Shown piece after piece: positions 1-49,681 of a stretch of DNA of 49,681 nucleotides (within the stretch, counting starts at the first letter, position 1; every line of letters starts with the position of its first letter). The notes under the pieces were generated by a model, which had not been told where the DNA came from, ran no database searches, and saw only the letters and a program-made list of their open reading frames with translations. The DNA is from a virus. The translations under genes were made by a program, and so were the position numbers. The stretch is taken from IMG/VR virus record IMGVR_UViG_3300025577_000015, positions 1-49,681 of that record, one strand, 5' to 3'.

Positions 1-2
1 AA

Positions 3-221
3 GTAACTAAAGAGATCCTGATCGTAGAATCAGAAGCGGTAGTCTATGCACAGTATAAACACCGAGAAGAAGAACTAATGGTAATGTTTAATCGCGGTGC
101 GACTTACACTTACTTTGATGTACCAACTCACGTATGGCGTGGATTACAGACCGCACATTCAGTCGGTAGCTTTGTAAGTAAACACATACGAATGAAGTTT
201 GAATTTAAACTTGCAGACTAA
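3..221 (+). CDS. KTSC-domain protein, C-terminal part (5' cut by window edge)
   Basis: An open frame of 72 codons enters from the left edge and stops at 219-221. Its translation has the KTSC-domain pattern: a hydrophobic strand with a Tyr, then LMVMFNRGATYTYFDVP, then a helix (VWRGLQTAHSVGSFV) and a final IRMKFEF strand. KTSC domains are short alpha/beta modules common in phages and in some bacterial proteins. Their biochemical role is unsettled; nucleic-acid association has been proposed. The true start lies outside the window. It precedes a run of small early genes on the same strand. I am fairly sure of the domain and cannot assign a function. Confidence 0.7.
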   Translation, partial: VTKEILIVESEAVVYAQYKHREEELMVMFNRGATYTYFDVPTHVWRGLQTAHSVGSFVSKHIRMKFEFKLAD

Positions 222-272
222 ACACGATCACTAATAGATAATACAATTGAATAATAACTAAATATATATAAT

Positions 273-638
273 ATGGAAATGACTAAAGAAGAATTACAAT
301 TAAAAGTAAACGAGCTAACACAATCACTAGACTCGTTCAACAAAAACACTGAAATGCTGAAGCAAGATCTAGCCGAAGCACAGCGTAAATTAAAAGTTGC
401 TGATCGACCTAGAATTTCATCGCTTCAAATGGATGAAATTAACGAAGCTATTCAAGAAGTTATTGGCAACATAGATTTCTCTGACACTAATGCTTATGAT
501 GTTGATTTTGAAATAGATTATGATAATAGGCTTGCAATTAGCAGTATAGAATTTAATCACGTGCATGATATAGCTGATGAGATATATTCTGCACTAGAAG
601 ATATGTTTAACATAACAACTACTGAAGATGAGAACTAA
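273..638 (+). CDS. small acidic protein with N-terminal coiled coil
   Basis: This 121-residue protein is not recognised. Residues about 4-45 form a heptad-like, Glu/Lys/Leu-rich coiled coil (KEELQLKVNELTQSL and onward). The remainder is a mixed, strongly acidic domain ending in EDEN. The leader is A/T-rich (ctaaatatatataat) with no Shine-Dalgarno sequence, like most starts here. The 3' end overlaps the next gene by 11 nt, so the two are probably translationally coupled in an early operon. No catalytic motif is visible. It could be a small regulator or an anti-host protein. Confidence 0.6.
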   Translation: MEMTKEELQLKVNELTQSLDSFNKNTEMLKQDLAEAQRKLKVADRPRISSLQMDEINEAIQEVIGNIDFSDTNAYDVDFEIDYDNRLAISSIEFNHVHDIADEIYSALEDMFNITTTEDEN

Positions 639-897
639 AGTAAGACAAATGTATACAAGGGGTGGTAATCCTGCCCCTAATCAGTTTTTGCTATACACAC
701 CTGACGGCACGTACTTTCAAAGTTACAACAGTACGATCGCTTTCCGTGATCACAACGGCAAAATACAATTAGACGAAGACACGTGGGATTACTCACGCAC
801 TACTGGTAAGTACCGCAATGAATTCTTGGGCGAATATAAAGATATGACTAAAGATAAAATACTATCTGGTGAATACCAGTTAACTAACTTAAATTAA
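628..897 (+). CDS. conserved small phage protein of unknown function
   Basis: This 89-residue protein starts inside the end of the previous gene (11 nt overlap). Its pattern NQFLLYTPDGTYFQSYNSTIAF, then a D-x-W-D-Y-S-R-T-T-G-K-Y-R-N-x-F-L-G block, is one I recognise from small hypothetical proteins in many phages. Strand-rich secondary structure is likely. Function is unknown and no catalytic residues stand out. It sits among early small genes and ends three bases before the next ATG. Confidence that it is a real gene is high because of the conserved-looking core and tight packing. Confidence 0.7.
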   Translation: MRTKVRQMYTRGGNPAPNQFLLYTPDGTYFQSYNSTIAFRDHNGKIQLDEDTWDYSRTTGKYRNEFLGEYKDMTKDKILSGEYQLTNLN

Positions 898-900
898 AGT

Positions 901-1140
901 ATGACAGAAGAAGAGATGAATAAGATCGTGGATATGATTGTAGAACAATTGTTTATACGTATTAACGACGAAGCTAAAGCGATGAATGAGGAGTTCATTA
1001 ATTCATTGCCTAGCAACGAAGAACAAATAATAGAATTAAGTTTACTTTTAAAACATTATGAAAGTACCGAAGACTATACAAATGCAGCTAATGTATTTGC
1101 TAAGATAAAATCCTTACAGTCTGGACACGATAAACAATAG
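901..1140 (+). CDS. small helical acidic protein, unknown
   Basis: This 79-residue, Glu-rich, probably all-helical protein begins MTEEEMNKIVDMIVEQLF and contains ELSLLLKHYESTEDYTNAANVFAKIKSL, which looks like a helical hairpin resembling a TPR unit. It follows the previous stop by three bases, as expected in a compact operon. I do not recognise the family. The coding call rests on position, spacing and the regular amphipathic composition. Confidence 0.6.
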   Translation: MTEEEMNKIVDMIVEQLFIRINDEAKAMNEEFINSLPSNEEQIIELSLLLKHYESTEDYTNAANVFAKIKSLQSGHDKQ

Positions 1141-1148
1141 ATAATAAT

Positions 1149-1262
1149 ATGGAAGAGATTGAAAAATTCAACGAGTGGATGCTAAAGATTAATAATAATT
1201 TTTTTGCAGATAACGAAGCTATGACTGAAGCATATAAAAAAATAAACAATGAAGAAATATAA
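1149..1262 (+). CDS. 37-residue micro-ORF upstream of the sigma-like gene
   Basis: A short frame starts with ATG at 1149 and ends with TAA at 1260-1262. It encodes a 37-residue peptide (MEEIEKFNEWMLKINNN and onward), rich in Glu, Asn and aromatic residues. It fills what would otherwise be a 108-base hole between two genes and overlaps the sigma-like gene start by 14 nt, the same overlap style seen elsewhere on this strand. It is either a real micropeptide or a leader ORF that couples translation of the sigma-like gene. No homology is recognised. Confidence 0.4.
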   Translation: MEEIEKFNEWMLKINNNFFADNEAMTEAYKKINNEEI

Positions 1263-1998
1263 TATAGATAACTATGTTAGATACCAAGAAGATCTAAAAA
1301 GATCCATGCCGGAAGGTTTATTCTGGGATGAATACACTAGAGATGAATTAATTATAAAGTTTATGCCTCTTGTAGAAAATTTAGCAAGAAAGTTTGCAAC
1401 ATCACAGCAAGCATCTGGTGTATTGAGTATAAATGATCTAATACAAGAAGGCAATAAAGGATTAACAATCGCTGTAGATAAATTAAACTGGGAGACGTTA
1501 AATGAATCAACAGACATGGAAAAAACTTTAAAGAGTTTCTTTAGCAAAAGAATCAAGGGGGCAATACGAAGAGCTATAGATATAAACAGAGGTGATATAA
1601 AAATACCTGAACACAAGCTTAATGCTATACGCAAAAATCCTAAAGATGAAAAAATGGTTGCTTTATTCTTTAACAGCGTATTCTCAAGCTACGACATAAA
1701 TCCTGCAGATGAAAATAACTTTGCGTATCAATTACCTGATACTTCAAAAAAATATAATATTGATCTGTTAAATATTTATTTGTTAGGTATAATGAAAGAA
1801 CATCTCACTCAAAAACAGTATGATGTAGTAAGATTATTTTATGGTTTAGATTGTGATAAACACTCTGCTAAAGAAATTGCTAGCTACATAAAATTAACTG
1901 TACCGACCGCAAATGTAATCGTGTCTCAGATAAAAAAAGAAGCAATTGACTGTCTAATCGCTAACGTTGACGCAACTCAAGTGATTGATTACCTTTAA
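1249..1998 (+). CDS. phage-encoded sigma-70-family RNA polymerase sigma factor
   Basis: This 249-residue protein has the layout of a small sigma-70 factor. Residues about 30-105 match region 2: LIIKFMPLVENLARKFA, then LSINDLIQEGNKGLTIAVDKLNW and KRIKGAIRRAI, the helices that bind core polymerase and melt the -10 element. Residues about 190-235 match the region 4 helix-turn-helix: LTQKQYDVVRLFYGLD, then SAKEIASYIKLTVPTANVIVSQI. A divergent linker lies between. It would bind host RNA polymerase and redirect it to phage promoters, plausibly those of the opposite-strand late block, though no polymerase gene is in the window to test this. The start at 1249 overlaps the upstream micro-ORF. Family assignment is confident; target promoters are unknown. 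Confidence 0.85.
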   Translation: MKKYNIDNYVRYQEDLKRSMPEGLFWDEYTRDELIIKFMPLVENLARKFATSQQASGVLSINDLIQEGNKGLTIAVDKLNWETLNESTDMEKTLKSFFSKRIKGAIRRAIDINRGDIKIPEHKLNAIRKNPKDEKMVALFFNSVFSSYDINPADENNFAYQLPDTSKKYNIDLLNIYLLGIMKEHLTQKQYDVVRLFYGLDCDKHSAKEIASYIKLTVPTANVIVSQIKKEAIDCLIANVDATQVIDYL

Positions 1999-2048
1999 GT
2001 TATGATCAAAATACGTAATTATATTAATAACAAAAACAAATAAATTAA

Positions 2049-2636
2049 ATGGCAAAAGAACAAAACAAAGGAAACTTAGAATTAAAATTAGCTATGATCC
2101 AAAAGGATATGAAAGCTAAAAAATCCAGGTACAATGGCTTTGGTAAATATTACTATCGAGCGGCTGAAGATATACTGGAAGCTGTTAAACCATTTTGTGT
2201 AAAGCACAATGTAACTGTAACCATAGACGAGGAGATGATTAGTATCGATCCACCTATTATAAGATCAACAGCAAGTATATTAGATGCGGATTTTACCGCT
2301 GCTATACGTGCCTCCGCAATCGTCGGTGTTGATTTACTCTCTAAAGGTATGTCTATGCCGCAAAAATACGGCGCAGCCTCTAGTTATGGCAAAAAATATG
2401 CTTTAGGTAATTTATTTCTTATTGACGACACAGCAGATGCAGATGCGTCTAATGATCACTCGGGTGCAACAGCTAAAGAAGAGATTACATCTAAAAAATC
2501 TGCATTGTATGCTAAAGCATTAAGGTTTATTGAAGGGGGAGGCGATCTAGAGGCTATATCTAAAAAGTATAAGATGACGGCTATAGTTAAGAAAGGACTA
2601 GAAGAAGCAATGCCTACTAAAACTGAAACACTATAA
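2049..2636 (+). CDS. ERF-family single-strand annealing protein
   Basis: This 195-residue protein matches the ERF (essential recombination function) superfamily. An N-terminal helix is followed by YYYRAAEDILEAVKPF, a strand region, and the diagnostic block around PQKYGAASSYGKKYALGNLFLIDDTADAD. ERF proteins form rings on single-stranded DNA and anneal complementary strands in phage recombination and genome concatenation. The next gene is a RecB-like exonuclease coupled by a TAATG overlap, the usual annealase/exonuclease pairing, which supports the call. The leader (aaataaattaa) lacks a Shine-Dalgarno sequence. Residues beyond about 140 are variable, as is typical of the family. Confidence 0.88.
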   Translation: MAKEQNKGNLELKLAMIQKDMKAKKSRYNGFGKYYYRAAEDILEAVKPFCVKHNVTVTIDEEMISIDPPIIRSTASILDADFTAAIRASAIVGVDLLSKGMSMPQKYGAASSYGKKYALGNLFLIDDTADADASNDHSGATAKEEITSKKSALYAKALRFIEGGGDLEAISKKYKMTAIVKKGLEEAMPTKTETL

Positions 2637-3388
2637 TGACAGAAAATGAACAGAAAAAAGTAATTGAATTACTTAGAAGCGATGAAGAATATTATGACGG
2701 TGTAGGTAAACAGTATAGATCAAACTCTGATATATATAAGTTACTTAATGATCCTGAGCAATTCGGAAAGCCGACTGAACAGAATATAAACTTTATAATT
2801 GGCGGATATATACACACCGCAATACTTGAGCCTGAAAAGCTAGAAGCTAATTATCCTATATCAGAAGGTACAAGCAGGCTAACTAAAGTATACAAACAAG
2901 ATGTTGCAGACAACAACGGCAAGATGATGATCTTACGTAAGGAAGTTGAGAAGTGCGACGCAATGATTAATAAAATAAAAAACAATTCAGTATGTCAATC
3001 TTTATTAGAAGGCGAGCAGGTTATATACGAAGAACCTGGAATCAAAAAAATAAATAATACTTGGTGGAAAGGTAAAGCCGACTGTATTAACAAAGATCAA
3101 GGTTTACTTGTAGATATAAAAACTACAGGTGATATTAATAATTTTAAAAAGAGTGCAAATATATATAACTACGACAGCCAAGCGTATATATATAAAGAGA
3201 TATTCGGGCACGAGCTTGTATTCCTAGTTATATGTAAGAAGACACATCAAATAGGTATATACAGCTGCTCAGATGAGTTCTACGAAAGAGGTGAACAAAA
3301 AGTTATAGATGCAATGGTTGCGTACGAGAAACTAATGAACGATCCATTGTTTGACTTGAAAGACTACGTTAAAATAGATAGGCTATAA
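2636..3388 (+). CDS. PD-(D/E)XK (RecB/YqaJ-like) exonuclease
   Basis: This 250-residue protein carries RecB-family nuclease motifs. These are G56-x3-H60, the acidic residue D149 in KGKADC, the D160-I-K162 core of VDIKTT, and the Q182-x3-Y186 motif in SQAYIY. Such enzymes resect double-stranded DNA ends to give the single strands on which the partner annealase acts. The start codon shares a base with the ERF stop codon (TAATG), so the two are co-translated. The length fits phage exodeoxyribonuclease VIII-like proteins without the N-terminal extension. The family is confident; polarity of digestion is not visible. Confidence 0.85.
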   Translation: MTENEQKKVIELLRSDEEYYDGVGKQYRSNSDIYKLLNDPEQFGKPTEQNINFIIGGYIHTAILEPEKLEANYPISEGTSRLTKVYKQDVADNNGKMMILRKEVEKCDAMINKIKNNSVCQSLLEGEQVIYEEPGIKKINNTWWKGKADCINKDQGLLVDIKTTGDINNFKKSANIYNYDSQAYIYKEIFGHELVFLVICKKTHQIGIYSCSDEFYERGEQKVIDAMVAYEKLMNDPLFDLKDYVKIDRL

Positions 3389-3423
3389 CTCTTACAGTAC
3401 GAACACGAATACAAAATGATAAT

Positions 3424-3624
3424 ATGAATGTAAAACAATTAATAACTAAATTTAATCCAATGAGAAGATCAAAACAAACCTGCACTGTAACAGGTATGAA
3501 AACTACAGCAGATAACTTTTATACTAACCAGACCCATGTAAAAGCCGTTGATAACCTTCGACGAAACACGGGAGCAACAAAGGACCAACTAAAGAGAATG
3601 TTTAATCAATTACAAGCGTATTAA
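3424..3624 (+). CDS. small basic protein next to SSB, unknown
   Basis: This 66-residue, Lys/Arg-rich protein contains a single CTVTGM motif followed by ADNFYTNQTHVKAVDNLRR and a C-terminal helix (KDQLKRMFNQL). I have a general impression of similar small phage proteins but no function. The position directly before an SSB-like protein and after the recombination pair suggests a role in replication or recombination. The composition would suit nucleic-acid binding. One cysteine is not enough for zinc chelation. Confidence 0.55.
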   Translation: MNVKQLITKFNPMRRSKQTCTVTGMKTTADNFYTNQTHVKAVDNLRRNTGATKDQLKRMFNQLQAY

Positions 3625-3626
3625 TT

Positions 3627-3935
3627 ATGGCAAGTATTATGAAAGCAAATATAGATCTTAATAAAATCCCTAAGGATAAGATCTATCAAGGAAAGAAAGG
3701 TAAGTACCTACCTATTACAATAACAATTAACGATGAGCCTGGTAACTATGGAGACAGTGGGCCTATCATAGTCGAACAAACTAAAGAAGAGCGCGAGGCT
3801 AAAGTTGATAAAGTTTACTTAGGTAATGTAAAAATTGTATGGACAAACGGCACGAACGTTGATGTAGCCCCACGAGAAGCTGGTGCTCCTCAAGCTGCAG
3901 CTGCCCCAATGCCGGCAGACGATCTACCTTTTTAA
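3627..3935 (+). CDS. SSB-like single-stranded DNA-binding protein
   Basis: This 102-residue protein has a short beta-rich core (KGKYLPITITINDEP, then VDKVYLGNVKIVW), an Ala/Pro-rich flexible linker, and the C-terminal tip DDLPF. An acidic tip ending in Pro-Phe is the hallmark by which SSB proteins recruit replication and repair partners. The core is shorter than bacterial SSB but fits a compact OB-type fold. Its place between recombination genes and the primase-helicase agrees. The tail is seen directly; the OB fold is inferred. It ends in a TAATG overlap with a micro-gene. Confidence 0.75.
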   Translation: MASIMKANIDLNKIPKDKIYQGKKGKYLPITITINDEPGNYGDSGPIIVEQTKEEREAKVDKVYLGNVKIVWTNGTNVDVAPREAGAPQAAAAPMPADDLPF

Positions 3936-4021
3936 TGGAATGCGAAATGTGTGGGCTAATAATATCGCAAGAGGAATATAACTTTTGCGATATATGCTCA
4001 GAATGCAGAGATGGAGAATAA
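3935..4021 (+). CDS. 28-residue zinc-finger micro-protein
   Basis: The start ATG at 3935 shares its A with the SSB stop codon, and TAA lies at 4019-4021. The peptide has five cysteines in 28 residues: C3-x2-C6, then C18-x2-C21-x2-C24. This paired-CxxC arrangement is that of a minimal zinc ribbon. It fills the space between SSB and the primase and ends 17 bases before the primase ATG. The cysteine pattern is unlikely to arise by chance in a non-coding gap. Function is unknown; nucleic-acid or protein binding beside the replication proteins is plausible. Confidence 0.6.
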   Translation: MECEMCGLIISQEEYNFCDICSECRDGE

Positions 4022-4038
4022 TAATTAAATTAAATTAA

Positions 4039-5751
4039 ATGCAAGAAATAGAGATCAATGGATTTGCAATTGACGAGTTCAATGTGCATAAGCTTGAAGA
4101 AGGCAAGAAGCAGGGTGTATGTCCTGTTTGTTCCCACGATAGAAAGCCCAAGAATCAGAAGGCTAAATGTGCGTCTTATGATTGGGAACGTGGTCTCGGT
4201 ACTTGTCATAATTGTAATAAATCATTCCAGCTACATACGTACCAGCGTAAAGGCAAAGCGGAAAAGGTATACCAAAAGCCTGTTGTTCCCGATGCTATAC
4301 GTTCGCCTGGCACCAAAGTACAAGAATGGTTTAAAACTCGCGGTATATCTCAGGAAACCCTTACTGATCTTAAAATTAGTGAGGGTCCTGAATATATGCC
4401 TCAGACCGGTAAAACCGAGAATGTAATAAAGTTCAATTATTTTATGGGCGGCGAATTAACTAATGTTAAATACCGAGATGGAAGAAAGAACTTTAAATTA
4501 TATAAGGGTGCTGAAAAAGTATTCTATAATATAGATAGTATAGTAGGATATGAATATTGTGTTATAGTTGAAGGCGAAATGGATGTTTTAGCGCTGCACG
4601 AAGCAGGTATATCAAACGCTATATCTGTACCTAATGGTGCAACGCTTAATACAAACAACTTAGATTACTTAGACAGTTGTATAGATTATTTTGAAGATAA
4701 AGAAAAAATAATATTAGCTGTTGATTCTGATGAAGCAGGTCAAGCATTGCAAGCGGAATTAATAAGAAGGTTAGGATCAGAAGTATGTTATATAGCTACA
4801 TTTGATGATTGTAAAGATGCAAATGAATACTTACTTAAATATGGAAAAGAAAAACTATCAGAGCGTATTTCAGGATCAAGACCAGTACCGCTGGAGAATG
4901 TTACAACGTTCAGGGATATTGAAGATGAAGTCACTGACTTTGTTAGGAATGGTTTTAAACCTGGCTTTCAAGTTGGTTTACAAAACTTTGACGATATATT
5001 TTCGACGTATACTGGTCAGTTTATTACTGTCACTGGGATACCGTCTTCGGGAAAGTCAGATTTCGTGGATCAAATGGTTGTCGGATACAACGCTAACTAT
5101 GGCTGGAAGACAGCTTTCGCATCTCCGGAAAACGTACCAACATATCTACACGCTCATAAGTTGATGCGTAAGACTTGGCAAGGTATGCCGAGTGCAGAAG
5201 ATATTGGAGGAGACAAATGGAATCAAGTGGCAGATCATTGTAACAGTAATTACTTCCACATAGATATGGAACGTTACACGCTGGAATCTGTACTTCGTAA
5301 AGGAGCAGAGCTTGTTAAGCGCAAAGGTATTAAGTGCTTGGTAATAGATCCATTTAATAAAGTAAGAGACGTAGATTGTAAGACGGAAGATGTTAATCGT
5401 TATACAATGGAGTACTTAAGTAAGATTGAAATCTTTGCTAAAAAGTATGATGTTCTTGTATTTATAGTAGCTCACCCTACTAAAATGTATAAAGGTTCTA
5501 ATGGTAAAATTGAAGAACCTACAATGTACAATATTAAAGGTGGTGGTGAATGGTATGATGCTTCTTATCATGGTTTATTAATACACAGAGACTACGAAGC
5601 CAAAACTGTTAAAGCTAAAGTACTAAAAGTTAAGTTTCAAAACTTAGGAGAGAATGGTGCTGAAGCTCATTTTAAATGGGAGCCTCGATCAGGTTGTTTT
5701 ATTCCGCACGAACAAATAGATATTGGCGACGATAAAATGCCTTGGGAATAA
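4039..5751 (+). CDS. bifunctional DNA primase-helicase (T7 gp4 type)
   Basis: This 570-residue protein has three modules in order. An N-terminal zinc site is formed by C28-x2-C31 and C56-x2-C59. A TOPRIM primase domain has E179 in IVEGEMDVLALHEAG and the acidic pair D229/D231 in AVDSDEAG. A DnaB/RecA-like helicase has Walker A GIPSSGKS at 333-340, Walker B CLVIDPFNKV near 433-442, and a VAHP sensor near 478-480. It would unwind the replication fork and lay down RNA primers. The length and order match phage T7 gp4-like enzymes. The leader is taattaaattaaattaa, purely A/T. A downstream gene is coupled by TAATG. Very confident. Confidence 0.95.
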   Translation: MQEIEINGFAIDEFNVHKLEEGKKQGVCPVCSHDRKPKNQKAKCASYDWERGLGTCHNCNKSFQLHTYQRKGKAEKVYQKPVVPDAIRSPGTKVQEWFKTRGISQETLTDLKISEGPEYMPQTGKTENVIKFNYFMGGELTNVKYRDGRKNFKLYKGAEKVFYNIDSIVGYEYCVIVEGEMDVLALHEAGISNAISVPNGATLNTNNLDYLDSCIDYFEDKEKIILAVDSDEAGQALQAELIRRLGSEVCYIATFDDCKDANEYLLKYGKEKLSERISGSRPVPLENVTTFRDIEDEVTDFVRNGFKPGFQVGLQNFDDIFSTYTGQFITVTGIPSSGKSDFVDQMVVGYNANYGWKTAFASPENVPTYLHAHKLMRKTWQGMPSAEDIGGDKWNQVADHCNSNYFHIDMERYTLESVLRKGAELVKRKGIKCLVIDPFNKVRDVDCKTEDVNRYTMEYLSKIEIFAKKYDVLVFIVAHPTKMYKGSNGKIEEPTMYNIKGGGEWYDASYHGLLIHRDYEAKTVKAKVLKVKFQNLGENGAEAHFKWEPRSGCFIPHEQIDIGDDKMPWE

Positions 5752-5996
5752 TGGCTAAGAAGCGTAAGATTGATATGGGCAAGCCTGGATACGATAAAGA
5801 TGATTGGGAAGCGTTACACTGGTGTATTGAAAACAATATAGCAATTGCACCTTATGCGAAATCAACAACTGAGTGGTACGTGGATATATCAAACAAAGGT
5901 AAGACAAGCAGAGACCCTAATGCTTATGGCAAAACCGAAATATGGGAAAAGATATTTGAATACTGTAAATATTATTATGACAAACATAGAAGATGA
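5751..5996 (+). CDS. small conserved phage protein, unknown
   Basis: This is an 81-residue basic protein. I place the start at the ATG at 5751, which overlaps the primase stop (TAATG), rather than at an in-frame TTG at 5742 inside the primase gene. The sequence contains DKDDWEALHWCIENNIAIAPYAKST, TEWYVDI and a C-terminal helix with EIWEKIFEYCKYYYDKHRR. There are two cysteines with no paired metal site. It overlaps the next gene (thyA) by 20 nt. Function is unknown; the position between primase and thyA suggests a replication accessory role. Confidence 0.6.
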   Translation: MAKKRKIDMGKPGYDKDDWEALHWCIENNIAIAPYAKSTTEWYVDISNKGKTSRDPNAYGKTEIWEKIFEYCKYYYDKHRR

Positions 5997-6801
5997 ATAT
6001 AAAGAGCTTATGTCAGAGATACTCCACAGAGGATCTGATAAGAAGGATAGAACAGGAACAGGGACGAAGTCTGTCTTCGGAAGAACGATCAGGCATGATA
6101 TGTCACTTGGATTCCCTTTACTTACATCAAAGAAGATAAGTTTTAATGCAGCAAGAACTGAATTGCTTTGGATATTAAATGGTAGAACTGATCTAGAATA
6201 CTTAGAAGCCGGGGGTGTTAAGTATTGGAGACCAGATTATGAACGCTCTGGTAGAACAGACGGAACGCTTGGGCCTGTGTACGGAAAACAATGGCGCAAT
6301 TTTAACGGAGTAGACCAGCTTTATAATTTAGTCGATGCTATACGTTACGATTCTGATAGCCGTCGTATGATGGTTTCAGCTTGGAATGTTAGCGAGCTAA
6401 AAGATATGGCTTTACCGCCCTGTCATTATGGCTTTCAAGTTTATGTAAACAACGGTGTTATGGATCTAATGTGGCAACAAAGATCAGCTGACGTTTTTCT
6501 TGGTCTGCCGTACGATATTGCAATGTATGGCTTACTACTCGAGATGTTAGCCAAAGGCTCTGATTTGATCCCTGGGCAGCTAATAGGACAGCTTGGAGAC
6601 TGTCATTTATATAATAATCATTTAGATCAAGCTAAAGAATATTTAAGTAGGCCAAGAAGGGTTATACCTTCTTTAAAATTGCATAGAAGTATTCATAATA
6701 ATGCGCTTGAAGGTGTTAATATTCCGGACGCTGAAGATATTGAATTAATCGGATATAATCCTTTACCAGCTATTAAAGCTCCATTGAGTGTTGGCAAATA
6801 A
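5977..6801 (+). CDS. thyA: thymidylate synthase (ThyA, folate-dependent)
   Basis: This 274-residue enzyme makes dTMP from dUMP with methylenetetrahydrofolate. Signature elements are DRTGTGTKSVFG near 24-35, RRMMVSAWN near 129-137, the catalytic Cys149 in ALPPCHYGF, QRSADVFLGLPYDIA, and GDCHLYNNHLDQ. The open frame extends upstream into the preceding gene. The ATG at 5977 gives the normal ThyA length and N-terminus, so I chose it over the TTG at 5845. It stands with MazG-like and ribonucleotide reductase genes as a dNTP-supply cluster. Many phages carry ThyX instead, so the classic ThyA form is worth noting. All active-site elements appear intact. Confidence 0.95.
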   Translation: MTNIEDEYKELMSEILHRGSDKKDRTGTGTKSVFGRTIRHDMSLGFPLLTSKKISFNAARTELLWILNGRTDLEYLEAGGVKYWRPDYERSGRTDGTLGPVYGKQWRNFNGVDQLYNLVDAIRYDSDSRRMMVSAWNVSELKDMALPPCHYGFQVYVNNGVMDLMWQQRSADVFLGLPYDIAMYGLLLEMLAKGSDLIPGQLIGQLGDCHLYNNHLDQAKEYLSRPRRVIPSLKLHRSIHNNALEGVNIPDAEDIELIGYNPLPAIKAPLSVGK

Positions 6802-6809
6802 AAACAAAT

Positions 6810-7625
6810 ATGTATTACTTATATCACATTCCGGGTAAAAAAATCGGAGTTACACGTAATCTTAATAAGAGAGTTACGGAGAAGCAAGGCTATACTCCAG
6901 ACGAATACGAAGTTCTACTTACTAGCGATGACATAAATCTTGTGTCCCACTTGGAAATAGAACTTCAAAAGTCTTTGGGCTATAAAGTTGACAGGCAATT
7001 ATATAAAAATTTAATTAATAAAAATCAAAATCAAATGAGAATAAACGTTACAGAACAAACGACTACATTCCCGTGCCCCGTAAGAAAACTGAAGGGTAGG
7101 CTAATGGATAACATTGGCATGGAATGGGAAACATCATACGGAACACATAAGTTAGATACTAACACTATAGACTGGATAGTAAGGCACGCTAATACTTCAA
7201 TGTACAACTCTGAAAGATGCTACATATACAATAAAGCTTTATCTATACCCGCTGAACAATGTGTTACAAAAAACAAAGATTGCGAAAGATTTGACCTAAT
7301 ACGTGATTGGGCAGACGAAAGAGGTATATATGCTAAGGGTAATACGCATACGCAATATGTTAAACTTATGGAAGAAGCAGGCGAACTAGCGCAGTCGTTA
7401 TTAAAACAAGACGATCACGAAACGTGGGATGCTATTGGAGATATGGTTGTAGTACTTACTAACCTAGCCCGTATGACAGGTAAAGATATTGAGGATTGTA
7501 TAGATGGCGCTTACCGTGAAATATCTGAACGTAAAGGTAGTATGATCAACGGCACGTTTGTAAAAGAAGAGCCTAAGAAAGAAGTACACGAGTTATTAAG
7601 AACCTTTGCTAAATCAGTACTATAA
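6810..7625 (+). CDS. GIY-YIG-like / MazG-like pyrophosphohydrolase fusion
   Basis: This 271-residue protein has at least two domains. Residues 1-70 resemble a GIY-YIG nuclease core: MYYLYHI strand, KKIGVTRNLNKRV, and a later Glu in SHLEIELQ. Residues about 80-160 are a Cys-containing region I do not recognise (FPCPVRKLKGRLMD and onward). Residues about 165-250 are a MazG-like all-alpha NTP pyrophosphohydrolase: KLMEEAGELA (E188, E189, E192), then ETWDAIGDMVVVL (E204, D207, D211). MazG-like enzymes hydrolyse nucleotides such as dUTP or (p)ppGpp-type substrates; the substrate here is unknown. The gene lies in the dNTP cluster and is TAATG-coupled to the next. The MazG part is confident, the GIY-YIG part moderately so. 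Confidence 0.78.
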   Translation: MYYLYHIPGKKIGVTRNLNKRVTEKQGYTPDEYEVLLTSDDINLVSHLEIELQKSLGYKVDRQLYKNLINKNQNQMRINVTEQTTTFPCPVRKLKGRLMDNIGMEWETSYGTHKLDTNTIDWIVRHANTSMYNSERCYIYNKALSIPAEQCVTKNKDCERFDLIRDWADERGIYAKGNTHTQYVKLMEEAGELAQSLLKQDDHETWDAIGDMVVVLTNLARMTGKDIEDCIDGAYREISERKGSMINGTFVKEEPKKEVHELLRTFAKSVL

Positions 7626-7837
7626 TGAATAAAAAACAAATAGAATTTAGAGATCCAGTTGTAGAACGTGTTGTTGATAAATTTGTATCAAGATCAGACG
7701 TTGGATACAAAAAGTATGGTATTACTTTAGATAGTGATCCTTCAGAAGTAATCACTTGGCTTAATCATTTGCAAGAAGAGCTTATGGATGCTGTATTGTA
7801 TTTGCAAAAAACCAAAGAAACTTATGAGAAAGTTTAG
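7625..7837 (+). CDS. short MazG-like / nucleotide-metabolism peptide
   Basis: This 70-residue protein starts in a TAATG overlap with the preceding MazG-like fusion. It has the pattern KKYG, then DPSEVITWLNHLQEELMDAVLYLQKTKE, which I associate with short phage MazG-like or dATP/dGTP diphosphohydrolase-type peptides. The EELMDA segment could supply part of a metal site, but a full catalytic set is not visible in so short a chain. It may act as a dimer or as a partner of the upstream enzyme. Moderate confidence in the family; the gene itself is likely real. Confidence 0.6.
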   Translation: MNKKQIEFRDPVVERVVDKFVSRSDVGYKKYGITLDSDPSEVITWLNHLQEELMDAVLYLQKTKETYEKV

Positions 7838-8279
7838 AAAGCCTTCAAAAAAGAAGGGACCAGTAAGAGCGAAGAAGGTGTCATACGATGGCATCAACTT
7901 CGCCTCCGGGCTGGAAAAATATATGTGGATAGCCTTAAAAAATGCAGGTATAAAATGCGAATACGAAGGAGAAACATTTGTTTTATTAAACGGTTTTCAT
8001 TTCGATAATGAAGTATACGAAAAACAAAGCAATGGCAAAGGTGATTTTAAGAATAGAGGTAATAAAAGAATATTACCGATTAAATACACGCCTGACTTTA
8101 TAGGAGAAGACTTTATAATAGAAACTAAAGGTAGAGCAAATGAATCATTCCCTATGCGCTGGAAGTTATTTAAGAAATTAGTAGTTACACAATTTCCAAA
8201 TGTAACATTATATAAACCATCAAATCAAGCTACATGCGACGAGACAGTAAGAATAATACTAGAGAAGCGAAAGAAATAG
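7824..8279 (+). CDS. PD-(D/E)XK phage endonuclease (endonuclease I / DUF1064-like)
   Basis: This 151-residue protein is read from ATG 7824, preferred over the in-frame ATG at 7788 because it gives the usual 14-nt overlap and a basic N-terminus (MRKFRKPSKKKG). Nuclease residues are E31 in SGLEKYM, P90-D91 in KYTPDF, and E100-x-K102 in IIETKGR. This is the arrangement of phage junction-resolving endonucleases and the DUF1064 family. It probably cuts branched replication or recombination intermediates before packaging, working with the ERF/exonuclease pair. The fold is confident; the exact substrate is inferred. Confidence 0.82.
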   Translation: MRKFRKPSKKKGPVRAKKVSYDGINFASGLEKYMWIALKNAGIKCEYEGETFVLLNGFHFDNEVYEKQSNGKGDFKNRGNKRILPIKYTPDFIGEDFIIETKGRANESFPMRWKLFKKLVVTQFPNVTLYKPSNQATCDETVRIILEKRKK

Positions 8280-8404
8280 CCCGTAGAAAGTATGTCGAAA
8301 GACAAATAGAAAAGTGGTGGAAATGGAGCTGGAATAACAGAGGTAAAATAAAATATAAAGAGTTAGTTAAACAACAAGATAAACACGAAATAAAATGCAC
8401 ATAA
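8234..8404 (+). CDS. small Trp-rich basic protein, tentative
   Basis: A 56-residue frame runs from ATG 8234 to TAA 8402-8404 and bridges the space after the endonuclease. The product is Lys/Arg-rich with a Trp cluster (EKWWKWSWNN). It overlaps the endonuclease gene by 46 nt, which is long for this genome, so a non-ATG start nearer 8280 is possible. No family is recognised. Support comes from the lack of any other gene in 8280-8394 and the tight 10-nt overlap with the next start. Confidence 0.45.
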   Translation: MRRDSKNNTREAKEIARRKYVERQIEKWWKWSWNNRGKIKYKELVKQQDKHEIKCT

Positions 8405-8553
8405 AAGAAGATGAAGACAGTCCAGCTTGGGCGCTAGAAATAGGATTTTATCCAGGTATACTATTTGGTTTTAGATCATACCCATTAACAGATGCGGTTT
8501 CACACGTGCTATACGTACCATTTGTAAATATTGTACTAACAATGTACAAATGA
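8395..8553 (+). CDS. small conserved phage protein (GFYPGILFG type)
   Basis: This is a 52-residue protein with ATG at 8395 and TGA at 8551-8553. It contains SPAWALEIGFYPGILFGFRSYPLTD, cited here only in part as GFYPGILFG, followed by HVLYVPFVNIVL. I recognise this pattern from small hypothetical proteins in several phages. It has an acidic start and a hydrophobic body, but no clear single membrane helix. Its stop overlaps the next start (ATGA). Function is unknown. Confidence 0.6.
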   Translation: MHIKEDEDSPAWALEIGFYPGILFGFRSYPLTDAVSHVLYVPFVNIVLTMYK

Positions 8554-8732
8554 CAGAAAGCGAAATGAAAGCTCAGATGGAGTCCATTAGTATGTTTGTA
8601 GATGAAATACTATCGGACTTCAATAGAGTTGATATGAGCGTTAAAAAGGCTGATATGCTAGCTCATATAGATTATTGGAGAACAACATTACAAACAATTA
8701 AATACATGATGAAAACAGATGGGATTATTTGA
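8550..8732 (+). CDS. small helical protein upstream of nrdB, unknown
   Basis: This 60-residue protein is rich in Met and Asp and likely all-helical (MTESEMKAQMESISMFVDEI and onward). Its start overlaps the previous stop and its end overlaps the nrdB start by 14 nt, so it is co-translated with ribonucleotide reductase. No domain is recognised. It could be structural filler in the operon or a small regulator. It lacks the CxxC that would mark a glutaredoxin partner for the reductase. Confidence 0.55.
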   Translation: MTESEMKAQMESISMFVDEILSDFNRVDMSVKKADMLAHIDYWRTTLQTIKYMMKTDGII

Positions 8733-9687
8733 CGAAAGAATAGCGTATAAACCTTTTGAGTATCCGGAATACTATACAGAAGGTTGGCTAAAGCAAGCAC
8801 AAGCTTTTTGGTTACACACTGAAATATCAATGCAAAGCGATATAAAAGACTGGAATGAAAAGCTTACTGAAAAAGAAAAGCATTTAGTAGGTAATATACT
8901 ATTAGGTTTTGCACAAACAGAATGTGCGGTTTCAGATTACTGGACACAGAAAGTTGTAGGTTGGTTTCCAAAACACGAGATACAACAAATGGCTATGATG
9001 TTTGGATCACAAGAAACAATACACGCAGTAGCATATAGTTATTTGAATGAAACTTTAAAACTAGAAGATTATGAAGCATTCCTTCACGAGCCGGCTACAG
9101 CGGATAGATTTGATAACCTTGTTGCCTATGATGGTAATAACGAAGTTGGCATTGGTAAAAGCTTGGCTGTTTTTTCTGCCTTTGCTGAAGGCGTTAGCCT
9201 TTATTCTGCTTTTGCTGTTTTATACTCTTTTCAATTAAGAAACTTATTAAAGGGTATAGGCCAGCAGATGAAGTGGTCAGTAAGAGATGAATCATTGCAC
9301 AGTAAAATGGGATGTAGGTTATTCCAGCACATGTGTGAAGAAAATAATCAATTACTGAATCTTTGTCGAGAAGACATAATAAAAGCTGCCGAAACAATGG
9401 TTAAGCTAGAAGTAAAGTATATAGATAAAATGTTTGAGATGGGAGATATAGAAGGTATATCCTCAAATGATCTTAAGCACTTCATTAAAAAGAGAGCTAA
9501 TGAAAAACTTGTTGAACTCGGTTATGTCGACTTGGGAAACTATTTTGCGTATGACAAACAAGCAGCGGGTAATCTTGATTGGTTTTATCATCTTACCGGG
9601 GGGGTTACTCACACTGACTTTTTTGCGACTAGGCCAACAGATTATTCGAAAGCAAACGAAGGTGAAGACTTTGAAGATATTTGGTAA
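8719..9687 (+). CDS. nrdB: class I ribonucleotide reductase, beta subunit
   Basis: This 322-residue ferritin-like protein holds the dimetal site and radical of class I ribonucleotide reductase. By alignment in my head to E. coli R2, the metal ligands are E68 (AQTECAV), E99 and H102 (SQETIHAVAY), E157 (FAEGVSLY), and E191 and H194 (VRDESLH). Tyr106 falls at the radical-tyrosine position. The first ligand is Glu where classic Ia/Ib proteins have Asp. The C-terminal tail (GEDFEDIW) fits an interaction peptide for the alpha subunit. It is followed, after a 67-residue gene, by nrdA. It supplies dNTPs for replication. Very confident of the family; subclass is uncertain. Confidence 0.93.
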   Translation: MGLFDERIAYKPFEYPEYYTEGWLKQAQAFWLHTEISMQSDIKDWNEKLTEKEKHLVGNILLGFAQTECAVSDYWTQKVVGWFPKHEIQQMAMMFGSQETIHAVAYSYLNETLKLEDYEAFLHEPATADRFDNLVAYDGNNEVGIGKSLAVFSAFAEGVSLYSAFAVLYSFQLRNLLKGIGQQMKWSVRDESLHSKMGCRLFQHMCEENNQLLNLCREDIIKAAETMVKLEVKYIDKMFEMGDIEGISSNDLKHFIKKRANEKLVELGYVDLGNYFAYDKQAAGNLDWFYHLTGGVTHTDFFATRPTDYSKANEGEDFEDIW

Positions 9688-9704
9688 CTATAAAAAATAT
9701 AAAA

Positions 9705-9908
9705 ATGAAAGAACAAACATTAATTAATATGAAACACGATATGAGCAAGCTAGTTCAAGGAGTGCATAACAATATTCAAAACTTAGCGCATATTAATACA
9801 CTGACACAGGGATTGCTTGAGACAGTTAAAAGAATGCCTGGATATGAAGAAGCCATAGAAAAATTATTAGAAGAACAAAAACAAAAACCTGAAACGAATG
9901 TGGAATGA
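9705..9908 (+). CDS. small helical protein between nrdB and nrdA
   Basis: This is a 67-residue protein read from ATG 9705. An in-frame TTG at 9681 inside nrdB is less likely because the ATG lies after an A-rich leader. The product is helical (MSKLVQGVHNNIQNLAHIN, then PGYEEAIEKLLEEQKQK). It overlaps the nrdA start by 11 nt. The position between the two reductase subunits suggests co-regulation with them. There is no redox motif, so it is not a thioredoxin or glutaredoxin. Confidence 0.55.
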   Translation: MKEQTLINMKHDMSKLVQGVHNNIQNLAHINTLTQGLLETVKRMPGYEEAIEKLLEEQKQKPETNVE

Positions 9909-11619
9909 AAACTGGGAAAAGAACAAGGATTACCCTGCGTGGGGTGATAACGACGTATACAAGAAGACTATATCCGGGGGATATTTATTCGACGGAGAAA
10001 GTCCACGAGAAGCTTACTTACGGGTTGCTAAAACAGTTGCTCGTAGATTATATAAACCGGAAATGGCAGAAACGTTCTTCCAGTACATCTGGAATGGTTG
10101 GCTTTGCCTCGCTAGCCCAGTACTATCTAACACAGGTACTGATCGCGGTTTGCCTATTAGTTGTTTCGGGATTGATGTGGCTGATAGCATCCAAGATATA
10201 GGGCAAAAGAATTTAGAGATGATGCTACTCGCTAAGCACGGCGGTGGAGTTGGCGTCGGTATTAATATGATTAGACCCGCTGGCGCTAAAATTACAGGAA
10301 ATGGAACATCAGACGGAGTCGTACCCTTTTGCAAAATATATGACTCAACAATACTTGCCACAAATCAAGGATCAGTTAGACGAGGAGCTGCTTCAGTTAA
10401 TATTAACATCGACCACCCCGATTTTGAAGAGTGGCTTGAAATTCGAGAGCCCAAAGGAGATGTTAACAGACAGTCGCTTAACTTACATCAGTGCGCAATT
10501 GTGGGCGATAAATTTATGCGTAAACTTGAACAAGGAGATGCAGATGCAAGGTCTAGATGGAGTAAACTACTTAGAAAGCGAAAAGCAACTGGAGAGCCGT
10601 ATATTATGTTTAAAGGGAATGTTAACAAAGCAAATCCTGCGGCTTACAAAGACAACGGGTTAAAAGTTCACATGACCAATATATGCAGTGAAATTGCATT
10701 ACACACCGACGAAAGCCATAGTTTTGTTTGTTGCTTATCGTCATTAAATCTAGCGAAATATGAAGAATGGAAGGATACTAACCTTATATATGACGCCACG
10801 TTCTTTCTTGATGGAGTTATGGAGGAATTTATTCAAAGAGCCAAGGGATTACGTGGATTCGAAAATGCTGTTCGATCTGCGCAGAAGGGGAGAGCATTGG
10901 GCTTGGGAGTCCTCGGATGGCATACGTATCTCCAAGAGAAAGGTATTCCTTTCGAAGGCCTACTCTCTCAGTTTGAGACTAGGAAAATATTTTCGCAGGT
11001 TAAAATCGAAAGCGAAAGAGCGTCTAGAGATCTCGCTGAAATATATGGGGAACCATTATGGTGTGCTGGAACTGGTATGCGTAACACTCATCTTCGTGCT
11101 GTCGCTCCTACCGTTTCTAATAGCAAATTATCTGGCAATGTATCTCCCGGGATAGAGCCATGGGCTGCTAACGTATTTACAGAGCAAAGCGCTAAAGGCA
11201 CATTCATTAGAAAGAATCCTACGCTTGTAAAAGTATTAACTGAAAATAATTTAAACAATGAAGAAACGTGGAATAAAATACTGGCTGACTATGGTTCAGT
11301 TCAGGATATTGACGGGTTGGATAATATTACCGTTGGTGATCACAACATACCTGCCAAAGAAGTTTTTAAAACATTTAAAGAGATCAACCAGTTGGAACTC
11401 ATTACCCAGGCCGGATTAAGACAACAGTACATAGATCAATCTGTTAGTTTAAACTTAGCGTTCCCTGCAATAGCGACACCTAAATGGCTTAATAAAGTAC
11501 ATATAGAAGCATGGAAGAAAGGGGTTAAAACTTTATACTATACGCGTACTGAATCTGTGCTGCGGGGTGACATTGCTGCTAAAGCAATGGACGAAGATTG
11601 TCTTGCGTGTGACGGTTAA
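9898..11619 (+). CDS. nrdA: class I ribonucleotide reductase, alpha subunit (no ATP cone)
   Basis: This 573-residue catalytic subunit reduces ribonucleotides to deoxyribonucleotides. Visible active-site parts are C89 (ISCFG, the C225 equivalent), N261-x-C263-x-E265 (the NxCxE radical site), and C278 in a CCLSSLNL motif (C462 equivalent, with an extra C279 beside it). The Tyr pair Y547-Y548 is for radical transfer, and C568-x2-C571 near the end is for re-reduction. It is much shorter than E. coli NrdA and begins directly in the catalytic region, so the N-terminal ATP-cone that senses dATP is absent. It is the last gene of the plus-strand block, just before a terminator. Very confident. Confidence 0.94.
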   Translation: MWNENWEKNKDYPAWGDNDVYKKTISGGYLFDGESPREAYLRVAKTVARRLYKPEMAETFFQYIWNGWLCLASPVLSNTGTDRGLPISCFGIDVADSIQDIGQKNLEMMLLAKHGGGVGVGINMIRPAGAKITGNGTSDGVVPFCKIYDSTILATNQGSVRRGAASVNINIDHPDFEEWLEIREPKGDVNRQSLNLHQCAIVGDKFMRKLEQGDADARSRWSKLLRKRKATGEPYIMFKGNVNKANPAAYKDNGLKVHMTNICSEIALHTDESHSFVCCLSSLNLAKYEEWKDTNLIYDATFFLDGVMEEFIQRAKGLRGFENAVRSAQKGRALGLGVLGWHTYLQEKGIPFEGLLSQFETRKIFSQVKIESERASRDLAEIYGEPLWCAGTGMRNTHLRAVAPTVSNSKLSGNVSPGIEPWAANVFTEQSAKGTFIRKNPTLVKVLTENNLNNEETWNKILADYGSVQDIDGLDNITVGDHNIPAKEVFKTFKEINQLELITQAGLRQQYIDQSVSLNLAFPAIATPKWLNKVHIEAWKKGVKTLYYTRTESVLRGDIAAKAMDEDCLACDG

Positions 11620-11627
11620 AAAATTAA

Positions 11628-11655
11628 GGGGCTTCTATATGAGGCCCCTTTTTTT
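11628..11655 (+). terminator. intrinsic terminator of the plus-strand block
   Basis: An 8-bp stem pairs 11628-11635 (ggggcttc) with 11641-11648 (gaggcccc) around a TATAT loop, followed by seven Ts at 11649-11655. One pair is T-G, a wobble in the plus-strand RNA but a C-A mismatch in the minus-strand RNA. The strand asymmetry and T-run say it is built to stop plus-strand transcription after nrdA, nine bases past its stop codon. Confidence 0.9.
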
Positions 11656-11675
11656 ATTCATTATAATTTTTAAAC

Positions 11676-11697
11676 ATAAGCCAATACATTAGCTTAT
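11676..11697 (-). terminator. hairpin at the end of the minus-strand block
   Basis: A 9-bp stem pairs 11676-11684 with 11689-11697 around a 4-nt loop. In the minus-strand RNA the only non-Watson-Crick pair is U-G; on the plus strand the same position is a C-A mismatch. It lies 36 bases after the last minus-strand stop codon. No clean U-run follows it, so it may be a weak terminator or an mRNA 3' end-stabilising hairpin. Confidence 0.45.
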
Positions 11698-11732
11698 TCC
11701 AGTAACTTTTTAATTTTATCATATTGCGTATA

Positions 11733-12101
11733 TTAACAGTTCCACCTTCTTCTTGCTGCTCTACCTCTCTCAGAGGTCCAGCTTTTTGATCTAGCACAGA
11801 ATGCTTTTCTTCTTTTAGCAGCCTTGCCGCCTGGATCTAATTTAGACGGGTCTTTTGTTACTGCTGTTTTTAATTTACTACCAGGGTTTTTTCTTCTGTA
11901 TTCAGCTGTACCCTTAGCTGTCATACCTCCACCGGCTGCTGCCCCGGTGCCAGTTTTGTTAGCTTCATTATAATATCCTAAAGACTTTTTACGTGACGGC
12001 GCATCACCTTTCTTTTTAGCGGGCGAATCACAGTCATGACAACCCTCTTCTCTACCGCCGCCTAGCCCTCTAGGCCCTATTCCTTTAAATCCGTTATACA
12101 T
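11733..12101 (-). CDS. small basic Gly/Lys-rich phage protein with SPAK motif
   Basis: This 122-residue basic protein begins with KGIGPRGLGGG, has a C21-x2-C24 pair, and carries SPAK at 26-29. The second half has GGGMTAKGTAEYRRKNPG, then KRRKAFCARSKSW and a C-terminal RRRWNC. That pattern resembles a family of small phage proteins ending in FCAR and RxWxC (possibly DUF6321), function unknown. Its first residues match the neighbouring 48-residue protein, hinting at a shared leader or duplication. It is the last gene of the late block, after the lysis genes. DNA binding or virion association is possible from the charge. Confidence 0.65.
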   Translation of the reverse strand: MYNGFKGIGPRGLGGGREEGCHDCDSPAKKKGDAPSRKKSLGYYNEANKTGTGAAAGGGMTAKGTAEYRRKNPGSKLKTAVTKDPSKLDPGGKAAKRRKAFCARSKSWTSERGRAARRRWNC

Positions 12102-12107
12102 ACTAGT

Positions 12108-12254
12108 TTATTTTTTTTTGCAACTTCCTTTTGCGTTTTTCTTAGTTCCTGGTACTCGCGCGTATCCTTGCCAGCATTTCGCAGGAGATCCTATTATATA
12201 TCCGTTATTACCCTTTATACCTAGACCCTGAGGCCCTATGCCTTTTGTTCTCAT
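12108..12254 (-). CDS. 48-residue KGIGP-leader protein with SPAK motif
   Basis: An ATG at 12254 (reading leftward) and a TAA at 12108-12110 enclose 48 codons. The peptide starts MRTKGIGPQGLG, nearly the same as the N-terminus of the next gene (KGIGPRGLG), then has SPAK at 23-26, C27 and C45, and a Lys-rich end. It exactly fills the space between the endolysin gene and the 122-residue gene. The shared leader and motif make it very likely a real gene. Function is unknown. It may be related by partial duplication to its neighbour. Confidence 0.65.
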   Translation of the reverse strand: MRTKGIGPQGLGIKGNNGYIIGSPAKCWQGYARVPGTKKNAKGSCKKK

Positions 12255-12257
12255 AGT

Positions 12258-12638
12258 TTATTTTTTAGTGTTATCCCATCTTGCTTTGTAGCCCCGAATA
12301 TCAACATGAGTAAATGTGTTGTACCTGCCTAAACCCCCTAATTTTACTATGTTATTTTGTATGTCTTCTTCTATAACATCCGCTAATTCACCCGGCTTTA
12401 GTTCAGCTGTTATATCTGCAGCTTTACCTAAAATATGTTGGCTTGTAGAATTGCTACCGATGCTTTTGTTGTGGCTTTCGCATCTATATGCGCTGTTGAT
12501 ATGTATAGGACCGTATATATCCCTTAAGATTTGCAATTGATCTGACAGCTTAAATATATTTTCCATTACATCGCGAGGCATTTCACACCCGCACTTGCAT
12601 TGAAATTCCTCTAATTTAAAGTTATCAGTTAGTATCAT
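12258..12638 (-). CDS. M15-family peptidase, endolysin
   Basis: This 126-residue protein has the M15A zinc-peptidase signature: SQHILGKAADI with ligands H68 and D75, and THVDIRG with ligand H111. Such enzymes cut peptide crosslinks or D-Ala links in peptidoglycan. A short Cys cluster (CKCGCEM, 14-20) precedes the domain, as in many phage M15 proteins. It starts within the stop of the upstream holin candidate (ATGA overlap), giving a holin/endolysin pair. It would lyse the host at the end of infection. Very confident of the fold. Confidence 0.92.
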   Translation of the reverse strand: MILTDNFKLEEFQCKCGCEMPRDVMENIFKLSDQLQILRDIYGPIHINSAYRCESHNKSIGSNSTSQHILGKAADITAELKPGELADVIEEDIQNNIVKLGGLGRYNTFTHVDIRGYKARWDNTKK

Positions 12639-12790
12639 TTTTTATTCTTTAGGGTTGCCCATTTTGAAATAGTATAACCTATGGTTATTAATAGTAATAT
12701 AATCTTTAGCCAATCTTCTATACCTGTAAATGTTGTTACCCCTAAAGTACTGCCATTTATTAGGTATAGTTTTATTTCATTTATGCTCAT
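12635..12790 (-). CDS. candidate holin, single membrane helix
   Basis: This 51-residue protein is read from ATG at 12790. Residues about 28-42 form one hydrophobic helix (LKIILLLITIGYTIS), followed by a basic end (KWATLKNKK). The N-terminal part is short and polar. It overlaps the endolysin start by ATGA and lies directly before it in the transcript. Small one-helix proteins in this position usually act as holins or pinholins that release the endolysin. The membrane helix is seen; the holin role is inferred from context. Confidence 0.65.
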   Translation of the reverse strand: MSINEIKLYLINGSTLGVTTFTGIEDWLKIILLLITIGYTISKWATLKNKK

Positions 12791-12801
12791 ACTTTTGTTT
12801 T

Positions 12802-13134
12802 TTACATTACTCCTTTTCTATCTCTAGGCTTATAGTTTTTTTCGTACTCCTCTGTTCTAATAGCACGATCTTCTATTCTAGCGGCTCTCCTTAGTAGCCT
12901 ATCAGCTTTTTTACCTCTTCCTTCATCAACCGCTTTTCTTCCTTTAGCGGCTACTTTTTCTGCTCTAGCAAATCTTCTTGTAGATCTTTTATTGCTCATT
13001 TGTTTAGCAGGAGATGGGTTGTGCTCAGGCACTGCCCCTCCGCTGCCATCTGCATTCATGGATATTTCCATACCTTTGGGAGCAGTTAATCCACACCTTG
13101 CTTTAGATACTCTAGTTGTTATTGGTAAGTTCAT
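12802..13134 (-). CDS. small Arg/Lys-rich protein with SPAK motif
   Basis: This 110-residue protein has 28 Arg or Lys residues. It opens with LPITTRVSKA, close to the start of the 316-residue basic protein far upstream (RPITSRVKSG). SPAK is at 41-44. The rest is an Arg-rich helical region (RFARAEKVAAKGRKAVDEG and onward) that could be a coiled coil or a DNA-binding helix. It sits between the giant virion protein and the holin, two bases from the giant gene. The family is not recognised. Virion-associated DNA binding is an inference from charge and from the shared motifs. Confidence 0.65.
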   Translation of the reverse strand: MNLPITTRVSKARCGLTAPKGMEISMNADGSGGAVPEHNPSPAKQMSNKRSTRRFARAEKVAAKGRKAVDEGRGKKADRLLRRAARIEDRAIRTEEYEKNYKPRDRKGVM

Positions 13135-13136
13135 AA

Positions 13137-16100
13137 TTATTTATTTTTATTAGCTTTTTCTTTTCTTTTTTTTGCTAGCGCGGCTCTAAATTTTGCATTT
13201 TCAATAGATTCTAATGAGTCTTTTTTCTTTTTTGTTTTTGCTCTTGTATTTCTAGACTTTATTCTTCTTTTTTCTTTCTTAATAAAATCCTCTATATCTC
13301 TTTCGTCTTGTGTTAATTTAGATCTTCTATCTTTCTCCTTCATTTCCTTAAGAAGCTTTTCCTGCTTTCTTTTTTCTTTTCTCTCTTCTGCCTTGCGCTC
13401 TTTGTTTTCTGCTTTAATTTTTATTTCTAACAAATCATTTTCTTCATTTTTAGCGCCGACATTCCATGTTTTCCAACCTAATGCTAATGCTATCCTTTGC
13501 CAAGCAGTGTTCCTAGAATCCAATGCTTCTGTAATAGAATTAACTTCATCTACTACTCTGGCCATTGGTATATTAGTAATCCCCTCTACAAGATTACCTG
13601 CTGAATTCCATCTAGGACTTAAATTAAATTTACCGTCTATAGTGACATCCCAACCCCTTTCGCTTATAACTTCTTTGTCAAATCTTTCTCCTTTAGCAAA
13701 GTTTACAATCTTTCTAGCTTTTGAACCTACCGCGGGTGATATATTAAGCAGGGCTATAAGTGTTTTAGAGTCGTCTGCTAAAAACCCTTTATCGTTCTGC
13801 TTTTTATATTCTATTATAGCATTCTTTAAAATAGACACAACAGCTCCAGGTAAACCAAAGCCTCCTTTAAGAGTAGTGTCAACCATTGAATTTACAACCG
13901 CAAAAATCTTTTTTTCTGTTTTTTCCTCCATGGTCATTTTTCCCTCTTCGTCTTCCTCGTCGTTAAATCCTGGAATAAGAGCAAACATTGCGGCTTGGAG
14001 CGCAGAAAAAATAGCATTCTGTATAGTTCCGTAATATATTATTTTGCTAAAGTTCGTAAAATCACTTTGAGCCTGTGTTTGCCCTGGTATTCTTCTTCTA
14101 TTGTATATATCTTGGGCAGACTTTTTTATAGATCTATTAAGTTGTATAGGTGTATTCATGAAGTTTAATACAACCCTACCTAAAGAACTGGATTGATCGG
14201 AAGATATTAAAGCAGGATCTCCTGATTGCTGTGTTTCATCTGAAATAGGGATAAAATCTTTAAAAGCTTTATCCTCTGCTTGCTTCCGCGTGTATTTAGG
14301 TTTACCGTCAGCGCCTTTTTCTTTTAAGTAAGTGTTAACTCTATTTCTATAGAATGTAGCACCACCCGAGGCTATGGCGAAACTATCTACCATTTGAGTA
14401 GGTGTAAATCCTATTTTAAGTAAGTAGTTTAATGCAGCTGTTGCCTTATCCGTAGCGCCTGTAACAGCACTCGCAAGTTCAGCGGCATTTACGTCTGTTT
14501 TTAAACCAGATCTTCTTTGCTTAAGCTTGGGCGAATTAAATATCATTGCAAAATCAGCCCAATATTGTTTTTGGTCTGCAAATGCTGCGGCCGCCTTCAT
14601 AGGATTATTGTCACTCCAGTTTATAAAGTTTACCGTGGATAGAAGCTGCAACAAAGCAGATCTTCTGTTAAAAAACATTATAGCCCCTATAGAATTGTTA
14701 AGCCAGTTATTCCACTTCTGCTCATTTCTTTTCATACTAGCGGCTCTGTTTACACCGTTTTTCATTCGGTATAATATATCTTCTATAGCTTCTCTATGAG
14801 CCTTTCCGTATATTGCCTCTATTTTGTTTAAATTATTTTCGCTAAAGATTAGATCAGAGTTTTCTATGAATTCCTTAAGGTATTCTTTTCTACCTGTTTT
14901 TTCTGTAAAGTTATTAATATCAGATAATATAGTTTGCACTGCCCAATACTCGGACGGTTTAGACCATTCTTTTTTCTGAGCTACCTGCAGCGCACCATTT
15001 GCATAAGCCATTAGTTCCGCGTCTCCCTGAACAAACCTAACAAGCTCTCTCTCTTGCTTTCTAGTAAGACCTGGTATTTCATACCCCGCTTTATTCCAAA
15101 GGTACACACGCAGCGCTTGATCATGCGTATAAGCCATACCCGGAACTCTCTTGCCTAGCTTTTTTAATACAGGCTTGTATTGTTTATTTAATGCCGCGAA
15201 TCCGTTTTTAAGAGATTGCTTTACTATATCTATTTCGTTTATAGCCCTCCAGTAAGGCTTAACTAAAGCGTCTTGGAAAAACTTTTGATCAGCATCACCT
15301 TGTCTTCCTTTACCAGCAAATGTATATTCCGTTAACCCTCTAAAATCTTCAAGTGACGACGGCATCCAAATTTTCCACTTGCCTTTGTTCTTACCTAATA
15401 TTTCACCTTCAACCCTAGTTAATCTTTTTCTAGACTTTATTCCGGATGCTCTTTCAAGCATGTCATTAAAGTTTTTATTTAACTGTTTGCTAAATTTAAC
15501 TCTAGATCTTTGCGTGGGTCCTTTAACATCAAACGTGTTAAGTATATCTCTTACAGCTTTAGGTTGATTTTTAAAATCTACTATAGACAATTCCGTTTGT
15601 CCTTTAACGCCTTTGCCCTTAAGCGCTTTACCTACGGCTTTAACATTACCCATGTGATCGTCAGCAAAGTAAAAGTCATTATATCCTTCCGCTATCTTAC
15701 CAACCATCCAATCAGCCTTAGCCTGCGGTGATCCGTTACCTAAGCCTGTGATGTTTTCTATAGGTATATTTAAACCTTCCGACTTTAGAAACTCATGTAT
15801 TGCGGCCGCTGAATTAGCTGGTCTTGCAGTTAAAACAAATATATCTTTATTAGTATACTTACCTTCTTTCTTTTGCGCTTCGCTAAACAATGGACCTAAC
15901 TCACCTTTCATTACTTTACTAAACTCGCTAAAGTCAAACTCAGCTCCTTGCTCGAGCATTGTTTCTGACTTAGCGGCAAATTGAGCTGCGTTTAGCTTAC
16001 CTTTTGTACCGTCAGGCATAACGTATAGCACATTACTTTTCGTGCGGGCTAGCGTGTCGTCAAAGTCAAATACGCTAATACCTTTAGGATTTTGAGAGAA

Positions 16101-19100
16101 CTTAATGCTTGCCGCGTTGTTTATGGCTTTTTGTCCATTAATAGCTTTTGTATATGCTGGACCGCTTAAGTTTTTTGAAAATTTACTATAATTTTTTACG
16201 GCAATATCAGCCTTGTCTTTACTTAATTTAGATACTTCTCGTAAATCTAGTAGATTATTTTTTGTAAATCCTGGATGTAGGATAGTCATTCGATTGGTAA
16301 ACATCCTTGTGTCCCCTGGATTTTTCTCTTTTAACGCTCCCGGTACAGGAAATGTTGATTGGCTAACCGCATCAATAGATTTAGCTATAGATTTTGGTAA
16401 TAGTGTTATTTGGCTCTTATCAATAATACTTTGCACAGCCGCTTTTGATACACCTCTACCCATTATGTAATTAGATGCAGCGATTAACAATTGTTTAGTA
16501 GGTGTACCGTGCTCAAACGTGTAATCTTTTGCTGTTATTCCGTCGCCTTTGTAAAAGGCTCTAAGCTTAGCTAAGGTTTTAGCGGCGGTACGCATACTTT
16601 TACCTTGAGAATTCATTATCACAGCGGCAGCTAACGGGGTAATACCTGTATCTTTACCCACTAGCTCTTTAAGCAGTTCTACCATATCCATAAATTGAAT
16701 AGCACTTTTTTCGCTTAAGTCAATTCTATCTTTAAATAAAACGCCGTAACCTGTGCCGGCAATAAGTTTTTTAAAATCAGGTGCATTAGCTTCCTGCACA
16801 AGTACGGAAGTAGTTTTAGTTTTATCTTTACTATTTTTAGACTCTTTAGAGAAAAAAGTAAACCCTTTTCCATTTTTATTTTCTACGAGTTCTAACCCTG
16901 ATTCTTTAATAGCAGCGTCTATTTCTATATTTTTCTTTTGTAGTTTCTCGATGAAACTCATGAACCCCACATTAGTGCCGTATATGCTTTGTCCTGTGCC
17001 TGTAGTTAAACCTGGCTGGAACATGCGTATAAAAGCGTTTACCCCTTCTACGTTGCCCTTGCTCTCTATAAGACTGCGCAAAATATTTTTAAGGCTTAAA
17101 TCAACTTCTAGCTTTGCAGTTTCTGAAAGATTAGCAAAAGAAATATCTTTAGCATTTTCGTTAAATATATTTGTAATATCCCCGGCAGCTTTGTCTACTA
17201 CAGCGTTTAAATAAGTTGTTAAATCTGTATTACCTGCGGTATTAAATTTAGCAAACTGTTCTATTGACTTGTCGGTTACAGATTTGTTGTTAAACGCACC
17301 CATCACATGTAGATCAACTAAGTTTTGCCAAAGTGTATTTAATTTTGCATCACCCGCTCTTAATTTTTTGAGCTCATCAGGATCATAAAATAACCCTTGC
17401 GCTAAGTCATCTTTAAACTTAGCTTTTAAGTAAACAGTAAGGTCTTTACGAGCCTTTTCAAACGCGCTATTTTTAGTAGCAATACTAAACTTAACGTTGC
17501 CTCTATCGGCATCTCTTTGTATTTGTTCTACAAGGTTATCAGCAAGTACTTCTCCTTTCTGCAATTTTCTTTCCTGATTAGTTTCAAAAACTTCGCTTAT
17601 TTCACTAGCAGGATTTACTATTTCAGAGGTAAATATTTCAAATGAAATTTCTTCAGCCATAGCTTTAGCTAACGCCTCTTTTCTACCTCTTATTGGGTTG
17701 CCGCTCTCCTGTAAAAATTGTGCTAAGTAAGTATCGTCGTCAATAATTTCGTCTACATTTTTGTAATTAACTATGTTTGGATGTCTCCTTACAAGCAAAG
17801 CCCCCGACGTTCTACCCGCGTCATCGGTGCTTGTTTTTTCCCTAGCTATTTCTTTGCCAACCCAAGCTGGATAAGAAACCCACTTACCATTTTCTTTAAG
17901 TTGCTTTTGTATTGCTTGCGGTATTCCACCTTGACCATCTTTACCCATTAACCAGGTTGTGGTCATGTTTTGTAACGTTGCCTTTTTAGTCTTAAGTAAA
18001 AACTTTCTAAGCTTACCGTCTTTTTTGCCTCCCATAGCTGCTTTAAGATCTATATCGGCTTGCTTACCCATTTCAAATTGTATCTCTGCCATAAGCGGAG
18101 TTACAGTACGGTTATTGGATATAGCGGCATCCATTCTGGATTTTAAAGTACGAAGTACCATTTTTAACTTAGCTTTTACAGCCTTTATTACTTCGTCTGA
18201 TACTACACCGGCATCCGTTAAGTTTCTGTATTTAGGCTTTTCTTTTACTTCATTCGAACTTTCGTCTGCTGTAATATTCTTAGCCGCTGTAACGTCTTCC
18301 GTAAAGGTGTTTTCAGTCACTCTACCAGTCTTTAACGCGCCTCTCATTCTATTACTTAGCTGAGCCATTGTATAGCCGAACAGGGAGTCATTTTTAGACG
18401 GGTCAAATTTCTTTATATAAGGTATAAGACTAGCTATGGTTTCACTAACCATGTTATCCATTTCAAATCCAGGTAGGTTTGTAAGATTAACTATATTGTT
18501 ACCTGCTGTTTTAAATGCTTTTACTTTAGATCGGATCATTCCGTCTAACGTTTCGTATATAACAGGATCATTTGCGTCAAATCCTTCAGGATTATTACCT
18601 ACAGCATCTAATTTCTTTTTAGATTTTGCGGTAACATCGCTTAATTTTTGCTCATCTTTTTTAGAAGCTTGAGGTGCATCAATATCTGATTTAGCTTTAC
18701 GCTTTGCTTTAGGCTTTGGCTCCGCTTTTACTTTAGGTGGATTTTCGATGTTCTCGTATTCCTCCTCTAGCTTGGCTATTTTTCTATCATGTGTGTCTTG
18801 ATCTATAAAACCTTGCATTAAATCGTCTCCTATTTCGCCAATTTCTTGGTCAATAGCTTCCATTCGATCTTCTTCAGCTTCCGTAAGCTTACGACTAAGC
18901 TTTGTAGTGCCTTCTTCTTCGTCAGTATCAATGTTTAAGCTTTTGCCTTTTACAGCTTTTTTAGTCCAACTAGAAACAAACTGGAATATAGAACTAGCGT
19001 CGTCTAACTTAAAGTACATAGAGGCATCTCCGTTTAAGAAACGCATTATAGAATTTATACCTGTTTTTATTTCGTATACTTTATTATATGAGCTTTTTGG

Positions 19101-22100
19101 TAAAGCACCTATGTTGGTTAAATCGGCCACTAGCTGTATTAGCTCGTCCGCGTCTATCCCATTAGTGTCGGCGTACTCTTCTTTCTTATACGCTAATACT
19201 CTTTTGTTGAAAATATCAAAAACTTCTTTTGAAATAGTCCCAGCTTCTCTTAGCGCCGTAACCTCAGCTATTATGCCTTCCACCATTTTTTTGCCATCAC
19301 CTACAACTCTATCGTTTTTAATAATGCCTGCATTTCGGGTTTGTATATGTCCAAGCTCATGGAGAGGTGACATAGCAGCAATTCTACCGGTATATCTATC
19401 TTGTGTAAGAGCACTTGCTATTATGTTCTCTTTAAATAGGACTACCTCATTAGAAGTTTTGCCTTGAACGGTTGTATTTGCCGCATAATTTCTGTCTTTG
19501 TATCCTTTTCTAAGAGTATTTTTTTCTACTTCGTTGAACTTGTCTTTTTCGTTACCCTGGTCGTCTTCAACTTTTTGATTAACATATTCTTCTAATTGCT
19601 CAGCGCTATTAATTTCAGTAGAATTTACATTATTTTGCCCTTTAATTATGTTTTTTGAGTAAAAATATAGTTGCACGTTTGCGGCAGCTTCTACTTTATT
19701 GCCTAGGCCGTCTATATCTTTAAGAATCTTTTCCATTTCCTGATCTTTTTTCTGGAATACGGATTCTCTTTCTCCTTTTATTTTTGTTAACTCTTCATTT
19801 AGTCTATCCATTTCCTTGGTAGACCAATTGCTTACATCTCCAGAAGCTCCTAATGCAGCAGCTTCTTTTTCTAATAATCTTATTTCTCTATTGGCTTCAG
19901 TTATAGCTTCAAATTCCTCCGCCGTTAAATCATTAACTTTTAATACGATATTTGTATTTTCTAAAGATAATTCTTTTAATGCAGCTCTCCTTCTTTTCCT
20001 TAAGATGTTTCTAGCATCTGCGGTTAACTGATCGGAATTTAGTTCTTTTTGTATCTCTAGTATTTCGGTTCTAAGCTTAGCTTCTTTTCTTGCTTCCCTA
20101 GAATTTCTAAACTCGCTAGCAATTGCTGAGTATATATTTTGACTAGCCATAGGCCCCCCTATAGCGAAACTAGTAATCATAGTGTTTGCCGCAAAGTCTT
20201 TGTCTAATCCTTCGAATAGATTTTTATCTTCGCCAAGTATAACTATATCTGAAAAATTCTGGCCAACTAAAGTAAACCCTTCCTCTAAATATTCAATACC
20301 GCCACCTATACCAACAGCTGTAGTAGCTCCAACAGTTTTTGACAGGGCTCTAGCTATACTTCGGTTCATTACTTTTCTGAACTCATTGTAACCTATTGCT
20401 CTGGAGTATTTTTGAAAGTTATTTATAAACCCTAATGTACCAAATCTTTCAGCAAGAGAAGCAATACCTCCGTAAACCAAGCTGTTAAAAGACTTTTGCG
20501 TTTGCGACATATTAAGCACGTCCTCTTGATCTGCTAATATTTTTTTTAGTTCACTTATTTCCGTAGGGTCGTCTGTTTCTAGCAGTGCCTGCGTTATTTC
20601 TTCTTTTATTTTCGCGGCTTCTCTTTGAGCTATTTCTAGGTTTGCCATTTGCCCTCCCGCTTCCATGGTGAAGAACACACTCATTGCTAATCTATTTACG
20701 CCTTTGTTCCACGCCGCTGCAGTCATGGCAGTACCTAAGTTTTGCACTCCAGATTTAGTGGCTGCTTTAGTCAGGGCTGACCTTATAATATTTTTAGCTA
20801 CCATTCTACCACCAATATTAACTAAGGCACCGCTTCCGCTAGTTGCTAAAGCTACTAATATAGAGGGTGAATTATCTACAAGCGTCATACCTAAGTAATC
20901 AGATGTACTTAATCCTTCATTATCTAGCGTTGGCCTAAACAACTTCTCTTCGTTCCTAGACTGTAGCCTTTGATTGTAGTCTATAGCGGCTCCTTTGTCT
21001 GCAACAAGATCACCATACCATTGCGATTCAAGTATTCTTTGTTCAGCTAAATCAGCATTAATGTCATCAGAAGCGTAAGCCCTAGCAATAGCGATAGGCA
21101 CGTCTCCTAATAAAAACTTTTTAGTGGAAGCCCCTAACATAGCGCCGCTGCCTAAAAAAGAATTCTCCATAACCATAGCCATTCTATCGTCAAGCTCATA
21201 GGTTTTATATGCTGCTTCTTGTGCTATTTTAAATTTACTTAACTGCCCTGCCCTTTTTGTTATTCTATCAGACTCCGTCATCATTGCTTGACGTTGTTGA
21301 TCTAGATTATTCCATTCGGCAGACATCGCCGCGTTGCCTTCTCTGAAAGTTTTAGCGTATTGATCTTGTAAAAGCTGTCTATATTCAGGATCGTCTGTAT
21401 TATTAAAGTTTTCTTCAATATTACCAAGCAAGTAATCGTAATCTGCTTTAATTTCTTCTAATGGAGTAGCTCCTCTTTCAGTGTAATCATTAAGCTGCTG
21501 ATCTAGCTTTTTGTACCTTTCTTGTAGATCGGCTTCCGAACTTGCTTGGTATTCTTTTAATGCGTTGTTTAAGCGTTCTTCTGAAGCCTCTTCATTGTAA
21601 GGAATGTATGTTCTGCCTTGTATAGTTTCTTTAGAAGTTAATGGGCGTCCAAATTTAGCTTCAAAATCGGCATTGTCTTTTTTTCTAAGAGCAGCTTCTC
21701 TTTTATTTTCTTGCACTACTTCTAACGCTCCGTTATCACCTTCAAGCTCAGCTGCTATTTTAAATTGCTCGCTTTCGGGTATATCATTATTTATCATGTA
21801 GTTAGCGGCTGCTTCTTTTTTCTGCCTAGTAACTACATCTGTAATTGTATTTTGCTCTATTTTGGATAAGTCTATATACTTATTTATATTTTCAGGCGTT
21901 AAAGTTTCGTTAGCTAACCTAGCCTTTTCCTGCACCTCTGTCCAGGTGTTATACTTCTCTTCGCCTAAATAATTTTTTAGATCCTCCTCGTACGAATTAG
22001 TATATACCCTTTTATTGCTAAACCCGCTTTTATCTATAGTATATTCTCTACCCGCAGTTGATTCACCTATTGGAACTAGTTTACCTTCTTTATTTTTTAC

Positions 22101-22709
22101 AGCAGCATATTCAGGCATTAATGGAATAAATTCATTTGTCCCAAAAGTTCCTTCTGTTAAATTAAAATAATCTTTAGCAATCTCATTTTTAGCTTTAGGT
22201 GTTTTTGAGTTTACCGAATCTAGTGTTTTGTTTAAACTTATTGCTTCAGAGCTAGGTAATTCCGGCTGCTCGTATTTTGTTTGTATCGGCGCATTATATA
22301 GCTTTGCATATTCTTCAAAAGTTTCAGGGTACAACTGTCCATTAGAGCTTTCTTTTCCTGCAAAATCTCTTTGGTATAAATCGCTTCTAACTTCTTGTCC
22401 TCCTTTGAATTTTATATACTCTATTTTTTTAGGCTTTCTTTCTAAGTCACCTTCAAATTCAATTTTTACGGGCTGTTCTTGTTCCTCCAATGAACCATCT
22501 TCCGAGGTGGAATCCCCATTTGATGCTTGACTTGTCTCCGGAGTTACAGACGCATCGGTCTCCGCATCTCCGTTCTGAAAATTTTCAGTTGGGGGTGTTT
22601 CTTCAACAAGTACCGCATTTGGATACTCTGCTAAAAACTTATCTAATTTTTCGGGCTTTACATTAAATTGCTTTGCGTCCCTGTCTGGAGATGTTCTATA
22701 TATAGGCAT
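13137..22709 (-). CDS. giant polyvalent virion protein with zincin and HAD motifs
   Basis: This 3190-residue protein is one uninterrupted frame of 9.6 kb. N-terminal residues are acidic and low-complexity (about 40-90). An Ala/Gly-rich hydrophobic stretch at about 605-690 could insert in membranes. HELGH at 1117-1121 is an HExxH zinc-peptidase motif. A helical segment with KKFDPSKNDSLFGY near 1433-1446 resembles a module of phage polyvalent proteins. A HAD-type phosphatase follows: D2215-x-D2217 in VFDFDDTLA, LTARP at 2293-2297, FADDH at 2348-2352. A second hydrophobic helix lies near 2890-2915 and the last 100 residues are a Lys/Glu/Arg tail. No polymerase DxDGD is seen. Such proteins are packaged and injected to act early in the host. 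Placement after the internal virion genes fits. Confidence 0.82.
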   Translation of the reverse strand: MPIYRTSPDRDAKQFNVKPEKLDKFLAEYPNAVLVEETPPTENFQNGDAETDASVTPETSQASNGDSTSEDGSLEEQEQPVKIEFEGDLERKPKKIEYIKFKGGQEVRSDLYQRDFAGKESSNGQLYPETFEEYAKLYNAPIQTKYEQPELPSSEAISLNKTLDSVNSKTPKAKNEIAKDYFNLTEGTFGTNEFIPLMPEYAAVKNKEGKLVPIGESTAGREYTIDKSGFSNKRVYTNSYEEDLKNYLGEEKYNTWTEVQEKARLANETLTPENINKYIDLSKIEQNTITDVVTRQKKEAAANYMINNDIPESEQFKIAAELEGDNGALEVVQENKREAALRKKDNADFEAKFGRPLTSKETIQGRTYIPYNEEASEERLNNALKEYQASSEADLQERYKKLDQQLNDYTERGATPLEEIKADYDYLLGNIEENFNNTDDPEYRQLLQDQYAKTFREGNAAMSAEWNNLDQQRQAMMTESDRITKRAGQLSKFKIAQEAAYKTYELDDRMAMVMENSFLGSGAMLGASTKKFLLGDVPIAIARAYASDDINADLAEQRILESQWYGDLVADKGAAIDYNQRLQSRNEEKLFRPTLDNEGLSTSDYLGMTLVDNSPSILVALATSGSGALVNIGGRMVAKNIIRSALTKAATKSGVQNLGTAMTAAAWNKGVNRLAMSVFFTMEAGGQMANLEIAQREAAKIKEEITQALLETDDPTEISELKKILADQEDVLNMSQTQKSFNSLVYGGIASLAERFGTLGFINNFQKYSRAIGYNEFRKVMNRSIARALSKTVGATTAVGIGGGIEYLEEGFTLVGQNFSDIVILGEDKNLFEGLDKDFAANTMITSFAIGGPMASQNIYSAIASEFRNSREARKEAKLRTEILEIQKELNSDQLTADARNILRKRRRAALKELSLENTNIVLKVNDLTAEEFEAITEANREIRLLEKEAAALGASGDVSNWSTKEMDRLNEELTKIKGERESVFQKKDQEMEKILKDIDGLGNKVEAAANVQLYFYSKNIIKGQNNVNSTEINSAEQLEEYVNQKVEDDQGNEKDKFNEVEKNTLRKGYKDRNYAANTTVQGKTSNEVVLFKENIIASALTQDRYTGRIAAMSPLHELGHIQTRNAGIIKNDRVVGDGKKMVEGIIAEVTALREAGTISKEVFDIFNKRVLAYKKEEYADTNGIDADELIQLVADLTNIGALPKSSYNKVYEIKTGINSIMRFLNGDASMYFKLDDASSIFQFVSSWTKKAVKGKSLNIDTDEEEGTTKLSRKLTEAEEDRMEAIDQEIGEIGDDLMQGFIDQDTHDRKIAKLEEEYENIENPPKVKAEPKPKAKRKAKSDIDAPQASKKDEQKLSDVTAKSKKKLDAVGNNPEGFDANDPVIYETLDGMIRSKVKAFKTAGNNIVNLTNLPGFEMDNMVSETIASLIPYIKKFDPSKNDSLFGYTMAQLSNRMRGALKTGRVTENTFTEDVTAAKNITADESSNEVKEKPKYRNLTDAGVVSDEVIKAVKAKLKMVLRTLKSRMDAAISNNRTVTPLMAEIQFEMGKQADIDLKAAMGGKKDGKLRKFLLKTKKATLQNMTTTWLMGKDGQGGIPQAIQKQLKENGKWVSYPAWVGKEIAREKTSTDDAGRTSGALLVRRHPNIVNYKNVDEIIDDDTYLAQFLQESGNPIRGRKEALAKAMAEEISFEIFTSEIVNPASEISEVFETNQERKLQKGEVLADNLVEQIQRDADRGNVKFSIATKNSAFEKARKDLTVYLKAKFKDDLAQGLFYDPDELKKLRAGDAKLNTLWQNLVDLHVMGAFNNKSVTDKSIEQFAKFNTAGNTDLTTYLNAVVDKAAGDITNIFNENAKDISFANLSETAKLEVDLSLKNILRSLIESKGNVEGVNAFIRMFQPGLTTGTGQSIYGTNVGFMSFIEKLQKKNIEIDAAIKESGLELVENKNGKGFTFFSKESKNSKDKTKTTSVLVQEANAPDFKKLIAGTGYGVLFKDRIDLSEKSAIQFMDMVELLKELVGKDTGITPLAAAVIMNSQGKSMRTAAKTLAKLRAFYKGDGITAKDYTFEHGTPTKQLLIAASNYIMGRGVSKAAVQSIIDKSQITLLPKSIAKSIDAVSQSTFPVPGALKEKNPGDTRMFTNRMTILHPGFTKNNLLDLREVSKLSKDKADIAVKNYSKFSKNLSGPAYTKAINGQKAINNAASIKFSQNPKGISVFDFDDTLARTKSNVLYVMPDGTKGKLNAAQFAAKSETMLEQGAEFDFSEFSKVMKGELGPLFSEAQKKEGKYTNKDIFVLTARPANSAAAIHEFLKSEGLNIPIENITGLGNGSPQAKADWMVGKIAEGYNDFYFADDHMGNVKAVGKALKGKGVKGQTELSIVDFKNQPKAVRDILNTFDVKGPTQRSRVKFSKQLNKNFNDMLERASGIKSRKRLTRVEGEILGKNKGKWKIWMPSSLEDFRGLTEYTFAGKGRQGDADQKFFQDALVKPYWRAINEIDIVKQSLKNGFAALNKQYKPVLKKLGKRVPGMAYTHDQALRVYLWNKAGYEIPGLTRKQERELVRFVQGDAELMAYANGALQVAQKKEWSKPSEYWAVQTILSDINNFTEKTGRKEYLKEFIENSDLIFSENNLNKIEAIYGKAHREAIEDILYRMKNGVNRAASMKRNEQKWNNWLNNSIGAIMFFNRRSALLQLLSTVNFINWSDNNPMKAAAAFADQKQYWADFAMIFNSPKLKQRRSGLKTDVNAAELASAVTGATDKATAALNYLLKIGFTPTQMVDSFAIASGGATFYRNRVNTYLKEKGADGKPKYTRKQAEDKAFKDFIPISDETQQSGDPALISSDQSSSLGRVVLNFMNTPIQLNRSIKKSAQDIYNRRRIPGQTQAQSDFTNFSKIIYYGTIQNAIFSALQAAMFALIPGFNDEEDEEGKMTMEEKTEKKIFAVVNSMVDTTLKGGFGLPGAVVSILKNAIIEYKKQNDKGFLADDSKTLIALLNISPAVGSKARKIVNFAKGERFDKEVISERGWDVTIDGKFNLSPRWNSAGNLVEGITNIPMARVVDEVNSITEALDSRNTAWQRIALALGWKTWNVGAKNEENDLLEIKIKAENKERKAEERKEKRKQEKLLKEMKEKDRRSKLTQDERDIEDFIKKEKRRIKSRNTRAKTKKKKDSLESIENAKFRAALAKKRKEKANKNK

Positions 22710-22741
22710 AATGTGTGTTTATTTAACTTAATATTATTTTA

Positions 22742-23824
22742 TTAGTATTCAGGAATTAAACGCTTTTTAGTTAATTCATATTTTTCTTTACTAACCTTTA
22801 TTTCGTCGCCGCCGGCAAATATAAGATAATGTTTGCCATTTCTGAAGTCTACACCTACCGCTTTGCTATCCGCATACTTGGAAGAACTATATTCTTTGCT
22901 TTTCTTTTCGTTATAGCCATCTTGCCCGGCTTTCTTGCGGCTTTCAATTAATCTTTCTATAGTTTTTTTTCTTATCTCATCAACAGTCATTGTTCCATTC
23001 TCCCATGCTGTACCTAAATCTTCTGTAGGGAATTCGTCTTCAAAATCATATACAAAAGATCTTAGTGAATCTTGGTTTGCAAAAGCTGTTTGTAATTCCA
23101 ATCTATACATTTTTTCAGCGTCAGCATTGACTAGCTGACCTGATTTACGCACTGTTTCATTTTGTTTTAATAAACCAACTCCTAGTTTATAGTCTTTTAA
23201 CAAAGGGAGGGTGGTATCTTTATAAGGCACCGTTTGCCCATCAATGTTAAACCCTATGTTTCCGCCGTCCATTATACTAAATGGAGCATTTAATCTACTA
23301 TCGCTTTTTCCATCACCGTCTTCATCCACAAAACCATATATGGTTGCATTGATTTTAGAGTTTTCTAGCTTGTTTCCATCGGAATATGTGCCGCTCATCA
23401 TGCCTTCTGTGTATTCCACTTTGCCTTTCTTGTAAGCCTTAAGCTGATCAGCTAAATTTGTAAAGCTATTGTTTACCCCATTCATTATATCAACCTGTGC
23501 CATGTATTCAGGCGAAGTAGTATCTGTCATACTAGCAAGCGTTTTAGCTGCATCTGCATACTTTTGCCTTTCATTAACTAAGAAAGTTCGCATAGATGCT
23601 GTTTCTTCAGGTGAAAAAGATGTAAAATCTATATCCGTTTTCATTTTACCCATTAAAGAGTTAACCCTGTTCTGGTACTCCTGATTTTTTGTAACTGTAT
23701 TTGGTCTAGTAAAGCCCCTAGCTGATTGTGTGGCTGCTAAAAAACCTTTACCTACCTCGCTTGCCACGTCTACAAATTTCTTCGCTGCTACCCCTGCGCC
23801 TGTTATTAATTGGTTATTTGCCAT
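22742..23824 (-). CDS. virion-associated protein with KKFVD leader and acidic loop
   Basis: This 360-residue protein lies between the small internal-virion protein and the giant protein. Its residues 9-28 (GAGVAAKKFVDVASEVGKGF) match residues 98-117 of the 167-residue basic protein at 43492-43995 at 11 of 20 positions, suggesting a common module. Residues 167-175 (DEDGDGKSD region) look like a calcium-binding loop of the DxDxDG type. The middle is helical, and the end is a short beta domain (KHYLIFAGGDEIKVSKEKY). There is no enzyme signature. It is probably a structural or ejected protein; exact role unknown. Confidence 0.65.
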   Translation of the reverse strand: MANNQLITGAGVAAKKFVDVASEVGKGFLAATQSARGFTRPNTVTKNQEYQNRVNSLMGKMKTDIDFTSFSPEETASMRTFLVNERQKYADAAKTLASMTDTTSPEYMAQVDIMNGVNNSFTNLADQLKAYKKGKVEYTEGMMSGTYSDGNKLENSKINATIYGFVDEDGDGKSDSRLNAPFSIMDGGNIGFNIDGQTVPYKDTTLPLLKDYKLGVGLLKQNETVRKSGQLVNADAEKMYRLELQTAFANQDSLRSFVYDFEDEFPTEDLGTAWENGTMTVDEIRKKTIERLIESRKKAGQDGYNEKKSKEYSSSKYADSKAVGVDFRNGKHYLIFAGGDEIKVSKEKYELTKKRLIPEY

Positions 23825-23834
23825 AATTCATGTT

Positions 23835-24452
23835 TTATTTGCTAAAAGCCTCTAATCCAGGCAGTACTTGCGAAGCAGCTCCAGCAATGTTTCCAACCCC
23901 ACCTAATATAGATTGTGTTGCTGCGTCTCTCGCTGCATTAGCTGCCCCCAATCTTTGTTGAGACATGCCAAACATCGTATCCACTTTATCTTTTTCCGCT
24001 GCTCTAGAAGCGTATTCTCCTTGTAATTCTTGATTTTGTAATTTTCCGGCCATTTGTCTTTCGGCCATTTGATTTTGTACTTCCTGCCTACCTATATCCG
24101 CCGAGCTTTGCATAGCTGCATTGCTTTGTGCGCCAGCTAATGATTGTGCTAAAGCCGCAATACCAGAACCTCCAGCTGCTCCGGACAAATTATCCATTGT
24201 ATTGGCAAACCCGCTTGCTTGCTGCTGCGCTTGGAATTCGGCAGCTTGCGTATTCACAGTTAAGTCTTCCATGGTATTTTCCATGTTCATTGCAAGGTTA
24301 GACGTGTCTGCTCCTTCCATTCTAGCTTTGTTTCTATTAAATTCTGCTTGCGCTGCTTTTTGTTCTCTTTTTCTTTTGCCGCTGCCTATCATACCTCCAG
24401 CAATTCCTGTAAGACCTGACACAACGCCACCTATAGCTCCTATTGGTATCAT
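23835..24452 (-). CDS. internal virion / ejection protein (T7 gp14-like in style)
   Basis: This 205-residue protein starts with a Gly-rich hydrophobic helix (GAIGGVVSGLTGIAGGMIG), then a basic patch (SGKRKREQKAA), then a long Ala/Gln/Met-rich helical body and a second Gly/Ala helix near the C-terminus (ILGGVGNIAGAASQV). This layout is typical of small phage ejection proteins that insert into the host envelope and form a channel for DNA. It precedes the larger putative ejected proteins in transcript order, as in T7 and P22 clusters. The family is judged by composition and position, not by strict motifs. Confidence 0.7.
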   Translation of the reverse strand: MIPIGAIGGVVSGLTGIAGGMIGSGKRKREQKAAQAEFNRNKARMEGADTSNLAMNMENTMEDLTVNTQAAEFQAQQQASGFANTMDNLSGAAGGSGIAALAQSLAGAQSNAAMQSSADIGRQEVQNQMAERQMAGKLQNQELQGEYASRAAEKDKVDTMFGMSQQRLGAANAARDAATQSILGGVGNIAGAASQVLPGLEAFSK

Positions 24453-24490
24453 ATACTTTTATTTTATTATTATACTTTTATTATTACGTG

Positions 24491-24844
24491 TTATTTGCTG
24501 CTTTCAAATATTTCAGATCCTACTAAAAATAGTTCAGCATAGTCTGTTGAATCATTCTTAAACTGAGCTTCGGCATAATAGCCTTTTAGCCCGCTTGTGT
24601 TTACTAATGCTGTTTTGCTAAATAGTATAAAACTACTTGTAGTTATTGCGGAACCCACTATATTAGGTACTAAATCCGCTACAATTTGATCCGGCGTGCC
24701 TGGCCCCGTGCGAAGCACTTGTGTTATGGGTCCTATAATTAGTAAGGTTTCACCGTTAACATCGTTAGAGTAATAAGCGGTATCTCCTACCTGCACGGAA
24801 GCATTCAAGGGCTGGTTGAAGGTGAGTGTAACTTGGTTAGGCAT
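24491..24844 (-). CDS. small beta-rich virion protein, unknown
   Basis: This 117-residue protein begins VTLTFNQPLNASVQVGDTAYY, a pattern I recognise from small phage structural proteins of unknown role. Strands predominate. A hydrophobic middle (GSAITTSSFILFSK) and YAEAQFKNDSTDYAELFLVGSEIF follow. It lies between a beta-rich appendage protein and the ejection protein. It may be an accessory of the tail. There is no enzymatic motif. Confidence 0.65.
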   Translation of the reverse strand: MPNQVTLTFNQPLNASVQVGDTAYYSNDVNGETLLIIGPITQVLRTGPGTPDQIVADLVPNIVGSAITTSSFILFSKTALVNTSGLKGYYAEAQFKNDSTDYAELFLVGSEIFESSK

Positions 24845-24846
24845 AA

Positions 24847-26463
24847 TTATTGGTTTTGATTATTACAGATGGTACAGGTAGCAAAAGTGCTCACTTGGTT
24901 TTGGAATCCTTCGTCTATGTAGTATGTAGGTGTTTCTCCACTTGCAAAGGTGCCTAAAGTAACGCATAATTTCTCACCTGTTGCGGTAGACTTTATTTGT
25001 ACAATATTACCAGGAGCATACGGCGCATTAACTAAACTACCTAATTGGCTTTGGTTTGTCCCCCCTGACCAACCGTCAGCATCGCTAACATAGTAGGTTG
25101 TTGCTCCTCCGCATAATGTAGCATTCCATGCACCCCCATCCGATACGTATTGATCCAAATCTAAGGCGCTGGATGTGTTGGTAATTCCTACAGATGTTAC
25201 ATTAACTGAAAGTGTTGATGTTATAATAGTAGGCACTGTTGAATTATCCACTACAAAACTAGAGCTAATTACATTAAAATCCCAACTTCCGCCGACAAGA
25301 CCGCCTTGATTTGTCCAATCTGCAGGAGGAGGTATAGAATCAACTGTAAGGATACTTGTTGAACTACCCGTAACTATAACGTTAAAAGGAGAAGGCTGAC
25401 TAGACCCCGGTAAAAGTGTAATAGTAGTCGCGGCGTCCGGAGTTATATTTGTATTTGCACTAGTAAAAGCAAAACTTAATGTAGAGTTAACGTATTGATT
25501 TAGTGTAAACACAGATGGTTGTCCTGTTAGACAAGGAACATAAGGTGCAACAGTACAAAAAGTATTCGCTAGATCCCCTGTTAAAGTTATCGTGTACGTT
25601 GTATTAGCTGTAACCGAAGGGAAAACGACTGGAACAACAAACGTTCCCGTGCTATCTAGAGTGCCAGAAGCATTTACCGGAGAAAATAAGCCAGAAGACG
25701 TTATATTTAACGCCCAGCTAGCACCCTCTACGCCGTTTACGGTAAAGTTTCTAGTTTCTCCTCCCGTAGGCACGGTATTGCCAACCGGGAAGGAGTATGA
25801 TGTTATTTTTACAGGTGGATTATAAGTTGCTACTGCGTTTGCTGTTAAGCATATATTGTCTCCGCTTACTGAGTTTCCTGGAAAAGTATAAGCAATAGTA
25901 AAAACAACTTGCTCTATTTCCCCATTAGCGTCATAGGACGGAACCCCCGTAATTGTATAATCACTGGCTACACCGTCTACAACAGTTAGGGTAGGCATTG
26001 TAGGAAAGTAATATGTTGTATTTGCAGTTACAGTGTATGTGCTAAAAGTTGTAGTTGTCCCATAATCTCCAGTAGCGGAATATGAAACACTGGGCGCCCC
26101 TGGTAAAGGAATTTTAACATTACTAACGTTACATTGGTCTATTTGTCCAGATACACTAAGCAGTGAAGGTCTAGCAAATCCTGATCCACATATCTCAATA
26201 AATACATTGCTACTAGGCATTACCGAAGGGGAATCGTATACTATTAGGCATGTAACCGTTCCGCTACCGGCATTGTTTAAAAATAATACACTATTGACAT
26301 ATTGAGGGTAAGGCAATGTAGGCGAAAAATCAGCTGCATCCAATGTATACCCTGGCAAAGGCGTTAAAAGTAACTCTGTAGTTGGATTATTTATTGACCA
26401 ATCGTTCCCTGCGGTTTCATAAAAGCTTACTACCTCAAATGTAAAGTTATATAGTGTTATCAT
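24847..26463 (-). CDS. Ser/Thr-rich beta-sandwich appendage protein
   Basis: This 538-residue protein is low in charge and very rich in Thr, Ser, Val and Asn. It appears to be built of Ig-like beta-sandwich segments: repeated patterns such as TANTTYTITLTG, TANTTYYFPTMPTL and SVNVTSVGITNTSS. Several Cys residues sit in the C-terminal part (ATCTICNN). It follows the muzzle-type protein gene. Such proteins usually decorate capsid or tail and bind host surfaces or glycans. I do not recognise a named family. Role is inferred from composition and neighbours. Confidence 0.65.
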   Translation of the reverse strand: MITLYNFTFEVVSFYETAGNDWSINNPTTELLLTPLPGYTLDAADFSPTLPYPQYVNSVLFLNNAGSGTVTCLIVYDSPSVMPSSNVFIEICGSGFARPSLLSVSGQIDQCNVSNVKIPLPGAPSVSYSATGDYGTTTTFSTYTVTANTTYYFPTMPTLTVVDGVASDYTITGVPSYDANGEIEQVVFTIAYTFPGNSVSGDNICLTANAVATYNPPVKITSYSFPVGNTVPTGGETRNFTVNGVEGASWALNITSSGLFSPVNASGTLDSTGTFVVPVVFPSVTANTTYTITLTGDLANTFCTVAPYVPCLTGQPSVFTLNQYVNSTLSFAFTSANTNITPDAATTITLLPGSSQPSPFNVIVTGSSTSILTVDSIPPPADWTNQGGLVGGSWDFNVISSSFVVDNSTVPTIITSTLSVNVTSVGITNTSSALDLDQYVSDGGAWNATLCGGATTYYVSDADGWSGGTNQSQLGSLVNAPYAPGNIVQIKSTATGEKLCVTLGTFASGETPTYYIDEGFQNQVSTFATCTICNNQNQ

Positions 26464-26475
26464 ATTATTATTATT

Positions 26476-29400
26476 TTATCTTGGAGTAAAGCAATCTGTG
26501 TCTAAACTATTAACAACTAAGAATTCTGTTTGAATAACATTTACCGCGTTAGCCCTGCCTATACCCTGCACACTAAACTCCCTTGAATCTACATTGTTGT
26601 CGCAATTTGTTGTATAGAAAGTGTCCATGCCCCTTATGTAGTTAAATTTTTTACCTTCCTTGTCTATAAATTCTTTTAGTTGTCCTTCTTGCAAGTCTGT
26701 AACAATAGAATTAACATACCAGCCTTCTGTTTCTCTTATGCGAACAGGTGTTATATTTGCTGCTTGTATTTGTGCTAATGAAAACCACTGCGGATTTGGA
26801 GCATTTGTATTTGTGTACGAGTATTCTTTAGAATCAGTACCACTATAGTTTAAAGTTTTGTACCCTTTAACCATAGCTGGGTTGTCATTAAATATAGTAT
26901 TAAAAGAGCTTTCGTAGTAAGGCCCAATAAGTTCAGAGGCTCCAGGGCCTACTCCATAAAAGGTGTTGTACAAAGGATTAGCTGCGTGCTCATATATTAA
27001 TCCGTTTTTAAATGTATAATAAACGTTGTTTATATATGTGGCTGATTCCGGCACATAGACTTTTCTTGAAGTAAATCCGTTTATATCTTCCTTAAATGAC
27101 ACAGTCGTGCTGGTAGTCGGTAAACTATTAACAAATTGATTACACAGCGGGTGCTTGTTAAGCCTGTCAAATGTCCCTGCTCCTAAAGTTTGTTGCCAAT
27201 AAGGAGTTAGAGCGTTTAAGGATATATTGTAGTTTCCTTTCTGAACATCGTAAGATCCTATTATAGTTTTATTAACATTTAAGTTATCTGAAAAGAATGA
27301 GTGCATGCCGTAATCAGATATATCCGTTATACCGTCGCCTGACAATCTAAGCACCGAACCTCTATTAGCATCAGTATAATACATTCTAAAGCCAAACTCG
27401 GCGAATGATTCAGGATTAGTAGCTATGCCAAATTCACCTTGAAAAGTTAATGTCTGACCCAGTACCGCAGCGTTAGATGTTAAGTTAGTGCTCCCGTCAG
27501 CGTTAAATAGAGCGTCTTTCTTAGCCAATATCTTCATTGACTTGTTTTCGCACAAGGTGATTAAATCAGTGTCTCTGGTGTGCAGTTTTTGTATACTGCC
27601 ATACTCTGGGTTTACGTCTTTAGTAATGCCCTCCGCTTGTATAAATTGATTTAAGTTATTTGTACTTGATACGGAGTTAAATATTTGCGAGAATATAAGG
27701 CCTGTGGATCTATGCTCCTCCGCGTAAGGTGCATCCAGCGTTGCAGAAGCTTTGACGCCATCTCCTATTATAGGTTGGTTAAAATCGTCCCTAATGCGAT
27801 CTGACTCAACACCATTTGCAAATGAATAACAATTAAACCAAGTTAAATCTTGGGTTTGCCCAAAATCACTTATGTCATAAACACCCGGGGCTTCCCAATA
27901 TATATCTAATTCAGCAGCTTCTTTTGGTTCCGTTTCAAATATAGCAGGGCTAGAGCTAGAAAAAGTATCATCATTTGGGTCTGATGCTAAAAACTCTATA
28001 CCCACGTATGCAAATTGATTAGTAAAATTATATGCTGGGCCGCTGCCTTCAATAATATTTGGAAGAGTGGAAGGATTCCAAGGGAGTGCTGTTGAACCAC
28101 CTTCAAGCTGTTCAAAAGTAAGTGTCCACCTTGCGTATTGGTTTGTCTGTGCATCCCAGGCATCCGAAGCGCTTGAGTTATTAGTACAGTCATAATTAGT
28201 TCCGAGATTAAGCTGGCTATTAGTCACAACATAAACAGTCCCAGTGGGGTCTTTTACGCCGTTGCCAATGTCTACAAACCTAAACATAGTTCCTACTGTA
28301 TTAAGCTGCTCCAGTAATCGAGGATTCCGGTCCACTATACCGTGGGCATGGCCATTTGTAGTGTTGGTTCTACCCGCTCCGTATCCGGTAGCATCAGTTA
28401 TAACTATTTTCCCTTCAACGTCTGTTCCCTGCCCCCTGCTTTCGCATTTAGGGTTAAATCTATCAATGAATATTCTACCTGTTTGGCCCGTTGCATCAAC
28501 CTGCGGCCAAGACCCTCCTTCTTTCCAGAAACTGCTGTTAAATTCACTAGCGGAACTAAAGTTCCAAAGCGGGGCAATAGCTTTTCTAATAAACGTATTG
28601 TTATTATTTCTAGCCGCTTGTATTTTTTGCCTTAATATATTGTCTGAGTTTACTTTAACAAAAAACCTTCCGGTAAATTCAGCTTTCTTAACGTCTGTTA
28701 AATCATATAGCGTTACTCCCGTGCCTTCTGGAACTTCTCCGCCAGAAACTGTAGCAAAATTTACATCTGGACCAAATGCGGGGGATACTACTATTCTAAC
28801 AAAATTCTGTGTTTGGTCTAAAGAAAAAGTAGATATTTTATAATACTCGCTTACCTGGCCCGCTGTACCCGTTATTCTTAATTGTAAGCCGGATTCAGTA
28901 CGGGTTTCCGCTCCAAACGCTTGATCAAAATTAGTTTTTGGAATTTGCAATTCATTACCGCCTTCGGTAGGTGTGGCTCCTTGCCCTCCACCAAAGTTGG
29001 TAAGAAGATTTCCTTTACCAAGTCTTTGCTGCGTTAAAAACAAAGGGGCCTCGTTTTCTATAGCTATTACTTTATATCTGCTTTTTTCAAAAACAGGTAT
29101 ATTGTTATCGTGTTCTTTTTTTAGTATCAGAAAAGTATCTTCGTCTACTTTATTTCTTTCTGCGGACGGAAATGAAAGCCATACATTACCATCTTCTGCA
29201 TCATAAAACCTATCTAACGCTAGATTGTAATATTCTCTTGACGTTTCTTTTATGTAATACTTGTAATGTGTAAAATCAGCAAAGCCAGTTAAAGTTTTAT
29301 ATTTAGGTGGGTTGCCATTTAGGGTTACTCTTATATTGTTTGCGCTAGCAGAAGATGCTTTTTCTACAACCAAAGAAGCACTATTGCTCGTGAGCACAGG

Positions 29401-31035
29401 TGTTGTTCTGCCGTATTTATCCATATATGCCACTCCTATTTGATAGGTGCGCATTGTTTTAATTGACGGGTGTACTAATACGTTGTTTGTATTAACATAA
29501 GTAGGCCCTGTGTTCTCAGTGGATATAGTCCTAGAGTACAAGCCAACCGACATATCTGTTTTGTAGGGAACTTTGGTAAACGGGGTGCTTAATGTAAAAT
29601 TTTGAACGTAGTTGCCATATATTAATCTATTTGCCGTTACTTCTTGAGCGAGAGCTCTGCGGGGCACATTGTCATAAGGTCTTAATAGCTGATTGCTTTG
29701 TATTACAGAAGTTATTATTTCCGTCTTTATTTCAAAAGTGTTGTTTTGCCAACCTGGGTCTGTAGGCTTAAACCCATCAACAACATACACGTTAGCATTG
29801 TTCGATGCCTTGTAAAGTATTTCTACTTCTTCAACATCCCCTGGCATATCCGCAGGTATAAAATTAGATATAGTTAACTGCCTAGTATTGTTAGTCATAC
29901 CAAGGTTATAACCCTCTTTTGGAGAATAGTCAAACTCCCCTGGCAAAAAAGCTACATTTGAAAAAGCAGAGTAAGCAGAAACCTGATTGTTCTTATATTT
30001 CCACCTTGTAGCGAATCTGGCAAACTTGAATTCAAAAAGCGGTTGTTGCTGCTCGAGTATTACGTTATATAGTTGAGGGTCTGTTGTATCCGCCCCTGTT
30101 GTACTTGGCCCCACGCTCAACACAATAACATCAGCCCCTGTTTGTGTAGCCCCTTCTTCAGGCGGAATAATCCCTGCTATAGAGCATCTTATTTCTGCAA
30201 CTTCTGAACCGGTTTCGCCTTCATTATCAAGAGTTAGTATAAGTACATCTCCCTCTCTATAAAAGGGAGGGGTCTGGTTTTGCGCCCAGGTTAATGTTTT
30301 TTCAGTACCGGTAGACACTGGAGTAGCAACTCCTGCCCCATTTAAAATCATAAAACTAGCGTCCGTAGTAGTAGATATATTAACAATATTACCCTCATTA
30401 TCCTCCTGCGCAACTGAAGATAATGATATTGTAGGCGGATTTAATGGATACTTTTTTATTACAGTAATATCTTGCTCAATAAAATCTCTCCCATATATTT
30501 GCGAGTGTGTGCTAAAATCAGGGGTTGAATTAACCCAATCCTTTATGGTTATACTTTTGGGCTCAGTTTGGTTATCTGTCCACATTAGTATCCCCTCTAT
30601 TATATTTATACCTGTTATTAAGTAATCCTTACTGAAATTAAGTATACCCTCGTCATAGTCTACTATTAACGGGGCTGTTACTTTTGTTACGGTATTATAC
30701 GAAGCTATAGCACTAATATCACCTGGGCCTGAGGCTATAAACCAATATATTTCATCTGAATTTCTGTCAGCCACAGAACCTATACATACTGCGTCATTAA
30801 TATCGTCGTCAATATAACCGCTGGTCCACAAAGTTCTTTGCTGCGTAACTGGATTATATGTTTTATACCTTAGCTCTAAGTTGCCTTTTATATTTTGAAA
30901 AGTACCAACCTGTGAGCTATCGGAAGAAGCTAACTCTAAATTTAAAGCGTCTCTATATTCTCCGTTAGGAACAAGCCTTTCATCAAGATCTTTGTTCATT
31001 TTACCCGAGGTAAATGTGCGTATTAATTCTGCCAT
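26476..31035 (-). CDS. very large tail-hub / muzzle-type protein
   Basis: This 1519-residue protein has a characteristic N-terminus, GKMNKDLDERLVPNGEY, then RDALNLELA and VGTFQNIKGN. I associate this with the tail nozzle or stabilisation (muzzle) protein of crAss-like and related marine podoviruses. The body is beta-rich and long, as needed for a barrel-like tail tip. It follows two connector-type genes and precedes appendage and ejection genes, the expected place. It would close the tail channel and trigger opening. There is no enzyme motif. The class is likely; exact family needs profile comparison. Confidence 0.78.
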   Translation of the reverse strand: MAELIRTFTSGKMNKDLDERLVPNGEYRDALNLELASSDSSQVGTFQNIKGNLELRYKTYNPVTQQRTLWTSGYIDDDINDAVCIGSVADRNSDEIYWFIASGPGDISAIASYNTVTKVTAPLIVDYDEGILNFSKDYLITGINIIEGILMWTDNQTEPKSITIKDWVNSTPDFSTHSQIYGRDFIEQDITVIKKYPLNPPTISLSSVAQEDNEGNIVNISTTTDASFMILNGAGVATPVSTGTEKTLTWAQNQTPPFYREGDVLILTLDNEGETGSEVAEIRCSIAGIIPPEEGATQTGADVIVLSVGPSTTGADTTDPQLYNVILEQQQPLFEFKFARFATRWKYKNNQVSAYSAFSNVAFLPGEFDYSPKEGYNLGMTNNTRQLTISNFIPADMPGDVEEVEILYKASNNANVYVVDGFKPTDPGWQNNTFEIKTEIITSVIQSNQLLRPYDNVPRRALAQEVTANRLIYGNYVQNFTLSTPFTKVPYKTDMSVGLYSRTISTENTGPTYVNTNNVLVHPSIKTMRTYQIGVAYMDKYGRTTPVLTSNSASLVVEKASSASANNIRVTLNGNPPKYKTLTGFADFTHYKYYIKETSREYYNLALDRFYDAEDGNVWLSFPSAERNKVDEDTFLILKKEHDNNIPVFEKSRYKVIAIENEAPLFLTQQRLGKGNLLTNFGGGQGATPTEGGNELQIPKTNFDQAFGAETRTESGLQLRITGTAGQVSEYYKISTFSLDQTQNFVRIVVSPAFGPDVNFATVSGGEVPEGTGVTLYDLTDVKKAEFTGRFFVKVNSDNILRQKIQAARNNNNTFIRKAIAPLWNFSSASEFNSSFWKEGGSWPQVDATGQTGRIFIDRFNPKCESRGQGTDVEGKIVITDATGYGAGRTNTTNGHAHGIVDRNPRLLEQLNTVGTMFRFVDIGNGVKDPTGTVYVVTNSQLNLGTNYDCTNNSSASDAWDAQTNQYARWTLTFEQLEGGSTALPWNPSTLPNIIEGSGPAYNFTNQFAYVGIEFLASDPNDDTFSSSSPAIFETEPKEAAELDIYWEAPGVYDISDFGQTQDLTWFNCYSFANGVESDRIRDDFNQPIIGDGVKASATLDAPYAEEHRSTGLIFSQIFNSVSSTNNLNQFIQAEGITKDVNPEYGSIQKLHTRDTDLITLCENKSMKILAKKDALFNADGSTNLTSNAAVLGQTLTFQGEFGIATNPESFAEFGFRMYYTDANRGSVLRLSGDGITDISDYGMHSFFSDNLNVNKTIIGSYDVQKGNYNISLNALTPYWQQTLGAGTFDRLNKHPLCNQFVNSLPTTSTTVSFKEDINGFTSRKVYVPESATYINNVYYTFKNGLIYEHAANPLYNTFYGVGPGASELIGPYYESSFNTIFNDNPAMVKGYKTLNYSGTDSKEYSYTNTNAPNPQWFSLAQIQAANITPVRIRETEGWYVNSIVTDLQEGQLKEFIDKEGKKFNYIRGMDTFYTTNCDNNVDSREFSVQGIGRANAVNVIQTEFLVVNSLDTDCFTPR

Positions 31036-31041
31036 TTAATT

Positions 31042-31965
31042 TTAGTGTTTAATCCATTTTGATTGATTTCTAAATACCTGCGCCATTAGGTCTGACTTAA
31101 GCTCTGACAATCTAATTTTAGCGTTTCTTCTCGCTGCTGAAGCGACCTTCTTGAATCTAGCAACTAAGTACTCTTGCACGTTAGATCTTGTAGATAGTAT
31201 AGAATAAGCTATATACTTTTCTATTGCATCCATCGCAAACTTGTGAACAGTCATATCTTCTGCAGTACTTAATCCGTCACTTATGTACTTTAATGTAACT
31301 ACTCTTCCTCTTATATCTGAGCTAAATCTAATTACCCCGTTTATTCTATCAATGTAAAAAGTACCGTTTGCTTGAGCTTGCTCTGGGTTTATACCGTATC
31401 TTCCGCCATAAGCGTAAAGTGCTAACAGGTCTGGATTGTTTACTAAATCCCAGTTACCGCCACCTGCTCCCGCCAAAGGGAAATTACTTTTAGCATTCCA
31501 TCTTTTCAATGTTTCTGACTCATCCGCTAAAGGTATATTACCTTCATTATCAAAAGTGTACTCATAATCACTATCTTGTATAATAGCATTTGGATTACTT
31601 GTTAAATCGGTTTTATATATTATTCTTTCTATACCTCGGCTATCTGTCCAAGACAGCTTTGTGTAATTAACATAATCTTGCGGTAACACCATATATAGTC
31701 CCGGAGGTATTTCAATTTCTATTGATTTATCCTGAGGCAGTGTATCAAAGCTAAACTCCTGGATAGCTCGTTGTGCCCAATATGCAACGTCAGTTCTTTT
31801 TACTTTTGTTATTAACTTGTCCTGACCAACATAGGCCACTATAAAATTATTTATAATGTCGCTTATACTTACAAATTGATAATCGCCATAATTTTCATCG
31901 CCACTATCCCATACGCCGTCGGGCCCTAAGTAGTATTCTTCTGGAGTTTGATTTATCAATGCCAT
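31042..31965 (-). CDS. head-tail connector (ring / tail-tube adaptor) protein
   Basis: This 307-residue protein starts with a loop region containing YYLGPDGVWDSGDENYGDY, then a helical domain (KRTDVAYWAQRAIQEFSF), then IEIPPGLYMVLPQDYVNYTKLSW, a beta region, and a long C-terminal helix bundle (MDAIEKYIAYSILSTR and onward). This mixed layout is typical of podoviral adaptor proteins such as T7 gp11 or crAss-like ring proteins. It lies between a second adaptor and the muzzle-type protein. The role as a ring between portal and tail tip is inferred from position and architecture. Confidence 0.72.
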   Translation of the reverse strand: MALINQTPEEYYLGPDGVWDSGDENYGDYQFVSISDIINNFIVAYVGQDKLITKVKRTDVAYWAQRAIQEFSFDTLPQDKSIEIEIPPGLYMVLPQDYVNYTKLSWTDSRGIERIIYKTDLTSNPNAIIQDSDYEYTFDNEGNIPLADESETLKRWNAKSNFPLAGAGGGNWDLVNNPDLLALYAYGGRYGINPEQAQANGTFYIDRINGVIRFSSDIRGRVVTLKYISDGLSTAEDMTVHKFAMDAIEKYIAYSILSTRSNVQEYLVARFKKVASAARRNAKIRLSELKSDLMAQVFRNQSKWIKH

Positions 31966-31968
31966 ATA

Positions 31969-32721
31969 TTATGCTTTTTCTTGTTGGTTAGTTTGTGCTT
32001 CTATTTGATTCGCTACCTGATATAGCCCTATGTCTTTAACAACTAAGCCTGCGAATTCTAGTATTTTTATTACTAGCTCAGTTTCTTCTGAAGGGTGTAA
32101 TTCAAAGTCGGTAGACTCGTTTGCGTTATAAAGCGCTTCGCCAAAAACCATTTGGTAAGCCCATTGTACTTGAGCGGGCTCTTTTATATAATTACATCTT
32201 ACATTGGTAGTTAATAAAGAATCTCCATAAACTTTGTAGCCGTCTTCTGAAGCTACAAATACGGGTCTTGTATTTGTGGGTTTTGCGTAAGCCGATTGAT
32301 TTATATACAGAAATTCATTAAAGTTTATTCTTTCTGCTTCTATCGGTGTTGTTGTAGTAACAACTGTATTAGGTACGGGATATAATGATTTACTAGTAGT
32401 AACATTGTTGTACACTATTGTACCTATCCTATATAGGTCAGCAGGGGGTGACCAATGTTCAGTAGTTGCATTATAAGTCATATCTGCGTCTACTTCAAAT
32501 ATATTTATTTTTTCATTAAGCAAGTTAAGCATATCAGAAAACTCGGTGTCATTACCAGGTATCCTGCCAAACTGATTAATATCGTAAAAATATTGTTCGA
32601 ATATATCTAACTGAGCTTGATTAGCAAATAGATTAAATTCTTGAGGGGTTACATAACCTCTTTGTTCTTTGTTGAGTATTGCTAATACTCTCTGATAAAC
32701 AGTATCTACGCTTACAGCCAT
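31969..32721 (-). CDS. head-completion / ring protein
   Basis: This 250-residue protein opens with SVDTVYQRVLAILNKEQRGY, then TPQEFNLFANQAQLDIFEQYFYD, a helical start typical of phage head-completion proteins that dock under the portal. A beta-rich middle (HWSPPADLYRIGTIVYNN) and a C-terminal helical tail follow. It stops three bases before the next connector gene. Co-location with the 307-residue connector and the muzzle-type protein supports a ring role. The start lies just past a structured intergenic RNA (32747-32783). Confidence 0.7.
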   Translation of the reverse strand: MAVSVDTVYQRVLAILNKEQRGYVTPQEFNLFANQAQLDIFEQYFYDINQFGRIPGNDTEFSDMLNLLNEKINIFEVDADMTYNATTEHWSPPADLYRIGTIVYNNVTTSKSLYPVPNTVVTTTTPIEAERINFNEFLYINQSAYAKPTNTRPVFVASEDGYKVYGDSLLTTNVRCNYIKEPAQVQWAYQMVFGEALYNANESTDFELHPSEETELVIKILEFAGLVVKDIGLYQVANQIEAQTNQQEKA

Positions 32722-32746
32722 AATTTGTTTTTTATTTTATATAGTT

Positions 32747-32783
32747 ATAGGCCACCTTTCAGCAGCCTATTACTATAAAGGTG
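32747..32783 (-). promoter_or_regulatory. overlapping RNA stems between two head genes
   Basis: Read on the minus strand, CACCUUU (32783-32777) pairs with AAAGGUG (32759-32753), and AUAGGC (32770-32765) pairs with GCCUAU (32752-32747). The two helices interleave, so they form alternative hairpins, or a pseudoknot if the strand geometry allows. The structure starts two bases after the stop of the 282-residue gene. No U-run follows, so it is not a simple terminator. It may tune expression or mRNA processing. Confidence 0.45.
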
Positions 32784-32784
32784 A

Positions 32785-33633
32785 CTAGTTTAGTCTTTTC
32801 TCAATTGCCTTGTATACTTCCATTCCTTCGTCTGTTCTAAAGAAAGCAGATAAAGCAAAGTAAGGGTGCTCGTCAAATGGTACAGTCATTATTTTTCTTC
32901 CGCTAGAGCCGTAAGTAAACGTTCTTTGGTCTTGTGATAATGTTAGTATCCCTTGTTCAACAGCTTTTGCCCCGAAGCTCCTTAATTGTGTATTCTCATC
33001 TGTAGCTAATTGTAAGAATAAATTTGGATTCCTTTTAGCAAAAATTAATACATCTCTTTTAATTTCAGAAGATGAAAGCTCTGTTACTCCTGCTCCCATT
33101 TCAACGCGCAAAATAGCTTCTGCTTCTTCAACAGATAATGTTTTAGCCAGGTTCAATGCTTGTAATTCAAACTCAATCCAGTCAACCTCATTACTTGCTT
33201 GCTGGGCTGGTTTATATTCTTCGTATATATTAGATTTTAAAGCTGGGTGATATAAAGATAATAATTTTTGTAGCGCAATATTCTCTTTCGGCACTCTAAG
33301 CACGCCGTCTCTAAATACGATGCGTCCCATAACTATTTGCCCCTTCTGCTCCTCTACAAAACAAGATCGCTGGTTAGTAGCGTACCTTAATTCCCTCTGG
33401 TATCCTAGCTTTTCGTCAAAATACAATAAACTTTTTTTCCTACTATGTGCTGTAGGTAATGTGAAAACAAGGGGTTTTGTTCTTGTTAATTCGTACAATC
33501 TATCTTTGATTACCCACTCGTCTTTTTTTGGTGCCTCTTTTTTAGGCGCTTCTACTTTTGGTTGTGTTACTGTTTCAACCACTTCCTGAGGTGCAACCTC
33601 AACTTTTTTTGCTGTAGCTTTCTTGTTAGCCAT
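32785..33633 (-). CDS. conserved capsid-cluster protein downstream of the MCP
   Basis: This is a 282-residue protein. Residues 1-38 are a Lys/Pro/Val-rich, disordered leader (KKATAKKVEVAPQEVV and onward). The rest is a folded domain with PLVFTLPTAHSRKKSLLYFDE, GYQRELRYATNQRSCF, and PFDEHPYFALSAFFRTDEG. I recall this pattern from hypothetical proteins placed right after major capsid genes in marine phages. It is probably virion-associated (auxiliary capsid or assembly factor), but no function is assignable. It is bracketed by structured RNA on both sides, which sets it apart from its tightly spaced neighbours. Confidence 0.68.
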   Translation of the reverse strand: MANKKATAKKVEVAPQEVVETVTQPKVEAPKKEAPKKDEWVIKDRLYELTRTKPLVFTLPTAHSRKKSLLYFDEKLGYQRELRYATNQRSCFVEEQKGQIVMGRIVFRDGVLRVPKENIALQKLLSLYHPALKSNIYEEYKPAQQASNEVDWIEFELQALNLAKTLSVEEAEAILRVEMGAGVTELSSSEIKRDVLIFAKRNPNLFLQLATDENTQLRSFGAKAVEQGILTLSQDQRTFTYGSSGRKIMTVPFDEHPYFALSAFFRTDEGMEVYKAIEKRLN

Positions 33634-33723
33634 AATATAATATGATATAAATGTTAATAATGTATGACGATAGCCTACTACTATTTAATATAACTAGCTA
33701 TTGTCACTAATAAAAGTAATAAC

Positions 33724-33748
33724 TACCCCCGTAGATTCAACGAGGGTA
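33724..33748 (-). promoter_or_regulatory. hairpin 3' of the major capsid gene
   Basis: A 9-bp stem pairs 33724-33732 with 33740-33748 around a 7-nt loop. On the minus-strand RNA all nine positions pair (one as U-G). On the plus strand that position is a C-A mismatch. It lies 18 bases past the capsid stop codon inside a 133-nt spacer, the largest in the structural cluster. Without a strong U-run it may attenuate readthrough or protect the capsid mRNA 3' end. Confidence 0.55.
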
Positions 33749-33766
33749 ATCATTACAATAAACTTA

Positions 33767-35221
33767 TTATACTGTTCTTTTTAACAGTACGAAGTTGTTA
33801 GCTGCTTGAGTACACAAAGTTCTTTCCGATAGGAAGTGAACATTCATTGCATCTTCGTCACTTGTGTAGTTTCCACCAACTGATCCAGTTACCCAAGATT
33901 TCAAACGTCTGTCATCAGCTTCTGAAGCTCTATAACGGATGTGTAAGAATGGTCGTGAGATGTTCTGTCCTAATTGTTGGTCATATACAGTAGATGTTCC
34001 TGCTGGAACGATTACTCCAGATATATCTGTAATACCTCCACGGGTTGTAGAATCATTTAGATATTTCCAGTCAGTCTTATAGAAATCGTAAGATCCTCTA
34101 CGGAATCCTGAGAATCCTAAGTTCAACGCCATTTCTTCTGAATTTTCGAATACACCGTAAGATGTTCCTCCAGTTCCGTAAGAATTTTGTTGTGCTAACA
34201 TATTATCAATGCTCAATGCAGTTTCACGATCTAAGAACATCATGTTCTCTTCAATTGCTCCTTGCTTATCAAGCTCTTGTAATATAGTATCAAATGCTCC
34301 AAGTCCTGCAGTAGGAGAAGACGCACCATCGAAGTCCGCATCGTTAAATACTAAACCTCTTGTTTCTAGTGCATCAAATAAACCTTGCATACCTGCGATA
34401 GTTGCTCCAGAAGCATCAGTAATAGTACTTTGAGCATCAGTAGCTTCAACCATTGACATTTCTAAGTAATCTTCAAAACGAATACGAGACTCGTGCTCAG
34501 ACTTTAAGTACCATAGGTATCCTCCAGTTCCAATTTCAGTAGTAACTTCAACCCATCCAATTTGAGCAACATCTGATCCGTTAACGGCATACTTGTCTCT
34601 TAGAATGATTGGTTTGTTACTGAAAGTTGTGAAAGAAGCATCAACTGAATTACCAGCTAAACTAGATCCTTTTCCATACTCAGAACCATATACGAATGTA
34701 CTAACGCCTGTTTGTGTATGTAAACCAGTTGGCAATTGCCCATTGGCAGTATCATATACTACGATGTCGTATGTTACATTAGTTCCAACCTGAGGTGTAA
34801 CGATTGCTTTTACGAAAGCTTTTGCCGTTATATTACCTTTGGCTAATACTATTGTCATACCTGGTCCTAGTAAAGGTGCTTTACCGTCTGGTGATGTTGT
34901 TGCATCTGGTAAAGATATTGTTTGGTTCGCTGCAGCTTGAGTTGTTACATTATCATAAGCGATATGTAATCTTCCTTGCTCTGACCAAACTACTTGATCC
35001 GACGCCATAGGCATCTCAGCTCCGACCATACGTAAAAATCCTGTGATTGTTCTGTTTCCATAACGCTCGATTTCTTTTTCGTATACCTCAGGTAAAAATT
35101 GTTGTGTAAAATCCATGTCCGCTAAAGATAGGTAGTTGTCTCCAAACAAACCTTTTATCGGGCGTGGTGTTAAGTGCGCTAAATTGGCTAATGTAGCCGG
35201 CGCGGTTGCAAATCCTGCCAT
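33767..35221 (-). CDS. major capsid protein
   Basis: This 484-residue protein has the features I expect of crAss-like or related HK97-fold capsid proteins: MDFTQQFLPEVYEKEIERYG near the N-terminus, then NRTITGFLRMVGAEMPMASD and VVWSEQGRLHI. A beta-rich inserted domain (about 90-200) follows, then EDYLEMSMVEATDAQ, and a C-terminal core with RPFLHIRYRASEADDRRLKSW. It lies directly downstream of a scaffold-type gene and portal. It would form the icosahedral shell. The gene is flanked on the 3' side by a hairpin and a long spacer, as would suit separate control of a very abundant protein. Confidence 0.9.
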   Translation of the reverse strand: MAGFATAPATLANLAHLTPRPIKGLFGDNYLSLADMDFTQQFLPEVYEKEIERYGNRTITGFLRMVGAEMPMASDQVVWSEQGRLHIAYDNVTTQAAANQTISLPDATTSPDGKAPLLGPGMTIVLAKGNITAKAFVKAIVTPQVGTNVTYDIVVYDTANGQLPTGLHTQTGVSTFVYGSEYGKGSSLAGNSVDASFTTFSNKPIILRDKYAVNGSDVAQIGWVEVTTEIGTGGYLWYLKSEHESRIRFEDYLEMSMVEATDAQSTITDASGATIAGMQGLFDALETRGLVFNDADFDGASSPTAGLGAFDTILQELDKQGAIEENMMFLDRETALSIDNMLAQQNSYGTGGTSYGVFENSEEMALNLGFSGFRRGSYDFYKTDWKYLNDSTTRGGITDISGVIVPAGTSTVYDQQLGQNISRPFLHIRYRASEADDRRLKSWVTGSVGGNYTSDEDAMNVHFLSERTLCTQAANNFVLLKRTV

Positions 35222-35229
35222 AATTTTTC

Positions 35230-36402
35230 TTATTTAATGTGTTTAAATGTTTTAATTTTCAATTTTGAATCACTTCCCCCAGAATCAACAGATCTTACTG
35301 CCCATCCATTCGATGTTTTAACGTCTTCATGAACGCCTCTAGCGCCCATTTGTATATTTTTCGAATTGGACATACTTGTTTTCATCGCGTCGGCTTTGCC
35401 TTGCTCATAAAAATGATTTGCAATAGAATCTGCATTCATAGCTGTAAACAATCCCTTGTGGTACCCCGCTGCATCTGACATTTGGTTATCTTTATCCAAG
35501 AACTTCTTGACAAAATTATTAATGTCGCTTTGGGTTTCCTTAATAGTAGGAGCGTCTTTAACTTTAAAACGGAATTTTTTGTCTCCAACTTGATAATCAA
35601 AACCTTTGAAATCATCGTTAAAAACACTTTCCGTTTTCTTTAAAAACGTTTGTGTTTGTTTTTCAGCTAATTGAGTTGCTGCTTCGTTTTCTTTTGTATA
35701 GCGATTGAAAAAGTCTACCGCTTTCTTTTGCTCAGGAGCCAGCCTTGCGCCGCCTTTAATTTCCTGATAATATTTATCTTTTAGCCCAGTAAGATGGTTT
35801 TTAGCTTTTGCTAATTCCTCTCTTCTTGCTAATTTTTTTCTTTTTATATCGCGCTCTTCGTCTATATCTTCGTCGTAAAGAAACTTGTCTTCCATTAAAA
35901 AGTCAATATCCTCTTCGTCTAAATGCGGCTTTGTATTAGCGTAATATTCTCTTAACAGTTGAGATTCATCTAAGTCTTCATAATTCTTATTAAGCTTAAC
36001 ATAGTCCTCAAGGGTCCCGCTTGTTTCATTCATAAAGTCAACAACCTTTTGAATGTTTTCAGGTAATTCAATACCGGTTTCTTTTTGTTCTTCTATAGCC
36101 TCAACTATATTGTCTTGCAAATCATCCGCTTGCTCCTGTACTTCTTCTTCTGTTATTTCCTCTATAGCGGATTCTACAGCATCAGGCACGGCAGTTTGTT
36201 CCTGCGCTTCAACCACAGGCTCTTCTACCTGCGTTGGCTCCGGGGCATCTTGCGTTGGCTCCGGGGCATCTTGCGCGGGCTCCGCTAGCTTAGACATATC
36301 TAATTTAATTGTTCCCTCTTCGTCTACGGACATGGGATTTGTATCAACAACCTCTTCCTGAGGTGTTTCTACTTGCTCTGTGTTTTCTGTTTGTTCTGAC
36401 AT
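35230..36402 (-). CDS. scaffolding-type protein, acidic and helical
   Basis: This 390-residue protein has an acidic Glu/Pro/Gln-rich N-terminus with a short tandem repeat (DAPEPTQ twice). A helical core follows (LEDYVKLNKNYEDLD, HLDEEDIDFLMEDKF, RKKLARREELAKAKNHL), and then a C-terminal Ser/Asn/Lys tail. Acidic, coiled-coil proteins between portal and major capsid genes are usually internal scaffolds that guide capsid assembly. Gene order and composition are the basis; no protease motif is seen in it. Spacing to the capsid gene is 8 bases. Confidence 0.78.
   Translation of the reverse strand: MSEQTENTEQVETPQEEVVDTNPMSVDEEGTIKLDMSKLAEPAQDAPEPTQDAPEPTQVEEPVVEAQEQTAVPDAVESAIEEITEEEVQEQADDLQDNIVEAIEEQKETGIELPENIQKVVDFMNETSGTLEDYVKLNKNYEDLDESQLLREYYANTKPHLDEEDIDFLMEDKFLYDEDIDEERDIKRKKLARREELAKAKNHLTGLKDKYYQEIKGGARLAPEQKKAVDFFNRYTKENEAATQLAEKQTQTFLKKTESVFNDDFKGFDYQVGDKKFRFKVKDAPTIKETQSDINNFVKKFLDKDNQMSDAAGYHKGLFTAMNADSIANHFYEQGKADAMKTSMSNSKNIQMGARGVHEDVKTSNGWAVRSVDSGGSDSKLKIKTFKHIK
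36231..36272 (-). repeat. two-copy 21-bp tandem repeat in the scaffold gene
   Basis: Positions 36231-36251 and 36252-36272 are exact copies of one 21-base unit, and a degenerate third copy follows. In frame, it gives the DAPEPTQ repeat in the disordered N-terminus of the scaffold-type protein. It is likely a slippage-prone, length-variable linker. Confidence 0.85.
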
Positions 36403-36434
36403 GATAAAATATTATATGATTGTTATTACTATTA

Positions 36435-38867
36435 TTACCTAGGATCAAACGCTCCTAAGCCAAACCCTTGACTCATTACGTCATTTCCTGCGGATTCAAA
36501 GTTTTTTGGCGGAGAATCGTTCTTTCTTTGAGCAATCATCTCGCTTTGTTGTGTACCTTGTATTCTAGTTCTTTGATCTTTACGATCTTCTACTTCTTTT
36601 TCTTTAGATTTAGCCCCGTCTACTTCTATACCTTTTAATTGCATATTGTATTGGAATTCTAACGCCATTAATTCTTTCTTAGCGTTAACCTCTACGCTTA
36701 TTCGCTTTTCTTCTAGGCTACCCTTAAGTTGCTCTAATTGCGCTTTAGTTTGGAACATGGCTTGATCTTTTTGTACCTCTGCCTGCGCCGCCACTTGTTG
36801 CGCTTGGGCATTTGCTTGCGCTTGTGCCTGTATATTAGCTTGCTGCTCTGCTTGTAATCTTTCCTGTCTTTTCTTTTGTTTAACCTTAAGAAGTTGATTT
36901 GCTAATTTAAGATTTTTTACCTCGCGAATATCTATAGCGTCGGAAAGATCTATACTGCCTTGCTGCAACGCAACTTGAACATTGTTTTCTAAAGTAGCTT
37001 TTTCTTCCTCGTCAGGCATTAATTCTAACATTATTCCAAAGTCATGCATATATAAATTAGACATTTCTTCTAAAACGCCTACGTTAAATTTACCTATCTT
37101 AGTTATAAAAGCTTCCTTGGCCGGATGGTACTCTATTATATCCGATATTCTTAAAGATAAGCATTCGCAAAGCTCTCTTGTTAAATACAATCCTGAATCA
37201 AGTATGTGTCTAGTCGCAGTATTTGAGTTTGCTGCGGCTAGCTTTTGCACCCCTACTAATGCTCTAGAGTCCGGTGTAGATCCATCTCTTGCTTCGTTTA
37301 GACCGGTTACATCCCTTATCATTTGTAGATAGTAGTTGTAGGTTGCAATTAATGTTTGCAATTTTGCGCCACCACTTCCAGTGGGCACTTCTTGTATAGG
37401 CACTTTACCAGGATTCATATCGCCTTCCTGCGTAAATGATCTACCTATTATAGAACCCGTTTGAAAAAACATATTTAATGCTTCTTGGGGATTGTAGTTT
37501 GTTCCGTTGCCTAAATCTACCTCATTAATACCATCGGCATCTAAATAAACACCGTCAGGTATCATTCTTTGTAGCACTTGCTGTAATTTCAAATGCGTCA
37601 ATTGCACCATATCAGCAAACCCTGTGCACTTACTTACCAATGATTCTATTCTGCCCTTATACATTCTAGGTGCGGTAATAGCGTAATTCATTTTAACTTT
37701 AGATACATCACTTTTAGGGCGCATCATATTCTTTGCCATTTCCCACTTAAGCATTATATCTGTACCAACAATCATAACGCCTTCATAAAGTACTTCAAGA
37801 GATCTTGACATTTTGCCAAACTGTTCTTCTAGCATTTCTACTGGAGGATCAAATTGATCATCTCGCACTATTATTTTGCTTGCCCCTGTTGCAGTTTCTT
37901 TTACTTTGTACACCTCGTTCATATAAGTCTTATAATTAAAATATAAAACTTGTATAACGTTTGAGTCTCTATTGTTGTTGTATTGGTTACTTACGCTTTG
38001 ATCAAATACCCCGTAATTTTGTGTTCCTTGTTGTTTAATTTTTTCTAACTGGTCTTGAGTTAGCTCGGGAAATTGCTTTTTAATTTCATTTATTGGTACA
38101 AACTTAACTTCTCCGGCATAATATATATCTTGAAAGTAAGGGTCTTCTGTATAAGAGTATACTAAATAAGCTGGATCAACATAATCAACGGTTACTCCTT
38201 CTGATTCTGAAAAGTTATTTTTAACGGCGCCTATACCTAATGTTACTAAATCTAAGTAAGTTCTTCTTTTTGTTAAATCGTATCTATTTTCGTCTAACAG
38301 TGTGTTAAGCGCTGTTTCTTCGGCTATTTCTATACCTTGCTTGTAAGTAAGCTGCATGTGTATATCAAGCTCTTCCTGTGAATCTGGTAAAGTTTCAGGT
38401 GGATTTTCAAAAAGGTTAATACCAAAATTTTCTTGAGCAAAGTTGTTTAGCTCCTCTGTTTGCTTGTCTCTTATAATGGATTCCATATAAGCAGTCCTTT
38501 TGCTCACACCATACGGATCTTGCGAATAAGTAGTAATATCAAAAGATCTATCAGCAATGCCATTAACAACTATATCAACAAACTTTGATAATATTGGGAC
38601 TGGCTTCCAGTCTAAGTTTAAATAAGATAAATCACCATTTATAGAAAGTTCATCTTTATATTTCTGTACAGGCTGTTCACCTCTTGAATATAACCTTAAC
38701 GTATGAAAAGAATTTTGATTACTTCTAAAGCGAGTTACACCTGAGTTGCTGCTGAACCATTCATTTTGAATCGCTCTACCAACTCTCAATCCATAATCTT
38801 GAGAAACTTTCTCCTGATCACTTACCACCTGGCTAGGGAAAAAACTATTTGTTACGCTATTCGCCAT
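36435..38867 (-). CDS. portal protein
   Basis: This is an 810-residue protein. The N-terminal part has FHTLRLYSRGEQPVQKYKDE, LSYLNLDWKPVPILSKFVD and IVVNGIADRSFDIT, a pattern I associate with portal proteins of crAss-like and related phages. The central clip and wing region follows. The last 170 residues are a Gln/Ala-rich coiled coil (QANIQAQAQANAQAQQ and onward), as in portals with long internal barrels. SPPK sits at 785-788, a version of the motif found in the small basic proteins. It is located between TerL and the scaffold gene, the standard place. It forms the twelve-fold DNA gate. Confidence 0.9.
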   Translation of the reverse strand: MANSVTNSFFPSQVVSDQEKVSQDYGLRVGRAIQNEWFSSNSGVTRFRSNQNSFHTLRLYSRGEQPVQKYKDELSINGDLSYLNLDWKPVPILSKFVDIVVNGIADRSFDITTYSQDPYGVSKRTAYMESIIRDKQTEELNNFAQENFGINLFENPPETLPDSQEELDIHMQLTYKQGIEIAEETALNTLLDENRYDLTKRRTYLDLVTLGIGAVKNNFSESEGVTVDYVDPAYLVYSYTEDPYFQDIYYAGEVKFVPINEIKKQFPELTQDQLEKIKQQGTQNYGVFDQSVSNQYNNNRDSNVIQVLYFNYKTYMNEVYKVKETATGASKIIVRDDQFDPPVEMLEEQFGKMSRSLEVLYEGVMIVGTDIMLKWEMAKNMMRPKSDVSKVKMNYAITAPRMYKGRIESLVSKCTGFADMVQLTHLKLQQVLQRMIPDGVYLDADGINEVDLGNGTNYNPQEALNMFFQTGSIIGRSFTQEGDMNPGKVPIQEVPTGSGGAKLQTLIATYNYYLQMIRDVTGLNEARDGSTPDSRALVGVQKLAAANSNTATRHILDSGLYLTRELCECLSLRISDIIEYHPAKEAFITKIGKFNVGVLEEMSNLYMHDFGIMLELMPDEEEKATLENNVQVALQQGSIDLSDAIDIREVKNLKLANQLLKVKQKKRQERLQAEQQANIQAQAQANAQAQQVAAQAEVQKDQAMFQTKAQLEQLKGSLEEKRISVEVNAKKELMALEFQYNMQLKGIEVDGAKSKEKEVEDRKDQRTRIQGTQQSEMIAQRKNDSPPKNFESAGNDVMSQGFGLGAFDPR

Positions 38868-38868
38868 A

Positions 38869-41082
38869 TTATTTTTTTATTATTTTTGATGCCGTACCCT
38901 CGTGAGAGTATTTTGCAAATCTTAAATTAACAACTTGCCTTTGTATTTTATTACTTGGTCTATATAAATCTTTGTTACAAGCCATTATAGCTAAACCAGA
39001 ACTAATAGCAGCATCAAATTTTGTCCTATTATTTATATCAAACTTAGACCAATCATTTAGTGTTTCGTTAAAATACATTGTGCCATACTGGCCCTCTTCA
39101 TTTAAACCAACGTGCCTATCTATATACATTTCAATAGCCGCCGCGTGAGCTTGCTTTATATCCTCACTTGAGTTTGGTATTCCACCAATTTCTTTTTCTG
39201 TTACCGACAACTTGTTCCAAAGCTTATCTGGCCTATTCATTGAGTACCCGCGATAGCCTCTTCTTTTAAAATAATATAAAAGTCTAGGCTTGTTGTTTTC
39301 GCACAATAAAGGCATACCGTAGAATACGCACGCCATTAATACATCTTCAAAAAACATTTCTGCCGTTTGCGGTCTAGCTACATATTCCAAGAAAAAAGTA
39401 CTTGGAGGCGCATCTTCCATACTAAACTTAGTTAAACCGTGCAAGGCCCCTTTAGATCCTCTTCCGTCTGTCGTTCCAGATATATCATAACTATCGCAAC
39501 CGAAAGCTCCCATGTGTTCGTTGCCTGGATACTTTATACCATTACGTGTAGTTTGTCTATTTTGAATATTATAACTAGGTGTCCAAGAAATTAAAAACCT
39601 GCCTTGAGGGTTTGGGTTAAATATTACTTTCGTATCTTTAACTCCGTGCTCCCATTGAAAGCTACCTCTTGTTAGGACATTACTGTTACCTAAGTCTTCG
39701 TTATAATCTATTTGCTCGTATATTTTTGCTAAATTAAATATACTATTTTTTGTTTCGTCTCTGAATGCGTGCTCTTCTGTTCTTGGGAATTGTCTGTAAA
39801 ACTCATTTAGAGCGTCCTGGTCGCCTTTTAATCCATCTACCTCATTATTCCAGTGCTCAATCACTCCGACTTCTATAACGTCTCCGTGTGGTCCCACAGT
39901 GCCTTCTGGCGGCTTATTAAATACTGGTTGTCCGTATTCGTCAATAAACCCTTCGTAATTCCATTCCATGGGAATAAACAAAGAATACAATCCAGACTTT
40001 GTTTGCCCGTTCGCATTTCTTTTTGTTACATCAGAGCTGTTGTATAACTTTTTAAAGTTTTCTCCTCCTTTGTCTAAAGCATTTGATGTTGACCCCATCA
40101 TACACTTACCTATAATTCTACTACCTAGTCTTAGACAAGTTTTAGTTACTCGCCAGTTATTAAGTATATTGTTTGGCCTTTCCCATTTACCGCTTTCATC
40201 GTGTACTAATAGTTTTAGTTTTTCACCATCGTATGCGTTGTCCCCTGTGTTTTTCCAGTCGATCGTGGTATCGAGCCCGATAATGTCTTCCGTTGCGACG
40301 TTAGAGTCAAGTTTCTTCCTTGTAAATTTTGAAGCGGGGACTCTGTAAGCGAGTTCTGTTTTAGGACGGTCCATTCCGTCTTGTATTGGTTTAAAGAAGA
40401 ATGGATAGTTAATCGATATTGGTACAACTTTGTCTGTAAACATTTTCTTTGCATCGGATCCAGATTTGGACAGTATTCCAAATCGAGCATCTGAAGATAT
40501 TGTTGCTTGGTTAACAGTTTCGCCGGAAGCCATAAAAGAAAATCCAGATCGTCTGTTTTTGAGGTAGGACATTCCATAACATCTTTTGTCTGCTTTGCAA
40601 GCTTCCCAGAATATGTAGAATAATCTGTTTGATTCTCTAAAGTCAGGTTGCCCAACGTCAATTTTGGACCACTGCAAGTACATAAAGTGAGTACCAGTAA
40701 TGTAAGTAGCCACACCTCTATTATTGAACCAATGACCTTCCTCTCTTTTTCTAAATTGTTCATCTATATATTTTTCCCAAGTTTCTTTAAATTCATCTGG
40801 ATAATCTCGCCAATCAAATATACTGCCAATACTCTTTAACTCTTTAGGGTATTCTTCCGGCGTCCATTTGTTGGTTTCCTTGCTTACTTTAGCAGGTTCA
40901 GCCGGTAAAGCAATTTTTAAACCTTGTATATTATATATTTCACCTATCTTACCTGTTCTGCTTATAACAACAACGTCGTGCTCTTTGTTATAACCATACT
41001 CCCATTTTCTACTTCTATTTAACCTAGATATAGTGTTAGACTTAATAGGTGTTATTATACTGTATAGATCCTGTGTATACAT
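38869..41082 (-). CDS. terminase large subunit
   Basis: This 737-residue packaging motor has an atypical Walker A region (KNRRSGFS at 175-182), Walker B LLVHDE at 291-296, a coupling motif GSTSNA at 330-335, and nuclease residues D530 and D533 in FGCDSYDIS. The ATPase drives DNA into the head and the RNase H-like nuclease cuts concatemers. The length, and the Arg-rich Walker A without the usual GK(S/T), match large terminases of crAss-like phages. The start overlaps the stop of the upstream small gene by TAATG. It precedes the portal gene by one base. Confidence 0.9.
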   Translation of the reverse strand: MYTQDLYSIITPIKSNTISRLNRSRKWEYGYNKEHDVVVISRTGKIGEIYNIQGLKIALPAEPAKVSKETNKWTPEEYPKELKSIGSIFDWRDYPDEFKETWEKYIDEQFRKREEGHWFNNRGVATYITGTHFMYLQWSKIDVGQPDFRESNRLFYIFWEACKADKRCYGMSYLKNRRSGFSFMASGETVNQATISSDARFGILSKSGSDAKKMFTDKVVPISINYPFFFKPIQDGMDRPKTELAYRVPASKFTRKKLDSNVATEDIIGLDTTIDWKNTGDNAYDGEKLKLLVHDESGKWERPNNILNNWRVTKTCLRLGSRIIGKCMMGSTSNALDKGGENFKKLYNSSDVTKRNANGQTKSGLYSLFIPMEWNYEGFIDEYGQPVFNKPPEGTVGPHGDVIEVGVIEHWNNEVDGLKGDQDALNEFYRQFPRTEEHAFRDETKNSIFNLAKIYEQIDYNEDLGNSNVLTRGSFQWEHGVKDTKVIFNPNPQGRFLISWTPSYNIQNRQTTRNGIKYPGNEHMGAFGCDSYDISGTTDGRGSKGALHGLTKFSMEDAPPSTFFLEYVARPQTAEMFFEDVLMACVFYGMPLLCENNKPRLLYYFKRRGYRGYSMNRPDKLWNKLSVTEKEIGGIPNSSEDIKQAHAAAIEMYIDRHVGLNEEGQYGTMYFNETLNDWSKFDINNRTKFDAAISSGLAIMACNKDLYRPSNKIQRQVVNLRFAKYSHEGTASKIIKK

Positions 41083-41357
41083 TACTTAGATCTTTTTTCA
41101 GCAAAACCTTTAAAGTCTTTCTTTACCGCTTCTTCCTTTGGTTTATTATCCAAAGCTCTTTGCTCATCATTAATACGGTTTAAGATTTCGAAGGCATCGA
41201 ATATTGCTAGCTTTTTCGTGGCTGCTGCATTTTTTAATCTGTCTGCTGATATATCATCGTCTGAATCAACAATAGCTTCTTTAGCTACTTTTATTAATTC
41301 TTCAACTGCTTTCTGCCCAGCTAGGATTATATTCCTCTTCGTTTCCTTTATATCCAT
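41082..41357 (-). CDS. small helical protein, possible small terminase subunit
   Basis: This 91-residue protein is fully helical in appearance, with a central acidic loop (VDSDDDISADRLKNAAATKK) and a basic C-terminus. It lies immediately upstream of TerL and is coupled by a TAATG overlap, the position expected of TerS. There is no clear helix-turn-helix, so TerS is a positional guess. Its 5' end overlaps the preceding gene by 56 nt, unusually long here. No in-frame ATG would shorten the overlap. Confidence 0.55.
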   Translation of the reverse strand: MDIKETKRNIILAGQKAVEELIKVAKEAIVDSDDDISADRLKNAAATKKLAIFDAFEILNRINDEQRALDNKPKEEAVKKDFKGFAEKRSK

Positions 41358-41895
41358 AATTGATTGTAATTGAATTCGTGGGTACTCGGTATAACCTCTG
41401 CCCTTCTATAATAAACTCGTATTCTGACGTAGGTATAAAACCCACTATATTATCTACTTCTAAGCCACAAGTGCAATACTTAACCACGCCTATTAATGGC
41501 TTTTCTTTTTCAATAGAAAACATTTTAGTTTCCTTGATTGGGGCAACAAAACAAAAACCTTCTAAAGCTTTCCATTCGCCGTCTCTTTTGTATGCGTATA
41601 TCTGATCCGGCTGAGCCAAATAAGTTTCTTCTGTTAAATAGCTTTTACTATTTTTTTCTTCACCCCTTACATCTCTGAATCTTCTAAATACATTATGATG
41701 CAATATTACTTCATCTCCTTCTCGAAGCTCTTGGTATTTTTTAGCTAGCGGTAAACTCAGTATAACCCCTATTCTATTTGAATACTCGTGGTTTTGTAAC
41801 TCAGTGTTTAATAGTAATTCTTGCCCTTCAATTGTAGTCTGTCCTGTTGTTCTGCCCCCCTGTGGTGTTACAAGGTAATTAAATACACTTTGCAT
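41302..41895 (-). CDS. conserved beta-rich protein, unknown
   Basis: This is a 197-residue protein. The segment RIGVILSLPLAKKYQELREG, then DEVILHHNVFRRFRD, and later DQIYAYKRDGEWKALEGFCF, forms a beta-rich barrel-like pattern that loosely recalls the GroES fold. A true GroES gene is also present 3 kb away, so this could be a second co-chaperonin-like barrel or an unrelated structural domain. A Cys pair (CTCG) lies around residue 140. It sits among small conserved genes between the basic proteins and terminase. Function is unassigned; the GroES resemblance is tentative. Confidence 0.55.
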   Translation of the reverse strand: MQSVFNYLVTPQGGRTTGQTTIEGQELLLNTELQNHEYSNRIGVILSLPLAKKYQELREGDEVILHHNVFRRFRDVRGEEKNSKSYLTEETYLAQPDQIYAYKRDGEWKALEGFCFVAPIKETKMFSIEKEKPLIGVVKYCTCGLEVDNIVGFIPTSEYEFIIEGQRLYRVPTNSITINYGYKGNEEEYNPSWAESS

Positions 41896-41896
41896 T

Positions 41897-42115
41897 TTAC
41901 CATGAAATATTATATTCTACAGATATTGACATGTTCTTGTTGAAGTCCTTCCAAGGCATAAGTATATCCCCTTTAGATATATACACAGTGTATTTGTTGT
42001 CTTCCTCTATAATACTATCTATAGTATGCCCACCATATACTTCCTGCCCTACGGCATAGTGCATTGCGTCATTCTTATAATCTTTACCTATACTAATCTT
42101 TCTTATCAACTGCAT
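41897..42115 (-). CDS. small conserved phage protein, unknown
   Basis: This 72-residue protein has the pattern ISIGKDYKNDAMHYAVGQEV, then HTIDSI and YTVYISKGDILMPWKDF. I recall this pattern as a small hypothetical protein near the terminase genes of related phages. It is probably a compact beta-rich fold. Its 5' end overlaps the upstream gene by 23 nt and its stop is one base from the next start, so it belongs to the same cotranslated run. No function can be given. Confidence 0.6.
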   Translation of the reverse strand: MQLIRKISIGKDYKNDAMHYAVGQEVYGGHTIDSIIEEDNKYTVYISKGDILMPWKDFNKNMSISVEYNISW

Positions 42116-42374
42116 TTTCTGTAAATTTACCAGTATTAAGATCGATGCTTACGTCTCCGTATTTAGAGGCAAGTATTTTTTGAGTGCTTTCTACTTCTTT
42201 AGTGAATAATAATATTTCGGCTAGAAGTTTAGCCTTGTGCGCTTCAAGCCCACCTATTTGCATTTGTGTTTCGTTTACACGATTTACAGCTTCTCGCAAT
42301 TCATTTAATTCAGATTCGCTGAGCTGGTTATCTTTAACAACTTCAAACTCTGTGTAGTCTTTTTCTTTTTTCAT
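42093..42374 (-). CDS. coiled-coil protein, unknown
   Basis: This 93-residue protein is mostly one long coiled coil (SELNELREAVNRVNETQMQI, then LEAHKAKLLAEILLFTKEVE), followed by a short KYGDVSIDLNTG hairpin. This helix-then-DxNTG pattern is frequent in small phage proteins near packaging genes. It could be a structural or assembly accessory. It overlaps the next gene by 23 nt. Function is unknown. Confidence 0.6.
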   Translation of the reverse strand: MKKEKDYTEFEVVKDNQLSESELNELREAVNRVNETQMQIGGLEAHKAKLLAEILLFTKEVESTQKILASKYGDVSIDLNTGKFTENAVDKKD

Positions 42375-42391
42375 TTAATTAAATTTAATTT

Positions 42392-42532
42392 TTACTTATA
42401 TGGAAACATCTTGTTTAATGTTTCTTTTCTTTTATCACAACCGCAATCAAAAGGCAAAGCTTTAACCACTTTTTTAATTCCGGTTACGGTTGTAATTTTT
42501 TCTATTGTATCTCCTAATCCTTTAGGGTTCAT
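42392..42532 (-). CDS. 46-residue DCGCDKR protein
   Basis: ATG at 42530-42532 overlaps the stop of the upstream basic protein (ATGA), and TAA is at 42392-42394. The 46-residue peptide reads MNPKGLGDTIEKITTVTG, then a hydrophobic basic stretch and FDCGCDKRKETLNKMFPYK in its second half. I recognise the GLGDTIEK and CGCDKRK pattern from small proteins of other Bacteroidota phages. Two close cysteines (CGC) could bind a metal or form a disulphide. Function is unknown. Confidence 0.65.
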   Translation of the reverse strand: MNPKGLGDTIEKITTVTGIKKVVKALPFDCGCDKRKETLNKMFPYK

Positions 42533-43479
42533 TTTTTAAAGTAATTCATTTTCATAGGTGATTTCTTTTTAAAGAAACCGTTAGTTTTCATTGGCTGGCC
42601 TGTAGGGTTTTCCGTAATCTCTTTTTTATCAGCTGCATCAACTAATTTACTATCGTCTAAAACATCTCCGGGTGTTTTTTTAACGTCTTTAAGTCTATAA
42701 GATTTACTGTCACTAAACCCTGTTTTGCCTTGGTCAATTTGCGCTTGAGCAGAAGTAACTTCACCGGCAGCTGCACCTTTATTTGCAGTAGCTTGGTCTT
42801 TTTTTGCGGTCAACCTTCTTTTTTTAGCCCCGTCTTCTAACCCTTTAAGTTTTGCGTCTAACCTGCCTTCCTTTATAGTGGCTCTTTTTTGCTTTCTTGC
42901 CGCTTGCTTCATTCTACGTAAGTTGTTTCTACTTTCATAAGCGGTAGACGCTTCGCCTTCTACTTTACGCATCGGGTCTGCTTTTTGCTCAAATACTTTT
43001 GTTTTTTCGTCTTTTCCATCTGCAGGAGGAGTAGCGGCTACGGCTGGCACAGCATCTTTTACTTTTTTGCCGGTTGTTTTATCTCCGTACTTAATATGAT
43101 AGTTATCTATACCACCTAATTTTTTAATCTCATTACTTCTCCAGTCTAGTTGCTCTTGGCTTAATCCCTTTAGGCTTTTGCCTGTATCGTATATAGCGGG
43201 CTTTGCATCTTGCCCTGGCTTACCGTTTGTATCAGCAACAGCGGGAGTTGTTTCTTTAGTTGTTTTTTTAGCAGTTAAGGTTCCATCCTTAGTAACTTCA
43301 TAAACTACTTGTTGTTTAAAAGGCGAAGACTTCATTGCATACCCTTTCATTTTACTTGGCGAAGGCATAGTGCGGGTTTTATTGTTTCCGTCAACGCCAG
43401 CTGGTCCTACATTAAGTAGCGGCTCTTTTGTTTTGAACATGCCGCTTTTAACACGGGATGTAATTGGTCTATTATTCAT
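42529..43479 (-). CDS. Lys-rich disordered protein with three SPxK motifs
   Basis: This 316-residue protein is Lys/Ala/Asp-rich and probably mostly disordered or extended-helical. It opens with RPITSRVKSG, like the 110-residue protein at 12802-13134. SPxK motifs occur at 40-43 (SPSK), 52-55 (SPFK) and 307-310 (SPMK, just before the end). The middle contains an Arg/Lys helix (NNLRRMKQAARKQKRATIKE). No catalytic motif is present. The location near GroEL/ES and upstream of packaging genes suggests a virion or assembly protein. DNA condensation and head targeting are both possible, as inference. Confidence 0.65.
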   Translation of the reverse strand: MNNRPITSRVKSGMFKTKEPLLNVGPAGVDGNNKTRTMPSPSKMKGYAMKSSPFKQQVVYEVTKDGTLTAKKTTKETTPAVADTNGKPGQDAKPAIYDTGKSLKGLSQEQLDWRSNEIKKLGGIDNYHIKYGDKTTGKKVKDAVPAVAATPPADGKDEKTKVFEQKADPMRKVEGEASTAYESRNNLRRMKQAARKQKRATIKEGRLDAKLKGLEDGAKKRRLTAKKDQATANKGAAAGEVTSAQAQIDQGKTGFSDSKSYRLKDVKKTPGDVLDDSKLVDAADKKEITENPTGQPMKTNGFFKKKSPMKMNYFKK

Positions 43480-43491
43480 ATTTATAGTTTT

Positions 43492-43995
43492 TTATTTTCC
43501 TGTTGTTACTTCGGGATTAGAAGAAGTGGTAATTGTATTGTCTTCTTCTTCATTTTTGTTAGGGTCTACAACTGCTGGATCTGGATCTTTGTCTTTATCC
43601 TCTTCGTTTAAGTCTGCTGCTTTAGGTTCTGGATTAGCATTTTTAAATCCTTCGTCAACAGCAGCTCCGATGTCTACAAATTTTTTACTAGCATCTGCCG
43701 CCCCTAATACTAGAGCTTCATTCATTTTTAAAGGAGAACTTGATTTACGTGTTATAGGTAAGCTATTAGCTAGATCGCCACTATAGCCATCTTGAAAATA
43801 AGCTTCACCTCCGTAAAAGTTTTTCTTTATTTTAGCCGGACTAGATATTCTCCCAAATCGTTTTTCAGCCCTAGCTAAATTACCCGGCTGATCTCCGCCA
43901 ACACCTCTTCTTGGGCCAGGTGCTGATTTATCTTGAAAGCTATTTTGGTTTTTATATTTAAACCTATTAGCTGATCCTCTAAAATTTAATCCCAT
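43492..43995 (-). CDS. basic protein with SPxK motifs and KKFVD module
   Basis: This is a 167-residue protein. The N-terminal half is basic (RFKYKNQNSFQDKSAPGPRR). SPAK is at 52-55 and SPLK at 87-90. Residues 98-117 hold the module GAADASKKFVDIGAAVDEGF, shared with the start of the 360-residue virion protein. The C-terminal 45 residues are acidic (DLNEEDKDKDPDPAVVDPNK). The two motifs in one short chain link the SPxK proteins to the internal virion proteins. The family is otherwise unrecognised. It is probably virion-associated. Confidence 0.65.
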   Translation of the reverse strand: MGLNFRGSANRFKYKNQNSFQDKSAPGPRRGVGGDQPGNLARAEKRFGRISSPAKIKKNFYGGEAYFQDGYSGDLANSLPITRKSSSPLKMNEALVLGAADASKKFVDIGAAVDEGFKNANPEPKAADLNEEDKDKDPDPAVVDPNKNEEEDNTITTSSNPEVTTGK

Positions 43996-43997
43996 AA

Positions 43998-44351
43998 TTA
44001 TGATTGTTTATATGCTTCGTTTTCCCACTCAAAATCCGGATGTCCCTCGTTCATTGTGGCTCTGTCGTATTTCCTAGCCGGAGATTTTGTATCTCGCTTC
44101 CAGGTAACAGAATCATCTGAATATTGCAATCTGCCTGTAGCCATTTGATCTAAATGCACTTTTTCGTGATTAACAGCATCTTGCACTTTGCTTTCAGGCA
44201 AGCTTGAGCTAACAAAGATCGTTCCATCTCTATTAGCTTCGGCTTGTACTCCTTCTTCTAAATCGTCTTTTATAATAACAGGTGTGCCAAACTCTGACGT
44301 AGCGTCATGCAAACCAAATATTTCAGAATGGGGTTTTAGCTTAAATGCCAT
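43998..44351 (-). CDS. small HExxH zincin-like protein with SPAR motif
   Basis: This 117-residue protein has H62-E63-K64-V65-H66 in AVNHEKVHLDQM, the zinc-peptidase HExxH motif. Acidic residues that could give a third ligand lie in MNEGHPDFEWENEAYK near the end. SPAR at 90-93 is a variant of the SPxK motif. I recall similar small proteins in phages with a conserved HExVH and a C-terminal NEG/WExEAY block. No other candidate prohead or maturation protease is visible in the window, so a maturation role is possible but unproven. It is tightly packed with its neighbours (2 and 6 bases). Confidence 0.65.
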   Translation of the reverse strand: MAFKLKPHSEIFGLHDATSEFGTPVIIKDDLEEGVQAEANRDGTIFVSSSLPESKVQDAVNHEKVHLDQMATGRLQYSDDSVTWKRDTKSPARKYDRATMNEGHPDFEWENEAYKQS

Positions 44352-44357
44352 AGTTTT

Positions 44358-44798
44358 TTATCTTTCGCTATCTTTTATCATGTTATTGATAGCATGGTTA
44401 AACACTTTATCTGTGTACGTTTTATTTTTATAAAATGTGCTTTTTGCCGACGTAGGTAAATCTTCCTCGCCGAGTAATATTCTGTATATTCTTGTTATAA
44501 GTTGCTTACACTTAAACGATGTGGTATAAGTATTATACTTCATCGTAGTTCTATTCCTTTTGCTAAAAATGGTTATCCACTCATTCTTGCGCAGTCTTTC
44601 CCATCTTGCTTTATCCCAGGAATACGTATATGCACCATTAATAAAATCATTACGTATAAAATGCTTTTTACAATCCAAGTAAATAAGCAATTCCAGATCT
44701 GCATCTTTTAATCCGTAAGTTTTACAAGCCCATTTTCTAACGAGCCTGTAATACTTAAAGATATTCTTATTTCTTAGATCTTGCGCGCTTAGCCTCAT
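44358..44798 (-). CDS. winged-helix-like DNA-binding protein (MarR-type)
   Basis: This 146-residue, very basic protein begins with a helical region (IFKYYRLVRKWACKTYGL), then ADLELLIYLDCKKHFIRNDF, and a wing-like part (RLRKNEWITIFSKRNRTTMK). The layout resembles the MarR-type winged helix-turn-helix proteins common in crAss-like phages. It probably regulates transcription, perhaps of the late block in which it lies. It starts in an ATGA overlap with the GroES stop. The DNA-binding fold is inferred from pattern and charge; the target is unknown. Confidence 0.6.
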   Translation of the reverse strand: MRLSAQDLRNKNIFKYYRLVRKWACKTYGLKDADLELLIYLDCKKHFIRNDFINGAYTYSWDKARWERLRKNEWITIFSKRNRTTMKYNTYTTSFKCKQLITRIYRILLGEEDLPTSAKSTFYKNKTYTDKVFNHAINNMIKDSER

Positions 44799-45052
44799 TC
44801 GACTAGCACTATATCATTTATGGTAATAACGTGATACATCTTGTCATTCCATTCTATTCCATGTCCAGCGTGTTTGTCGTATCTAACAACGCTACCTTCT
44901 TTTATATAATCAACCTTATCACCAGCACTTATAACCTCGGCTTTTAAATACCTAATGTCTGTGTTCTGTGTTTCAGTTAATTCTAGGCCAGCAACCGTTT
45001 TCGGCGCTTCCTTTATCTTATCTATTACGATGTAGTAATTAATTGCCTTCAA
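44795..45052 (-). CDS. groES: GroES-like co-chaperonin, TTG start
   Basis: This is an 85-residue GroES-type barrel: INYYIVIDKIKEAPKTVAGL, a mobile-loop-like segment, LKAEVISAGDKVDYIKEGSV, VRYDKHAGHGIEW, and MYHVITINDIVLVE. The only upstream in-frame start before a stop is TTG at 45052, so the gene begins with a rare start inside the last 14 bases of groEL. It works as the lid of GroEL. Having a phage-encoded lid with a phage chaperonin suggests that host GroES is not used or does not fit. The order here is groEL then groES, the reverse of the bacterial operon. Confidence 0.88.
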   Translation of the reverse strand: MKAINYYIVIDKIKEAPKTVAGLELTETQNTDIRYLKAEVISAGDKVDYIKEGSVVRYDKHAGHGIEWNDKMYHVITINDIVLVE

Positions 45053-46646
45053 GAGATCTTACATTTGAGATTATACAATCAGCTGATATAATTGTGGTAG
45101 CAACACTTATGGCGTTTTTCAACGCAGCCTTGGTTACTAGCACGGGATCTATAATACCGCTTTCTATCATTCTTTTGTAACAACCGCAAGTTACATCTAC
45201 TCCTATGCCTACCCAGTCCTCCTTAGCACCTTTAGCTGCACCTGCTTCGGATTTAGCTTTTGGAAATTCGTAATCAGAATATCCCGCATTACTTAGTATT
45301 ATTTTGTAAGGCTCTTGTATTGCCTCTAATAATATCTTGTAGCCGTCATTTTTTGCTTCTATAAGTTGAGAAGCATTTAATAGTGCAGTTCCGCCTCCGG
45401 GTATAATACCTTCTTGCAAAGCAGCTTTAGTTGCGTGGATTGCATCTTCAACCCTATCTTTCTTTTCTTTCAGCTCAACTGCTGAATCAGCGCCTACGTA
45501 AACAACCCCAACTTTACCCGTTAGCATAGACAAACGTTCTTCAAGCTTCTTCTTGATGTATCCGTTTGTTTCTTTTTCTATTTTATTGTTTACTTCAGTT
45601 ATCCTTTCAGATAAGTCCTCTGTATTTTCTTTTATCTGCAGCGTAGTGTTCTTACTATCGGTAACAGATTTTATCACCTCTCCTAAAACGCCTGGATCGA
45701 TTAAATCTAAATCATCGCCAAGTTCTTCATTCACAACAGTAGCGCCTGTTAATATAGCTAGGTCTTCAATTGTATCTTGCTTGGTTGGTCCAAAGCCAGG
45801 TAAATCAACAATGTTTACTTTAATATTACCCTTAACTTTGTTTGCTAGTAATGTAGCGTATGGTTGTTGATCCATTGGCGCCACAATAAGCAATGCTCTT
45901 TTTGTTTTAACTACATGCTCTAATATACTTTGTATACGGCGCACACTTGGTATGTTTGAACTTACTATTAAAACGTATGGGTTTTCCAGTACAGCTGTAC
46001 CTTTATCTTTGTCTGTTAATAAATGCTGGGATTTAATACCCGCGTTAAATTGAGTTCCTTCCACAAAATCTACATACGTATCATTTGTTTCGGAGTCTTC
46101 CATTAAAACGACGCCATTCTTTCCAACTTTTTCGAAAGCCTCTCCAATTTTATCTCCAAGACTTTTTTCGTTATTACAACTGATATAAGCAACCTGTTTA
46201 AGCATATCGCCTTCAACTGGTATACTGGCATTGTCAAGATAATCCACAATTTCTTTATAACATTCTTGAATGCCGTCTTTAATACTCCTAATCTTTTCTT
46301 CACCTTTGTAATTGTTTAATCTTGTTAATAATGAAGATGCGAGAACGGTAGCTGTGGTAGTACCGTCACCCGCTTCCTTCACTGTATTGTTAGCTGCTTC
46401 CTTTATTAGGGTTGCACCTATATTCTCGACCGGGTCCATTAAGACTACGCTTTCTGCAACGGTTACCCCGTCTTTTGTTATCACCGGCCTGCCCATTGCG
46501 TCCTCATATATTACGCATTTTCCTGAAGCCCCTAATGTTGACTTCACTGCGTCGGATAATTTATAAACGCCTGACAATATTTTATTTCGTGCCTTATCGC
46601 CGAAATTCAAATCCTTTACGATTTGACTTGGTAGATTAAATTCCAT
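45039..46646 (-). CDS. groEL: phage-encoded GroEL chaperonin
   Basis: This is a 535-residue protein. ATPase residues are in place: D59 in ITKDGVTVA, GDGTTTATVLA at 93-103, D401 in RVEDAIHATKAAL, GIIPGGGTALL at 413-423, and GIIDPVLVTKAAL at 497-509. The apical region (about 190-380) is shorter and diverged, and the C-terminus ends SLEGN, without the GGM repeats of bacterial GroEL. It probably folds phage virion proteins, perhaps the capsid protein or the very large tail proteins. The leader has ACAA and AAATA repeats instead of a Shine-Dalgarno sequence. Confidence 0.95.
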   Translation of the reverse strand: MEFNLPSQIVKDLNFGDKARNKILSGVYKLSDAVKSTLGASGKCVIYEDAMGRPVITKDGVTVAESVVLMDPVENIGATLIKEAANNTVKEAGDGTTTATVLASSLLTRLNNYKGEEKIRSIKDGIQECYKEIVDYLDNASIPVEGDMLKQVAYISCNNEKSLGDKIGEAFEKVGKNGVVLMEDSETNDTYVDFVEGTQFNAGIKSQHLLTDKDKGTAVLENPYVLIVSSNIPSVRRIQSILEHVVKTKRALLIVAPMDQQPYATLLANKVKGNIKVNIVDLPGFGPTKQDTIEDLAILTGATVVNEELGDDLDLIDPGVLGEVIKSVTDSKNTTLQIKENTEDLSERITEVNNKIEKETNGYIKKKLEERLSMLTGKVGVVYVGADSAVELKEKKDRVEDAIHATKAALQEGIIPGGGTALLNASQLIEAKNDGYKILLEAIQEPYKIILSNAGYSDYEFPKAKSEAGAAKGAKEDWVGIGVDVTCGCYKRMIESGIIDPVLVTKAALKNAISVATTIISADCIISNVRSLEGN

Positions 46647-46683
46647 TTTATTTTATTTTATTTGATTGTTTGTTTGTTTGTTT
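46647..46683 (-). repeat. short AAATA / CAAA repeats in the groEL leader
   Basis: On the minus strand, three CAAA units followed by several A3-4TA units lead directly into the groEL ATG. It is an unstructured, A-rich leader of the kind used in Bacteroidota initiation. As a microsatellite it may vary in length. Confidence 0.6.
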
Positions 46684-46709
46684 ACTTTTCCGGAACCGGT
46701 TCAGCAGCC

Positions 46710-47066
46710 TTATCTTCGGTCCATCATTGATTGCGTTACATTGTTTACTTGCCAAATAGCGTTCATAATATCCTCGTAATTATGGCTTACAACAGTTAAG
46801 CCGTTGCCAAATCCAGTAAGCGCATTATTCAGCCCTATTAATAATTGCTGTGCTCTCTCGTACCCTTTAATATACAAGTTTAGCGCTATTAAGCCGTTAG
46901 GGTTTTTCTCCGCTCTGTCTCCCACTTGGGTAACAACGTCAGCGTTGTTAAAGTATATTGCTACATAGGGTATATCTTTGCTACCTCCTATTTCCGCATA
47001 CATTATTTCGTCAGCATTTAATAATATATCATTTCTAAATCCTGGTATTCTAATTCTTCCTGCCAT
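46710..47066 (-). CDS. small virion-cluster protein, possible frameshifted end
   Basis: This 118-residue protein begins MAGRIRIPGFRNDILLNADE and contains VAIYFNNADVVTQVGDRAEK and LTVVSHNYEDIMNAIWQVNN. It is probably a compact alpha/beta protein; I do not recognise a family with certainty. At its 3' end, a +1 shift after QSMMD would add TEDKAAEPVPEK before a stop at 46682, placing the end 35 bases from the groEL start. That unused tail looks like real coding sequence. An indel or a frameshift may exist here. The position is between the tail-fibre accessory gene and groEL. Confidence 0.55.
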   Translation of the reverse strand: MAGRIRIPGFRNDILLNADEIMYAEIGGSKDIPYVAIYFNNADVVTQVGDRAEKNPNGLIALNLYIKGYERAQQLLIGLNNALTGFGNGLTVVSHNYEDIMNAIWQVNNVTQSMMDRR

Positions 47067-47127
47067 TTTTTTATTTGTTTTTTTAAACTCTTATTATATA
47101 GTTACGTGTTTTTTTAAAAACCTTGTT

Positions 47128-47481
47128 TTATTCTTCAATATTTGTCGGCGGTACTTCTGCCCCTCTTGGCCAACCCATAAAACTATGTGCTGCTACATCC
47201 CCTGGGAATACTTCGTATGTTCCAAAATCAAGTAGGTCGCTAGACATTACATCATACGCCCACCCTGGGTAATAAACTGGTGGTGTTATCTCGTGACCAT
47301 CAGGACCGTAAGTTCCTGGTGTCTCGACTACCTTACCAATGTTCACCACTGCAGCTGTTCCGTTTGTAAACTGCATGGTTGTTACACCCTCTTCAGTTAC
47401 CTCTTCCCATACCCCTTTGGATATTAGGATGTCTTTACCTTGTTGTTCTGTATCAAATACAGTCTTATAAATTTGCATCAT
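47128..47481 (-). CDS. tail-fibre-adjacent small protein (accessory or chaperone)
   Basis: This 117-residue protein starts MMQIYKTVFDTEQQGKDILI and contains TNGTAAVVNIGKVVETPGTY, VYYPGWAYDVMSSDLLDFGT and EVFPGDVAAHSFMGWPRG. I recall this pattern right after LamG-type tail-fibre genes in marine phages. It could assist fibre folding or be a tip subunit. It starts in an ATGA overlap with the fibre stop; either of the first two Met codons may be used. Function is inferred from position only. Confidence 0.65.
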   Translation of the reverse strand: MMQIYKTVFDTEQQGKDILISKGVWEEVTEEGVTTMQFTNGTAAVVNIGKVVETPGTYGPDGHEITPPVYYPGWAYDVMSSDLLDFGTYEVFPGDVAAHSFMGWPRGAEVPPTNIEE

Positions 47482-49681
47482 GTTGTTAGTTTTATTAGTT
47501 CTGCATCTGATAGTGCTTTTGTGTAAACTTGTACGTCTTTAGTGTTTCCGAAGAAATTATTAGAAATTGCTCCGTTAAAATTTAAAACATTAAAAATATT
47601 TGCTGACGGCATTGTAGCGCTTGTATCAGTTCCTATTAATTGCCCATTTATATATAATTTAACTTCATTTTCTTTATATGATATAGCTATTTTTGTAAAA
47701 TCAGTTATATTTAGAAAACCATATTTATTAATTTCTGCTTGTGTTACTCCCCCTACTACTACCCTTGACTGAATATGATTATTAGTAGCAGAGTAATTTA
47801 CTCTAATCCTATTATTATTTGTGCCATCGCTAATAGAAATCATTCTAAAAGTTCCGTCATTTGCCAAAGCCGCTATCTCTGCATACAATACACCTTCCTC
47901 ACTGTTTATCTCTGGTGTTGCGTTTATACAAGTTTCTTGGTTACGTGTAACTGTAGTTCCCGATGTTGGTATGTACGATGTTGCGTAGGGTTGTTCTTCT
48001 AATTGTGCGCCCCAAAAATACAAAGACTCTCCATCAGGTAAATCTCTTGCTATTTGAACTTGACCAGAACCTGAAGTGTTTGTCGCTGTAAAAGTTAAAG
48101 AAACTTTAGTCCAAGTAGATGTGTTTATTTGAGAAACAACATTCAAACTAAATTCATTTGCCCCATCATAAGCCAATAGCCTAACAAAAGTAGCGTCTAT
48201 ATTTTTACAATACACACTAAAGGTATATGTAGTTCCACTTACTACTGAAAAATTATTTCTAACTTTAGAGTTTCCCGTTGTACTTAAGAATTTAGTAGCA
48301 TTATTTTCTCCAGATGGACTTATGGTAGAATTTAAGATTAAATTTACATTTTGTATTTGATTCCAAACTGTAAAATCCTCTGAATAAGGTACTAAATTAG
48401 TACTCTGCGGTTCTAGTAAAAATGCCTCTGCTCCCGTTGAGTAATCTAATCTAGGAGTGTTAGTTGCAGTTATTACTTCTTTGACAGATACGTTGTCTAT
48501 TGAGCCAATGAAATCAGGGTCAGCTGAACTGCTAGGATATATCCTAAATGTCTTATCTGTTCCTCCAAATTCAAACTCTACCTCATAAGTTCCATTTTGG
48601 GATTCTGGAGTTGCAAGTATATTGGTAAATGTGCCTGACGCGCCTTTATAAACATACACCCTAACATATCCACTCGTAATATTTAATAAATCAAAACTAA
48701 CCCTATATGTTTTTCCTGCTGTAAGCCCATTTACTATTTGACTTATTGGTCTCGTTGAGCCTGGGGAATTACCATTAGCAGTACCACCACTTATGCTCCA
48801 GCCTGGATCTCCAAGATTCCAATCACTATCTGTTGCAAAATCGCCATTAGTAACCAATTCTGGTCCTATCTCATTAGTACTTTTTATTAACCCCTGTGCA
48901 TCTACGTATGTAGCCTCAGAGCCTCTAGCAAATGTGAAATCAGTTGCTATCGTATCAAAGTCTAAAGTAAATGTTGGGTCTGTTGGTGTTGGGTATGTAA
49001 GGTCAGCAAGCTCTTGGTCGCTTAAAGCCTCTTTCCAAACTGCAAGTGCTTTTGTTTTGCCGAAGAAATTATTTGCACTGGAACCTACATCAAAAGCTAA
49101 TTCATTTAATCCAAGTGGAGTAACACCTGTAGTAGCTTGATTTATTTTAGAGCCATTAACCCAAAAAGAAAAATCATTCTCTTTGTATTTAATTGCAATT
49201 TTATTAAAATTTGTTGAACCCACTGATAAATCAAAACTGCTGGAATACCAAGTGCTGCCGCCACTTCTAACTTGACAATTAACTCGCTGGTCATTAGCAC
49301 CAGTAAAAAGCATTACTCTATTGTTTGTACTTCCGCTACTTAAACTTATGCTTATTTGATTATTATTGCTTAATGAATTTTTTGCTATCTCTGCATATAA
49401 AACACCCTCTGTGCTATTTATACTTGCTAAACTACCTCCATTGGTGCATACGTCTTGGTTACGTGTTACTGTTGAGCCATTGCTCGGAATATACGATGTG
49501 GCATAGTCTTGGTCATTTGTAGCATTTGCTCCCCAAAGTATTATCTCTGAAAGGTTTGTTTGGTTTCTAAAATCTACTGCATAGAAATTAGATGCCCCCG
49601 CAGCTATTGCACTATTAACATCAAATCTTTGCCATTGGTCTGTAATAGTAAATAAGTTGTTTGAATTACTACTATAAGACA
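47478..49681 (-). CDS. LamG / carbohydrate-binding tail fibre, 5' part beyond window
   Basis: The frame is open from the right edge (first full codon at 49679) to the stop at 47478, at least 734 residues. The Met at 49313 is internal, not the start. It has repeated modules: a CBM-like sandwich, then a conserved hinge (YATSYIP..G.TVTRNQ.. with a Cys), then a LamG-type jelly roll (LYAEI, then KIAISYKENEVKLYINGQ). The second copy is near the edge (DYATSYIPSNGSTVTRNQD). A further segment (ELVTNGDF and ISGYVRVYVYKG-like) is a CBM_4_9-type domain. Such fibres bind surface glycans and set host range. The sequence is Thr/Asn/Ser-rich. Confidence 0.85.
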   Translation of the reverse strand, partial: SYSSNSNNLFTITDQWQRFDVNSAIAAGASNFYAVDFRNQTNLSEIILWGANATNDQDYATSYIPSNGSTVTRNQDVCTNGGSLASINSTEGVLYAEIAKNSLSNNNQISISLSSGSTNNRVMLFTGANDQRVNCQVRSGGSTWYSSSFDLSVGSTNFNKIAIKYKENDFSFWVNGSKINQATTGVTPLGLNELAFDVGSSANNFFGKTKALAVWKEALSDQELADLTYPTPTDPTFTLDFDTIATDFTFARGSEATYVDAQGLIKSTNEIGPELVTNGDFATDSDWNLGDPGWSISGGTANGNSPGSTRPISQIVNGLTAGKTYRVSFDLLNITSGYVRVYVYKGASGTFTNILATPESQNGTYEVEFEFGGTDKTFRIYPSSSADPDFIGSIDNVSVKEVITATNTPRLDYSTGAEAFLLEPQSTNLVPYSEDFTVWNQIQNVNLILNSTISPSGENNATKFLSTTGNSKVRNNFSVVSGTTYTFSVYCKNIDATFVRLLAYDGANEFSLNVVSQINTSTWTKVSLTFTATNTSGSGQVQIARDLPDGESLYFWGAQLEEQPYATSYIPTSGTTVTRNQETCINATPEINSEEGVLYAEIAALANDGTFRMISISDGTNNNRIRVNYSATNNHIQSRVVVGGVTQAEINKYGFLNITDFTKIAISYKENEVKLYINGQLIGTDTSATMPSANIFNVLNFNGAISNNFFGNTKDVQVYTKALSDAELIKLTT

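Follow-up and report, generated by a model that had tools for sequence, protein, structure and literature searches.

The virion RNA polymerase gp50 of phage N4 (Schitoviridae) is an ejected cargo protein of about 3,500 residues with an HExxH domain, and leaves the virion with two other ejection proteins encoded in the same operon (PMC12633501). In the crassvirus phi-crAss001, the cargo proteins and the virion RNA polymerase are found among gp45-gp50, and the cargo of crassviruses is believed to be partly unfolded during ejection (PMC10172136). The polyvalent proteins of Iyer et al. 2017 (PMC5512222), found in phages and conjugative elements, are very long multi-enzyme chains with a zincin hub and ART domains, encoded in phage late-gene neighbourhoods. 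The same source ties their MPTases to lethal factor and proposes that zincins cleave polyvalent proteins.

The window analysed here is a whole virus record of 49681 bases, with completeness unstated, and encodes a giant protein, P0001, whose family resembles the polyvalent proteins in all the respects listed above. The HAD domain with its inserts and the sigma2-like domain would be additions of the P0001 family; the words sigma, phosphatase, haloacid and dehalogenase were not found in the main text of PMC5512222. P0001 is third of a trio of genes, as gp50 of N4 is ejected with two partners, but no RNA polymerase domain was recognised in it; it has a sigma2-like segment instead and no sequence match to gp50. 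P0001 also lies downstream of a muzzle-like tail protein, as the crassvirus cargo does, whereas a search for the D.D.D motif (DxDxD) of the crassvirus polymerase found none in P0001, and the crAss link of the phage consists of two sub-threshold Pfam matches. P0001 matched no RNA polymerase in Pfam or PDB, and a polymerase of the T7/N4 or crAss type was rejected for lack of both motif and family match; PF00940 (T7-type RNA polymerase) gave no match in 25 records, the control genomes being silent too. The comparison with the literature draws on PMC5512222, PMC7824862, PMC10172136, PMC7886860, PMC12633501, PMC8776804 and PMC13288928.

The giant reading frame and its neighbourhood

As the initial annotation of this DNA stated, P0001 is encoded by a single uninterrupted frame that takes about a fifth of the window (3190 codons; 9573 of 49681 bases, 19%). 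The strand, missing from that annotation, is the minus strand, with an ATG start at the 22709 end, and the plus strand across the same interval is full of stop codons. Features and coordinates are given in Table 1. The HELGH motif was found where it had been placed, at residues 1117-1121, and so was the complete HAD motif set of DFDDT from 2215 (D2215, D2217), LTARP at 2293-2297 and FADDH at 2348-2352; to these are added motif III, K2331 within AKADW, and a probable third ligand of zinc, E1189. As described, the N-terminus is acidic, the first three 200-residue blocks having net charges of -16, -8 and -13, and all blocks from residue 2001 onward are positively charged. The two hydrophobic regions claimed earlier are mild: the most hydrophobic 19-residue windows lie at 616-634 (mean Kyte-Doolittle 1.37) and 2894-2912 (1.33), and no window of P0001 exceeds 1.5. 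The whole chain matched only DUF808 (E 0.097) in Pfam, PHROGs and PDB, and no sequence relative turned up among 50,697 phage records by megablast or tblastn. The domain assignments are fairly secure.

Table 1. Coordinates of the features of the window (residue numbers refer to P0001)
Feature	Position	Strand	Remarks
Stand-alone sigma factor of the phage	1249..1998	+	Region 2- and region 4-like matches; used for comparison with the sigma-like part of P0001
Giant ORF P0001, 3190 aa	13137..22709	-	At least 67 distinct relatives, 56 complete, 1564-3370 aa
C-terminal all-helical platform, ~2420-3100	13410..15452	-	Predicted model; fold common to phage polyvalent proteins
HAD phosphatase domain, ~2207-2391	15537..16091	-	Motif I at 16053-16067; alignment, model
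HAD flap tip, around P2232	16011..16016	-	Insertion site in relatives; no insert in the window
Strongly conserved block, ~1480-1745, fold unassigned	17475..18272	-	Alignment of 19 sequences
Sigma-70 region 2-like segment, ~1398-1466	18312..18518	-	PF04542, hhalign, fold, position control
Zincin-type domain, ~1077-1200	19110..19481	-	HELGH at 19347-19361, E1189 at 19143-19145
N-terminal segment, 1-87	22449..22709	-	55-58% identity to L004 and L005
360-aa gene directly before the P0001 gene	22742..23824	-	Middle of the conserved trio; no match in phage records
205-aa gene, hydrophobic Gly-rich start	23835..24452	-	Window mean 1.65 at residue 4
1519-aa tail protein, crAss muzzle-like C-terminus	26476..31035	-	PF25729 E 0.0011, below cut-off
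Terminase	38869-41082	-	First in the structural block

The minus-strand order is terminase, portal, capsid, two virion proteins, the 1519-aa tail protein, four smaller genes and P0001, whose gene is the final large one in the structural block; next come a 110-aa gene and an M15 peptidase. The portal matches P22_portal below cut-off (E 2.5e-5), and the two virion proteins match PHROG 14543 and 13977 (E 1e-37 and 4e-42). The product of the 205-aa gene has no match in phage records; judged by eye, it is presumably T7 gp14-like. A trio of genes encoding about 200-350 aa, 360-600 aa and the giant is kept on the same strand and at the same structural-block position in nearly all relatives.

The terminase and the portal have matches in 87 phage records each, with identical make-up, namely 68 from Flavobacterium (elemo), 15 from Cellulophaga, two from Tenacibaculum, one from Maribacter, and MW202828. 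The phage of the window is a podovirus related to Elemovirus, Pervagoviridae and Pachyviridae. The syntenic gene encodes proteins of 3694 aa in Elemovirus, 3859 aa in MW202828, 1691 aa in phi38:1 and 1829 aa in Panino, the first and third of which are called 'structural protein', a label that may derive from similarity. Profiles of the P0001 family found nothing by hmmsearch in the ORFs of the named phages, and the giants of Elemovirus, MW202828 and the Cellulophaga phages are for this reason linked to P0001 by position only; the further links of named-phage giants are a weak BLASTP match to the relative L007 (E 0.001) and the fold match to Gundel_1 given below. Among six named giants, Pfam identified DUF3293 in that of Elemovirus (E 1e-12) and, weakly, a GNAT domain in that of Gundel_1.

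The capsid protein (33767-35221) matches a crassvirus capsid model at a sub-threshold E of 0.0038. Together with the match of the 1519-aa protein this is a lead, not proof, hinting at a distant Crassvirales ancestry for Elemovirus, Pervagoviridae and Pachyviridae, and tblastn of the two proteins reached only the flavobacterial group and MW202828. Elsewhere in the window, a 271-aa protein (6810-7625) has a T5orf172-like N-terminus (E 0.0018) and a MazG-like C-terminus (E 0.00027), both below the Pfam cut-offs. A 117-aa protein of the late gene block (43998-44351) contains HEKVH with a weak match to the DUF6782 metallopeptidases (E 0.027) and is possibly a second zincin. The phage also encodes a GroEL (45039-46646, Cpn60_TCP1 E 5e-56), and GroEL and cpn10-type genes are present in named relatives such as Elemovirus and MW202828.

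Relatives and exchange of modules

Relatives of P0001 come from metagenomic viruses. Patterns taken from P0001 led to five contigs, one of them identical across the whole protein, and these together with the 21 loci of a middle-block scan comprise 19 distinct giants. A HAD scan contributed 80 loci taken from 544 confirmed stretches, and after removal of 20 of the 87 HAD-bearing ORFs as duplicates at least 67 distinct giants remained, 56 of them complete. A further 80 terminase loci stop short of the giant gene and were hardly used.

The relatives L004 and L005 are 55-88% identical to P0001 at residues 1-87, 1270-1750 and 2171-3190, and the regions 90-1260 and 1750-2170 are replaced in them by sequence with no significant match. 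The replacement extends to the DNA level in L004, and the replaced half still has HELLH at the corresponding place. The N-terminal half and single domains are swapped between relatives like modules. Residues 1-87 are a candidate virion-docking or packaging segment. Pfam found no informative domain in the 49 N-terminal variable regions of alignment A8, which holds 49 of 57 such regions.

The order of the two enzyme motifs is kept in most relatives despite this exchange. HExxH lies 830-1161 residues upstream of HAD in 51 of the 56 complete relatives (mean 986 +/- 71), and its occurrence 600-1300 residues before HAD, observed in 51/56, is expected 0.0016 times per shuffled protein. The 19 giants from the pattern search and the middle-block scan were not selected for HAD, and all 19 have HExxH and 17 have HAD; L104 is without HAD, and L102 is split across two frames. 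At E 1e-3 the middle-block profile A5 recovers 35 and the zincin profile A4 41 of the 56 complete giants, so these parts vary or diverge strongly, and a middle block common to all relatives was rejected on the A5 count. The structure alignment A6 omits 38 of the 67 giants, those in which RGRKE or HExxH is missing.

The C-terminal platform and the polyvalent class

A BFVD fold search with the HAD domain and C-terminus returned 46 matches at E <= 0.001. Four close uncultured-virus relatives (29-43% identity) are followed by many phage proteins, mostly of 8-15% identity over 700-1160 columns, with names such as PolyVal ART, ART-PolyVal-like, large polyvalent protein-associated and Gundel_1 structural protein (E 2.2e-4). 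The third match, an uncultured-virus protein of 43% identity, is labelled UDP-N-acetylglucosamine kinase, a name that fits the kinase insert described in the next section. The similarity of the predicted fold to these proteins is the best evidence that P0001 belongs to the polyvalent class, as had been proposed, and the swapping of domains among relatives supports the same assignment. P0001 has several unrelated domains on one chain (zincin-type, sigma2-like and HAD segments) and is encoded with virion genes; known polyvalent domains are seen through the BFVD folds, the ART-PolyVal insert of the relative L164 being below cut-off. No description of a HAD domain in a polyvalent protein was found in the open-licence literature searched.

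HAD phosphatase domain

HAD motifs I-IV (DxD, T/S, K, DD) are all present and invariant in 63 aligned sequences, at D45, D47, D48, T124, K161, D180 and D181 (residue 1 being residue 2171 of P0001); only K161, D180 and D181 are unbiased, because most rows came from a scan with motif I and II patterns. Structure prediction of residues 2171-3110 (mean pLDDT 72.7) gave a Rossmann-like HAD fold at the named residues, as anticipated by the initial annotation. With VIA-align the 3'-phosphatase of T4 Pnkp came first (Z 10.1, rmsd 2.8, 120 aligned), followed by Nir2 (Z 9.1) and then by other phosphatases, including acid and CTD phosphatases. Ten chains had Z >= 8, and the top ten rows are HAD-type by their titles, one being 'hypothetical protein PH1952'. 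Foldseek against PDB gave no significant match to the HAD model, and a PDB search with the HAD profile gave no match.

The spacing between motifs I and II is 76-78 residues in 63 of the 67 giants, and the remaining four have inserts at the flap tip. The insert of L157 is a P-loop kinase (AAA_33 E 1.6e-16, Zeta_toxin E 2.5e-11) with 4gp7 as best PDB chain (E 0.005), which we take to be the kinase domain of a bacterial Pnkp. This kinase is found at 10115-10771 nested within HAD, and the HAD matches of L153 and L158 are equally long. The insert of L164 is ART-PolyVal-like below cut-off (E 0.0085), and that of L002 and L109, about 185 residues long, is ART-like by eye and matches no family. Judged from these sequences, the HAD flap is an insertion site in the relatives of P0001 and would serve as a socket for exchangeable effectors. 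The kinase of T4 Pnkp is N-terminal, and kinase and HAD are likewise joined in the one P0001-family lineage; in contrast to T4 Pnkp, the L157 kinase sits in the HAD flap, and P0001 is without a kinase.

The HAD domain of P0001 leans towards a predicted action on nucleic-acid ends, since its nearest fold is the T4 Pnkp phosphatase and the domain carries a P-loop kinase in one lineage. A domain acting on nucleotides, clearing defence signals, or on phosphoproteins such as host RNA polymerase or translation factors is a possible alternative that we consider the less probable. It draws on the lead of T4 Pnkp over the next row, which is only 1.0 in Z (10.1 vs 9.1), on the acid and CTD phosphatases that follow, and on the first Foldseek match, a class C acid phosphatase at E 0.20 and probability 0.95; the top VIA-align row and the inserted kinase argue against it. 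A phage RNA ligase as partner of the HAD domain was rejected, PF09414 being found in 0 of 25 records or contigs with positive controls detected, and the repair role is therefore weakened, although the host could supply a ligase. The controls for PF09511 were silent. Pnkp-type and Swiss-army-knife HAD phosphatases of RNA repair are phage proteins according to a jumbo-phage review.

Zincin-type domain

The H, E and H of the motif and the distant Glu (E1189) are invariant in 19/19 sequences, which are otherwise 14-27% identical to P0001 except for L002 at 91%, and they are also invariant in 29/29 rows that were chosen for HExxH. The family Zincin_1 matched below cut-off, at E 0.012 for the P0001 segment and E 1.5e-4 for the L002 giant. 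The model around HELGH has a pLDDT of mostly 72-89, and its fold rows point to lethal factor at Z 4.7-5.3 and an rmsd of about 5, covering chain residues ~43-263, which we take to be the N-terminal, catalytically dead zincin-like domain and not the catalytic domain. The zincin profile against PDB gave as best match a nicotinamide phosphoribosyltransferase off the motif (E 0.095), and over the HExxH motif a snake-venom metalloproteinase (E 0.34). The zincin proposed earlier is thus strongly indicated by its motif with the conserved distant Glu, but the model lends the zincin fold only weak support, with Z 5.3 at best.

HExxH is missing from five of the 56 complete relatives. Two of these, L192 (E 1.8e-12, at 848-1150) and L125 (E 6e-4), may have lost the motif, because the zincin profile still matches them, and their zincin domains are apparently dead metallopeptidases.

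Sigma-70 region 2-like segment and conserved block

Two parts of the middle region were missing from the initial annotation, a sigma-70 region 2-like segment and the conserved block that follows it. The sequence KKFDPSKNDSLFGY was recognised by eye as sigma region 2 before testing. PF04542 matched P0001 at 18333-18467 with E 0.0086 and 11.9 bits, below the cut-off of 24. In 55 distinct viral records PF04542 matched only stand-alone sigma genes of 250-267 aa and three giants, those of the window, L002 (E 0.011) and L170 (E 0.007), in the same place and all below cut-off. When a sigma region 2 profile of 22 sequences (16 of 38 sigma ORFs having been dropped for lack of a match) was compared by hhalign with 74 sliding windows, scores reached 26.2 over residues 1397-1466 with 70/73 columns and at most 8.9 in windows not covering this segment. 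In 31/62 giants the highest-scoring position for region 2 falls 600-850 residues ahead of HAD, each single score being low, versus 1-4/62 in five block-shuffled sets; 62 of the 67 giants entered this test, L188 and the frames open at the 5' end being omitted. The sliding windows and block shuffles speak against a match produced by chance or by composition, and the Pfam, profile and position tests use one sequence signal and are not fully independent.

The fold comparison pointed to the same place. About 28 of the 50 VIA rows listed are sigma subunits by titles or chains, mostly over model residues 346-447 (P0001 1362-1463), several of them meaningless because their rmsd is over 20. The best of them is pro-sigmaK (Z 5.8, rmsd 2.7, 77 aligned), in a model of mean pLDDT 62; every Z is below 6, and below 8 the tool warns of what is possibly a common helix arrangement. 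A profile of the sigma-like segment and conserved block found a single PDB chain, the WhiG sigma factor, at E 1, which is insignificant alone. Region 4 (PF04545) was detected in stand-alone sigma genes in four of six records and in no giant frame. The aromatic residues of sigma region 2.3 are its melting residues, and they are not evident in the P0001 segment. P0001 is thus region 2-like by Pfam, profile and fold, but differs from the sigma-70 family in matching below cut-off, in being without region 4 and in carrying the segment within a chain of 3190 residues. The region 2 similarity is taken as real, and a sigma-like function is putative. The open-licence literature searched contained no account of a virion giant with a sigma-like domain.

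The block at 1480-1745 is the most conserved part of the middle region, with TTT, GRTSG and RGRKE motifs and invariant Arg, Lys and Asp, and is possibly another enzyme.

Discussion

The chain of P0001 runs from a zincin-type domain through the sigma-70 region 2-like segment, the conserved block and a HAD domain with all catalytic motifs to a helical platform. The reading that we favour, with moderate confidence, is that P0001 is a polyvalent protein and, among the cargo (ejection) proteins of this short-tailed phage of flavobacterial type, the largest, carrying a protease, a sigma2-like module that docks on RNA polymerase and an end-healing phosphatase. The earlier interpretation of P0001 as an injected polyvalent protein with a peptidase and a phosphatase is thereby partly supported. 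Gene order and analogy suggest that virions contain P0001 and thread it into the host before the DNA or along with it, the trio that it completes corresponding to gp14-gp15-gp16 of T7 or gp52-gp51-gp50 of N4. The zincin would then cut P0001 into working pieces, in line with the proposal of Iyer et al., or cut a host protein. The sigma2-like piece may dock on host RNA polymerase, favouring phage promoters or displacing host sigma, and the HAD domain may strip phosphates from nucleic-acid ends and so heal RNA cut by host defences, assisted in some relatives by the inserted kinase or ADP-ribosyltransferase. A more specific version has P0001 deliver a partial sigma, freed by its own protease, whose sigma2-like domain seizes the RNA polymerase of the host for the first wave of phage transcription while the Pnkp-like phosphatase, together with a plug-in kinase or ADP-ribosyltransferase, maintains cut RNA in a usable state; in its entirety this version is speculative and rather unlikely to be right.

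P0001 could instead serve chiefly for mechanical ejection or as a protein of the tail lumen, like T7 gp16, with domains that act in virion maturation and passage rather than in host takeover and a sigma-likeness that is a chance helical bundle. The gene position and trio, the mostly helical C-terminus and a sigma match below cut-off with Z < 8 all agree with this, but the catalytic residues of two enzymes are invariant, the HAD inserts are of effector type, and the sigma signal is limited to one place and stands above the shuffles, which makes a mainly mechanical role unlikely in our judgement. That P0001 is made early and works in the infected cell, its structural neighbours being accidental, is improbable: no virion proteomics for the family was found in the open-licence literature searched, but strand and structural-block position are kept in nearly all relatives, the syntenic Elemovirus protein is annotated as structural, and the fold resembles the Gundel_1 structural protein.

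P0001 represents a large marine family of giant proteins, without description in the open-licence literature searched, in which the catalytic residues of zincin and HAD survive while much else is shuffled. Syntenic giants occur in isolated phages, namely Elemovirus on Flavobacterium and Calle and phi38:1 on Cellulophaga, and virion content and RNA polymerase binding are therefore directly testable. N4 and the crassviruses inject their own polymerase, and T4 Alt modifies that of the host; the sigma2-like module of the favoured reading, if true, would do the job of the former with a borrowed polymerase, and an injected sigma-like piece would be a third way of starting transcription from the virion.
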